From: Sorghum bicolor
Taxonomy: Eukaryota > Streptophyta > Magnoliopsida > Poales > Poaceae
Assembly: GCF_000003195.3 (NCBI RefSeq)
Contig: NC_012873.2
Coordinates: 24,649,317-24,713,316, forward strand
Direction of reading: 5' to 3'
DNA length: 64,000 nt
The translations under genes were made by a program, and so were the position numbers. This document shows, piece by piece, positions 1-64,000 of this stretch. Each line of letters begins with the position of its first letter. Position 1 is the stretch's first letter. The notes under the pieces were generated by a model. It worked only from the letters and a program-made list of their open reading frames with translations. It made no database searches and had not been told where the DNA came from.

Positions 1-984
1 TGTTTTCTTATTAAAATCATAGTAAATAATTGATGCTTATGCTGGTGCTCTACTTTGGTGTCACACTTCTTTATGATAATAGTAGTATGTAAATAATATG
101 AAATCTGTTGTTTGACACTATATAAGCCATGTTCCTTAATTTATGAAATAAGTACCTTGTCACATGTTAAATGCTTATTTTAAGTTTGGCATGTGCAATT
201 GCTCTGAAATTTTTATGGTGATGTCAAAATGCTATGCTTGTGCTTCTGTAATGTTTGTAGATTTTCCTAAGCAATTTTGCTAGTATCTTGTAATTATGTC
301 CCTTTATAGAATTAAATTAATAATGCCTTGTTAGTAAATGTTTAGAGGTTAACATGTGATGTTCTGGTGGTCTTATGATATGCTTGTGCTTATAAGCCAT
401 GTGGTTGATACTGATTATGTTTTGGCTATGTCATCAAATAATTAATTAAAGGGTTAAAAGCTGTTCTGGACAGCAAGGGAGTAATTCAATCCTTGCTTAA
501 TGATAACTTGGTTTTCTGGAGGACTTGTCTAAATCAAAGTTGTTGTAAACTTTATGAACTAGCTGTGGTTTAAATTTGGGATCATTTGGTCTAGTAGTTT
601 TGAAGCTATGGCTTTTCCAAGTTAGGTTCCAGAAATAGGTGCTTTCTGTTTTTCTGGGACAGAACCTGGAACTTTGTTTATAAGGCTTGTTTAACTTATG
701 AAACTTGCTGTGATGTTTAAAGATGGTTTGTAGACAATTTCATAAGCTTTCCAGAATGCCCTCACTCATGTTGTTAGATGTTTTTAGCAATAGTTAAGAC
801 CTGTTTACTGAGCTAATTCTGTTATGTGTTGCTTGCTGTTTATAGTTTGACTTGCCAAGTTTGCTAAGTCAATTGGTTTTCCTTTGTGTGTTAACTTCTA
901 AGTTTACTCAGTAAATGAGTGTCCAATGAGTTTAATTATGTTATCAAGCATTCATTCTTTAGTATGCACGCCTTCTTATTCATT

Positions 985-1190
985 GAGCATGCAATAGGTG
1001 CATCGGACGTGACAGCCTCATTCGAGCTTCAAGTGAACCCCGAAGGCCAGGAGGGCAACCCGGAGGTGGAGGTCCAGCAAGTCGGACTCGAGGAGCCCGA
1101 AGAGGAGATTGAGTGCCCGAACCACGAACCAGCCTCGTTTGTGAAAGGCAAGCCCCAGAGCATCCTAAGTCTCCCCTTTATTTTTGAAAG
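985..1190 (+). other. Conserved GC-rich small ORF inside the F LTR
   Basis: An open frame of about 70 codons runs through a GC-rich island in otherwise AT-rich LTR. Its end reads ECPNHEPASFVKGKPQSIL. The same peptide, in the same orientation relative to the element, occurs in the other C-family LTRs (23455-23706, 32654-32875) and in a related form in the B-family LTRs (8620-8847, 18853-19080). The only upstream start in this frame is GTG at 919. The sequence before the shared part ends in CAATAG, so the stretch might be a downstream exon. The middle is acidic (many E). I know no named function. Confidence 0.4.
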
Positions 1191-1612
1191 TTTACTTGAA
1201 TATGTTATATCTATTGATGCATTTAAGTATGGGAGTTGTGACGAAACCTTTGCTGCATTTTACTCAATCCTTGTCCAGATATCGTACCACTACCTGGTTA
1301 TAGAGTTAGGATCGAGTAGCAGCTTAGCCATGCTTTAATCGGTAGAAGTCAGGTGATATCCTGTCACCTATGTGATATAGGGTTATGTCGGATCACGATG
1401 GACTATATGTGCTATCGTGGATGGAACCTGATTAAATTGACTTAAGCCGGGCGGAGTTTTGCAAGGTTGTAGTAACTCCGTCTGTGGCAGCTAAGGACCG
1501 ACCATTGTACGTCCTCTTGTCATGTTGAACACATGCCTAACACTTAGTTGGCCGGATAACTCGTTCTGACCGCGAAGCCTAGTAGTATGACTCAGGCCGG
1601 AAGACCGGCAAG

Positions 1613-1618
1613 TATAAA
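1613..1618 (+). promoter_or_regulatory. Likely LTR TATA box (F)
   Basis: TATAAA lies in the context GGCAAGTATAAAGTGCGCAC, about 1.03 kb before the LTR end. It is conserved at the equivalent place in the + copy at 33306 and in the - copy at 36204-36209, but degraded in the LTR at 22005-26211. I infer that this marks the U3/R border of the C family. Confidence 0.5.
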
Positions 1619-2639
1619 GTGCGCACTACCGGAGGAAGTGCGGTGTGCGGGGGACCATTGGCGTAAGACCAAAGGCAGGTGAGTTAAAATTCCTGGCAGA
1701 GTGGTAGCCCTGGGAGTGCGGCGCTGATCGGAGCTGCGATTCCTGAGTCGTACCAAAGGTGACCCGCTGGCTCTCTGACGGGTGATGCTTGGGTGAGTTC
1801 TAGGAATACCCCTCCAGCTTGATAGGAATCGATTCGAATCACCGTCTCTCCTGGATAGTGTGAACTTGACAGAGCAGCGGCAAACGTAGCATTCACTAAT
1901 GAACTTGATTCGTGATGATGATGATAGCAAGGAAGAACATATGATGAATTTGATATGGTTACTATTGCTTGTAATAATCAAGTGATGTGTTTTAGTATAG
2001 GAGCTAATCTAGTGGTAGGCCAATGATGATTAATATGATGCCCTCACAACTTTGTAGTTATAAATTAAGCTTTTGGCAACAGTTGAGTCAACCAGCTCCA
2101 CTTGATATTTAGCCTTGCATGATTCTTGGTGTCTTTTATGTTTTACTAGATGGGTAAGTCTAGCCGAGTACAATCTCATACTCAGGGTTTATTCCCACCT
2201 GTTGTAGATGATATATTTTATGATGGCTTCTGTAAGACCTGTCTCCATCCTGCTGGGGATGAGGACTAACCGTTGGGCACGGTTCTCTAACTACTTCGTA
2301 TCTGTTGCTTTTGGAGGGATGGCATGAGACCCTGGCTCAATAAGAACTCGTGAAATGAACTTTGGAAAGTGTGTGTAATTATTTTGCTTCCGCTACTTCG
2401 AACATGTGTTGTAATACCTCAATAACTCCGATGTGGTGCCGCTTCGTCGGCAATGAATGACTATGTAACATTCACTGTGTTGTGTTGAACTATTACGATC
2501 TTGGTTTGTTGCAAGTTGGTTTGAAGTCCTTCGTGATTTCAGTTGACTACCGGGATTATATGGGCTCAAGTTTGGAAACTTGATTGCTTGTCGATCATTT
2601 CTACACTTGAACTATTATAATTTGGTCGGTTCTGTGACA

Positions 2640-3098
2640 CCCCGGTTAGCCGGGATTAGACACGTCAGCCAGGGAGTTGTCGGGGGCGTCAATTGCGAGA
2701 GATAGGCGGTCGATGCCTGCGGTCTCGACCAGCCAGGCGCCGGTGGCCCGACCCCTTCAGCGGGACGAGAGAGCCGTGTGGGTGATCACCCCAAGTAGTA
2801 GGTTCGCAGAGTAGTCTGTAGGAGTAGACTAGAAGCTGCCCAGAGGGGTGTTTATTGCAAACTTTGTATGTAAAGTTTGTAATAAAGTCCAAATTTTGAG
2901 AACCATGGTTTTGAGCGCTTTGAATAAATTTGCTTGAGTGATGTATCACTAAATCATGTTGGTTGCCCTTAAGGAGCTTGTCAAGGAAAGTTATTGCAGC
3001 ACTTGTCGAGTATTCTGCATATGTAAAGGTATGTAGCAAAAAAGGCAAACATTATTATTATGCGTCAAAAAAGATTTACAAGTAAAATGTACTAAAAC
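2640..3098 (-). other. 3' untranslated remainder of element A
   Basis: Non-coding DNA between the pol stop of element A and the F LTR. It has no LTR of A, so the 3' end of A was lost or displaced by F. A GC-rich part (2640-2830) contains the short inverted repeat CCCGGTTAGCCGGG at 2641-2654. The rest is AT-rich, and I see no gene in it. Confidence 0.5.
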
Positions 3099-4300
3099 TT
3101 AGGGATAGAAGCATCGTAGTTTGTCTATGTGCCAGGAGTTGGGCAGGCGTGTTCCATCTAGGTATGCCAGACTATAAGATGTAGGGCGTCTAACCTCGGC
3201 GACCACAAAAGGTCACTCCCATGGGGTAGATAATTTGTGCATTCCCTCCTGGCTTGTTTTCCATTTGACTACCAGATCACCGACCACGAAGGAGCAGTCT
3301 TTGACGTTCTTATCGTGGTATCATCTAATAGCCTCGAGATACTTTGCTGTTCAAAGGCAAGAAGTCAGGCGTCTCTCTTCTGTGCAGTTGATTTCGAGTT
3401 CTCTGGCGAGGTCTACTGAAGATTGGTTGAAATGTTTGACTCTTGGAGATCCAAAGGCTACGTCCGAGGGGAGTACTGCCTCGGCCCCATAAACCATAAA
3501 ATAAGGGGATACACCCGTCTTCCGACAAGGCTGTGTTCGGAGACCCCAGACCACGGCCAGTAACTCTTTCATCCACCGTCCTAGTGCCCTGCCATTTTCC
3601 ATGTACAACCTTTTCTTTAGAGCATCAATAATCATTCCATTTGCTCGCTTGACTTGACCGTTGGCTCGCGGATGGGCTACCGACACGTACTTTATGACTA
3701 TGCCTCTGTCATCACAGAAGTCCCAGAATGTAGTGCCGGTGAACTGAGTGCCCAGGTCTGTGATTATGCTATTGGGAACCTCGAATCTATGTATGATTTG
3801 ATTAAGGAATTCCACAGCCTTCCCGGAAGTCACTTTGACCAGTGGCATGTACTCGATCCACTTCGAGAACTTGTCGATTAGCACAAACACGAATTTGAAA
3901 TTGCCGGGAGCCGGTTTGAATGGCCCGATCATGTCATGACCCCAACAGGCAAATGGCCAAGACTACGGAATCGTCTGGATCTCATGAGCGGGTACATGGG
4001 TCCGTTTGGCGAAGAACTGGCATCCTTCATAACGCCGGACTAGTTTCTCGGCGTCGGCGACTGCGGTTGGCCACTAAAAACCTGCTCGGAAGGCATTTCC
4101 GACCAGTGTTCTAGAGGCAGCGTGTATGTCATCCAGTAGCTTGATGCCGTTGTCTTGAGTTATGCACTTCAACAAGACTTCTGAGTTTGCGTTCTTACGC
4201 ATAAGTCTACCATCGACCAGTATATAATTTTTGGAGCGCCGGATAAGGCGCTCGTTCTCCGTTTCTTTTTGAAATCCCAAACCGTTCGAGAGATTTTTGA
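3099..4300 (-). pseudogene. Element A integrase (pol part 3, 3' end)
   Basis: Integrase of a Tat-lineage Ty3/gypsy element. It would catalyse insertion of the cDNA copy. Read on the - strand it shows the central catalytic stretch (IDKFSKWIEYMPL, then SIITDLGTQFTG and HPRANGQVKRANG) and ends in SWHIDKLRCFYP followed by a stop at 3099-3101. That is the same C-terminus as in element E (EHLRRFYP). Several stops and frame changes break it, for example around 3930 and 4080. There is no chromodomain, as expected for Tat. This is the last of three pol pieces of A; the pieces before it lie beyond element B. Confidence 0.8.
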
Positions 4301-5187
4301 CGAAAGGAGTGCGCCAGTCATGGCCGCTGGCTGTCGTAGTGGCATCCCCTACGAGCAGCGTTTTGTTGGGTGGCTTGTCGACCAGGTCCGTTCCGACGCT
4401 TGGCGTGTGAATGTCCTAAACAAAAACACCTTGCGGAATCTGGGTCCGCGATGATTCTATCTTTGACAGCGCATCTGCTGCCTGATTCCTGTCCCGGACC
4501 ACATGGATGTACTCTATGCCGTAAAAATTTGATTCCCACCTCTAAATTTCTTTGCAGTATAGTTCCATCTTCTCGTCAGTCGTGTCCCACTCCTTATTTA
4601 GCTAGTTGATGACCAGGGCAGAGTCGCCGTAGACGTAAAGGCGTTTGATTCCCAGTTCGATAGCCAATCGGATGCCGTGCAGGCATGCTTCGTATTCGGC
4701 GACATTGTTGGATGCTGGAAAGAGAATCCTAAGGACGTAGCAAAGTTTGTCCTTGTTTGGTGAAATAAAAAGTATTCCGGCACTGGCTCCATTGATGTTT
4801 AAGGACCCATCAAAGAACATTGGCCAGTGATCGAAGACATCTAGAGAGGCTGGTGCGTTGAGATCCGTCCATTCCACGATGAAGTCGACCAGGGCTTGAG
4901 ACTTGACGGTAGTGCGACTCTGGAAATCCAAAGAAAATGGGCATAATTCCATGGTCCACTTAACAATTCTGCAGTTGGCGTCCTTGTTGCGCAAAATATC
5001 CCCAAACAGAAAACTCGTAGTAACTAAAACCCGATGGCTATCGAAATAGTGCTTCAGCTTTCTTGAGGTGATTAAGATGGCATAGATTAGCTTCTGTATC
5101 TGAGGATACCTGGTCTTGGATTCGTTTAGGACTTCACTTATGAAGTATACTGGCCTCTAGGCTTTGTAGATGTGGCCTGGTTCATCC
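4301..5187 (-). pseudogene. Element A RNase H and second (archaeal-type) RNase H
   Basis: The - strand continues the pol of A. It has the end of the first RNase H ([16 protein letters not shown]) and then a second RNase H-like domain ([48 protein letters not shown]). Two RNase H domains in a row are typical of Tat-lineage elements, where the extra one is called aRNH. In-frame stops follow VIN near 4602 and lie near 5158. The piece stops at 5187/5188, where element B is inserted; it joins in sense to the piece at 21348-21999 once B is removed. Confidence 0.75.
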
Positions 5188-5192
5188 CGCTC
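5188..5192. repeat. Target-site duplication CGCTC, left of element B
   Basis: CGCTC directly precedes the LTR end TGTAACAG at 5193. The same five bases follow the far LTR end at 21343-21347. It marks the insertion point of the whole three-LTR element B in the pol gene of A. Confidence 0.9.
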
Positions 5193-5597
5193 TGTAACAG
5201 AACCACCCAAATTATAAGAGATTAAGCCTAATAGTGACCATTTGCATAGTCAAACCATCGAGCTTAAGCCCATATAATCCTGGTAGTCTGTGAAATCTCG
5301 AAGGATTTCAAACCACATATCGTACATACAGCCAAGATCATAATAAGTTTAGCGGTCACCATTCACAATTACATCCAGTTTACAACATTCATAAAATACA
5401 TCGGAGTTCTTAAAACTTATTACAAACCAAGTTCTCAAGTAGCGTAAGCTTCATAGTTTGAAAGTACACACACACACAAATTCAGTTTGATACAGTGCCA
5501 CAGTTTGGTCATTCCCACAAAAGCAAAAGAGAAGACAGAGTGACCATCGCCCTTGGTCTAGTCATCGCCCATCGCTGGGTACAAGCAGAGGATGCAA
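5193..5597 (-). mobile_element. Element B, truncated third LTR
   Basis: The first 0.4 kb (on the + strand) of the B LTR, starting TGTAACAGAACC. It matches 7203-7604 closely. At 5592-5597 the word ATGCAA is shared by the LTR and by the 3' part of the extra ORF (compare 16080s). The sequence switches there from LTR to ORF, so a deletion removed the rest of the LTR plus gag-pol. Confidence 0.85.
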
Positions 5598-6378
5598 GTT
5601 CTCATTGTACTCCTCAGCATTAGCTAGCTGCTGCTCAAGCTCTAGCTGTCGGGCCCTCAGGGTGTCCTCCTCGTGCCAGGCTTCATTCCTCTGACCAAGC
5701 ACATGAACTAGCATGCGCTCGCAGTTCCTATGAGCAGTAGTCACCCTGTCCCTCTGCTCTCTCACTGCGAGCAGGTCTTGACTTAGCTCACTGTTCTTCT
5801 GGACCGCCTGATCATTCTCTTGGGTCACACGGGCCAACTCTGCCTGCAACCTCTCAACCTCAGTGTCGAACTCATGCTGCAGCTGGCGCTTCTCATCCTG
5901 GACTGTGAGAAGAGACCCGCACAAGCGCCCCAAACAATGCTCCAGGCCCCCATAGGTCTTCATCAAGGTGTACATAGCACTCATAGTTGCACTGTCACTG
6001 TGCCGGTCCTCATCCGCACTCCTCTCTAGAGCGTTCACCTCGCACTGTCACTGCGAAGGCTGCCCTGCTGGCACCATGGAAAGGCGTGGTACCTCGGGAC
6101 TCGTACACCCAGCCGCCCCAGGCAGGGTCACCTCCACTGGTAGGGATCATTGCCTCGATCCCCACCAGAGTCCCATCACCGAGCTGCTCTTTGTCCCAAT
6201 AATAGCGAGGTTCCCTTCCTTTGTAATACCCCATCGAACTGAGCACCCTCCATAGCAAGGTGGGCATCCCAAACTCCTCCAGGAACTTGCTCTTATGACG
6301 CGAGCTCCTGGCTGCCAACTGATGGCGAGGGGTCCGCCCACCAGTGGACTTGCGAGCGGTGAGCCTAGTGCGTGCCAT
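5562..6378 (-). pseudogene. H3-tail-like extra ORF, rearranged copy
   Basis: Second copy of the ORF described at 15917-16939. It begins with ATG at 6378 and keeps the H3-like start (ARTRLTARKSTGGRTPRHQ), the globular region and the coiled coil. Two changes break it. An internal loss of about 100 bp near 6033-6055 carries a 12-bp filler copy of GCACTGTCACTG and shifts the frame. The C-terminus is replaced at 5592-5597 by antisense LTR sequence, so the open frame ends in LTR-derived residues at 5562. The glutamine codons that are TAG in the other copy are intact CAG here, which shows what the parent coded. Confidence 0.75.
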
Positions 6379-7188
6379 CTGCTGCAAATGGAATACCTTG
6401 GGTAATATTGCGGATTATCTTTTATTATTATACTTGGAATTGGGACAGATTAAATTAAGGGGAGGAAGTAAGAAATGATATGAAATGAACATGATGCATG
6501 CACGAACTTACGATCTCACAAACATAGAAATAAAAGTTAACACTAATCGGTATATGCGGCGGCACACAACGTTCTCTCATAACGTAACTAGCGTGCTAGG
6601 CGAGAATGTGGTTAGTGTACGTGCAGAAAACTCATTTCAGCCCAACCATATTATGAACATGTAGAACAAGAATCTAAAGCTATACACCCCACACACATAG
6701 ACACCCCATCCATGCATATGACGTGTTGCTACCCCCATCATCGCCCTAGTGACGGCATCGCCTCTCAGGATGGAATTTCCCAACATGCGGCACTGTTCCC
6801 AAACACACCAAACATGTGTGCATGGCACAGCACCTAACAACACTCCCATAGATCGGCAGTGCATCCGATCATGCTCTCACAGCTCCAACTTACCGAGGCG
6901 TAGAGAAAGAATTGATCCACACATTACCATTCAAATGAATGGTACTCATACTATTGCACGCCGTATGAGCGACGAAATAGAAATATGATGCATTAACCCC
7001 CAAGTCAGTACTTAACTAGCCAGCTTAGAGTCCTTAACTGGGCATAGAGGATATGACCATGGCACACTAAATAGTTTTCCAAAAACATAGTTAACACCTT
7101 GATTACCATTTGTTTAACAATAATCTTTTATTAAACCGGTTTAAGTTTAGTTTTGAACGTACTAATGAACAGTAACTCGCTAAACCTT
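6379..7188 (-). other. Element B leader between primer site and extra ORF (copy 1)
   Basis: About 0.8 kb of non-coding leader, nearly identical to 16940-17713. It has several short GC-rich patches but no long frame. Position and length fit a 5' untranslated region for the extra ORF. Confidence 0.6.
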
Positions 7189-7200
7189 GCTCCGATGCCA
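7189..7200 (-). other. Primer-binding site (tRNA-iMet type), element B copy 1
   Basis: On the - strand it reads TGGCATCGGAGC, two bases after the LTR end. It resembles the initiator methionine tRNA primer site TGGTATCAGAGC used by many plant Ty3/gypsy elements. It shows that the LTR at 7203-11113 once served as a 5' LTR for the DNA to its left. Confidence 0.75.
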
Positions 7201-8619
7201 GCTGTAACAGAACCACCCAAATTATAAGAGATTAAGCCTAATAGTGACCATTTGCATAGTCAAACCATCAAGCTTAAGCCCATATAATCCCGGTAGTCCG
7301 TGAAATCTCGAAGGATTTCAAACCACATATCGTACATACAGCCAAGATCGTAATAAGTTTAGCGGTCACCATTCACAATTACATCCAGTTTACAACATTC
7401 ATAAAATACATCGGAGTTCTTAAAACTTATTACAAACCAAGTTCTCAAGTAGCGGAAGCTTCATAGTTTGAAAGTACACACACACAAGTTCAGTTTGATA
7501 CAGTGCCACAGTTTGGTCATTCCCACAAAAGTAAAAGAGAAGACAGAGTGACCATCGCCATTGGTCTAGTCATCGCCCATCGCTGGGTACAAGCAGAGGA
7601 TGCAATAACCATAATACATTTGACCATCTGCAAAACAACATGGGAGTAGAACCCTGAGTACGAGGATGTACTCAGCTAGACTTACCCGTCATAAACCAAA
7701 ATAAAGACTCTTCAAGGATCATGAAGGCTATATAGTGGGGTAGCTGATGACCTTTTTGCATAAAAGCACTATTTCATTAAACATATCCTAAAGGAATCCT
7801 TCTTTTAATTAGCTCAAGTTTGAAGGTATCATTACCTATTATCTAGGTTTGCATCTGCACTATGGCAAACAAATGTAACAATATGATGGTATCTCATCAT
7901 AGCATTCATGGAAATCATTTATCATTATAACCCAAGTGATCCATAGTCCTTACTACGAGGACAGGGCTCATGTCAAGTGCTCACTATCTAGGAGCGATGG
8001 CGATTCGAATCGATTTCTAACCAGCTGGCGAGTTATTCCCCACACAAACCACACTCACTGATCAAGTGAGCTACAGATCACCGTATTACACTATCCAGGA
8101 CCAATTCGCGGGTTCGGCAGGCACCGCTAGTACCCGAGGACTGTTCTGACGACTGAGGTATCCAAGGTATACCAAGGTTGCACGCCGCGCCCTCATCGTT
8201 CTCCTCAACCATCACCAATACAGCGCATGGCTGCTCGACTCCCGGCCCGGATAGTGTTCAGGCTTCGCGGTCGAAACGACTTATCCTTCCAGCTAAGTGT
8301 GGGGCATGCGTTCAACATGACAAGAGGGCCATCAACGATCGGTCCTTAATCGACACAGGCAGGGGCACTACAGTCAACCCACCATAAGACCCTGCTCGGT
8401 CTCAAGTTCCTTTCCACACCTGGTTATTCTTTCCCGAAGCAATCACCGCTTAATCAAGCAGGTATCCACCTATATCTCGCCGGTGACAGGAAATCACCCG
8501 ACTTCTACCGGACTAAGCAAGCTAAGCATAGACTCCGTGCCTATCTACATAGGACAAGGTAGATAACAAGTGGTGATATCAAGGAGTACATATGCATCAA
8601 CGGTATCAAGCAATTCCTA

Positions 8620-8847
8620 TCACTTAAATGCAACATAGTAAAAGAAGCATAATATATTATTTATGTTAGCGAGAATAGGGAGACTTAGAATGCTCCGGGG
8701 CTTGCCTTTCTCAAACGTGCTTGGCTTGTGATCCGGGCACTCCTGCAGCTCTTCTCCGGGCTCCTGTCCTCCCAGAGCTTCCTGCTCCTGGTTCTCCTCT
8801 TGCTCCTCGGGTCCCACCTCGTTCTCCTGCGAGCCTCTATGACGCAA
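8620..8847 (-). other. Conserved small ORF inside the B middle LTR
   Basis: About 75 codons, sense to the element, acidic and Q/E-rich, with the shared ending ECPDHKPSTFEKGKPRSIL followed by SLP. It is paralogous to the C-family LTR ORFs. No ATG opens the frame: it starts at TTG, and an in-frame TGA lies just upstream after CATAG. It would need splicing or a non-AUG start. Function unknown. Confidence 0.4.
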
Positions 8848-9759
8848 GTGTGCTCATGAGTGGAATGCGAGATGCCCGGGGTGCAATGCTCATACGAGAG
8901 GATACCAAATGACCATGACATGATGCATAGATGATTTACGTGGTCATTTTTACAAGGTAGTCAACATCATCCAAGAACATGCAATTACACTAAGCATCTA
9001 TTTCCTTCTCTTCTACAAATTGTCCTCAAGTGTAACCAGCAACTCACAAGATGCTTCAAAGATACACCAAACCCCTTTTATTTTACTTAACTTATGTATA
9101 ACAATTCATAATTTCGTTATCCATTTTTAGGCCTACCAAAAGAGCATACATTCTGCTGATCAATAAATTCCACAAAAATTACAGTAGACCACCAGTCAAA
9201 CATAAAGTCTACCATAAATTTTCCATAATATTTGGACACTTATTTTGAGCTACAAAAATCACAAGATTAATTCATAAAATCAAGTATAAATACTCTACTA
9301 TGGTATAAGTGTCAAACAGCAGATTTCATATTTTTATAATTTACTTATTATCATAAGAAACACCCACAAAAATTTCCAGATTAATTGCATGATCCAATTA
9401 TTTATTAAAAACCATAAACCACATCCATGCAAGCATTTAAATCACCATAAATTCATTCATATAGCAAATAATGTGTAACAAAATTTCCCCAGTGACTAAA
9501 CATCTATGCAGAGCCAACAAAACAAATTTCATATTTTTCTGAGCTATATTTTAATTACTATGCATTTTCCAATTCTAGCAAAAACATGGATTAAATATAT
9601 TTGTACAGAAAAGTTGTTCAAACCTGACATGCAACTACACCAAGCTATAGATCTGGAATTATAGAGTTCATCAAAATTTGTTTCACCAATTTTGGAGCCA
9701 TATAACTCAAGATATGGATTTTACATCATTTAAATCAATTTCTGGAAAACCTTTATTTA

Positions 9760-10620
9760 AGAAAACCGACGGAGAACGTTAGATTCACCCAGATCCACGC
9801 CCGCAGAGGCGCTGACAGGTGGGATCCAGGGATCGTGGCCCCACGGGTCAGCCATGCAGCGCTCCAGCCGACTTCGGCCGGCCAGCTCTCGCCGACGGTG
9901 AGGTCTCCGGTGGCGCGGAGGGCACCGACGGCTTCGTCTCTTCAAGGCGAACACGTTGAGCTAGATCTCATCGACGGAGGAGGTCCCTAGAGGCAGCTAT
10001 GGCGCTCGGCGGAGCTCGGTGGCGTGGCTTACCGGCGTCCGGCCGTCTCCGGCCGATAGAGCGCGAACGGAGGGGTGCTTAGGGTTCTCGGAAGCACGGC
10101 GACCACAATGCACGAACAAACGAAGAGAAAGGGGGTCGGGAAGGGAAAATTCACGCGGACCGAGAGCTCGCCGGAGCTCCGGCCATGTCGCGGCGGTGAA
10201 ATCTCACCTAGTACCTGGACGCTTACGGCCGAGAGTGTGCGCACGAGGTTGCGCTCGTCGGGGCGGAGCTAGGGGCGGGTTTAATCGGGCGCGGGTTACC
10301 GGAGTTGGGCGCTGGGCTTCGGCGCCAATGGCGCACAGCGGAGCGCCGCCGCGGCTGCTGCTGCTCACTCGGGGAGGAAGAAGAGAGGGAGGAGCGGGGA
10401 GACAGAATGGAGTGGCCTAGGGGCGTGGGGCGGCGTCCCGACCAGGTGAAGGCAGGTCGGCCGCGGCGCGTCCACGATACCGGCGTACGGCCGCCACGTG
10501 GCCGGCGCCGGGTGGAGCGAGGCGGGCGCCGCACGCGGGAGAGAGAGGGGAGGGGAAGCGCGCCGCGCTGTCTGGCTGGGCCGAAAGGGAGGCGGGTCGG
10601 CCCAGCAGTGCCTGTCCCCT
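9760..10620 (-). other. GC-rich, CpG-rich island in the B middle LTR
   Basis: The LTR is AT-rich except for this block, which is rich in CG dinucleotides and CGG/CCG words and resembles the 5' end of a grass gene. Several overlapping frames are open on both strands, which is expected of GC-rich DNA, so I do not call any of them a gene. The homologous block is at about 19990-20850. It lies 0.5-1.35 kb from the LTR start in sense direction. Confidence 0.5.
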
Positions 10621-11100
10621 TTTCTTTTTTTTTAATTTTTTTTCTCCAAAAAGTTTAAATGTGATTTTTGAAGCTTTTACAGAACTTTTCAGGGGTTGGA
10701 GTAAAAAGAAGAATTGTTACCCATAAAATTCCCTACAACTTTGCTTTAATAAGTGAAGCCAAATTCCAAATAGAATTTGAATCACAGATTAAAACTAGTT
10801 CTAGGTTTTTAAATAAATTCATTTTAGGGATTTTTGTATAAATTCCATTTCTCAAATCCTATGGCTCCAAATATTTCACAAATTTACTCTTAAACCTTTT
10901 AACAGACAATTCAACCTAATTTGAATATTTCACAATTTTAGAAGCAAGCATAATATTTTTAATCATATTTAATTCACCTAAAATAAAGCACACATAAAAT
11001 CACACTTGAATTATTATTATGCTCATGGGATGTGATGCTTATGCCATGCTTGATAAGAATGCTTATGAATATTTTATGAGACTAAGTGCATGGTTAACAC

Positions 11101-11499
11101 CTAGGGTGTTACAGCCCTTCCCCCCTTAGGAAAATCTTGTCCCGAGATTTGGGTTACTAACCATTTCTTATAAAATTTTGGGTAAACTGTTTTTAGGTAA
11201 TCCTCGGTTTCCCAGGTGGCATCCCTATTATCATGATGACTCCACACCACCTTGTATGTTTTGACAACTCTGTTCCGGGTTACCCTCTCCTTGGTATCTA
11301 CGATACCCACTAGCTGCTCCCTATACTCTAAGTCTGCTTTTATTTTGATTCCTCGGGGTTCAATCCTTTGCTCGGGTACTTTCAAACATTTCCGTAGCTG
11401 GGACACATGAAAAACTGGAAAGATTGAGCTCAACTCTTCAGGTAACTGAATCTTGTAGGCCACAGGGCCTTTTCTCTCTAGTATCTGATATGGTCCCAC
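11101..11499 (-). CDS. Element B integrase C-terminus with chromodomain
   Basis: An open frame of 132 codons with the integrase tail (GPYQILERKGPVAYKIQLP, FPVFHVSQLRKCL) and then a chromodomain (YREQLVGIVDTKERVTRNR, YKVVWSHHDNRDATWETED, YLKTVYP). In chromoviruses this domain directs integration to heterochromatin, and in some families it binds methylated H3 tails. The W of VVWSHH fits one cage residue, while the other aromatic cage positions look replaced, as in group II plant chromodomains. It is the end of a longer pol protein, separated from 11521 by a short frame break. The stop lies in the LTR. Confidence 0.8.
   Translation of the reverse strand: MGPYQILERKGPVAYKIQLPEELSSIFPVFHVSQLRKCLKVPEQRIEPRGIKIKADLEYREQLVGIVDTKERVTRNRVVKTYKVVWSHHDNRDATWETEDYLKTVYPKFYKKWLVTQISGQDFPKGGRAVTP
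11114..11127 (-). other. Polypurine tract, element B
   Basis: On the - strand it reads AAGGGGGGAAGGGC and touches the 3' LTR start TGTAACACC. Here it also lies inside the end of the pol frame (KGGRAVTP), whose stop is formed by LTR bases at 11101. Confidence 0.8.
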
Positions 11500-11520
11500 A
11501 TATTTAGGTGCAAGCTTGCT

Positions 11521-12478
11521 TCAAACTCGGAAACGCTGAACTTTCTTCATTGGCATAACCTTGAGGTAAACATAGTCACCTACATTGAATTCAAGTGGCC
11601 TTCTTCGCTTATTGGCATAACTCTTTTGTCGCGATTGTGCCGCCTTCATATGTTGTTGTATGATTTCCACTTTTTCCTCAGCCTCGTTCACGAAGTCGAT
11701 GCCATAGTATCTCCTTTCACCAGGTTCGACCCAGTTTAACGGAGTTCTACATTTACGACCATACAACGCTTTGAACGGAGCCATCTTGATACTCTCTTGA
11801 TAGCTATTATTGTATGAGAATTCGGCCAGGGGTAACCATGATTCCCATGATCCCTTGGAACATAGCACACAGGCCCTCAGCATATCTTCTAACACTTGAT
11901 TTAGCCTTTCAGTTTGACCCGAGGTCTGGGGATGATATGCTGTGCTTCTTATCAGACTAGTCCCCAAACTCTTATGCATTCGCTCCCAAAAGTGAGCGGT
12001 GAACTGTGGTCCTCTATCTGATATGATGGTTTTGGGAATGCCATGTAACTTGACGATCTCAGATATATATATCAGCATACTCGGGAGGTCGGTAACGAGT
12101 TTTCACAGGAATGAAATGAGCCGACTTGGTTAATCGATCTATGATCACCCAAATCGAGTCATTCCCCTTTCCTGTTGTCGGTAAACCTGTGATAAAGTCC
12201 ATGCTGACCTCTTCCCATTTCCACTCTGGAACTGACAACGGTTGCAACAGTCCTGGGGGTTTCATATGTATAGCCTTAACTCTGCAACATGTGTCACAAC
12301 GGGCCACATATGTTGCTATTTCTTTCTTCATCCAAGTCCACCAAAAGTGAGATCTTAGGTCTTGATACATCTTACTACTGCTAGGATGAATAGAAAGCTT
12401 GGAGAGATGTGCTTCATCCATGATGCGATTCTTTAAGTCTCGAATCTTCGGACCTACTAGCCGGTGTTGAAACCACAA
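11521..12478 (-). pseudogene. Element B integrase core
   Basis: Two overlapping open frames cover the zinc-binding start (LSIHPSSSKMYQDLRSHFWW, CDTCCRVK) and the catalytic core: MDFITGLP with the first D, IISDRGPQF with the second D, and the E-containing QTERLNQVLEDML. The frames meet near 12059-12078, where a frameshift interrupts the protein. The role is insertion of the cDNA into the host chromosome. Confidence 0.8.
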
Positions 12479-12514
12479 TACCCCTTTTCATCAACTCTGA
12501 ATTGAGTCCTTGGG

Positions 12515-12940
12515 TCATCTTTGATCTTTTCTTTGATGTGGAAAAATACCCTTGTCTGTTTTCTGACCTTCGATGACTTGACTTTCAAGCGAATAACTGA
12601 GCTGTATGTGACATAAGACTTCAGGGTGCATGAGATTGAAACCATCCTCAAACAACGGTTGAACCACTTGATAGTGCGGTTTGCGACTCAATGCATCCGC
12701 TACCACATTAGCCTTGCCTGGATGATAGTGAACCTCTAGATCATAATCCTTGATCAGTTCGAACCATCTTCGTTGCCTCATATTCAGCTCAGACTGAGTG
12801 AAAATATATTTCAAACTTTTATGATCTGTGTAGATATGACACTTGTTTCCTAGCAAATAGTGCCTCCAGATCTTCAAAGCGTGCACCACTGCTGCTAACT
12901 TGAGGTCGTGAGTTGGGTAGTTGACTTCATGCTTTCTCAA
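12515..12940 (-). pseudogene. Element B RNase H and integrase linker
   Basis: The frame shows the end of RNase H ([57 protein letters not shown]). This enzyme would remove the RNA strand during reverse transcription. The stretch 12941-13384 on the same strand holds the RT thumb and first RNase H part with several in-frame stops. Confidence 0.75.
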
Positions 12941-14317
12941 CTGTCATGAAACGTAAGCTATTACTATGCCGTCTTGCATTAGCACACATCCTAACCCACT
13001 TTTCGATGCGTCGCAAAACACATCAAAAGGCTTTTCGATATTGGGTTGCACTAGAACGGGAGCGGTGGTTAGCAACTTTCGCAAGGTGCGGAAGGCTAGC
13101 TCACACCCTTCCGTCTAGACAAACTTATGACCTTTTTGTAGCAAACAGGTCATTGGCTTAGGAATCTTGGAGAAATCGGGTATGAAACGGCGGTAATACC
13201 CAGCTAGACCAAGAAAATTCCGAACTTCCGAGACAGAAGTTGGTGCCTTCTAGTCCATGACTTCTTGCACTTTCGACGGATCCACCGCAATCCCTTCTTC
13301 AGACAGAATGTGCCCTAGGAAAGGAACTTTCTTTAACCAGATCTCACACTAGCTGAACTTTGCATACAACTGATGCTCTCGTAGTCATGTTAGCACGACT
13401 CTCTGATGCTCGGCGTGATCTTGCTCATTTTCTGAATAAACCAGAATGTCGTCGATGAACACCACAACAAACTTGTCCAGCTCTGGCATAAAGACCGAAT
13501 TCATCAGATACATGAAGTATGCAGGAGCATTTGTCAACCCGAAGGACATAACAAGATACTCGTACAACCCATATCTGGTAGAAAAAGCAGTCTTCGGGAT
13601 ATCTTGCGGACGGATCTTGATTTGGTGATACCCGGACCACAAATCTATCTTGGAAAACACTTTTGCCTTGGACAACTGATCAAACAAAATATCAATCCTT
13701 GGCAATGGATACTTATTCTTGATTGTCACCGCATTGAGTGGACGATAGTCCACGCACATGCACAGCGATTGATGCTTCTTTTTCACAAACAATGCCGGAC
13801 AACCCCACTCTGTCGAACTTAGCCGGATGAACCCTTTATCAAGTAATTCCTTTAGTTGATTCTTCAATTCAGCGAGCTCATTAGGCGACATCCGGTATGG
13901 CCTTCTTGATATCGGTGCGGTACCTGGTAGCAACTCTATTTCAAACTCTACTTCCCTATCTAGGGGAAGTCCTGGTAATTCTTCAGGAAAAACATCAGGG
14001 AACTCATAGACTACTGGGATCTGTGGTAGTGGGACCACGTGCGTAGCACAAGAGACGCTTGCAAAGTCAAAGCGACGGGGCAGAGGTACTTGAAAAGACC
14101 CACTGCTCTGGGGTTCTCTCAGAGATAACACCCTCTTCCCGGTATCTATGACAGCATCCCACTCTTTCATCCAGTTCATGCCCATGATAACATCCAAAAC
14201 TAACCCAGGCATGACTACCAGATTTACTCGAAACACCCGGTTACTTATATCCAGGGTTGCCCCTCGGACCACTCTATTTGTCAACACATCTGCCCCCACT
14301 GAGCTGATGCATAGCAA
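12941..14317 (-). pseudogene. Element B protease end and reverse transcriptase
   Basis: The frame from 14317 to 13385 is open. It holds the end of the protease (VDVI-type [14 protein letters not shown]), the pol linker ([19 protein letters not shown]) and most of [31 protein letters not shown] and the catalytic [13 protein letters not shown], with FIDD at 13448-13459. Downstream to 12941 the RT thumb and RNase H continue with stops. The extent and order match a Del/Tekay chromovirus. RT would copy element RNA to DNA in the virus-like particle. Confidence 0.85.
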
Positions 14318-14700
14318 TAACCCAGATCTATAACTGTTTGGTTATTCTTTTGTGCAAATGCTTGGCTCATAAATGAATGCGATGATCCAGAATCAAACAA
14401 AACAACTGCAAGATGTTGTTTGATAGGAAACATACCAGTTGTTACCGGTTCTCCTTCCGGAATCTCCTCTATCGAGGTATGGTGCACTCGAGCTGGGTAG
14501 GTCGTCTGTTGCCTCTTGGGGTAGGGACATTCCTTAGCAAAGTGCCCCATCTTGTGGCAGTTATAGCACGGACCCTTGTCATGTTGTTGGTGGCTGGTGT
14601 TGTAGCTTGAATTGCTTTTGGCTTGGCAGGAGCTATTGCCACCTTGTACGGCTTCTGCTGTGTTGGATGCCCGGTGTTCCTTTTCTGCGGCGGTCGGAAC
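14281..14700 (-). pseudogene. Element B gag zinc knuckle and protease start
   Basis: Reads a CCHC knuckle (CYNCHKMGHFAKEC, near 14530-14570), which binds RNA in the particle, and then the protease active site LFDSGSSHSFM. A frameshift separates this from the gag frame above (stop at 14730) and another separates it from the RT frame below. Confidence 0.8.
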
Positions 14701-14729
14701 CTACCACCTAGGGCAGGAGGACGATACTG

Positions 14730-15599
14730 CTATCGCCCTGCCATTGGTGCCCTGGACTGAGATGACCCGGCTTCAAAAGCCCTCTTACGAGACTTGGATG
14801 CACTATAGTTGTTGTTATTGTTCTCCTGGGTCAGACAGTCACTGATGTAAGCATTGAAGGTAGCCCGAGTTCCTGTACCCATGGTCTTCAGTATCTTTGG
14901 GTTCAAACCTCTCTGGAAACTAGCGATCTTCTTGGCCTCCATGTTCACAAACTCGGGGGCGTAGCGAGCAAGAGTATTGAAAGCGTGTAGATACTCCTTC
15001 ACAGACTTCGTTCCCTGAGACAGCCTCATGAACTCCTCAACCTTCATTTCAACCACGCCCGGAGGAATGTAATTTCCCCGGAAAGCGGTGGTGAAGCGGT
15101 TCCAGGTAATTGGGGTCCCCTCTAGGTAGGTGGTACGGTGATGGGACCACCAAATCCCAGCAGGTCCCTGCAACTGGTGCACCGCATACTCAACCTTAAG
15201 TTCTTCAGTCATTCGAAGAAGACGGAACTTTTGCTCCATGGTGTTGATCCACTCATCTGCCTCAAGCGGCTCTAATGCCTCCTTGAAGACTGGTGGTTTG
15301 GTGTCCATGAAGTCCTTGAAAGAGCTGTACTGATTGACTTCACGGCCGCCCTGGTTATCCCCACGGCGGGTATTGTCGGCGATATTGCGCAGAGCTTCTT
15401 CCATATTGCGCTGCATCTGTTCCATATTGCGTTGGCTCCCCAGAAACTGCACGAAGAACACGTCCGCAGTATATGGAGGAGGAGGTGGTGGTGGCGGTGA
15501 TGGTGCCCTATCCTCATTCTGACGAGCCCCACCTCCAGAACTACCTGCTCCAAGACCGGGGTTGCTGTTACCCCCGCCACGTGTTTGCACCATCTGCAT
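14730..15599 (-). pseudogene. Element B gag, capsid part
   Basis: It opens with ATG at 15599 (MQMVQTRGGG) and has 289 codons. The N-terminal part is G/P-rich, with a run of prolines coded near 15480-15500. It is followed by the retrotransposon gag domain (ADEWINTMEQKFRLLRM, GPAGIWWSHHRTTYLEGT, ITWNRFTTAFRGNYIPPGV, FMRLSQGTKSVKEYLHAFN). The frame ends in TAG at 14730-14732 before the zinc knuckle, which continues in another frame. Gag would form the particle shell. Confidence 0.85.
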
Positions 15600-15916
15600 G
15601 CGTCAATGATAAGCAATCGTTAGGAGTTGCCATCAATGGTAGACATGTGTAGAATTGTGCCGTACTGAATTTACTGAGGAAATAAATTCGCATAATAAAC
15701 AGAGGCACAACAATTCATCATCCACATACAACATCACTAACAGATTACTTAACATTCAAGCAACAAGGTTCGCATACATCCAAAATTGCCAGCATACATA
15801 CACTGGACTTTCAGTGTTATCACATTAAGTTTTACACAGCCCAGATTCAAAAGTACAAGACATGCCATGCAACAGCAACAACAAAAGAAGGGGGACTAGC
15901 TCTATAGCCCTAGCAT

Positions 15917-16939
15917 CTACTCGCTATGGTCACTGTCCACACCGGAGCCCTCCTCGTCCTCATCTCCACTAGCAGCTGCCTCTATCTCTGGATCCTCATC
16001 CATCTCATCCTCAGAGTCTAACTCGGCTACTCCAAGCAGGTGATGAGGGTGGAGCTGATTATGCAGCTGGTGGATCTCCTCATGCAAGTTCTCATTGTAC
16101 TCCTCAGCATTAGCAAGCTGCTACTCAAGCTCTAGCTATCGGGCCCTCAGGGTGTCCTCCTCGTGCCAGGCTTCATTCCTCTGACCAAGCACATGAACTA
16201 GCATGCGCTCGCAGTTCCTATGAGCAGTAGTCACCCTGTCCCTCTGCTCTCTCATTGCGAGCAGGTCCTGACTCAGCTCACTATTCTTCTGGACCGCCTG
16301 ATCCCTCTCTTGGGTCACGCGGGCCAACTCTGCCTGCAACCTCTCAACCTCAGTGTCGAACTCACGCTGCAGCTGGCGCTTCTCATCCTGGACTGTGAGA
16401 AGAGACCCACACAAGCGCCCCAAACAACGCTCCGGGCCCCCATAGGTCTTCATCAAGGCGTACATAGCACTCATAGCTGCACTGTCACTGTGCCGGTCCT
16501 CATCCGCACTCCTCTCTAGAGCGTTAAATTCGGACTGATCCCACACCGAAGTGTAGGGGTCACCCCGGGGAAACACCCCAGCGAAGGCGTGGGCCAGCTC
16601 CTATGGGAACCTCTCCATGAGGTCCCTCAGAACTGCGAAGGCTGCCCTGCTGGCACCGTGGACTCGTACCCAGCCGCCCCAGGCGGGGTCACCTCCACTG
16701 GTAGCGACCACTACCTCGATCCCCACCAGGGTCCCATCACCGAGCTGCTCCTTGTCCCAATAATAGCGAGGTTCCCTTCCTTCGGGATACCCCATCGAAC
16801 TTAGCACCCTCCATAGCAAGGTGGGCATCCCAAACTCCTCCAGGAACTTGCTCTTATGACGCGAGCTCCTGGCTGCCAACTGATGGCGAGGGGCCCGCCC
16901 ACCAGTGGACTTGCGAGCGGTGAGCCTAGTGCGTGCCAT
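15917..16939 (-). pseudogene. H3-tail-like extra ORF between leader and gag
   Basis: A single frame of 341 codons from ATG at 16939 to TAG at 15917-15919, interrupted by three TAG codons (16598-16600, 16133-16135, 16118-16120). Residues 2-20 read ARTRLTARKSTGGRAPRHQ. Seventeen of the first 21 positions equal the histone H3 tail, and the ATG sits exactly where it does in H3. Then comes a globular region (about 30-125; YYWDKEQLGDGTLVGIEV, PAWGGWVRVHG, AAFAVLRDLMERF). A long coiled coil follows (about 150-270; VERLQAELARV, ELSQDLLAMREQRDRV, LELEQQLANAEEY read through stops). The end is acidic (DSEDEMDEDPEIE, GDEDEEGS). It lies upstream of gag in sense orientation. No known function. Two of the stops are CAG in the sister copy. 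Confidence 0.8.
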
Positions 16940-17713
16940 TTGCTGCAAATGGAATACCTTGGGTAAGATTGAGAATTATCTTTTATTATTATACATGGAA
17001 TTGGGACAGATTAAATTAAGGGGAGGAAGTAAGCAATGATATGAAATGAACATGATGCATGCATGAACTTACGATCTCACAAACTTAGAAATAAAAGTTA
17101 ACACTAATCGGTATATGCGGTGGCACACAACGTTCTCTCATAACGTAACTAGCGTGCTAGGCGGGAACGTGGTTAGTGTACCTGCAGAAAACTCATTTCA
17201 GCCCAACCATAGTATGAACAAGCAGAACAAGAATTTAAAGCTATACACCCCACACACATAGACACCACGTCCATGCATATGACGTGTTGCTACCCCCATC
17301 ATCGCCCTAGTGACGGCATCGCCTCTCAGGATGGAATTTTCCAACATGTGGTACTGTTCCCAAACACACCAAACATGTGTGCATGGCACAGCACCTAACT
17401 GTGATAGCTCCCACTTAACGAGGCGTAGAGGAAGAATTGATCCACACATTACCACTCAAATGAATGGTACTCATACTATTGCACGCCGTATGAGCGACGA
17501 AATAGAAATATGATGCATTAACCTCCAAGTCAGTACTTAACTAGCCACCTTAGAGTCCTTATCTGGGCATAGAGGATATGACCATGGCACACTAAATAGT
17601 TTTCCAAAAACATAGTTAACACCTTGATTACCATTTGTTTAACAATAATCTTTTATTAAACCGGTTTAAGTTTAGTTTAGAACGTACTTATGAACAGTAA
17701 CTCGCTAAACCTT
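16940..17713 (-). other. Element B leader (full copy)
   Basis: Non-coding DNA of about 0.77 kb between the primer site and the extra ORF. It is nearly identical to 6379-7188. I see no convincing gene in it. Confidence 0.6.
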
Positions 17714-17725
17714 GCTCTGATGCCA
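17714..17725 (-). other. Primer-binding site (tRNA-iMet type), element B
   Basis: On the - strand it reads TGGCATCAGAGC, two bases from the 5' LTR end (TGTGACAG at 17728). It has one mismatch to the common TGGTATCAGAGC. Confidence 0.85.
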
Positions 17726-18852
17726 GCTGTGACAGAACCGCCCAAATTATAAGAGATTAAGCCTAATAGTGACCATTTGCATAGTCAAACCATCGAGCTT
17801 AAGCCCATATAATCCCGGTAGTCTGTGAAATCTCGAAGGATTTCAAACCACATATCGTACATACAACCAAGATCGTAATAAGTTTAGCGGTCACCATTCA
17901 CAATTACATTCAGTTTACCCATCATAAACCAAAATAAAGACTCTTCGAGGATCATGAAGGCTATATAGTGGGGTAGCTGATGACCTTTTTGCATAAAAGC
18001 ACTATTTCATTAAACATATCCTAAAGGAATCCTTCTTTTAGTTAGCTCAAGTTTGAAGGTATCATTACCTATTACCTAGGTTTGCATCTGCACTATGGCA
18101 AACAAATGTAATAATATGATGGTACCTCATCATAGCATTCATGGAAATCATTTATCATTATAACCCAAGTGTTCCATAGTCCTTACTACAAGGACAGGGC
18201 TCATGTCAAGTGCTCACTATCTAGGAGCGATGGCGATTCAAATCGATTTCTAACCAGCTGGCGAGTTATTCCCCACACAAACCACGCTCACTGATCAAGT
18301 GAGCTACAGATCACCGTATTACACTATCCAGGACCAATTCGCGGGTTCGGCAGGCACCGCTAGTACCCGAGGACCGTTCCGGCGACCGAGGTATCCAAGG
18401 TATACAAAGGTTGCGCGCCGCGCCCTCGTCGTTCTCCTCAACCATCACCAATACAACGCATGGCGGCTCGACTCCAGGCACGGATAGTGTTCAGGCTTCG
18501 CGGTCGGAATGACTTATCCTTCCCGCTAAGTGTGGGGCATGCGTTCAACATGACAAGAGGGCCGTCAACGATCCATCCTTAATCGACACAGGCAGGGGCA
18601 CCATAGTCAACCCACCATAAGACCCAGCCCGGTCTCAAGTTCCATTCCACACCTGGTTATTCTTTCCCGAAGCAATCACCACTTAATCAAGCAGGTATCC
18701 ACCTATATCTCGCAGGTTACAGGAAATCACCCGACTTCTACCAGACTAAGCAAGCTAAGCATAGACTCCGTGCCTATCTACATAGGACAAGGTAGACAAC
18801 AAGTGGTGATATCAAGGAGTACATATGCCTCAACGGTATCAAGCAATTCCTA

Positions 18853-19080
18853 TCACTTAAATGCAACGTAGTAAAACAAGCATAATATATTATTTATGTT
18901 AGCGAGAATAGGGAGACTTAGAATGCTCCGGGGCTTGCCTTTCTCAAACGTGCTCGGCTTGTGATCCGGGCACTCGTGCAGCTCTTCTCCGGGCTCCGGT
19001 CCTCCTAGAGGTTCCTGCTCCTGGTTCTCCTCTTGATCCTCGGGTCCCACCTCGTTCTCCTGCGAGCCTGTATGATACAA
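18853..19080 (-). other. Conserved small ORF inside the B 5' LTR
   Basis: Counterpart of 8620-8847 with a few substitutions. It retains ECPDHKPSTFEKGKPRSIL and the acidic, Q/E-rich centre. Its frame is intact in both LTRs of B. Confidence 0.4.
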
Positions 19081-19989
19081 GTGTGCTCATGAGTAGAATG
19101 CGAGATGCCCGGGGTGCAATGCTCATACGAGAGGATACCAAATGACCATGACATGATGCATAGATGATTTACGTAGTCATTTTTACAAGGTAGTCAACAT
19201 CATCCAAGAACATGCAATTACACTAAGCATCTATTTCCTTCTCTTCTATAAATTGTCCTCAAGTGTAACCAGCAAGTCACAAGACGCTTCAAAGATACAC
19301 CAAACCCCTTTTATTTTACTTAACTTATGTATAACAATTCATAATTTCGTTATCCATTTTTAGGCCTACCAAAATAGCATACATTCTGTTGATCAATAAA
19401 TTCCACAAAAATTACAGTAGACCAGCAGTCAAACATAAAGTCTACCATAAATTTTTCATAATATTTGGACACTTATTTTGAGCTACAAAAATCACAAGAT
19501 TAATTCATAAAAGCAAGTATAAATACTCTACTGTGGTATAAGTGTCAAACAGCAGATTTCATATTTTTATAATTTACTTATTATCATGAGAAACACCCAC
19601 AAAAATTTCCAGATTAATTGCATGATCCAATTATTTATTAAAAACCATAAACCACTGCCATGCAAGCATTTAAATCACCATAAATTCATTCATACAGCAA
19701 ATAATGTGTAACAAAATTTCCCCAGTGACTAAACATCCATGCAGAGCCAACAAAATAAGTTTCATATTTTTCTGAGCTATATTTTAATTACTATGCATTT
19801 TCCAATTCCAGCAAAAACATGGATTAAATATATTTGTACAGAAAAGTTGTTCAAACCTGACATGCAACTACACCAAGCTATAGATCTGGAAATATAGAGT
19901 TCAACACAATTTGTTTCACCAATTTTGGAGCCATATAACTCAAGATATGGATTTTACATCATTTAAATCAATTTCTGGAAAACCTTTAT

Positions 19990-20850
19990 TTAAGAAAACC
20001 GACGGAAAACGTTAGATTCACCTAGATCCACACCCGCAGAGGCGCTGACAGGTGGGATCCAGGGATCGTGGCCCCACGGGTCAGCCATGCAGCGCTCCGG
20101 CCGACTTCGGCCGGCCGGCTCTCGCCGACGGTGAGGTCTCCGGTGGCGCGGAGGGCACCGACGGCTTCGTCTCTTCAAGGACGTTGAGCTAGATCTCATC
20201 GACGGAGGAGGTCCCTAGTGGCAGCTATGGCGCTCGGCGGAGCTCGGTGGCGCGGCTCACCGGCGTCCGGCCGTCTCCGGCCGATAGAGCGCGAACGGAG
20301 GGGTGCTTAGGGTTCTTGGAAGCACGACGACCACAACGCACAAACAAACGAAGAGAAAGGGGGTCGGGAAGGGAAGATTCGCGCGGACCGAGAGCTCGCT
20401 GGAGCTCCGGCCATGTCGCGACGGTGAAATCTCACCTAATACCTGGACGCTTACGGCCGAGAGTGTGCGCACGAGGTTGCGCTCGTCGAGGCGGAGCTAG
20501 GGGCGGGTTTAATCGGGCGCGCGTGACCGGAGTTCGGCGCTGGGCTTCGGCACCAATGGCGCACGGCGGAGCGCCGCCGCGGCTGCTGCTGCTCTCTCGG
20601 GGAGGAAGAAGAGAGGGAGGAGTGGGGAGACAGAATGGAGTGACCTTGGGGCGCGGGGCGGCGTCCTAACCAAGTGAAGGCGGGTCGGCCGCGGCGCGTC
20701 CACGACGCCGGCGTACGGCCGCCAAGTGGCCGGCGCCGGGTCGAGCGAGGCGGGCGCCGCGCGCGGGAGAGATAGGGGAGGGGAAGCGGGCCGCGCTGTC
20801 TAGCTGGGCCGAAAGGGAGGCGGGTCGGCCCAGCAGCGCCTGTCCCCTTT
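19990..20850 (-). other. GC-rich, CpG-rich island in the B 5' LTR
   Basis: Same block as 9760-10620. The two copies differ by scattered, mostly CG-related transitions and small indels. No reading frame stands out. Confidence 0.5.
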
Positions 20851-21342
20851 TCTTTTTTTTTCAATTTCTTTTGTCCAAAAAGATTAAATGAGATTTTTGA
20901 AGCTTTTACAAAACTTTTCAGGGGTTGGAGTAAAAAGAAGAATTGTTCCCCATAAAATTCTCTACAACTTTGCTTTAATAAGTGAAGCCAAATTCCAAAT
21001 AGAATTTGAATCACAGATTAAAACTAGTTCTAGGTTTTTAAATAAATTCATTTTAGGGATTTTTGTATAAATTCCATTTCTCAAATCCTATGGCTCCAAA
21101 AATTTTACAAAACTACTCTAAAACCTTTTAACACACAATTCAACCTAATTTGAATATCTCACAATTTTAGAAGCAAGCATAATATTTTTAATCATATTTA
21201 ATTCACCTAAAATAAAGCACACATAAAATCACACTTGAATTTTTGTTATGCTCATGGGATGTGATGCTTATGCCATGCTTGATGAGAATGCTTATGAATG
21301 TTTTATGAGACTAAGTGCATGCTTAACACCTAGGGTGTTACA

Positions 21343-21347
21343 CGCTC
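21343..21347. repeat. Target-site duplication CGCTC, right of element B
   Basis: Pairs with 5188-5192. Confidence 0.9.
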
Positions 21348-21999
21348 GACCACAAGCACCATTGAAACGACCCGATCAGTTGCTGCTATATAGAGGAGCA
21401 GGTCCTCGTTAGGTTGAGGTGCGGTGAGGACGGGTGGTGAGGTGAGGAAAGTTTTGAGCTAGGTGAAAGCAGCGTTGGCCTCTTCTATCCAGGAGAACTT
21501 TTCCAATGCTTTCACAAGTTTGAAGAAGGGAAGCCCTTTTTCCCCAGCCTAGAGATAAACCGGCTGAGAGCTGCCATGCACCCTGTGAGCTTTTGAACGT
21601 CTTTTACGTTCCTTGGTGATCGCATATCGAGCACCGCCTTGACTTTCAAAGGGTTAGGCCATATGCCGTTGCGACTGACGACGTTGCCGAGTAGTATACT
21701 AGATGGAACCCCGAAGATACATTTTTTGGGGTTCAGCTTCCACTTATATTTATTTAGCGCATTAAAAGTACGGTCTAAGTTGTCAATCAGGGTGCTTGCA
21801 TCCCTGGTTTTGACAAAAACGTCGTCGACGTACGCCTCGACGAGGTCATAACATATCTCGTCGTGGAGGCATTACTGAATAGCGCATTGATAGGTGGCTC
21901 CAGCGTTTTTGAGTCCGAAGGACATGGTGGTGTAGCAATACGCACCTAAAGGAGTGATGAAGTTTTGATCTGGTCTTCTTCCATTAACGAGATCTGGTG
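21348..21999 (-). pseudogene. Element A reverse transcriptase, middle part (pol part 2)
   Basis: Read on the - strand it continues the RT of A: NAGATYQ, the catalytic YVDD (complement of 21821-21832), then LNPKKCIFGVPS, MAALSRFISRLGEKGLPF and the start of RNase H. It has a stop after the GATYQ block. It is bordered on one side by element B and on the other by element C, both with target duplications, so both insertions hit the RT-RNase H part of the same gene. Confidence 0.8.
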
Positions 22000-22004
22000 A
22001 TAAC
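22000..22004. repeat. Target-site duplication ATAAC, left of element C
   Basis: ATAAC before the LTR start TGTCACAAAACC; the same five bases follow the other LTR at 39514-39518. Confidence 0.9.
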
Positions 22005-23454
22005 TGTCACAAAACCGACCAAATTATAAGAGTTCAAGTGTAGAAACGATCAACTAGCAATCAAGTTTCCAGACTTGAGCCTATATAATCCCGGTAGTCA
22101 ACTGAAATCACGAAGGACTTCAAACTAACTTGCAACAAACCAAGATCGTAATAGTTCAACATAACACAGCGAATGTTACATAGTCATTCATTGCCGTCGA
22201 AGTGGCACCACATCAGAGTTACTTAGTTATTACAACACAAGTCTTGGAGTAGTGGAAGCAAAATAGTTTACCACACACATTCATTTCACAAGTTCTTGTT
22301 ACTGCCAGAGTCTCATGCCATCCATCAAAAGCAACAGGTACGAAGTCGTTAGAGAACCGTGCCCAACGGTTTAGTCCTCATCCCCAACGGAATGGAGACA
22401 TGTCTTGCAGAAGCCATCATAAAACATATTATTTGCAATAGGTGGGAATAAACCCTGAGTACGAGGATGTACTCAGCTAGACTTACCCGTCTAGTAAAAC
22501 ATAAAAGACACCAAGGATCATGCAAGTCTGAGTATAAAGTGTAGCTGGCTTGACTCGACATTTGCCAAAACTTAAGTGGATACTATACCATTTGTAAAAA
22601 GCATCATATTAGTCATCATTAGCCTACCACTAAATTAACACCTAGACTAAGCACTTCACCTTGATTATTACAAACAATAATAACCATATCAAGTTCATCA
22701 TATGTTCTTCCTTGCTACCATCATATCATTATGAAGAACCATAGTACTTAGTGAATGCTACGTTTGCTGCTCCTCTGTCAAGTTCTCACTATCTGGGAGA
22801 GACGGCGATTCGAATCGATTCCTATCCAGCTGGAGGGTTATTCATAGCACTCACCCAAGCATCCCCCGTCGGAGAGCAAGCGGGTCACCTTTTGTACGAC
22901 TCAGGAATCGCGGCTCCGATCAGCGCCGCACTCCCAGGGCTACCACTCTGCCAGGGAGGTCAGGACTTTTAACTCACCTACCTTTGGGGCTTACGCCAAT
23001 GGTCCCCCGCACACCGCACTTCCGCCGGTAGTGCACACATTAAACTTGCCGATCTTCCGGCCTGAGTCATACTACTAGGCTTCGCGGTCGGAATGAGTTA
23101 TCCGGCCAACTAAGTGTTAGGCATGCGTTCAACATGACAAGAGGACGTACAACGATCGGTCCTTAGCTGCCACAGATGGTGTTACTACAACCTTGCAAAA
23201 CTCCACTCGGCTTAAGTCATTTTAATCAGGTTCTTTTCCACGATAGCACATATAGTCAACCGTGATCCGACACAACAATATTTCGCGCAGGTGACAGTTA
23301 AAGCATGGCTAAGCTGCTACTCGATCCTAACTCTATAACCAGGAAGTGGTAAGATATCTAGACAAGGAAAAGAGTATAATGCAGCAAGGGTTTCATCATA
23401 ACACCTATACGTAATGCATCAATAGACATAACATAATCAAGTATACTTTCGAAA

Positions 23455-23706
23455 TTAAAGTGGGACACTTAAGATGCTCCGGGGCTTGCCTTTCACGAAC
23501 GAGGCTGGCTCGTGATTAGGGCACTCGACCTCCTCTTCTGGCTCTTCGTGTGCGGCTGGCTGGACCACCACTTCCAGACTGATCTCCTGGCCTTCGGGGT
23601 TCGCTTGATGAAGCTCGAACGAAGCTGTCGCTTCCGGTGCACCTATTGCATGCACGATGAGTAAGAAATGTGTGCATACTAGATGAGGATGAACGCTTGG
23701 TAACAT
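23455..23706 (-). other. Conserved small ORF inside the C 3' LTR
   Basis: 83 codons starting with a true ATG at 23706. The first part is hydrophobic (LVCTHFLLIVHAIGA), the centre acidic, and the end is ECPNHEPASFVKGKPRSIL. The best-formed member of the LTR small-ORF set. The 5' LTR copy lost its end by a small deletion at about 36604. Confidence 0.45.
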
Positions 23707-24969
23707 AATTAGAACTTCACTGGATACTCATTTACGGAGTAACTCCCAAAACAAGCTCACACAAGATAACTAACTAACTTAGCCAGATTTAGCAAGTCAA
23801 ACCATAGACAGCAACGACCAAATAACAGAGCAGCTCACGGAATAAATTATAACCAAAGCTCTACAGATCCAACAAACATGAATGAGGACATTCTGGAAAT
23901 CTTATGAAATTGTCTACATTTTATCTTTAGACATCACAGCAAGATTGACAAGTTTAACAGGTCAATTAAACAAAGTTCCAGGTTCTGTCTCAGGAAAACA
24001 GAGAACACCTATTTCTGGAACCCAACTTGTAAGAGCCATAACGTTTAAACTACCGGACCAAATGATCCCAAATTTGAACTTCAGCCAGTTCATAAAGTTT
24101 ACAACATCTTTGATTAAGACAAGTCTTCCAGAAAACTAAGTTAACATCAAGCAAAGGTCAGATTACTCCCTTGCTGTCCAGAACAGCTTATGAACCTTTA
24201 ATTAATTATTTGATGACATAGCCAAAACATATTTAGTGCCAACCAAATGGCTTACAAGCACAAGCAGAGCCTAAGATTACCAGAACATCACATGTTGACC
24301 ACTAAACATTCAATAACATGGCATTTATTAATTTAATTCCATAAAAGGACATAATTACAAGATATCAGCAAAAGTGCTCAGAAAAATCTACAAAAATTAC
24401 AAAAGCACACGCATAGCATCTTGACATTACCAAAAAATTTTCAGAACAATTGCACATGCCAAACTTAAGATAAGCATTTAACATGTAACATGGTGCTTAT
24501 TTCATAAATTAAGAAACATGGCTTAGATAATGTCAAACAACATATTTCAGATTATTTACATGTTACTATTACTATGAACAAGCTTGACACCAAAGTAGAA
24601 CACCGGCATAAGCACCAAACATTTATTATGATTTAAATATGAAAAAAAGCCATAGGATCAATATAAATTACATATCAGAGATACAATACTCTAGAAATCA
24701 TGAAATATTTATCATAGCATTCTCATATCAATAAGAGCCTACCATAAAATTTTACAGCAAAAGGAGCAGTATACCAAAAGATATGAATTTATATTCAAAT
24801 AACAAGATTAAATCATAACAATTATTTTTCTCAGAAAACATGGTGCATAATATATATTTATTAAAAACTAGCCATCTCATGGATCATCACAAAATTTATT
24901 TCACAATTTTTGGATCTCAGGAACTGGAGGTATGATTTTTGCAAAAACAGCACAAACCCTAATTTCAAA

Positions 24970-25530
24970 CAAAGAAGAAAGAGAGATTGACAGGGGGACC
25001 CCACAGGTCAACGGACCCCACTCGTCAGTGACCCGAGAGCAGAAGCGAGACTTGACCGCCGGAGATCTAGTCGACGGCGAGGTCTCGACGACGGCCAAGA
25101 GCACCATCGTGCTCCTCACTCCACTACGCGGCGATTGGTACCGGAAACCCTAACTCTACCGCACCCTAGGGACCTTGCACTCGCGAATGGCGGCACGACG
25201 GAGAGGACAATGCGGGCTTAGCAAGGCTCGGCAGCCGCAGCCAACACGACGACGGTGAAGCGGGCAAGCTGGCGGAGCACTGGGTGGAGTCGCTCGGTCG
25301 GAGGTGCCGAGACGCGAGCGCGCGAGCTCGCCGAAACAGCGGCGGCGACGCGGAGAAGACGATGAGCGTGAGAGAGAGCAAACCAGAGGGGAAAAGGCGT
25401 TGTCCACGCGACCGGGGGCGTCGTGGCGACCTGGAGGATGCGCTGGGAGCTGACAAGTGGGACCAACGGCGATGTACGGACGCCACGAGTCCAAACACGC
25501 GGCGTCACCGGCGAGCTCATCCCCACTAAC
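24970..25530 (-). other. GC-rich island in the C 3' LTR
   Basis: A CpG-rich block, shortened compared with the 5' LTR copy (38060-38820) and D (30620-31340). Several frames are open on both strands, none clearly coding. Confidence 0.5.
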
Positions 25531-26211
25531 GCTGCCTCCATTCAGTTAGAGAGCCGACTGAAACTCGATTTTGAACTTCGATTATCTCCGAAACCAATCC
25601 TGATTTTGCTGGCTAATTGCTCAATGTTGTAGATCTACATGAAGACTCCAACTTTGCTTACAAGATCAATACTTGATTCGGCATGGATTTCAAACTAGAA
25701 GCTAATCAAACCACCCTCAAGCAAACTGGTGTGATCCCAGACTTAGAAAAATTTCTAAGTGTTGGAAACAGCCCCAAATCTGCCTTGTGGGCCACTTTTG
25801 AGCTAGATGTGATCATTTTCATGAGATCGCAATAAAACAACTTTTGTTCCTTATAAAATTTTCTACAACTTTGCTGTAGAAAGTTTTGACATGCAAATAC
25901 TCTATGAAGCACTTTTTAAAAGCCTATAAAAGGAAGTATGACTTAGGTACTTAATTTGGAGATGTTACCAACATGAACATTGTTCCAAAATTGGAGTTAA
26001 GCATAGATGAACTATCTACCAAGGCATAGAACACAATCATGAGCATGACACAAGCAACCATAAGCATAGGAAGCATATTTAAGCAAGTTAAATCACACTT
26101 TAGCATAGAATAACATGACCCAAGGTAAATGATGATCATGATATGCTTATGAAGATGACGATGCTCATGTTATGCATGTGAATGATGCAACCATAATACT
26201 GGAGTGTTACA

Positions 26212-26224
26212 GCCCTCCCCCCTT
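26212..26224 (-). other. Polypurine tract, element C
   Basis: On the - strand it reads AAGGGGGGAGGGC, next to the 3' LTR. Same design as in element B. Confidence 0.8.
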
Positions 26225-26227
26225 ACA

Positions 26228-27424
26228 AAAATCTCATCCCGAGATTTGGAAGCTTACTAATTTTCGAAGAAGGTTTTATAAACTTCTTTTAAATAGTCCT
26301 CTGTTTCCCAAGTGGCATCTTCCTCCCCGTGGTTACTCAACAACACCTTGTAGAACTTTCTTCAATTGTGATACGTGAAAGACTGGAAAAATAGCTCAAA
26401 GCTCAACTGGTAGTTGAACTTTGTATGCCACATTCCCTTTTCTCTCGGAAATCCGATAAGGCCAGACATATCGAGGCGCACGCTTTCGCTTGACTCTGAA
26501 CCTTTGTACGCCTTTCATCGGAGACACCTTGATATACACATGGTCACCGACTACAAACTCAATCGGCTTCCTTCTCTTATCAGCATAACTTTTCTGACGA
26601 GCTTGAGCAGCTTCCAGATGTTGCTGGATGGTAAGAACTTGCTGCTCCGCTTCGTTCACGAAATCGATGCCATAATACCTTCGCTCCCCGGATTCCACCC
26701 AATTCAATGGGGTTCGACACTTTCGACCATATAGGGCTTCAAATGGAGCTATCTTGATGCTCTCTTGGTAACTGTTGTTATAAGAGAACTCAGCTAACAG
26801 TAACCACTTTACCCAAGAACCTTTTGAAGAGAGAGCACATGCTCTCAACATGTCTTCTAGGATTTGGTTAACACGTTCAGTTTGGCCAACCATTTGAGGA
26901 TGATATGCAGAACTACGGACCAAGTGAGTACCAATTTGCTCATGAAGACACTCCCAAAAATGGGCAGTGAACTGTGGTCCACGATCTGATATGATAGTCC
27001 GAGGCACACCATACTGACGGACAATGTGCTCGAAGTACAACTCTACATATTGATGTGGACGATAATCAGTTCGAACTTGAATAAAATGAGCAACCTTGGT
27101 CAAGCGATCTACAATCACCCAGATAGAGTCGTAACCCATAACAGAAGTTAAGAGTCCAGAGATAAAATCCATACTAACTTCTTCCCATTTCCAACCAGGA
27201 ATTGACAAGGGTTGAAGTAAGCTTGCTTTCATGTGAACTGCCTTCACACGACAACGGTTATCACAACGAGCGACAAAAGCAGCAATCTCCTTTTTCATCT
27301 TTGTCCACCAAAACAGAGGTTTCAGACCCTGATACATCTTGCTACAACCAGGATGGATAGACAACTTGGACGAATGAGCTTCAGATAAGATCTGATTTCG
27401 CAGCTCACGGTCTTTTGGGACCAC
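26228..27424 (-). pseudogene. Element C integrase with truncated chromodomain
   Basis: The frame 27424-26396 holds a nearly complete integrase: LSIHPGCSKMYQGLKPLFWW, CDNRCRVKAVH, MDFISGLL, IISDRGPQF, QTERVNQILEDML and the tail YRISERKGNVAYKVQLPVEL. A stop follows at 26396. In the remaining 0.17 kb the chromodomain keeps only its second half (HGEEDATWETEDYLKEVY). Compared with B, about 45 residues between the SQLRK-like and KVVW-like parts are gone. It lies directly before the polypurine tract. Confidence 0.85.
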
Positions 27425-27529
27425 AAGTCGATCTTTGAACCATAGGATCCCATTCTCATCGACTCGGAAATGCTTGGTTTCTTCTTATTTCATTTTCCTC
27501 TTTATATGGTAGATGCCTACATCTGTTTG

Positions 27530-28786
27530 CTACAATTCGATGACTCGATTGCGAAGAGAACTCTCCAGAGCAATCTGATGGAGCACTAGCGGGTGCATAA
27601 GACGTGAAAATGATGGATCTTCCATCAGAACTGAATGACAGTGTGCTTTCCGACTCAAGGCATCCGCAACCATGTTTGCCTTGCCCGGATGGCAGCGCAC
27701 TTGAAGATTATAATCTTTAATCAACTCAAGCCACCTTCACTGTCACATGTTCAATTCAGGTTGAGTGAAGATGTACTTGAGAATCTTATGATCCTTGTAG
27801 ATATTGCACAGATTACCTAGCAGATAGTGTCTCCAGATTTTCAAAGCCTGAACAACCGCAACCAATTCTATGTCATGAGTAGGGTAATTGACCTCCTGCT
27901 TTTGAAGTTGGCGTGAGGCATACGTGATAACACGGCCTTCTTGCATCAACACACAGCCCAAACCGATACCTGACGCGTCACAAAAGACATCGAAGGGCTT
28001 CTCGATATCGGGTTGAGCTAGGACAGGAGCTGATGTCAGCAATGTCCTCAACTTGTGGAATGCCAATCCTTCTTCAGATAAGATATGGCCCAAGAAAGGT
28101 ACTTTCTTTAGCCAAAACTCGCATTTGCTGAACTTAGCATAAAGCTGATGCTCACGCAAGCGCGACAACACTACACGCAGATGCTCTGCATGCTCTTCTT
28201 CATTGCGAGAATATACTAAGATATCATCAATGAAGACCACCACAAACTTGTCCAATTTGGGCATGAATACCGAATTCATGAGATACATGAAGTGAGCAGG
28301 TGCATACGTAAGACCAAAGGACATGACGAGGTACTCATACAACCCATACCTCGTCGAGAAAGCTGTCTTAAGTACATCTTCAGGACGGATCTTGATCTCA
28401 TGATACCTAGATCGCAAGTCAATCTTGGAGAATACCTTGGCTTTGGACAACTGATCAAACAAGATATCAATGCGAGGAAGAGGGTACTTATTGTTGATGG
28501 TCACCGTATTCAGAGGACGATAGTCCACACACATGCGCAAGGACTGATCCTTCTTCTTCACAAAGATAGCCGGACAACCCCAAGGAGAAGAACTAGGACG
28601 AATAAGACCCTTCTTTAACAACTCATTCAGTTGGGTCTTAAGCTCAGCTAGCTCATTTGGCAGCATTCTATATGGTCTTCTAGAGATAGGAGCAGTACCT
28701 GGAAGCAATTCAATTTTGAACTGCACATCCCGATCTGGAGGAAGCCCGGGCAAATCATGAGGGAATACATCCGGGAACTCACACAC
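27530..28786 (-). pseudogene. Element C reverse transcriptase and RNase H
   Basis: The open frame 28786-27743 reads [39 protein letters not shown], the catalytic [13 protein letters not shown] (FIDD at 28223-28234), then [11 protein letters not shown] and RNase H parts [15 protein letters not shown] and [16 protein letters not shown]. Against B, roughly 65 residues between SEEG and the RNase H start (the thumb/connection) are missing with the frame kept. 27724-27530 is the RNase H end ([15 protein letters not shown]). Confidence 0.85.
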
Positions 28787-28831
28787 TACCGAATATCCTT
28801 GATGGCCCTAGATGTAACTGCATTCATCGTG

Positions 28832-29518
28832 CTACGAATATGAATATCCCGAGGAAGTTGCACTAAGATTGCCTCTTTGGTATTCGGGTCTCTCAACATC
28901 ACTACACAAGGTGGTGTCGATAAGAACTCTATTGCCACTCATCCATTTCCAACCTAGAATTACATCTATACCCACACCGGGTAGAACAACCAGATCAGCA
29001 AGAAACTGACGGTCTCCTATTTCTAGAGTTTCCCCCAAAACCACTTGATTTGTAGAAATATTATTCCCAGTAGCACTAATGCAATAACTGCCTCTATCAA
29101 GTGTAACTGCCTTGATATTATGCTTAGACACAAAGTTTGAACTCACAAAAGAATGCGATGCTCCTGAATCAAAAAGAACAAGTGCATCACTTTGGTTAAC
29201 CAGAAACTTACCAGCCGTAACTACCTCACTAGTAGGGATTGCTTCCATAGTCGTATAATGAACACGCCCCTGGCGGACGTTCCCTTGGTTGCCCTTCTTT
29301 GGCGGGTAAGGACAGTTGCTTTGCCAGTGCCCTGTCTGATTACAGTTCCAGCACGGACGGTTGGCAGGTGGAGTCTTGGCATAGCTGGGACCAGTGTTGC
29401 CCCTAGGAAGAGCAATGGAGTATCCATTACGGAACCCCGTCTTTGCTTGATTCTTCTTCGCTAGAGGGCGATACCGCTGGTTAGGAGTTGGAGCACGATA
29501 CTGGGGCCTAGCTGCCAC
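28832..29518 (-). pseudogene. Element C gag zinc knuckle and protease
   Basis: 228 open codons with a CCHC knuckle (CWNCNQTGHWQSNC) and the protease site (LVLFDSGASHSFVSSNFV, then VVLPGVGIDVILGWKWM). It is followed after a short break by the RT frame at 28786. The knuckle binds element RNA; the protease would process the polyprotein. Confidence 0.8.
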
Positions 29519-29530
29519 TAGAGCCTTGGA

Positions 29531-29916
29531 CTAAAATGCCCCTGCCCCGGCCTCAAAATCTTGCTTGCGAGTCTTAGTCGTAGTGTACACAGTGTTGTAG
29601 TTCTTTTGGGTAAGAGCATCACTGACAAACTCATTGAAAGTTGCACACTTAGTGCGGCCCATAGTCTTCAGCAACATGGGGCCAAGACCCCTCTTGAAGC
29701 TAGCAATCTTCTTCGACTCAGTGCTCACAAACTCAGGAGCATAGCTTGACAGATGATTAAAAGCATGCAAATACTTTTTCAGAGTTTTGTTGCCCTGAGT
29801 TAACTGCATGAACTCAGTATGCTTCATCTCCATGACGCCAGGAGGTATGAAATGCCCCTTGAAAGCTTCACGGAAGAGATTCCAGTCAATCATAGTGTTG
29901 GCTGGAAGAGTCTCAT
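29531..29916 (-). pseudogene. Element C gag, C-terminal capsid part only
   Basis: The remaining gag reads IDWNLFREAFKGHFIPPGVM, FMQLTQGNKTLKKYLHAFN and KKIASFKRGLGPMLLKTMG. The first 130-150 residues are missing. The coding sequence stops exactly at the left border of LTR D (29917). The other side of D (34335) lies just after the leader, so gag start and upstream DNA were lost with the D event. Confidence 0.8.
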
Positions 29917-30619
29917 GTAACACCCCAGTGTTATGGTTGCATCAATCACATGCATAACATGAGCATCATCATCTACTCAAGCATATCATGATCATCATCT
30001 ACCTTGAGTCATGTCATTTTATGCAAAAATGTGATTTAACTTGTTTAAACATGCTTCCTATGCTTGTGTTTGTTTGTGCCATGCTCATGCTTGTGTGCTA
30101 TATCTTGGTAATTAGTTTATCTATGCCAAACTCAACCTTAGGAACAATGTTGATGTTGATCACTTCTCCAAATTAAGTACTTAAGTCATACTTCCATGTA
30201 TAGGCCCTAGACACCTCTTTTGCTTAAGCTTTTAAAAAAGTGTTTCATAAAGTGTTTGCAAGTCAACACTTTGTACAGCACAGTTGTAGAAAATTTTGTA
30301 AGGAACAAAAGTTGTTTTATGGCCATCTCATGAAAATGATCACATCTAGCTCAAAAATGGCCCATAAGGCAGATTTTGGGCTGTTTACAACACTTAGAAA
30401 ATTTTCTAAGTTTGGGATTGCAACAGTTTGTTCGAGGGTGTTTTATTTAGCTCCCAGTTTGAAATCTAGGCCGAATCAAACCTTGATCTTGTAAGCAATG
30501 TTGGAGTTCTCATGTAGCTCTACAGCATCGAGCAATTAGCCAGCAAAATCATCGAATGGTTTAGGAGATCATCGAAGTCCAAAATCGAGTTTCAGTCGGC
30601 TCTGAAACTGAATGGAGAC

Positions 30620-31340
30620 GGCGTCAGCAGAGGCGAGCTCGCCGGTGATGCCGCGTGTCAGGTCTCGTGGCTTCTGTATATCGCCGTTGGTCCCGCTCCT
30701 CAGTCCTCAGTGTGTCCAATAGCTCGGCACGACGCCCCCGGTCGTGTGGACAGCGCCATTTCCACTCCGGTCCGCCCTCTCTCGCGCTCGTCGTCTTATA
30801 CGCGTCGCCGCCGCTGCTTCGGCGAGCTCGCGCGCTCCCGTCTGAGCACCTCCGGCTGAGCGACTCCGCCCAGAGCTCCGCTAGATTCCCCGCTTCCCCG
30901 TCGTCGAGTTGGCTGCGGCTGCCGAGCCTCGGTGAGCACACATTGTCTTCTCCGTCGCGAGCTTACCTCGCCGGAGCTCCGCCGTGGTCACCGGTGTCGT
31001 GGCCAGGGCTCTGTAGTCCACCATTTCTCCTCGTTCTTGTCCTAAAAGCTCCGCTGAGTCGTGCTGATGCTCGTCCGAGTCCTCTTTCGCCCGGTCTCCG
31101 ACCAGAGACGCCGGCGGTCGGCCGCACACCACCGCCGTGCCGCCATTCGCGAGGGTGAGGTAACTACGGTGCGTTAGAGTTAGAGTTTCTAGTACCAATC
31201 GGTGCAGAACGGAGTGAGGAGCACGATGGTGCTCTTGGCCAACGCCGAGACCTCGCCGTCGACGAGATCTCCGGCGGTCAAGTCGCGCCTCTGCTCCCGG
31301 GTCACTGACGTGTGGGGTCCGTTGACCTGCGGGATCCCCC
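30620..31340 (+). other. GC-rich island in LTR D
   Basis: Counterpart of 38060-38820. An open frame of 167 codons exists (30655-31158), and its first two thirds stay open in the C 3' LTR copy (25166-25498). Its composition (R, S, P, L) and the openness of several frames do not let me call a protein. Confidence 0.45.
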
Positions 31341-32653
31341 TATCAGTCTCTCTTTCTCCTTTGTTTGATATAGGGTTTGTGCTGTTTTTGCAAAAATCAT
31401 ATCTCTTGTTCCTGGGATCCAAAATTTGTGAGATAAATTTTGTGATGTTCTTTGAGATGGCTAGTTTTTAATAAAAATATAAAATGTACCATGTTTTCTG
31501 GGAAAAATAATTGTTATGATTTAATCTTGTTATTTATGTGTAAATTCATATCTGTTGATATACTGCTCCTTTTGCTATGAAATTTTTATGCTATGCTCTG
31601 AGTGGTATTAGATTGCTATGATAAATATTTCATGATTTTTGGAGTAATGTATCTGTGATATATAATTTATGCTGGTTCTATGGCTTGTTTTCCTAATTAA
31701 ATCATAATAAATGATTTATGCTTATGCTGGTATTCTATTTTGGTGTCAAGCTTGTTTATGGTAATAGTATCATGTAAATAATCTGAATTCGGTTGTTTGA
31801 CACTACCTAAGCCATGTTTCTTAATTTATGAAATCAGCACCTTGATACATGTTAAATACTTATCTTAAGTTTGGCATGTGCAATTGCTCTGAAATTTTTA
31901 TGGTAATGTGTAGATGCCATGCTTGTGTTTCTGTAAGTTTTGTAGATTTTTCTGAGTACTTTTGCTGGTAGCTTGTAATTATGTCCCTTTATGGAATTAA
32001 ATTAATAAGTGCCATGTTATTGGGTGTTTAGTGGTTAGCATGTGATGCTCTGGTAACCTTAGGATATACTTGTGCTTGTAAGCCATTTGGTTGGCACTAA
32101 ATATGTTTTGGCTATGTCATCAAATAATTAATTAGAGGGTTAAAAGCTGTTCTGGACAGGAAGGGAGTAATCTAACCTTTGCTTAATGATAACTTGGTTT
32201 TCTGGAAGACTTGTCTAAATCAAAGTTGTTGTAAACTTTATAAACTAGCTGTGTTTTAAATTTGGCATCATTTGGTCCAATAGTCTAAATGTTATGGCTC
32301 TTCTAAGTTGGGTTCCAGAAATAGGTGTTCTCTGTTTTTCTAGGACAGAACTTGGAACTTTGTTTAATTGAACTGTTTAACTTGGGAATCCTGCTGTGAT
32401 GTCTAAAGATGAAATATAGACAATTTCATAAGCTTTCCACAATGTCCTCGATCATGTTTGTTGGATCTATATAACAATAGTTATGATCTGTTTACAGAGC
32501 TGTTCTGTTATGTGATGCTTGCTGTTTGTAGTTTAACTTGGTAATCTTGCTCAGTAGTTAATCATCTTGTGTGAACTTGTAATGAGAGTTACTTTGTAAA
32601 TGAGTGTCCAGTGAGGTTCTAATTATGTTATCAGGCATTCGTCCTCAACTAGG

Positions 32654-32875
32654 ATGCACACATTCTTATTCAGCATGCATGCAATAGGTGCATCGGAAGC
32701 GGCAACCTCGTTCGAGCCCAACCTGGTGAACTCCGAGGGCCAGGAGATCAATCCGGAGGCGGAAGTCCAGCAAGCCGGACATGAGGAGCCCGAAGAGAAG
32801 GTTGAGTGCCCTAATCACGAGCCAGCCTTGTTCGTGAAAGGCAAGCCCCGGAGCAGCTTAAGTCTCCCACTTTAA
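32654..32875 (+). other. Conserved small ORF inside LTR D
   Basis: 73 codons from ATG at 32654 (MHTFLFSMHAIGAS), acidic centre, end CPNHEPALFVKGKPRSSLS. Intact frame. See the copies at 985-1190 and 23455-23706. Confidence 0.45.
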
Positions 32876-33305
32876 TTTCAAAAGTTTACTTGAATATGTT
32901 ATATCTATTGATGCATTACGTATAGGAGTTGTGATGAAACTCATGTTGCATTATCCTTATTCCTTGTTCAGATATCTTACCATTTCCTGGTCATAGAGTT
33001 AGGATCGAGTAGCAACTTAGCCATGCTTAAATCGGTAGAAGTCGGGTAATATCCTGTCACCTGCGCGAGATAGGGTTGTGTCGGATCACGATTGTCTATT
33101 TGTGCTATCGTGGAAAGAACCTGATTAAAATGACTTAAGCCAGGCAAAGTTTTGCAAGGTTGTAGTAACTCCGTCTGTGGCAGCTAAGGACCGATCTTTG
33201 CACGTCCTCTTGTCATGTGGAATGCATGCCTAACACTTAGTTGGCCGGATAACTCGTTCCGACCGCGAAGCCTAGTAGTATGACTCTGGCTGGAAGACCG
33301 GCAAG

Positions 33306-33311
33306 TATAAA
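33306..33311 (+). promoter_or_regulatory. Likely LTR TATA box (D), reading right
   Basis: TATAAA in the conserved context GGCAAGTATAAAGTGCGCAC, 1.03 kb from the LTR end. Transcripts from here would cross the spacer into the antisense 5' LTR of C. Confidence 0.5.
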
Positions 33312-34334
33312 GTGCGCACTACTGGAGGAAGTGCGGTGTGTGGGGGACCATTGGCGTAAGACCAAAGGCAGGTGATTAAAAGTCCTGACCTCCCTGGCAG
33401 AGTGGTAGCCCTGGGAGTGCGGCGCTGATCGGAGCCACGATTCGTGAGTCGTACCAAAGGTGACCCGTTTGCTCTCCAATGGGGGATGCTTGGGTGAGTG
33501 CTAGGAATAGCCCTCCAGCTGGATAGGAATCGATTCGAATCGCCGTCTCTCCCGGATAGTGAGAACTTGACAGAGCAGCGGCAAACGTAGCATTAACTAA
33601 AGAACAATGGTTCGTGATAATGATGATAGCAAGGAAGAGCATATGATGAACTTGATATGGTTATTATTGTTTGTATTAATCAAAGTGAAGTGCTTTAGTA
33701 CAAGTGCTAATCTAGTGCTAGGTTAATGAAGATTAATATGATGCCTTTACAAATGGGATAGTAATCACTTGAGCTTTTGGCAAATGTTGAGTCAAGCTAG
33801 CTACACTTTATAATAGCCTTGCATGATCCTTGGTGTCTTTTATAGTTTACTAAACGGGTAAGTCTAGCTGAGTACATCCTCGTACTCAGGGTTTATTCCC
33901 ACCTGTTGCAGTTGATATCTTTTATGATGGCTTCTGCAAGACCTGTCTCCATCCCGCTGGGGATGAGGACTAAACCGTTAGGCATGATTCTCTAACAACT
34001 TCGTACCTGTTGCTTTTGGATGGATGGCATGAGACTCTGGCAATAACAAGAACTTGGGAATGTGTGTTGTAAAATATTTTCCTTCCGCTACTGCAAACTT
34101 GGGTTGTAATAACTAATTAACTCCGATGTGGTGCCGCATCGACGGCAATGAATGACTATGTAACATTCGCTGTGTTATGTTGAACTATTACGATCTTGGT
34201 TTGTTGCAAGTTGGTTTGAAGTCCTTCGTGATTTCGGTTGACTACCGGGATTATATGGGCTCAAGTATGGAAACTTGATTGCTAGTTGATCGTTTCTGCA
34301 CTTGAACTCTTATAATTTGGACGGTTCTGTGACA

Positions 34335-35155
34335 CTGGGAGAGGTGAAGCGGGCATGTCCATTTGTGGAAAGGAATAACCGTGGGTAAGAGAGGATTAAA
34401 TTTCAGCAACATTTATTTAATTAAAAGGGACGATTTTGTAAGGGAAGGAGTAGACAGAATGTATGTATGAATGCGATATGATGCATGCACGAACCGTACG
34501 TCCTCACAAACTTAGAAAATTAATATTCTAACGGATACGGTGGCATACATTCGTCTCTCGGTACGATAACTATCGATTTACATGTGCGCTGTTAGAGTAC
34601 CTGCATAAAACTTCATTGCAGCCCAACAATTCCCAATTATTCACTCAAGAAAGCAGTAAACTAAGTGCACATTGCTTATACATGCCCCACATGCACAAAA
34701 AATTACAGCACATCTACCCGAGAAATTAATGCTCCCCAATTAAGTTTCTTTCGTGGTTCCATGGTTTGATATGTAACCACTCCAGAAAACCACCGCGAAC
34801 ACTCCCCTAGACCGCCGTTTCGACGATCATGCTCTCATAGCTCACACTTACGTGAGCGTAGGTGCGACGTTGCATAATTTAAATCTAGCGACATATGTGG
34901 CTAATTCACATATGGAGGCTACCTCTACCATTAGACCACAGGGTAGCATAGTGCGGTCATCACACATCCATACTTGAGTACTGCCGGAGATGCATAAATA
35001 AACCCCCCAAGTCAGTACTTAAATAGCCACCTAGAGTCCTTATATGGGCAAGGATGATTCGACCACTGGCATACTTTAGGTATTGATTTTCACAATTTAT
35101 TTAAAAACTCTTTTGTTTTTAAATACACAAACGCTGCATTTATAATGCTGAACTT
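34335..35155 (-). other. Element C leader remnant
   Basis: 0.82 kb of leader related to 16940-17713 (shared pieces near the primer site and CTTACCCACGG before the start codon). On the - strand a start codon aligned with that of the H3-like ORF of B follows (ATG near 34362), but only about nine codons remain before LTR D, and they do not look like an H3 tail. Confidence 0.6.
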
Positions 35156-35167
35156 GCTCCGATGCCA
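35156..35167 (-). other. Primer-binding site (tRNA-iMet type), element C
   Basis: On the - strand TGGCATCGGAGC, two bases from the 5' LTR end. Same as the site at 7189-7200. Confidence 0.85.
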
Positions 35168-36203
35168 GCTATCACAGAACCGACCAAATTATAATAGTTC
35201 AAGTGTAGAAACGATCAACTAGCAATCAAGTTTCCAGACTTGAGCCCATATAATCCCGGTACTCAACTGAAATCACGAAGGACTTCAAACCAACTTGCAA
35301 CAAACCTAGATCGTAATAGTTCAACATAACACAGCGAATGTTACATAGTAATTCATTGCCGTCGAAGCGGCACCACATCGGAGTTACTTAGTTATTACAA
35401 CACAAGTCTTGGAGTAGCGGAAGCAAAATAGTTTACCACACACATTCATTTCACAAGTTCTTATTACTGCCAGAGTCTCAAGCCATGCATCAAAAGCAAC
35501 AGGTACGAAGTCGTTAGAGAACCCTGCCCAACGGTTTAGTCCTCATCCCCAGCGGGATGGAGACAGGTCTTGCAGAAGCCATCATAAAAGATATCATTAG
35601 CAACAGGTGGGAATAAACCCTGAGTACGAGGATGTACTCAGCTAGACTTACCCGTCTAGTAAAACATAAAAGACACCAAGGATCATGCAAGTCTGAGTAT
35701 AAAGTGTAGCTGGCTTGACTCGACATTTGCCAAAAGCATAAGTGGATACTATACCATTTGTAAAAAGTATCATATTAGTCATCATTAGCCTACCACTAAA
35801 TTAGCACCTAGACTAAGCATTTCACTTTGATTATTACAAACAATAATAACCATATCAAGTTCATCATATGTTCTTCCTTGCTATCATCACATCAATATCA
35901 AGAACCATAGTACTTAGTGAACACTACGTTTGCCGCTGCTCTGTCAAGTTCTGACTATTCGGGAGAGACGGCGATTCGAATCGATTCCTATCCAGCTAGA
36001 GGGTTATTCCTAGCACTGACCCAAGCATCCCCCGTCGGAGAGCAAGCGGGTCACCTTTGGTACGACTCAGGAATCGCGGCTCCGATCAGCGTCACACTCC
36101 CAGGGCTACCACTCTGCTAGGGAGGTCAGGACTTTTAACTAACCGGCCTTTGGGCTTACGCCAATGGTCCCCCGCACACCGCACTTCCTCCAGTAGTGCG
36201 CAC

Positions 36204-36209
36204 TTTATA
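36204..36209 (-). promoter_or_regulatory. Likely LTR TATA box (C 5' LTR), reading left
   Basis: Complement reads TATAAA in the same context as at 33306. It would drive the element RNA leftwards through the leader into LTR D, which lies antisense to it. Confidence 0.5.
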
Positions 36210-38059
36210 CTTGCCGGTCTTCCGGCCAGAGTCATACTACTAGGCTTCGTGGTCGGAACGAGTCATCCAGCCAACTAAGTGTTAGGCCTGCGTTCAACAT
36301 GACAAGAGGACGTACAACGATCGGTCCTTAGCTGCCACTGACGGAGTTACTACAACCTTGCAAAACTCCACCCGGCTTAAGTCATTTTAATCAGGTTCTT
36401 TTCCACGATAGCACATATAGTCAATCGTGATCCGACACAACCCTATTTCGCGCAGGTGACAGGATATCACCCGACTTCTACCGGTTAAAGCATGGCTAAA
36501 CTGCTACTCGATCCTAACTCTATAACCAGGTAGTGGTAAGATATCTGGACAAGGAAAAGAGTATAATGCAACAAGGGTTTCATCACAACTCCAATACGTA
36601 ATGCTCGTGATTAGGGCACTCCACCTCCTCTTCTGGCTCTTCATGTCCGGCTGGCTAGACCTCCACTTCTGGACTGATCTCCTGGCCTTCGGGGTTCGCT
36701 TGATGGAGCTCGAACGAAGCTGTCACTTCCGGTGCACCTATTGCATGCACGATGAGTAAGAAATGTGTGCATACTAGATGAGGATGAACGCTGGGTAACA
36801 TAATTAGAACTTCACTGGACACTCATTTACGGAGTAACTCCCAAAACAAGCTCACACAAGATAACTAACTAACTTAGCAAGATTTAGCAAGTCAGACCAT
36901 AGACAGCAACAACCAAATAACAGAGCAGCTCACGGAATAAATTATAACCAAAGCTCTATAGATCGAACAAACATGAATGAGGACATTGTGGAAAGCTTAT
37001 GAAATTGTCTACATTTTATCTTTAGACATCACAGCAAGATTCACAAGTTTAACAGGTCAATTAAACAAAGTTCCAGGTTCTGTCCCCGAAAAACAGAGAA
37101 CACCTATTTCTGGAACCCAACTTGGAAGAGCCATAACTTTTAAACTACTAGACCAACTGATCTCAAATTTGAACTACAGCTATTTCATAAAGTTTACAAC
37201 ATCTTTGATTAAGACAAGTCTTCCAGAAAACCAAGTTATCATCAAGCAAATGTCAGATTACTCCCTTGCTGTCCAGAACAGCTTATGAACCATTAATTAA
37301 TTATTTGATGACATAGCCAAAACATATTTAGTGCGAACAAAATGGCTTACAAGCACAAGCATAGCCTAATATTACCAGAACATCACATGTTGACCACTAA
37401 ACATTCAATAACATGGCATTTATTAATTTAATTCCATAAAAGGACATAATTACAAGATACCAGCAAAAGTGCTCAGAAAAATCTACAAAAATTACAGAAG
37501 CAGAGGCATAACATCTTGACATTACCAAAAAATTTTCAGAACAATTGCACATGCCAAACTTAAGATAGGCATTTAACATGTAACATCGTGCTTATTTCAT
37601 AAATTAAGAAACAGGGCTTAGATAGTGTCAAACAACATATTTCAGATTATTTAAATGTTACTATTACTATGAACAAGCTTGACACCAAAGTAGAACACCA
37701 GCATAAGCACCAAACATTTATTATGATTTAAATATGAAAACAAGCCATAGGATCAACATAAATTACATATCAAAGATACATTACTCCAAAAATCATGAAA
37801 TATTTATCATAGCATTCTCATATCACTCAGAGCCTACCATACAATGTTCACAGCAAAAGGATCAGTATACCAAAAGATATGAATTTATATTCAAATAACA
37901 AGATTACATCATAACAATTATTTTTCTCAGAAAACATGGTGCATAATATATTATTATTAAAAACTAGCCATCTCATGGATCATCACAAAATTTGTTTCAC
38001 AATTTTTGGATCTCAGGAACTGGAGATATGATTTTTGAAAAAACAGCACAAACCCTAAT

Positions 38060-38820
38060 TTCAAACAAAGGAGAAAGAGAGACTGACAGGGGGACCACCG
38101 CAGGTCAACGGACCCCACCCGTCAGTGACCCGAGAGCAGAGGCGAGACTTGACCGCCGGAGATCTCATCGACGGCGAGGTCTCGGCGACGGCCAAGAGCA
38201 CCATCGTGCTCCTCACTCCACTCCGCGACGATTGGTACCAGAAACCCTAACTCTACTGCACCCTAGGGACCTTGCCCTCGCGAATGGCGGCACGACGGTG
38301 GTGTGCGGCCGACCGCTGGCGTCTCTGGTCGGAGACCGGACGAAAGAAGATCCGGATGAGCACCAGCATGACTCAGTGAAGCTTTTGGGATAAGAATGAG
38401 GAGAAATGGTGGACTACAAAGCCCTGTCCACGACACCGGTGACCACGACGGAGCTCCGATGAGGTAAGCTCGCAACGGAGAGGACAATGCGGGCTTACCG
38501 AGGCTCGGCAGCCGTAGCCAGCACGACGACGGTGAAGCGGGGAAGCTGGCGGAGCACTGGGTGGAGTCGCTCGGCCGGAGGTGCCGAGACGCGAGCGCGC
38601 GAGCTCGCCGAAGCAGCGGCGGCGACGCGGAGAAGACGATGAGCGCGAGAGAGGGCTAACCAGAGAGGAAAAGGCGCTGTCCACGCGACCGGGGGCGTCG
38701 TGGTGACCTGGAGGACGTGCTGGGAGCTGACAAGCGGGACTAACGGTGACGTAGGGACGCAAAGAGTCCGAACACGCGGCGTCACCGGTGAGCTGCTCCC
38801 CACCGACACTGCCTCCATTC
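38060..38820 (-). other. GC-rich island in the C 5' LTR
   Basis: A CpG-rich block within AT-rich LTR, 0.7-1.45 kb from the LTR start in sense direction, the same relative place as in the B LTRs. No gene called. Confidence 0.5.
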
Positions 38821-39513
38821 AGTTATAGAGCCGACTGAAACTCGATTTTGAACTTCGATTATCTCCTAAACCGATCGATGATTTTGCTGGCTAATTGCTC
38901 CATGCTGTAGAGCTACATGAGGACTCCAACTTTGCTTACAAGATCAAGACTTGATTCGGCCTGGATTTGAAAATGGAAGCTAACCAGACCACCCTCGAGC
39001 AAACTGGTGTGATCCGAGACTTAGACAAAATTATAAGTGTTGAAAACAGCCCCAAATCTGCCTTGTGGGCCACTTTTGAGCTAGATATAATCATTTTCTT
39101 GAGATGGCCTTAAAACAAATTTTGTTCCTTATAAAATTTGCTACAACTTTGCTGTAGAAAGTTTTGACATGCAAACATTCTATGAAGCACTTTTCAAAAG
39201 CCTAAGCAAAAGAGGTTTTTTGGGCCTATAAAAGGAAGTATGACTTAGGTACTTAATTTGGAGATGTGACCAATATGAACATTGTTCCAAAAGTTGAGTT
39301 AAGCATAGATGAACTATCTACCAAGGAATAGAACACAAATATGAGCATGACACAAGCAACCATAAGCATAGGAAGCATATTTAAGCAAGTTAAATCACAC
39401 TTTAGCATAGAATGACATGACCCAAGGTAAATGATGATCATGATATGCTTATGAAGATGATGATGCTCATGTTATGCATGTGAATGATGCAACCATAACA
39501 CTGGGGTGTTACA

Positions 39514-39518
39514 ATAAC
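39514..39518. repeat. Target-site duplication ATAAC, right of element C
   Basis: Pairs with 22000-22004. Confidence 0.9.
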
Positions 39519-40407
39519 CAGAGTAACAGTCGAGAAAAAAGAGTAGTTCGCATCTGGCCGTTGAGTCAACCACCTCGTCTATACGAGGGAGACCAAAAGG
39601 ATCTTTAGGACAGTGTTTATTGAGATCAGTGTAATCAATACACATTCTCCATTCATTATTCTTTTTTCTTACAAGGACTGGATTGGCAAGCTAATCGGGG
39701 TGATACACTTCTTTAATAAATCCGGCTGCTAAAAGCCGTGAAATCTCTGTCTTAATAGCCTCCTTTTTGTCAGGAGCGAACCGTCGTAGCTTCTGCTTGA
39801 TAGGTCTTGCGGTCTTCGAGACGTTTAAAGAGTGCTCGATTAGGCTTCGTGGGATGTCGAGCATGTCTGCGGGTTTCCATGCGAAAATGCTTATGTTGTC
39901 CGTTAGAAACCTGACGAGCGCGTCTTCCTATTTGGCGACCAGATTGGCCCCGATGAGAGCCGTCTTCTCTGGGCTGCCGTCGACCAGTTGTACTTCCTTG
40001 TGCTCTTTGGACTTGGTGCTTTTTCTTGGAGTCTCCTGCTCGGGTAGTTGAAGCTGGTCGGGTTGAACTTGCGTGGCTTGTGCTACAGTTTCGGCCATGC
40101 GAATCGAGAGGTCGATTGCCTCGGTGATCTTGAAGCTTTCCTCTTCGCAAGTGTACGCGGTGTAAACGTTGCCTCTGTCGGTTAAGATGCCCTTCTCGGT
40201 CGGCATCTTGAGGACTATGTATGAGTAGTGCGGAACTGTCATGAACTTGGTAAGCGAAGGCGGCCTAGGATTGCGGGGTAAGTCCCGTCGAAGTCGGCGA
40301 CCACAAAGTTGACGAACTCTGTGCAGAAGTGGTCTGGCGTTCTGAACTAGACGGGCAGCGTTATCTGGCCAAGGGGTACTGAACTTTGACCTGGCAAGAC
40401 ACCCCAA
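39519..40407 (-). pseudogene. Element A protease end and RT start (pol part 1)
   Basis: The - strand reads a protease tail and linker (PHYSYIVLKMPTEKGILT), then after a stop the RT start (WRMCIDYTDLNKHCPKDPFG, LPRIDEVVDSTARCELLFF, LDCYSGY). It is cut at SGY by element C; the target bases GTTAT of the - strand belong to this codon stretch. The next RT residues are found at 21999 and below. Tat-lineage pol. Confidence 0.8.
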
Positions 40408-40786
40408 AACTGAGCGTCATACGGTTTTAGCTGCGCCAGAGTTAGCTTGAGAGCAGGCAAGCTGTTGCGGAAAAGGATATCGATGGAGCTACCCCATCAA
40501 CGTGCACTCGCTCGAACCTGACGTTGTTGATGTACTGGTCCAGGATCAATAGGAAGCGCCCTGGCTATGGGATGGCGGCCAACTGGTCCTACCTGTTGAA
40601 GGAAATCTCTCGGTGCAACTAGGGAGGGAATTTAGGATCAGCGATCAGGCCATCGGTGCTGTCCACATTAAGGCAAGCCCTCTTCAAGAGCTTTATTTCT
40701 CGTTTTGACTCGATGGAGACTTTGCCTCCAAAGATGGAGTGTACCACATCGGTGGGACTGACATATTGGTGCCGTGGGTCCCTATC
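40408..40786 (-). pseudogene. Element A protease region, degraded
   Basis: The stretch between the gag frame and the protease tail. No long frame remains; by position it held the start of the protease. I see no clear D(S/G)G site. Confidence 0.4.
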
Positions 40787-41557
40787 CTAGTCGTCGTCTT
40801 CGTCTTCCTGACCACGTCTGTCCTGTTTCCCGTTTTTCTTGGCGGTATCCCCCTGAACGGGCCGCTGTTTGTAGATTCTTTTGAGGACACGACATTCTTC
40901 CATCGTGTGGTTGGACTTGGGATGGAGTTGGCACGGTCCTTTCAGCGTCTTGTTATAGTCTTCCTGGTAGTCACGCTTGGCTGTGTTCACCTCGTGATCG
41001 TTGTCGCGAGGTCGCTTGCCTCGGAAATCGTCACGATTGTCCCGACGCCTATCCCACCCTTCTCGGTGGTTGCAGCTGTCGCCGTGGCGGGGAGTCCGGT
41101 TGTCGAAACGCCCACGGCTGTCGTCACGTCGGGGAGGCTGCTCGGCTCCTCTTACATCTTCGCAGATGAGCTTTTCTGCGTCGTCGGCATTGGCGTAGTT
41201 TTTGGCCATTGCGTGGAGCTCAGCGACCGTGGTCGGCCTTTTGCATAGTATCTTGCTTCTTAATGCTTCGTGGAAGCGTAGGCCCTTGATGAAGGCTGAT
41301 ATAGCCTCGTCGTGAGAAATCTTCGGAATCTTGAGGCGCATATCCAAGAAGCGTCGGATGTAATCGTGCAAGGGCTCATTCTTCCTGTCCCTTATCCTTT
41401 CGAGGTCGTATTTGTTTCCAGGCTGCTCGTAGGTAGCAATGAAATTATCAATTAACGCCTGGCACCATTCTTGCCAAGAATCGAAAGAGTCCTCGGGTAG
41501 ACCGAGGAGCCATTGGTGAACAGCTTGGTCGAGGACGACTAGGAAGTAGTTTGCCAT
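40787..41557 (-). pseudogene. Element A gag, capsid and zinc-knuckle part
   Basis: 256 open codons. They contain the Tat-type capsid (AVHQWLLGLPEDSFDSWQEW, LIDNFIATYEQPGNKYDLER, YIRRFLDMRLKIPKISHDEA, FIKGLRFHEAL) and then a long R/D-rich basic part. A knuckle-like CQLHPKSNHTMEEC follows. The upstream gag lies in other frames at 41558-42950. Confidence 0.8.
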
Positions 41558-42950
41558 GACGTGCTCGTCCCCTGCAGCTGATCGGACTGCGATGTCATAA
41601 AGAGTGATCCAGTTCTCGGGATTCTTCTTGCCATCGTACTTTTTAAGCTTCTCAAGCTTGAAGTTGTGAGGCCATACGACTTGGCGAAGGTGTGAAGAGA
41701 ACTGTCTTAGGCTGGGGGGCCATGTGCTGCATCGTACTCGATGCGTCGCACATTTTCATGTACTGCTCGTTCTGTAATGCGCCTGTTGATGCGTTCGCGG
41801 ACATCCTTAGGAGGGATGTTGTGTCGTAGGTCCCGGTCTTGGTTCACCTCCTAACCACGTCCGCGCCTTTGTTCGTGGTAACTGCCAGCGTCTCGACCAC
41901 GATTGTCGTGATGGGTGTCCCTCCTTCGATTATTGATAGGTGAACGGCTACGATGGTGCCCACTGGATCGCGGTGAGGTGCGGCTGCGATGAGTCTGGTC
42001 GGAGGTGACCTCTGTGTAGGAGACGGCTTGGACCCTTTTGAGCAGAGTAGCGGTCTGTCCCATGGCTGCGATCAGGTGCGCTCATATGTTGGTTTGAACA
42101 TCCTGATATTCTAGAGTGTCCGGAAGGCGATCTAAGTTTGGCATGGCGATGGCCACATTAGCGTTTGGTGTCTTGTAGACCTGCTGATTTCTGACCATGT
42201 CAAAAGCATCACCGAGGTTGTTTGGGGCGAGTTGTCGCTCCTCGTCTGCTTGTCGTTGGGCTCAGTCGGCGTTGCGCTGCTCTCGCTGCTGCCTTTGCTC
42301 GTCGGTTTCGCCTTCGACAACTGGTTTGTCATTGCTGACATTGAGAACCATGTCACCTTGTTGGGGTGGAAAGACTGGGAAACGGGAAAACCCCAAGGGG
42401 TATGGCGGTAGATCTAAGTCGTAGTCTTCATCCTCAGGGTGTAAAACCTCGTTAGGGACAGACCCTGTGCTGGAGTTTGTGCTGCTGGACTTGTCTTCTG
42501 GCAAAGTGCGGATGGATACCATATTGACGAAGTGATGGGCTGCTCGCCTGTTGTGGCTTGGTGACGAGCCCATGTTCCCGAATAGGGATTGGGTGTGCCG
42601 TGAAAATTGATCAACCACGTTGCTCAGACCATGAGGGAGGTTTAGGTCTGGGGAGGCTGTCTTGAGCTTGACAGTCCGTCCCGTGGTGGTCGATGTTATC
42701 GTCAGGGATGTCTCCAGTCGTTCATGCGTGGCGACACGAGTTGGCTGATGGGAGTCGAAAAGATTTGATGTTGCCGCCTGATCGGGCTTTCGTGAAATCA
42801 AATCCACCAGGTTGGAAGCTTCGAGAAGTTTGTGGTCGGCGCGATCGAGGGCTTGGAGAAGATCTGAGTTGTCGAATCGCTTTGCCCTGTAGCAAGGGAG
42901 CGGAGGTCAAGTTCTCGAAGTTGGCGTGATTGGAGTTGACGCCTCTACTG
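41558..42950 (-). pseudogene. Element A gag, N-terminal part
   Basis: Degraded continuation of gag towards its start: open pieces at 41851-42063 (R/H-rich) and 42262-42807 (acidic, with YDLDLPPYPLGFSRFPVFPP). Frame changes separate them. Upstream residues reading DLLQALDRADHKLLEASNL stay in frame with the 42807 piece, so the true start is further up, near 42950. Confidence 0.55.
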
Positions 42951-43109
42951 TCTTAGATTGGATCTGGGTTTCTTCCAGAGTCATGGTCGTAAGGCCGTCA
43001 CCGCGAGTTGTCCAAGTGATCTGCCTGACGGTAAACATGAGACCTTCAGCCACGGCTGCGGAAGCTGGGACGAGGACCATCTTGTTCGTCTAGGAAGCTG
43101 TACGTACAC

Positions 43110-43128
43110 CCCCTACCTGGCGCGCCAC
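43110..43128 (-). other. Primer-binding-like site, element A
   Basis: On the - strand GTGGCGCGCCAGGTAGGGG sits directly after the 5' LTR end. It lies where the primer site is expected and differs from the methionine-type sites of B and C. I cannot assign the tRNA. Confidence 0.55.
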
Positions 43129-43595
43129 TGTCGACGAAAGCTAGTCAGCAGTCTACCTTGGGGTATACCCATGGTAGTAGTTTATCGGCAGACAGGTGCG
43201 CAAGCTATGAACTTGATGGTGACGCAAGACACAGACAAGGTTTTTATCCAAGTTCGACCGCCGTGTGGGCGTAATACCTACGTCCTGCGTCTGATTGTAT
43301 TGTTGTGGATTGTGTTGAGTTGAGATGAGATGTCCTAGGGGGGTCCCTTGCCTCTCTCTATATAGTCAAGAGGGCAGGGTTACACATGTAGAAAGTAATC
43401 CTAGTCGGTTACAATTGCCATAGATAACACGATATCAATTCCTATTCTAGCGGACTGGAATCTGGCTTGACCTCCACGTCTTGTTTCCTTGCGTGAAACT
43501 CTGAGTAGTTGGATCAAGCTTCAAACTGTCTCGTGATGAGCCAAGTCTCCTGGCCCAAGTGTACCCGTAAGGGTATAGGGGTTTATACCCCCACA
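43129..43595 (-). mobile_element. Element A, 5' LTR (about 0.47 kb)
   Basis: On the - strand it begins TGTGGGGGTATAAACCCC, a typical start of Tat-type grass LTRs, and ends at TGTCGACG (complement) next to the primer site. A TATATA (complement of 43359-43364) lies in its middle. The bases after 43595 are already the protease frame of element E, so A was inserted into E. The exact end is 43593 or 43595. The matching 3' LTR is not in the window. Confidence 0.75.
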
Positions 43596-44207
43596 CTCGT
43601 CGTCGACCCCATCATCATCAATACTCGACTCTCAAAGGTGTTGATGGACGGCGGCAGCAGCCTCAACATTATCTACCTCGAGACCCTCAACCTCCTAGGC
43701 ATCGAGAGAGCACAGCTCCAGCCTAGTGCGGGTGGCTTCCACTGTGTCGTGCCGGGAAAGAAAGCACTACCGGTATGTCGAGTCGACATACTAGTCTGTT
43801 TTGGCACGGCGGCCAACTTCAGAAAGGAGACCCTCACTTTCGAAGTAGTGGGTTTCTGAGGCACTTACCACGCCATAATTGGACGCTTGGGATATGCTAA
43901 GTTCATGGCCATCCCCAACTACACTTACTTGAAGGTGAAGATGCCCCGGCCCAAGGGAGTTATCACCGTCAGCTCCTCTTACGAGCACGCTTACGAATGC
44001 GACCTCGAGTGCATCGAGTATGGGGAGGCAGTCGAGAACTCCACCAAGCTCGCCTCAAGGCTCGAGGCCCTCGCCGCTGAGGCTCTAGAGCCTAAGCGCC
44101 ATGCGGGCAGCTTTGAGCCAGCAGAAGGCACGAAGAAAATCCCGCTCCACCCCAACAGCTCTGAAGACAAGGTGTTGACGATCAGCGCCAACCTCGACCC
44201 CAAATAG
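43596..44207 (+). pseudogene. Element E protease
   Basis: Starts abruptly at the A LTR border. Reads VVDPIIINTRLSKVLMDGGS with the DGG(S/A) active site, SLNIIYLETLNLLGI, and after a stop at 43857 continues RLGYAKFMAIPNYTYLKVKM. Tat-lineage aspartic protease. Its gag lies left of A, outside the window. Stops at 43857-43859 and 44205-44207. Confidence 0.75.
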
Positions 44208-45132
44208 GAGGCTGTGCTCGTTGACTTTCTCCGTGCAAACGCCGACATCTTTGCATCGAGTCTCTTAGACATGCCTGGCATACCAAAGGAAGTCGCCGAG
44301 CACTCCTTGGAGATTCGAGCCGGTTCCAAGCCAGTGAACCAACGCTTGCACTGCTTCGACGAGGAGAAGTGCAAGATCATTGGCGAGGAGGTCCACAAGC
44401 TTTTGACGGTTGGTCATAAATGAGTTTCATCATCCCGACTGGTTAGCAAATCCTGTATTAGTTAAGAAAAAGAATGGGAAAATGAGGATGTGCATCGATT
44501 ACACTGGTTTAAATAAAGCATGTCCGAAAGTTCCTTTTCCTTTGCCACGCATTGATCAAATTGTTGATTCTACCGTGGGATGTGAGACCCTTTTGTTCCT
44601 TGACGCTTATTCCGGTTACCATCAAATAAAAATGAAAGCATCCGACCAGCTCGCGACCTCTTTCATCACACCTTTTGGAATGTACTGCTACGTGACCATG
44701 CCCTTTGGGCTTCAAAATGCGGGGGCAACGTACTAACGGTGCATGCTTCATGTTTTTGGAGAGCACATAGGGTCGATGGTCGAGGCGTACGTCGATGACA
44801 TCGTCGTCAAGTCAAAAAGACAGGGTGACCTGATTCACGACCTTGAGGTTGCCTTTGGTTGTCTATGCGCAAATAAGATCAAGCTCAACCCTGAGAAATG
44901 TATCTTTGGCATGCCCCGAGGCATGCTCTTAGGGTACATAGTCTCCCAGCATGGTATCGAGGACAACCTAGAAAAGGTCTCGGCCGTCGCCAAAATGGGA
45001 CCGATTCGAGACATCATGGGCGTACAAAAAGTTACAGCCTGTCTGGCGACACTGAGCCGTTTCATTTCGAGGCTGGGGGAAAAAGCATTGCTGTTATACC
45101 GGCTCCTGAAGAAAGCTGAGCGCTTTACCTAG
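44208..45132 (+). pseudogene. Element E reverse transcriptase
   Basis: Reads the RT lead (FASSLLDMPGIPKEVAEHSL), then HPDWLANPVLVKKKNGKMRM, CIDYTGLNKACPK, LFLDAYSGYHQIKMK, FGLQNAGATY, the catalytic YVDD (44788-44799), and LNPEKCIFGMPRG. A stop at the GATY/RCM point replaces a glutamine codon, a further one lies at 45130-45132, and a frame change lies near 44420. Dead copy. Confidence 0.8.
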
Positions 45133-45624
45133 ACTATCGAGGCTGAGGAAGCCCTCGACAAACTAAAAAGAATGCTGACCATTGCCCTGATCCTGGTGCC
45201 TCCTCGACCCGTGCAACCTCTGCTCCTGTACGTCGCGGCAACGACCCAGGTCGTTAGCGCGGCCGTGGTGGGTGAAAGTCCAGAAGAAGGGCACGTGCTA
45301 CCGGTTCAACGGCCGATCTACTTCATCAGCGAGGTGCTCTCAGAGACAAAGGTACAATACCCCCAGATTCAAAAATTGATTTATGTTGTGGTTCTCGTCG
45401 GACGCAAGTTGCAGCACTACTTTCTCGGTGATCCGATCACAGTGGTCTCGTCCTTCCCGCTGGGCGAGATCATCCAGAATCGAGAGGCCACTAGGAGGAT
45501 CGCCAAGTGGTCAGTCGAGCTCATGGTGGGGACCCTCACCTATGCGCCTCGCAAAGCCGTCAAGTCTCAAGCACTGGCGGATTTCATCGCGGAATGGACG
45601 GACACCCAGCTCCCCCCGGCTTAG
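45133..45624 (+). pseudogene. Element E RNase H
   Basis: Reads LLLYVAATTQVVSAAVV, RPIYFISEVLSETKVQYPQI, KLIYVVVLVGRKLQHYFLGD, and AVKSQALADFIAEWTD, then a stop at 45622. It matches the A fragment at 4301-5187 domain by domain. Confidence 0.75.
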
Positions 45625-46150
45625 GTCCAAGCACAACTCTGGACGATGTACTTTGATAGGTCACTCATGAAGACAAGAGCTGGGGCAGGCCTGCTATTCA
45701 TCTCGCCTCTCGGTGTCTACATGAGGTATGTCATCTGAATACATTTTGCCACGTCTAACAACATTGCAGAATATGAGGCCCTCGTTAACAGGCTAAGGAT
45801 CACCATTGAGCTAGGGGTCCAACGCCTCGATGTTCGAGGTGACTCTCAGCTGGTCATCGATCAAGTCATGAAAGCCTCGAGCTGCCATGACCCAAAAATA
45901 GAGGCTTACTGCAAGGAAGTACACATGCTTGAGGACAAGTTCCATGGTCTCGACCTCGTTCATATCGCACGCTGATTCAATGAAGTGGCCGTCGAGCTTG
46001 CCAAGATTGCATCCACTCGAGCCACTGTCCCACCAGACGCGTTCTCGAGGGATCTGCTCAAACCGTCTATCAACCTAGGCATCGGGGCTAGCGTCGAGAC
46101 CTCCACCATCGAACCCACTGACATGATCGAAGCCGTACTGACGGCGGCAT
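45625..46150 (+). pseudogene. Element E second RNase H (aRNH)
   Basis: Reads MYFDRSLMKTRAGAGLLFIS, NNIAEYEALVNRLRITIELG, DVRGDSQLVIDQV, then LVHIAR and FNEVAVELAKIAS. Two stops in TGG or CGA-like contexts. The extra RNase H marks the Tat lineage. Confidence 0.7.
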
Positions 46151-47428
46151 AAGTAATGGGAATCGAGCAACCCTCCCAACACCCCAGTCGGCTGTTTGAT
46201 TGGTGTACGCCTTTCCTCGACTGCCTGGTCCTGGGTGAGTTACCAGAAGATTGAGCTGAGGCCCGCCGTATCGCTCGACAGGCCAAATCATACGTGATCT
46301 ATGGCGAAAGGAAAGATCTGTACCGATGAAGCCCGACCAGGATCTTGCAGCGCTGCATCACTATAGAAGAAGGTCAGAAGCTCCTCAAGGATCTACACTC
46401 GGGGGCTTGTGGCCACCATGCGACTCTAAGAACCCACATCAGCAACGCCTTCTGACAAGGTTTCTACTGGCCAACTACCGTCGCCGACGCCATCGAGCTC
46501 GTTCGTTCATGCCACGGGTGCCAATTCTATGCAAGCAAGCCCACCTCCCCGCTCACGCTCTACATATGATCCCCATCACTTGGTCGTTCACGGTATAGGG
46601 CCTCAACCTCGCGGGACATCTCCAAAAGGCGGTAGGAGGGTACACCCATTTGTTGGTGGCCATCGACAAATTCTCCAAGTGGATCGAGGCTCGACCCATC
46701 ACAAACATTCACTCCGAGCAGGCCGTCCTCTTATTCACCGACATAATACACTGGTTTGGGATACCAAACGTCATCATCACCGACAATGGCACACAGTTCA
46801 CTGCCAAAAAGTTCCTAGACTTCTGTGACTGACATCACATCCGTGTGAACTTGTTAGCAGTGGCTCACCATCGAACCAACGTCCAGTTGAACGTGCTAAT
46901 GGTATGATTTTGCAAGGGCTCAAGCCTAGAATCTACAACTGGTTGAAGAAGTTCGGCAAGAAATGGGTCAAGGAGCTCCCCTCGGTCCTGTGGAGCTTAA
47001 GAACAATGCCGAGCAGAGCCATGAAATACAAGGAGTATGGCTCTGAGGCTGTGCTTCCAACAGATCTCGAGTATGGGTCACCTCGACTCAAAGCCTACAA
47101 CGAGCAGACAAACAAGGAGGCCAGAGAGAACATAGTCGACCAACTCGAGGAAGCTTGAGACATGGCCCTCCTCAACTCAGCAAGATATCAACAGAAGCTT
47201 CAACGCTACCATGATAAGCACGTACGCAAGAGGGACCTGAACATGGGCGACCTCGTCCTACGTCGATGGCAAAGCAATCAAGGACGCCATAAGCTGAATC
47301 CACCTTGGGAGGGCCCATACTTGGTGGCCGAAGTCTTGAAGCCAGGGACATGCAACCTCACGGATGAAAAGGGGGCGTTCTTGACCAACACGTGGAATAT
47401 AGAACATCTACGTCGCTTCTACCCCTAG
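46151..47428 (+). pseudogene. Element E integrase
   Basis: Many stops and frame changes. Recognisable parts are the zinc-binding region (GACGHHATLRTHISNAF, SCHGCQFYASK), the core (LVAIDKFSKWIEARPITNIH, VIITDNGTQFTAKKF), the mid part KKWVKELPSVLWSLRTMPS and the tail EGPYLVAEVLKPGTCNL. The end is EHLRRFYP before the stop at 47426. No chromodomain. Confidence 0.75.
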
Positions 47429-48004
47429 AACTTTGAGGCCCTGTATTTCATACACATCTTGTACCCTTAAGGTCTATGAATAAGCACTTGAATGAATGAA
47501 AATACTTTCCCAAGAAATACATAATGTGACCTATAAATTTCAACGTCAGGAGGAAGTCTTGACTATGACCCATCATTGTCAAAACTCCCTCGAGGGCTAG
47601 CAGGGGAGGACCCCCCCACAGGCTCCAAAAAATCAAACGATTTTTTAAAAGCTCAACGTTACCTTTTCCCTTTCAAGCCCTAAGGAAACCCCACATGATC
47701 AAGTAGTAAAAGCACCTCGAGCCCCTTAAGGGCCGAGAGACGTCGAGCCTGAGAACCCCTACGCCTCTGGGCTATGGTAACTCTACTCACTCCCTTACCC
47801 TCGAGGCAATCTGAGACGCTCTAATGAAAGATCGATTGAGGAACACAAACTTAGGGAGCAAGGAAATAAAAGAAACTCGAGCATAAAAGTAACAAGAGTA
47901 TATGGAAACCGCGAGTCTTAAGGCCACTGGGCCACAATGTTTATTTGAGACAAGTGCTAAATATATTACAATGGGTCTGAACACCTAGATTAGGCTCGCA
48001 GGCC
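47429..48004. other. Non-coding gap between E pol and E antisense ORF
   Basis: About 0.58 kb. On the - strand AATAAA (complement of 47940-47945) lies 60 bases past the antisense stop and could be its poly(A) signal. Nothing else recognised. Confidence 0.5.
47940..47945 (-). terminator. Possible poly(A) signal of the E antisense ORF
   Basis: Complement reads AATAAA, 60 bases after the antisense stop codon at 48005. Confidence 0.35.
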
Positions 48005-49202
48005 TCAGTCTTCATCTTCGCCCCTATCTTCTGTACCCGCACCGGTCTCAGGAGGGAGCACCTCTGGCTCGAACAGCTTCGCCAGCCTTTCGCCAAGAAC
48101 CTCTGCGTCATCGATCAAGGCATGGAGCCTCTCCTCATTCTCAGCATCAGTCTTTGAGATGTCAATGACAAAGCTGTGGGATACCACCTGCATATCATAG
48201 GAGAAGCCTGAGCAGACAACCGTCGAGCCCACTTCACCCCAATATGGAGTGCACCCCGAACTCAGTCCCTCAGAGTGGCGCCCAGATAGCATAACTGGTC
48301 TACTAGGGCGTCCCCTCGAGCAGCCTCCCTCGCCTCATTTGCAGGCTCGAGCTCCCAGAAGGTCGAGAGGTCGTTGATCGCCATCCCAGGTCGACCAGTA
48401 AAGGTGACCTCCCCCTCGAGTTGAGTCTTTAAAGACTGGGCATCGACCTGGGCGGCCAGCAGATCGTCCTTAAGCCATGTAGAAATTGAGATAAGGAGTC
48501 AGGCAACAGAAAAGTTGCATCACAGAAACAAAGGAAACACAAGGGCATAGAAGACTTACCGCAAACCTTCTCCTCAAGGGCTATATTTTCACCGACCAAG
48601 TCGGTGTTACTCTTCTCAATCTCCTTATAACAGTGGGCTAGCTCTGTCTCCTTGACCCGAAGGTCCTCGATCAGCTTGCCCAACTGCAGGATAGCATCTT
48701 CTCTCTCTCGCAGCGCTCTCTTTAGACGATCGACGTCATCAGAAAGGCCATGAGAGTGGGCTCGCTCTGCCTCGAGGTCCTCACGGGCCTTCTTTTTCAG
48801 CCTCTTCTACGGTGCCTCGGGTGATTTTGCTCTTTAGAAGCGCCTCCTTTAGCCCGCCATAAGCGCTCTTGGCGGCAGCGAGGTCCGACTCGACAAGCCT
48901 CTTTCCTTTGTCTAGCTCGACGGCCTCGTCCTTATACCGTGCAACCTCCTCCCAAGCCTTCATAGCCACCTCCTCGGCCGAGACAGGCTGCTCCTTCGAC
49001 TGGGACGCTTCCTCCTTCGTCTTCTCCGTGGCCTCTTGAGCAACGTGGACGTCTTCCTCCGCCCGGGAAACCTTACTGCCCATACTAGACAAGGTCTTCC
49101 GAGCATCAGTCAGAGCGGCCTCCTTCTCCTGCTTCTCCTCCTAGGCCGTAGTAAGATCCTTATACGCCTTAAGGAGCTTTTCTTATGATTCAAGGAGTTG
49201 AT
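48005..49202 (-). pseudogene. E antisense ORF, C-terminal part (coiled coil)
   Basis: Open pieces at 48781-49092 (VSRAEEDVHVAQEATEKTKE, KSDLAAAK-like heptads), 48550-48683 (LIEDLRVKETELAHCYKEIE) and 48005-48292, with acidic end TGAGTEDRGEDED. The stretches between look like introns (a donor-like TACCG/acceptor-like pattern near 48480-48560). It joins to 56793 once element G is removed. The arrangement (conserved head, basic middle, coiled coil) is that of the putative gypsy-type transposon proteins coded antisense in Tat elements. Confidence 0.6.
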
Positions 49203-49207
49203 CCTTG
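49203..49207. repeat. Target-site duplication CCTTG, left of element G
   Basis: CCTTG before TGTTGATG; the same five bases follow the right LTR at 56788-56792. Confidence 0.9.
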
Positions 49208-49924
49208 TGTTGATGTAAAAAGTAAATCTGCAAACACAAAGGGCTAATACCCGATTCAAACGTTAAGGCATGCCAGCCGATTTGACCTTACTATCGGCAA
49301 AGGTGATAACTCGAATACTTTGGTCCCGACAACAGCGATGCGCCCGGATGCCATGGCCAAGAGGTATTCACACGTAACTTGAGAATACGCCGAGCTTAAA
49401 TCGACGAACTCCTAAGAACTCGTAATAAAAACGAAAATATGATGAAGTTGTCGAAAAAGTAGATGCTAGAATATGAGTAAAAACTTGTATTTGATTGATT
49501 GATCGATTCTTTGATTACAGGGTCCCAGGGTCTACATTTATACTCTGCTCAAAGAGCCACAACTTGACACGACTAGGATTCGAATTCCAAATTAAACAGA
49601 ATCCGTATACAAAACGACTTAAATAACTAAGGAAAACATAAAACTATCCTCCCGTGACAAACTGGGACACCACCATAGACCAATCGGCAACCTTCAGGTT
49701 CTCCTTCCGAATCATCGGCAGACTCCTCATCGTAGCCATCGGCAAAGGTTAATGCTGACCATCGGCATGAACAAGTCACCACCCATTGACTTAGTCACAT
49801 TCAGCTGTCCCTTCATCGGCAACCACCCTCATCGGCAACTCCCCTGCAAACCAGTAGCTATTGCCTTATCTTGCCGATCTATACTCTACCGATCCTGGGC
49901 ACATGTCCAAAAACGGTGTCAACA
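49208..49924 (-). mobile_element. Element G, 3' LTR
   Basis: TGTTGATG to GTGTCAACA. A TATAAATG (complement of 49535-49542) marks the likely promoter. Confidence 0.9.
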
Positions 49925-50334
49925 CATGCTCCCCAATTTCGGAGTATAGAATCATTAATGCTCCTAAATTCTCTACAATAATGATGCCTTTCCGCAATTA
50001 ATCCTGTCAATTTGGAAACCGACCGTTGAAGCCGAACAACTCTGGCCCAATTCTTCCACAGATTCCTCGAATTCCTCAACCTCCTAAACTGGACATCTCC
50101 ACCATATTCGCCCATCGGCAATAATACCGTCAGAAGGAGCTGTCGATGGACCGACCAGGAAATCCTGCACAGTAAAATATCTCCAGATTATGACCGCTTC
50201 CTGTCAAATCACCTGCGCAATCCCTTGATTACCGTGCAAACAGTTACCATATCCACCTGAGTACCCTCGGATTTCACGGATACGGCGAAGAGATAAGTCA
50301 GATTTGCCCTTGCCCATTTTATCCTATAAATAGT
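49925..50334. other. G internal non-coding part next to the 3' LTR
   Basis: Upstream region of the PMD gene on the + strand. No long frame with recognisable product; it contains further ATCGGC words. Confidence 0.4.
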
Positions 50335-50342
50335 TCCTTCTC
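50335..50342 (+). promoter_or_regulatory. TATA box of the G antisense PMD gene
   Basis: TATAAATA in CCTATAAATAGTTCC, 148 bases before the ATG at 50483. It is followed by a CT-rich leader as in plant genes. Confidence 0.6.
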
Positions 50343-50482
50343 GGGTACTCCTCCTCCATCGTATCATTCTACAGCCCCAACATCCACTTCCTTGGCGGCG
50401 GCACCGTTCGAGGACTCCAAGAATTCTTGCAAGAACTTCCTCCAACAACCCTCAAGTCTTCGACCTTCTCCCCTGCGAGAAA

Positions 50483-52535
50483 ATGGCCATCAACTTCATC
50501 GTGTCTGAGGTCAGTTCTACTTCCCTCCTGTATTTTCACTGCACCCCTGTTCATCTGCAGTTCATCTTACTGAATACTTTTTTTCTTTCTTTTGCTCTTC
50601 TTTTTACTCCCAAAAACTTTTAGGATATGTCCAATAGAATTGTCATCCCTATCGATCGACCACACCTCCAATGTCTCGGTCCACTAGGGAACTCAGATCC
50701 TACCGGTCTGATTAACGCAGAAACAAACAGAATCCCCTTTAGAGCTGAGAATTTTTCCCTAGATCTGTGGAAAGATGCCTTCCGCTCTTGGCCTAGTCCT
50801 ACCAAGGGATGGAAGGATTGGTTCTTGAGAGTTAGCCATTCAAATGAAGTCCAATGGGGTGAGCGAAAACTAGACCAGTGCATTAGACTGTCTCTTGCCA
50901 ATATGCATAGGAATGAATCACTGCTGATTGCTGCATCATATTTCTGGTCAGACACACTTAATGCTTTTATCTTCGGCCATGGCTCTGCTTCTCCCACTCT
51001 TGCCGATGTGCTCATGCTCACCGGCTTAGATATATCCACTGCCGATAGTAGCCTCATATTTGACACCACACCTAGTGCTAAAGTGGAAACCCGCTCTATT
51101 GGCGGTTGGTCTGGGTATATTCAGAAATATCACAGAACAGGGCCTGTCAACATAAAGGAACAAACCACCTTCCTGAACATGTGGCTAGACAAATTTGTAT
51201 TCTGCGGTCGATCAGCAAGACCAACCTCTGTCTACCTATTGGCAGCAGAGAGATTAGCTAATGGTTGCCGATTTCCCCTCGGCCGATACCTGCTTGGCTC
51301 TACCTATCATCTTCTCCATCAAGTAACCAAGAAATTGCTGCTCGGTGAACCCATCGGCAACTTAGGGGGCCCTTGGAGGTTCATCAATATGTGGCTAAGC
51401 CTCCACATGCATAAGCGACTGGAATTTGACCACTTTGCACAGCGTTTCCCTAGGGATATAGCAGAGGATCATGAGGTAGATGAAGAAGAATCGGCAACTC
51501 GTCCTCCATTGAACTATGGCAAAGCCGTCATAGTCTTGCCTGGTACTGGAGGCAATAGAGATCAAGTCAGCAGATTCTTTCAGACTCTTTATGAGGGTCT
51601 GACCAAAGAACAGTGAGCATGGATGCCCTATGAAGATCCAGACACAAGATTTCATCTGACTTTCCACCCCTTCGACGATGCTCTCAATAAGGATCATGAT
51701 GTGATGATGGCTCTGATCACTCCCAGAGCTATACCAGTACACTTCTTCGGCAGTGGGAAAGCCTCCAACCAGACCTATGAGTTTTACAACCCATCGGCAC
51801 TAGCCCATCAACTAGCTTTCGGTCAACTACCGATTGCACTCTGTTATGCCGATGTGATAAAACCCAGGGAAACCATCACTAGCCTTCTCGAGTGGACCTG
51901 AGTAGCCCAACTGCCACCAAATGCCGACACAGATGCCGATCTATCAGATTGGATCCCGGCCTTATTCATTACTCAGGCATATAAACAATGGTGGGAAGAA
52001 TGGAAAGAGCATCTGTTCTGCAAATCAGCTCTCACGTATCGCGGCATGATCGACCCCCAGTACAAAGTCCCTGACAATACTGTAAGTAATTCTAAACCGA
52101 TGTTTCAATCCTTTCATTTTCACTTCCCATCGGTATCTTATTTCCTTGTTATATGCAGGTCGATGACACACCCCCATTGGTTAGCAGGAGTGGCAAGCCG
52201 ATTGAGCTCCTTCTATCGGGTCCGATCTCCCTGATCGGCAACAACGCTCCAACTTTGGCTGCTATAATGCATCGGGCGTGCGTCTCAGGAAAGTTACTAC
52301 CAAGCGGACGAAAACCTCTCCATCGGTAGCTGCCACTACTTTAGCACAAGCCTTCAAGGTAAATTTTGAAATTCTTTTACCCATACCGATTTCATTCTTA
52401 CATTTGTTACACTTGTACTCACAAATTTTCATTGTTGTATCAGCAAACTAGCACATCGGCAAAAACCTGAGGTATGACTCCCGATGCCCCCCAGTCCAGC
52501 CAACCAAAGAGGAAAAGCTCCAAGAGTACCAGAAC
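50483..52535 (+). pseudogene. Plant mobile domain (PMD) gene, antisense in element G
   Basis: Four exons: 50483-50509, 50624-52081, 52159-52358 and 52444 to about 52535, with GT-AG introns at 50510-50623, 52082-52158 and 52359-52443. The first intron joins MAINFIVSE to DMSNRIVIPIDRP in frame. The body reads WKDWFLRVSHSNEVQWGERK, ESLLIAASYFWSDTLNAFIF, ADVLMLTGLDIS, FLNMWLDKFVFCG and LLAAERLANGCRFPLGRYLL, then GGPWRFINMWLSLHM. This is the aminotransferase-like plant mobile domain, shared with MAIN/MAIL1-type proteins and common in transposons. Stops at 51614 and 51899 (likely former TGG or CGA codons) break it. The 3' end is fused to gag-pol debris. Role in the element unknown. Confidence 0.7.
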
Positions 52536-53733
52536 CCAGGCAAAGCAATCTTTATATTCTTTTAACAAATCAATTAATTGTTGCTTACACTCAGAATTTA
52601 ACTTGGCACTAATAAAAGTAGGTCTAGCCTTATCACCACTACCTATATCTACTTCTACCAAATCATCGGCCGATGTGAATCCCTGGCCCAATTTTCCATC
52701 ATCGGCGAACCTATCCATTAAAAACCTTCATCAGAACCGACTGCTTGGATCGGTGGAATCTCATAATCGGTAACTTTGAGAAAATCCTTCTCCCAAATTT
52801 CTCCCGAGATACACCTAATCCTCTCATAGGTATCTGCTTCTGCCGATGCAATAACGTAAGAAGAATCCCCCGGGACAATTTCAATCTTGTCACCTACCCA
52901 TTGGACCAAGCACTGGTGCATTGTAGACGGGATGCAACAATTGGCATGAATCTAGTCTCTCCCCAGTAGCAAATTATAAGCACCTTTTCCACTGATCACG
53001 AAGAAAGCTGTCGGCAAGGTTTTGCTGCCGATGGTCAACTCGATGCATATTGCCCCCTTAACCGGATACATGTTCCCCTCGAAGTCCTTCAACATCATAT
53101 CGGTCTTGGTCAAATTTTGATCCCCTTTTCCAAGCTTCCGATATACTGCATACGACATGATGTTGATGGCGGCTCCACCATCAATTAATATTTTGGTCAT
53201 TGGCTAACCATCAACCCTTCCTTTGACAAACAAAGCTTTAAGATGCTGCCTTTCACTGTCGGCGGGCTTTTCAAAGACAACCGTCATCGGATCCAGAGTC
53301 AACTGAGCTATCTGGTCGGAAAATTCCAACCCCTCATCGTCGCTGTACGGCGCAAGGAATTCCATCGGCAACATAAATACCATGTTGACATCTGCCGATG
53401 GCCCTTTCCCCTTAGGATCTGATCGTTGCCGATCCCCAGATTGGCCAGAGTTCTCGCCCTTGCTTAGTTCTTCTCGTCTTTCGCGCTGCAGCCTTCTTTT
53501 CTGTGTTTTAGTCAACCCCTCAGGACACCATGGGGGAAGTGGAGATTGCCTTGCCGATGGACGACGATATTCCCTTGACTCCATCCGATGAGTATTAGCA
53601 TCCCTGCAAAATATGAACTCATCGGGAACTCGAGCATTAGCCATCTCTTCAAGCTCTTCCTGGTTCCTGGGAAAATATTCAACACGATCACCAAGCCTAT
53701 CATGTACACTGAGCCTGCCCCCCATCCGATCAT
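52536..53733 (-). pseudogene. Element G protease region and pol start
   Basis: Reads EYFPRNQEELEEMANARVPD, LTLDPMTVVFEKPADSERQ, the protease PMTKILIDGGAAINIMSYAV (DGG site near 53170-53200), KGAYNLLLGRD, then HQCLVQWVGDKIEIV and CKQQLIDLLKEYKDCFAW, the usual lead into RT. The frame then runs into unrelated sequence (52440-52535). Three stops in between. Confidence 0.75.
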
Positions 53734-54054
53734 GAACAGATGCTCTCCCCCAAATCAGCCCATTAAATCACCGATCATCATTTTGATAGCGCCGATCGGA
53801 TCTGTCATACCGATCATAACCATTGCATTCTGGGCAATCTCTAACAGTAGGTAACTTGATGTTCTGCTCCTAGCAATGGATAAAGAATTGGCAGTTCTAG
53901 TGATCCTTGTGCCGATTCCACTCCTGTCGGCGTCTTTCTTCTTCCCGATGATAGTTTTCTTGCTGGCGCCGATACCGATCCTCGCGCTGCTGCCAAGTAT
54001 CCCGAGGCCTTCTATGAGTTATCACAATACTGGATCGGGGAGGCCTTCTATGAG

Positions 54055-56024
54055 TTAATTTCCTCTTGGATCAAGCCTTTTCCTTTTGCATCGGCAGTGG
54101 TGATCTGATGCTGAGGATCCACCAATGCACTTCTCCGGCTCCTTATGCCCGAAAGGGCAAGACATCGGCTTCTTATTCTTCACCCATTCTGCTAAACCGA
54201 TGACTGGTTCCTCATCAGAGTCCGAGCTTGCTGCCTCATCAACAAATGACACCTTTTTGTTCCAAGCCCTCTTAGGTTCAAAGGGCTTAATATCCTGGTT
54301 GGAAATCCTCTAGACCAAGTGACTTAGGCTCTCGAATTCCTGAGAAGCATATTTATCCCTGATATATGGCAATAAACCCTGGAAAGCCAAATCGGCTAGC
54401 AGCCGATCATCTAGAACCAGACTATAGCACTTGTTCTGGACTTCCCGCAACCTCTGCACAAAACTTTCAACCGATTCATCATTACGCTGTTTCAATCTAA
54501 CCAAATCGGTAATCTTCTTCTCATGAACTCCAGAAAAGAAGTATTTGTGAAATTGCTTCTCCAGATCGGCCCAAGTAATCACTGAATTAGGAGGCAATGA
54601 TATAAACCAAGTGAAAGCCGATCCAGATAATGATGACGAAAACAACCGAACCCTCAATTCATCCCTGTTAGCAGCTTCTCCACATTGGATGATAAACCTG
54701 TTGACATGGTCCATGGTTGACGTATCATCCTGTCCAGAAAATTTAGTGAAATCCGGCACCTTGTACCGATTTGGAAGCGGGATCAAATTGTATGCAGGAG
54801 GATATGGTGTCTGATAAGAGTAAGTGTTGACTTTGGGTTTTATCCCAAATTGGTCTCTCATTACTTTGGCAATCTTATCGGCCCAATAAGCGTCGGCATC
54901 TTGCCGATGAGGCAGTTGCGGATCTGGCACCTGTTGATACACTTCCACGTGTCTATGCGGCGCACAATCTGCATGGAACATTGGGTTAATCATTTGACCA
55001 CCAATCTGTTGACCACCAATCTGCTGCCCATGATTCATTGGCTGGTTGACCATCCCTTGATTATGGAACCCAGGTTGGATTTGGCATTGCTGAAACCCTG
55101 TAGCCTGATGATTCTGTTGGGGCATCTGTGGAAAGGCTTGCTGCCCAAGCCATCCACCATTAGCATTCATCGGCATAGGTCCTGCCGATGACTGGTAATT
55201 GGGCATCAACATTGAATTGACATACCCTGGCTGAGTCATAAACCTCTGTTGCGTCGGCATTGAATCTGCCAATGCATTAGGCATCTGGAACGTTGGAGCT
55301 TGAGAATTCCAAGTGAAGGTCTGGCAGTAGTAGTTGTATTATACTGGGGACTCTGATTCATCAGCACATTTGGAGGTGCTGATGCCATAGGAGCCTTTCC
55401 CCTCATATCAACCGTTTGAGACGTACTAGGTGTCTTCGACATGAACTCTGGGGGCATCCCAAAACCCCACCAGTTAGGAGGAACAGATCCCGACATTGCC
55501 GATGCCAATAGGTCTGTAGTGAGCTTGATCGACTCATCTGATGTTGATGGATTGGCCGGCATTGGCGTGGATTGCGCGTTAGTGACTCCTAACGTACTTG
55601 GAGGAACAACCGTTTCTGCACCTGCAGCTGCTGTTGCAGCCGATGGAGCTGTGACAACTGGTGACCCCGGCTGATGATGAGAAGGACCAACATAATTTGG
55701 TGGCAACTGTCCTTCTTTGAAAGTTCTAGCCACGACATTGAAAACCGTACTGGACAGCACACCAGCTTGATTGATCAAGGCACGATTAATAGCACTATCA
55801 ACCATGTCTTGAAGTTTACCAGGATTGGCTTCAAAAGTAACCTGCCGAGGCATCGGCAGTGCTTCCTTCTGGATCACCTCGCCACTCCTATTTACGCTGA
55901 AGGACTTGAGACATTGTTGCTTGTAATCATCCATAGCCTTTGCAATAGCTTGCTTCTGCTCATCTTAGAGACTGGCTTCTGTCACGGGGATGACATTCTC
56001 CAAATCGAAATCGCTAGTCGCCAT
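54055..56024 (-). pseudogene. Element G gag
   Basis: Starts at ATG 56024 (MATSDFDLENVIPVTEAS), has a stop near 55965, an open piece to 55236, a frameshift near 55320, then 55284-54310. The capsid part reads YKVPDFTKFSGQDDTSTMDH, FTWFISLPPNSVITWADLEK, FHKYFFSGVHEKKITDLVRL and LLADLAFQGLLPYIRDKYAS. The N-terminal half is rich in P, M, Q, N. A cysteine/histidine part follows (SCPFGHKEPEKC, SASDHHCRC). Confidence 0.75.
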
Positions 56025-56071
56025 GTCGATCTCGGTCCTGAATCTTGTCCCACTGGGCATGCCAAAAGATG

Positions 56072-56787
56072 TGTTGATGCAAAAAGTGGATCTGCAAACA
56101 CAAAGGGCCAATACCCGATTCAAACGTTAAGGCATGCCAGCCGATTTGACCTTACTATCGGCAAAGGTGATAACTCGAATACTTTGGTCCCGACAACAGC
56201 GATGCGCCCGGATGCCACGGCCAAGAGGTATTCACGCGGAACTCGAGAATACGCCAAGCTTAAGTCGATGAACTCCTAAGAACTCGTAATAAAAAGGAAA
56301 ATATGACGAAGTCATCGAAAAAGTAGTGCTAGAATATGAGTAAAAACTTGTATTTGATTGATTGATTGATTCTTTGATTATAGGGTCCCAGGGTCTACAT
56401 TTATACTCTGCTAAAAGAGCCACCACTAGACACGACTAGGATTCGAATTCCAAATTAAACAGAATCCGTATACAAAACGACTTAAATAACTAAGGAAAAC
56501 ATAAAACTTTCCTCCCGTGACAAACTGGGACACCACCATAGACCAATCGGCAACCTTCAGGTTCTCCTTCCGAATCATCGGCAGACTCCTCATCTTAGCC
56601 ATCGGCAAAGGTTAATGCTGACCATCGGCATGAACATGTCACCACCCATGGTCTTAGTCACATTCAGCTGTCCCTTCATCGGCAACCACCCTCAATGGCA
56701 ACTCCCCTGCAAACCAGTTTCTATTGCCTTATCTTGCCGATCTATACTGTACCGATCCTGGGCACATGTCCAAAAACGGTGTCAACA
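56072..56787 (-). mobile_element. Element G, 5' LTR
   Basis: TGTTGATG to GTGTCAACA, TATAAATG at complement of 56398-56405. The - strand after it (CATCTTTTGGCATGCCCAG) should contain the primer site; I cannot assign the tRNA. Confidence 0.9.
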
Positions 56788-56792
56788 CCTTG
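56788..56792. repeat. Target-site duplication CCTTG, right of element G
   Basis: Pairs with 49203-49207. Confidence 0.9.
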
Positions 56793-59700
56793 AGAAGAGG
56801 GAGCTACTCCCAACCACCCCTCGTCGCGTGAATGAAGCCCGATTTCAGTCTTGAGGTCTCTTTCAAGTCCTGCAATAGAACATGAGTTGATAAGAGCACT
56901 AGTTCAACAAAAAATTCCAAGTGATGAGAGTCCAGAGGTCCTTACAAAGAAGGCCTGGCCCAGGCCATTGTTGATGATGTCGGACAGGAGACCCACAACG
57001 TGCTTCATCCAGAGACGAAGCTCTTCAAGGTGCTCCCACTTCTCGGACTCCTTTCGATCATCCATCATAATGGCTCATCCGGAGATGTGGAGGCTCAAAG
57101 GCAGATCCTTCCAGGACCCCAATGCTCGAGCTCTTCCTCCGTGCGTGCCTTGACGCCTCGGATAAGCTCTTGCACCATCTCGAGCGAGCCTCCATGGCGC
57201 AGAAATAGGTTGATGAGAGAGGGGAATCGCCCGTCATCATCAACAGACTTCCAGGTCCCGGTCTCACCCGCCTCACCGCCGCCAGAGGTCCCAGCCTCAT
57301 CTTCCCCACCGGCGCCAGATGTTCTAGCCACGTCTTCCCATGATCGCCGACCCTCTAGGTAGCCTGGGGCGAACCCCTCGATGCCATAGAGGGAGCCCTT
57401 AATCTCTGAGCTTGTATCCGCCGGTGTGCGCATGGCGAGCGCCAACACCACGACACAGTCCTCCCATCGTGGCTCAGCCGGGACGGTGGCAGGCCCCCAG
57501 GACGAAGCCATGAGGGAGTCATGAGACCGTAAACTGGCAGCTCCTCCTCCCCCGTCCCGGGCCTCTGCCCTGCCTTGAGCTGCTGCTGCTGCTGCTATTG
57601 TTGCTGTGATTGCTGCTCCTACCGTTGTTATTGCTTAGGGAACTCCTCCAACTGCCGCTGCTACAGTTGAATCTCTTGCAGCTCTCGGTGTCGGTGCTGC
57701 TCCAGCTATTCCTCGAGCTGCCGCTACTGCCGCTGCTACTCCCGCACCTCTTGCTGTTGCCGCTGCTGCTCGAGCAGACGACGCTGGTCCCCCTCTTCCT
57801 CCTCTTTCCTCTTTTCTTATTCCCTCCTCTTCCATTGCTCCTCGTTGTTCTTCTTCTTCCTCTCTTCCTAAATGGAATGGAGCCCAATAGGCCATGGCGT
57901 CCGCCCCTCGGTCTGAGGAGCCTCGACCTTCTCGTCCATAGTGCAGCCGCCTGACAACCGTGGATCGCCCCCGGACTCATCACTAATAGTGATAGGGTCG
58001 CCCATGTCCCCCGACATGGGTGGCTCAAAGGCTCCCTCCAAACCTTGGGAGCGAGGCATTTCGCTCGGGCCAGGCGGTGGTGAGACACGCGTCAAGCCAT
58101 CAACCCCCTCCGGCGGTCGAGGTAGAGTCTTGTCACCACCAGCGGGCGATCGAGAATCGGGAGAGCCTGCATACATCCCAAAACGACACATTCGTCTCAA
58201 GAAGTCTCTGCAATAAGCAGAGCCAACCCCAAAGTCACGAAGAGAGAAGTGAGCCACTTATCAGGAGCCTTGGAGATCACCCCCACCTTAAGCCTCTTAG
58301 CCATCGAGGGTTGGGCCTGCTCCAACTGCCTTTTTAGCCTGAGCAGGAAGGAAAGGGTGTAAGATGCCGAGGGATGGTAGATGAATGGGACAACAAAGAC
58401 AGAATTACGGTCTAAGGAACTTACCCCACGGGAAGGACGACCCTCCTACCGGTCCCACGACCACCAGGCCTCGAGCCACAACGCGGTGACCCCCGGTTTC
58501 TCCAGGACAGGTGTGGGCATCAGCTCCACTCTCCCCACCTGACGATCCACGGGACTAGCGCTCCTCTGATGCCCTCCTCCCTGGCTCGAGGCCACCGCTA
58601 CGGCATGGCCTCGAGTCAGCGGCCCCGTCGTCAAGGTTTTGATCCTGCGGCCCGAGCCAGACGCTAGAAGGGGTTGTGGTGGAGGAACAGCTCGACCCTG
58701 GGTAGGGGTAGGGGCGTGTCGGCGCGTCTGCGGTGGGGCGACGCCTCCTTTTGGCGCCTGTCACGGGGCTCACCTTGCCGCCCCTTGGAAGCCCCCGCTC
58801 GCGTCGAGGAGACCTTAGTTTCCGGCAGGCCTAGCAGGACCTGGTCGAGGCAAGCCGCCATCCCCTCAGAATCATCATCATCATTGTCGTCGTCGTCACC
58901 ACCGTCTTCATCGGGGGACTCTTCCTCAGGCTCCCCCTTGCACCTCTGTTTGGATCGTCGTTCCTCGAGCGCCTGACGCTTGTGGTTCTTGCTCTTCTCC
59001 TTATTCTTCTCTGCGTCCTTTACGAATTTATGCTTCTCCACGGAGGCGTGCCTTCTCTCACGCGTAGCGTCATCCTCCTTCACCGGTGGCGTTGATTGTC
59101 CCCTATCAAAATAGGCATAAGTCTCGGAAAAATTGGAAAGAGAACAATGAAACCAACAGCAAAGGTTAAGTAATGATAACTCGAGGGACTTACCAGATCG
59201 TAGTAGCCTTCCTCAGGCTTCATGTGGAAGCCGTTCACCTGCTCTGGCTGGAAGTCACTCGCGACGGCCGCCCTGACCCTGGCGGCAACCTCCTCATCCG
59301 AAGGCGCCTTGTTAGACATCCGACACACCTCGAGGTCCCACAGCGGAACGCGGGGACCCATCTCATCCATTCTCAGCGGTCGAGACATCAACGGGAGTAC
59401 CCGTCGACGATGGATCGCCAAGAGGACGAGTGTGGTGGTCAAGCCCTCCTCGCGTAGCTTCTTCAGAGCATCGAGAAGGGGGCAGAGCCGAGCCTGGAGA
59501 GTCTTAACGACGTCGTAGTTCTAGTTTTCTGGGCGCTCCGAGATCAACTGCCCGGTGTAGGTGAGGAAGAGGTCATCGTCGTTGCAGAGATAGAACCACT
59601 GAGAATCCCATTGGGCGTGGTTGGATGTTAGCCCAATGGGGATGTACTCTCGAGGCTCATCTGCGTGGCCCGTCTTCTGGACTAGGTTGAGGCAGCCAGC

Positions 59701-60110
59701 CCACACCGGCTTCCTCACCCCAGCGGCCCCACCGGGAGCACGGAATAGCTCACCCTGGTAGATGTAGAGCCTCAAGTCCTAGTGAGGCATCACCCCCAGG
59801 TAGCCCTCACACACCGCGGTGGTGATGGCGTTGGGGAAAAGTGTTGGAGCTCGATGCCGTAGTGGTGGCAGAGCGCCCTCATGAAGTGGCTCAGAGGCGA
59901 TTCGACACCATGGTGGTGGAACTTGGTGAAGGAAATGACGTAGCCCTTCGGAGGGTTTAGCTCCCGGTGATCCGCCGGCGGCACGATCCACTCAGGCCGC
60001 TTCGAGGAAGCACAGGGGCGCAGGAGCTCCTCCTTCTCCAAATCCCTCAACCGGTGCTCCATCATGGACGACGGGCGCCAATGATCGGCGGCGTTGAGTC
60101 TCACAGGCAT
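56793..60110 (-). pseudogene. E antisense ORF, N-terminal part (gypsy-type transposon protein family)
   Basis: ATG at 60110 (MPVRLNAADHWRPSS), then WIVPPADHRELNPPKGYVIS, SHFMRALCHHYGIELQHFSP. After a frame change come WAGCLNLVQKTG, WDSQWFYLCNDDDLFLTY and a basic/acidic stretch (EEESPDEDGGDDDDNDDDDS). I recognise the head as the antisense protein of Tat elements (Pfam 'putative gypsy type transposon' type); its job is unknown. Canonical GT-AG introns are visible at 59103-59193 and 58339-58424. A CAG-rich stretch (57579-57780 on the other strand) could code polyglutamine. Several stops and shifts. Confidence 0.65.
57579..57780. repeat. CTG/CAG-rich trinucleotide region
   Basis: A near-perfect CTG run (57579-57596) followed by imperfect CTG/CTN units to about 57780. 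It lies in the E antisense ORF, where the other strand gives CAG codons. Confidence 0.65.
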
Positions 60111-60251
60111 CTTGTCAGGAGGTGGAGGGCGACTCTACGGATCAATCCACTCGACGGTATGGTGTGTCGTAGGTGCGTAGGGAAGTGCAGGAGAGCAAGA
60201 GCGATGGCAATGGCGGAATGCACAAGGGACAACAGCTGGGCGGAGCTTTGA

Positions 60252-60259
60252 TATTTATA
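60252..60259 (-). promoter_or_regulatory. TATA box of the E antisense ORF
   Basis: Complement reads TATAAATA, about 142 bases before the ATG at 60110, with a CT-rich leader between. Confidence 0.55.
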
Positions 60260-60346
60260 AGCGTCCAGTAACAGGCGGATCCAACAATCGTAGTAACTTC
60301 CTCAATGAATGCGCCGCTTAACGGTCCTATTTCTCCGTAGCAGGGT

Positions 60347-62090
60347 GTTGACATTTCTTAGCGTCACTGCTAAAAATAGACCATAGATCCATCCTTAGCA
60401 ATGGCACCAGAAATGTCGGGTGTTGGCATACCGTAACTATCGATACATCAGAGAGATAACCCAAGGCAACTTGAGGGCGCCGGCCTTAGCAGTGCAGTGT
60501 GGTAACAATAATTAGGAATGCCGGATTGGCCTTCCTAGCCATCCTTCCTTGTGATGTGCAAAGCTGTGGCACTACGTTTGAAAGTGCACAAGGATTACAA
60601 TATTAAGCAACGGTACTTAGGTACGCCAATCGATAGTTCATGAATGAAGAAGTAATATAACTGCAAGCAGACAGAACTATCATTGTAGCATTTCAACGCG
60701 TGAGTATTCAAGGGTGTCGAATTTATAATTCCAGTAGGAAGGCAAATGGGTCAAACATGGTGTAAACATGATTACTTATTGAATGCTTAGTAGACATAGA
60801 GTAAACAGGAATAAACATGATATTCAAGATAGTCGACACACATTGGATCAACCTCAGGGATAAAATAGAAGAGAAATAATAAATAAATAATAAAGAAATA
60901 AATCTACTTAAGCAAGCATGGGTCACATATATCTATGCATAGAACTGTTAGCGGATCATCAAATTAGTAATAAATAGAGTTAGAACTAAGCCTGAGATGA
61001 GGGGAGATCCCCGCAGCTGGATACCCAGACGATAGAGCCTTTACAAAACTCCTATCGGAATACCTGATCGTGGGGGAATGCAAAGGATGACAGAGTTGTC
61101 ACTACCCTACCACCTACCCCTCTACCCGAAAGATACCCGCACATCCACTGATTCCCGCATACCTGAACACCATGTTCACGTAATTGGAAACAACTCCTAA
61201 CCCCCGCGGGCCCCACTCCTTCGGAGTGACAGGCTAGGCTAAGAGCAACCATCATAGCACGGTGAACCATCATCCCATTCCTAATTCTAATCCTAATCAT
61301 ACTAATCTGATGAACAATAATGAACATATCAAGAACATAGCACAAGATCTCAAAACTAGTTCATATACTATGAACATGATAAGAACACAACCATACTCTA
61401 GTTCATATGCTTAATAATATAAAGATGAATAGAACTTGCTCATGGAAGAAGATTGAATATTATTCATACGAAGAAGATCCTTTCATCCAAGGAGACAAGC
61501 TCTCCTTGCTTGCTCTTGCCTTGCTCTACTACTAATCTAAAGATACAAGTGAGAGGTGTGAGGTAAATTGACTCCAAATGATGTGTGTTGAAAAGGGGGG
61601 ATTGCCTCTCTTTTTATAGTGGAACTAGGACGGTTCGTCGCATCTAATTTGTAGTAGGTGAAACCGTCCTATGCATGGCGGCATGCAACCGCCTGAGAAA
61701 GATGGGCCCGGTTTGTCGCCTCTAGGGGTGCGCCTGCACCAGGGTGCGGCCGCACCCTGGGTGGGCCCCCCTGGCCAACGCCTTCGCGTGGTCGGTTTGG
61801 CTCTAGGCCTAGATCTCTCCTGTGGTTACGATCAGGCCCAGTTCTGCGTTGTTTGATACTTTCTCTATTTTCTTGGTTTGCGCATTTCTAAATACGTCTT
61901 TTGGTACTTTGCGCTTTCTTCGTGGTATGGCACATTTTCACTTGTTGCACTATAATTCTTGCAAAATATAATCACTATGGTACAAGTGGAATTTGTTAGT
62001 AATAAAAAGCATGTGTGTATATAATATGATTGCTTCTTCTCCTTTGGATCAAGTTGGCAGTTTATGATTGGTCTATAATGACTGCCAACA
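60347..62090 (-). mobile_element. Element H: 3' LTR of an Athila-like element
   Basis: The right end (62090) is firm: TGCCAACA followed by the polypurine tract. The left end is either TGTTGACA at 60347 or TGTTGGCA at 60421; the latter gives a perfect 8-bp match with the right end. A TATAAA (complement of 61613-61618) with a CT-rich neighbourhood lies about 0.47 kb into the LTR in - strand sense, fitting an LTR promoter. An A/T-rich tetranucleotide-like patch is at 60870-60902, and a 22-bp palindrome at 61739-61760. Confidence 0.65.
61613..61618 (-). promoter_or_regulatory. Likely TATA box of LTR H with upstream inverted repeat
   Basis: Complement reads TATAAA. Just upstream in - strand sense, nine-base arms AGGACGGTT (61627-61635) and AACCGTCCT (61662-61670) form an inverted repeat. 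Confidence 0.5.
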
Positions 62091-62104
62091 TGTCCCCCAA
62101 GCTT
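62091..62104 (-). other. Polypurine tract of element H
   Basis: On the - strand AAGCTTGGGGGACA directly before the LTR start TGTTGGCAG. Confidence 0.7.
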
Positions 62105-63514
62105 AACCTTTGCTCGTCTCGAGCAAATAATTAAGTATTGTTGTTGATCAGGAGTTGCTACTATGCCGATATAATTCAAGAGTACCAAACCTATAACAAA
62201 GCATTCGTTCGCAATTTAAATAAGTTGGCATGCTATCCACTCTTTACCTTGACTTCTCATGGGGCTTATAGCTTTTCCAAGTTCTTGGGTGGTTGCAAGA
62301 TTGAATGGTTGTAACAGACTCACCACTCATTCATCCCTTGATAGACCATCAATCCGGAGGTTTTATAATTTTTTTGCAAAATAAATAAGTTCCTCGAATG
62401 ATTCTTTCGATCGCTCAATGTGTATGAAATCCTCACCAAAGGCATTTGTGTTTGCTTTTAAGACCTACCACTAAGGCTGAGAATGGAGCTTTGGGAAGGT
62501 ATAAAGGTGGCCGTACTTACGACACTTGTGTTGCCAAGTCAAAGCCCGGACCATGAGGAGATACAAGTCACACACCTTGATTGAGATGTGCAAGTGTGTG
62601 GAATTTTTGGTGGTAGTGCTATCTAAATATTTTTGGTTACTCCGTATATTATGACTCTCTTTATTTGAGGATGAGAATGAGAGAATGTAAACATATGGGC
62701 CCTAAAAATATGGATCATATATTTATATTTCTGACGGGGATTTTGATTTTCCCATCATATGCCTTTTGGCTTTTCCTTTTTTTCATGGATAACTGATGCC
62801 CATATGTTTCAAAGGGATCTCAAAGAGGAAAATGGAGAGATGTCATGATGGTGATGTAAGGAGTAAAATTGTGTATGGGGATGCGCAAACCTTAGGGTGA
62901 GAGTTTGGCATACTTATTTGGTGGAAGCTAAGGCGCAACTCTGAGGGTAAGAGTTGGCATATTTTTGGTGGATGGAAGGGTGCATGTTGTGCGCAACTTC
63001 TCAGTGTGAGAGTCGGCTTTATTTGGTGGGTGCATGAATTTCAAATCATGGGTGCATGACCATAATCTCACTCTAGGATACCTAGATTTGACTCAACTCA
63101 AAGCGCCGCAAGCCGCATATGACTAAAGGTGTACAAACTACTAAGCAAGTCATATGGCCTTGGTAGGTATTTCATAATCATTGAGGAACTCTTTGTTTTG
63201 AATTTTTGAAAAGAAAACTCCGGATGTCAAGTTTCTCTTAGAACAAAGTCATAGCAAAATCTATTTATACCATATCATGTCTCGCAACAACTTAGAAGAG
63301 GATCATGCATTTGCAACCCACAAGATTTCAAGTTCTTAGAAGGAGACATCTTTAGCCAACAAACATAAATCTTGATGAACACTAAATTATAACTTAGATA
63401 CTAGAGAATTATAGAGAGAGCAACTATTCATCATTTCAACAGAAGAGAAACTAACATATCATAGCGCACATGAGAGTGGATTTTTTTTGAAAGATGATGA
63501 AAAATTGCTGAAAT
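62105..63514 (-). other. Element H 3' non-coding region
   Basis: 1.4 kb of AT-rich DNA with no convincing frame. On the + strand, short related pieces recur at 62890-63030 (GTGAGAGT/GTAAGAGT followed by TTGGCAT or TCGGC and a TATTTGGTGG-like word, three times), a degenerate direct repeat. Confidence 0.5.
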
Positions 63515-64000
63515 TTAAATACTGAAATTAAGAACTAAAATTAAGTGCACGAATGTAAGGTACATGTTACCTCTTGTGGGGGTCCTCCCCCAAGCTAGCT
63601 CACTGCTGCGTTCTAGGGAAATGTCCCATGGATCGCAGGTAGGCCATTTGTGCCTCGTGCCGGCGACGGCTTGCATCCTCAAGGTCGATGAAGATCTGCT
63701 AGGTCTGCTGATGCCATTGGGTAGCAGTCTGGATGTGGCATTCAGTGTACCTTGGATCTGCCTGTTCTGGAGCTCTAGTCCTCCCATGCGAGTGTTGAGG
63801 ATGTCCAGTGTGACCTGAGGGCGAATAGGGGGTGGCATTCCCTCGGAATCTAAGGAGTGTCCGGACTCGTGATGCCTGGATCCCCCTGCCCCATATGCCT
63901 CTGGCTCGCTTGGGCCTGTGCCTCCGTGCGCCTGCCAACTCGACCCTCCTGCCTGCCAGCTCGAACCTCCAGCCTCGTAGGGGTGAGGAACGTATCCCAT
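63515..64000 (-). pseudogene. Element H last ORF, C-terminal part
   Basis: Runs in from beyond the right edge. The first part is G/S-rich with a repeat (GGSSWQAGGSSWQAHGG). After a frame change the - strand reads IDLEDASRRRHEAQMAYLRS and then MGHFPRTQQ before a stop at about 63602. The stop is followed by AGCTTGGGGGAGG, a second polypurine-like block. The layout (last ORF, TTGGGGGA block, long 3' region, TTGGGGGA block, LTR) is that of Athila-type elements. The product itself is not recognised. Confidence 0.5.

Follow-up and report, generated by a model that had tools for sequence, protein, structure and literature searches.

Plants silence transposons via H3K9me2 by SUVH/KYP and CMT proteins, and it is an open question how very-high-copy plant retrotransposons escape this silencing long enough to amplify. 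In Sorghum bicolor, a retrotransposon carries ahead of its gag gene an open reading frame (ORF) that begins like the tail of histone H3, and the question raised by this locus is what such a tail may be doing there. An element protein that copies the silenced tail, with K9 kept above all, may imitate the very tag that is used against the element. A sequence-only reading of the same DNA had interpreted the ORF as a possible H3 tail mimic that could recruit the element's own integrase or another H3 reader or writer; the present analysis retains a putative H3 tail mimic under constraint and drops the recruitment of the integrase. In the following, the window denotes the whole stretch of DNA analysed, with a length of 64,000 nucleotides.

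The H3-like ORF and its host element

The ORF occupies positions 15917-16939 of the window on the minus strand, which corrects the strand in the sequence-only reading. Read from 16939 to 15917, its translation displays the N-terminus MARTRLTARKSTGGRAPRHQLA with the opening residues MARTRLTARKSTGGRAPRHQLAARSSRHKSKFLEEFG. The opening stretch, written MARTRLTARKSTGGRAPRHQLAAR, is identical to H3 in 18/22 positions with Met (12/15, 15/19 and 18/24 over the shorter and longer stretches, Met counted; the H3 reference letters match those in the PDB alignments). The previously claimed identity of 17/21 residues after Met was matched exactly in a recount. The H3-like tail, residues 1-24, maps to 16868-16939 (minus), and its K9 equivalent is residue 10 counting Met. 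A chance resemblance to H3 was considered and rejected: in a scan of ATG codons on both strands of the window (n=2,597), more than 7/24 matches are displayed only by this ORF (18/24) and by its own second copy at 6378 (17/24), and 100,000 draws from the composition of the ORF itself reach a maximum of 9/24 matches.

phmmer analysis of the ORF against PDB chains displays histone H3 as the best match (E 1.4e-5, residues 1-24), and among the best 60 of 132 PDB matches the alignment ends by residue 32. Pfam scans at E up to 1 display no core-histone family, and hence no histone fold after the tail; the sole histone-related match is PF15715 (PAF) at residues 1-32, with E 0.31 and 12.3 bits at a cut-off of 23.4. 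The likeness to H3 thus stops shortly after the tail, and other structure is predicted downstream. The first ~25 residues probably derive from the H3 tail. The copy in the window is dead. It had been taken as open, and displays in-frame stops at codons 113, 268 and 273; about 7 residues present in relatives are missing from it in the alignment.

Residues about 33-118 (16586-16843, minus) are assigned to a double-stranded RNA-binding domain (dsRBD) fold, transferred from the model of the relative P0009, from fold matches and from the alignment. The predicted order in this middle region is alpha-beta-beta-beta-alpha. A Pfam scan at E up to 1 returned no dsRBD family for the window piece, P0001, P0007, P0009 and P0013. 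The RNA-contact lysines of dsRBDs form a KKxAK motif at the start of helix 2; this motif is found in 0/14 covering rows of a 20-row alignment, and Pro stands in the place of its first Lys in 14/14. Residues about 160-300 (16040-16462, minus) form a long-helix, coiled-coil-like region that contains the conserved LHEEIHQLHNQLHP motif close to its end, and the acidic C-terminal end (15920-16009, minus) contains 15 Asp or Glu and no Lys or Arg among 30 residues. Structure models predict the long helix with the dsRBD (P0009, residues 159-296) as well as without it (P0101, residues 36-131); the tail is unstructured and of low confidence in both models. Pfam matches of the coiled-coil region were generic and below their own cut-offs, and were set aside. 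A second conserved motif, LHEE[VI]HxLxxQLxP, is observed in the C-terminal third of most subfamilies, followed by the acidic end; P0195 is an exception. This motif is a candidate for the other functional site of the protein.

The host of the ORF is a tandem retrotransposon at 5193-21342 (minus), delimited by self-BLAST and LTR ends, with the structure LTR, internal region, LTR, truncated internal region, LTR end. Its LTR ends read TGTAACACC...TGT[CT]ACA, and it is flanked by the target-site duplication GAGCG at 21343-21347 on the 5' side and at 5188-5192 on the 3' side. According to self-BLAST, the first (5') LTR spans 17728-21342 and the second 7203-11113 (both minus; 3.6 and 3.9 kb), with 96.0% identity over 3433 aligned bases. 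A primer-binding-site-like sequence, TGGCATCAGAGC (17714-17725, minus), follows 2 bases after the first LTR and is one base away from the usual initiator-Met tRNA site. Downstream of ORF0 lie gag (14730-15599, minus; Retrotrans_gag, E 8.7e-23), several broken ORFs with protease and pol pieces (RVP_2, RVT_1, RT_RNaseH, Integrase_H2C2 and rve; 11521-14550, minus), of which the integrase core piece rve alone is below the Pfam cut-off, and an integrase chromodomain (11173-11331, minus). The polypurine tract AAGGGGGGAAGGG (11115-11127, minus) precedes the second LTR, after which come a second leader and the start of a second ORF0. This second H3-like copy, detected by self-BLAST at 5593-6378 (minus), is frame-broken and truncated and continues into LTR sequence, being joined directly to the last 405 bases of a third LTR (5193-5597, minus).

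The order of gag, protease, RT, RNase H and integrase between LTRs, together with the primer-binding site and polypurine tract, is that of a Tekay/Del chromovirus, and a sense ORF between 5' LTR and gag with LTRs above 3 kb corresponds in position to ORF0 of the Retrosat2 type. The ORF is hence ORF0, the 5' accessory gene of a chromodomain retrotransposon whose Tekay-type lineage is assigned by anatomy; the anatomy of the element and the H3 resemblance of the ORF are in our view nearly certain. Since GAGCG is found at both outer ends, the locus is most simply explained by one insertion that was later turned into a tandem, with subsequent loss of a part of the second unit. An ORF inside a 5-kb LTR was considered, as the ORF occurs after two LTRs, and rejected in favour of the tandem element: primer-binding-site-like sequences follow 17728 and 7203, an LTR ends cleanly at 5193, and a target-site duplication is present. 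Tandem retrotransposons are reported to be frequent in plants, with an enrichment of the Tekay lineage among them in rice (PMC11899658).

Two sequences in the element resemble possible 3' splice sites: TTTGCAG at 16943-16949, 3 bases ahead of the ORF0 start, and GCATGCAG at 15594-15601, which abuts the second gag ATG. Splicing was considered as a way of expressing both ORF0 and gag; a simple pyrimidine-tract scan picked out neither of these CAG-ending sequences, and no donor-like site was seen. Elsewhere in the window, a second long-LTR element lies at 22004-39513, with gag-pol on the minus strand and direct LTRs at about 22004-26211 and 35169-39513 (self-BLAST); a related LTR in inverted orientation (29916-34335) apparently interrupts this element. 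A tblastn search of this element for an H3-like ORF gave 72 weak rows (E up to 0.5, 28.6-35.3 kb), and the best 12 of 72 contained no convincing ORF0. Near 34.5 kb, the leader of this element is similar to the upstream part of P0019. Self-BLAST also displays a 720-base direct repeat (49206-49925 and 56070-56788), whose copies share 95.7% identity at a distance of about 6.9 kb and may be the LTRs of a further element.

Conservation of the tail and of the K9 position

Protein searches returned 20 matches, at least 1160 matches (best 120 listed, from 7991 scored candidates sharing most words) and 147 matches (best 120 listed), and 256 distinct proteins were retrieved. This retrieval favours query-like sequences, the contig-predicted proteins may include decayed copies, and the label "grass" for the relatives rests on the sequence-only reading and on the published distribution. 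Scans of viral contigs and genome contigs returned no DNA of the relatives. Open ORFs are present among the relatives, for example P0009 (326 aa), P0014 (194 aa) and P0101 (186 aa). A tail combined with a dsRBD-like domain is displayed by P0009, P0023 and P0076; P0001 and P0007 join this class by homology, their called ORFs starting after the tail. Many relatives keep the tail without the dsRBD, and P0014, P0101, P0138, P0195, P0251 and P0252 consist of tail and helix only.

A hidden Markov model (HMM) of the tail, whose source sequences were chosen partly by a motif in the second half of the tail, matches 166/256 relatives. Judged by their first residues, and without inspection of each, the other 90/256 mostly start at an internal Met or within the tail; for P0001 (204 member sequences), P0007 and P0011 the called start is a Met that lies after the tail, and P0013 has a different N-terminus. 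P0252 begins with MARTKQTARK unchanged and alone matches H3 with E 0.014. A large class with starts like MPPRTRKTARKSTGPIGVPRHQLAPR (MPPRT; P0122, P0034) carries one extra residue and by itself can hardly be recognized as H3-like: P0122 alone gives E 0.95 with the H3 peptide and E 0.29 with a Cse4 chain. Removal of the Met had been expected to expose A1-R2-T3, which does not hold in general given the MPPRT class; readers that clasp a free N-terminus are hence not the common target.

For alignment, 136 of 257 sequences (the 256 relatives and the window ORF) were selected by a PRHQL-like stretch near the N-terminus and a LHEE-like motif. Clustering at 90% gave 48 sequences, and after removal of P0078 (odd N-terminus) and re-trimming of four starts 47 representatives remained. 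The mean site rates (LG+F+R4) are 0.61 for the 23 tail columns and 1.05 for the 166 others (one-sided Mann-Whitney without the Met column, p 7.6e-6). The slowest stretch of 20 occupied columns is the tail (0.63-0.68), followed by the LHEE motif (0.71). In 55/55 pairs drawn from 11 hand-picked clade representatives, identity is higher in the tail than elsewhere in the protein, with means of 0.72 versus 0.32. Together with the residue counts given below, this speaks, at the level of proteins, against the lack of tail constraint that would have refuted the sequence-only reading: the first ~25 residues of ORF0 appear to be maintained by selection, and purifying constraint on the tail is in our view likely.

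The position corresponding to H3-K9 is Lys in 162/163 tail-matching proteins (Met in P0156) and in 47/47 representatives; Arg occurs there in 0/163. The position of H3-K4 is Arg in 104/159 tail-matching proteins (representatives: Lys 25, Arg 21, Trp 1), and that of H3-K14 is Lys in 41/165 and another residue in 124/165 (representatives: Ile 19, Lys 18, Arg 6, His 3, Ser 1). The absence of Arg at K9, while it is common at K4, points to a modifiable lysine or a lysine-specific pocket and not to charge alone; lysine codons hold no CpG, and part of the contrast between Lys and Arg sites may therefore be mutational. R8 is Arg in 133/163, His in 16, Cys in 12, and Tyr and Gln in 1 each; the changes to His and Cys would be the pattern expected from methylated-CpG decay in dead copies. 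P16, H18, Q19 and L20 of the tail are conserved as well. The position of H3-K18 is His in 161/164 tails (representatives: His 46, Tyr 1), which gives a nearly invariant P-x-H-Q-L-A that is absent from H3 itself.

The tail thus displays a conserved H3-like sequence around a putatively modifiable lysine, as expected of a candidate histone mimic. For mammalian EHMT1/2, the "RK" core is described as needed and the residue after the lysine as the most variable (PMC10611923). RK is kept in 130/161 tails, and the full mammalian EHMT motif from the same text fits 24/161, owing to Pro at A7 in 37/161 tails and His at S10 in 92/163. By sequence comparison, the mimicry is imperfect in most members.

Possible roles of the tail

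Based on this dataset, another H3 reader or writer would be the best remaining reading of the tail, and a partner that handles K9 seems somewhat probable. We hypothesize that the ORF0 protein forms an elongated helix, probably oligomeric, of which one end bears disordered H3-like tails and the opposite end is acidic; in some subfamilies a predicted dsRBD of the DRB/Dicer type is inserted. Each tail would offer a methylatable lysine in an R8-K9 setting to a host H3K9 enzyme or reader; such a multivalent decoy may titrate or redirect the host H3K9 factor, and H3K9 silencing would be weakened while the element is expressed. Proteins of 5' extra ORFs in grasses are predicted to be nuclear (PMC11728184). 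The H3 resemblance, the position of the ORF, the near-invariance of K9, the slow evolution of the tail and the predicted architecture are shown by the data above; for the decoy we infer origin, nuclear action, oligomer, partner and anti-silencing outcome alike, and we regard it as a tentative reading with somewhat less than an even chance of being correct.

The same partner would serve a tether, in which the host methylates K9 of the tail, a host H3K9 reader binds, and ORF0 is thereby carried to heterochromatin together with cDNA, Gag or integrase, which would guide integration or retention in the nucleus. We consider this rather unlikely. It would explain the same near-invariance of K9, and automethylated H3 mimics in G9a and GLP are described as making HP1-binding sites (PMC9768651). 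However, membership of ORF0 in an integration complex is unsupported. Chromodomains use A7 of H3, and this residue is Pro in 37/161 tails, which argues against the tether.

Alternatively, the tail may be a basic peptide descended from H3 for nuclear import or nucleic-acid binding, with K9 kept for an importin or RNA. The H3 tail carries a nuclear import signal, the window tail contains 7 Lys or Arg and no acidic residue among 24, and the nuclear prediction for grass ORF0 proteins (PMC11728184) would suit such a role. A role of charge alone would allow the replacement of K9 by Arg, however, which is found in 0/163 tails in spite of the frequent Arg at K4; K14 is not Lys in 124/165, and conservation extends to P16, H18, Q19 and L20, which carry little or no charge. 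This explanation appears unlikely.

That the tail is a relic, i.e. a fragment of an H3 gene that was taken up as the 5' end of the reading frame and has been carried without function, agrees with the broken state of both the window copy and its tandem twin and with the capture of cellular genes reportedly proposed in a survey of 2011; it is made improbable by the conservation of the tail in relatives, where the tail is the slowest 20-column stretch and K9 is nearly invariant across clades that average 32% identity elsewhere.

The element encodes an integrase chromodomain, as had been noted before, at 21.1 bits in Pfam (Chromo, E 0.00029; cut-off 25.1), with PDB matches to 2m2l (E 1.4e-4) and Clr4 (E 0.0021). 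Of its aromatic cage, the middle Trp is kept, the third aromatic is His in 3/3 alignments (2m2l, Clr4, CDYL), and the first is Glu in a hand extension of the Clr4 alignment. The domain thus lacks a full cage and fits group II (Tekay-type) chromodomains, which are reported to be without the first and usually without the third aromatic (PMC3350952, PMC6317226). Reading of the tail by the chromodomain encoded downstream in the same element, as the claimed recruitment of its own integrase requires, is therefore very improbable.

Returning to the decoy, its generalization would be a widespread family of transposon pseudo-histone tails, in which oligomers encoded by many plant retrotransposon subfamilies would show H3K9-like lysines to counter H3K9 silencing. 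In some of them, a DRB/DCL4-like dsRBD that binds proteins would extend this action to small RNAs, and one protein would thus reach both arms of transposon silencing. At present this is a doubtful extrapolation from the relatives described here.

Comparison with known systems

The sequence-only reading named no described function for the ORF. The position of the ORF is that of the published ORF0, or 5' extra ORF, of Retrosat2, RIRE3 and RIRE8. The 5' extra ORFs of Poaceae chromoviruses surveyed by Steinbauerova et al. in 2011 are said to share this 5' position and in some cases to be partially similar to histone H3; cellular gene capture was reportedly proposed there, and the survey is not known to describe a K9-specific constraint, a dsRBD or a mechanism. 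The H3 resemblance itself is thus probably already in print. In the open-access literature searched, which does not include Steinbauerova et al. 2011, no plant retrotransposon is described as encoding an H3 mimic with constraint on K9. As far as this literature shows, the K9-specific constraint, the tail in subfamilies without a dsRBD and the mechanism are added here.

PCNA-associated factor has an H3-like N-terminus, and its family (PF15715, "histone like domain") matches the tail weakly; no other PAF features were found in the ORF.

ORF0 of the rice elements Retrosat2, RIRE3 and RIRE8 and of FRetro3 likewise lies upstream of gag-pol (Gao et al. 2012, PMC3485330). Retrosat2 and FRetro3 are described there as longer than 12 kb with LTRs above 3.2 kb, comparable to the LTRs of 3.6 and 3.9 kb in the window. 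That source predicts mostly hydrolase-like enzymes for ORF0, and the word "histone" has 0 occurrences in its text. If the decoy reading is true, it would provide a function for ORF0, which was in print by 2012 without one. For the 5' additional ORF of maize and sorghum Tekay elements, a study from 2024 describes a weak Foldseek likeness to a DRBM protein (TM 0.35-0.37), a long C-terminal helix and a predicted nuclear location (PMC11728184). "Histone" has 0 occurrences in that text, whereas the tail is kept here by many relatives that lack the dsRBD. Neither "ORF0" nor "histone" occurs in the text of a review on additional ORFs of plants.

Outside of this group, VANC of VANDAL transposons is, like ORF0 here, a transposon factor proposed to act against host silencing (PMC10398659). 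VANC is a sequence-specific DNA-binding protein with reported anti-silencing, whereas the anti-silencing by ORF0 is a proposal of ours. The automethylation sites of G9a/GLP and the sites in LIG1 and WIZ (PMC9768651, PMC10611923) share with ORF0 an ARKS/RK-type lysine in a non-histone protein. Those mimics are short motifs of host proteins, whereas the tail described here is an N-terminal stretch of 20-odd residues on a transposon protein; if our reading is true, ORF0 would represent a rare case of a transposon that encodes a long histone mimic at a protein N-terminus.
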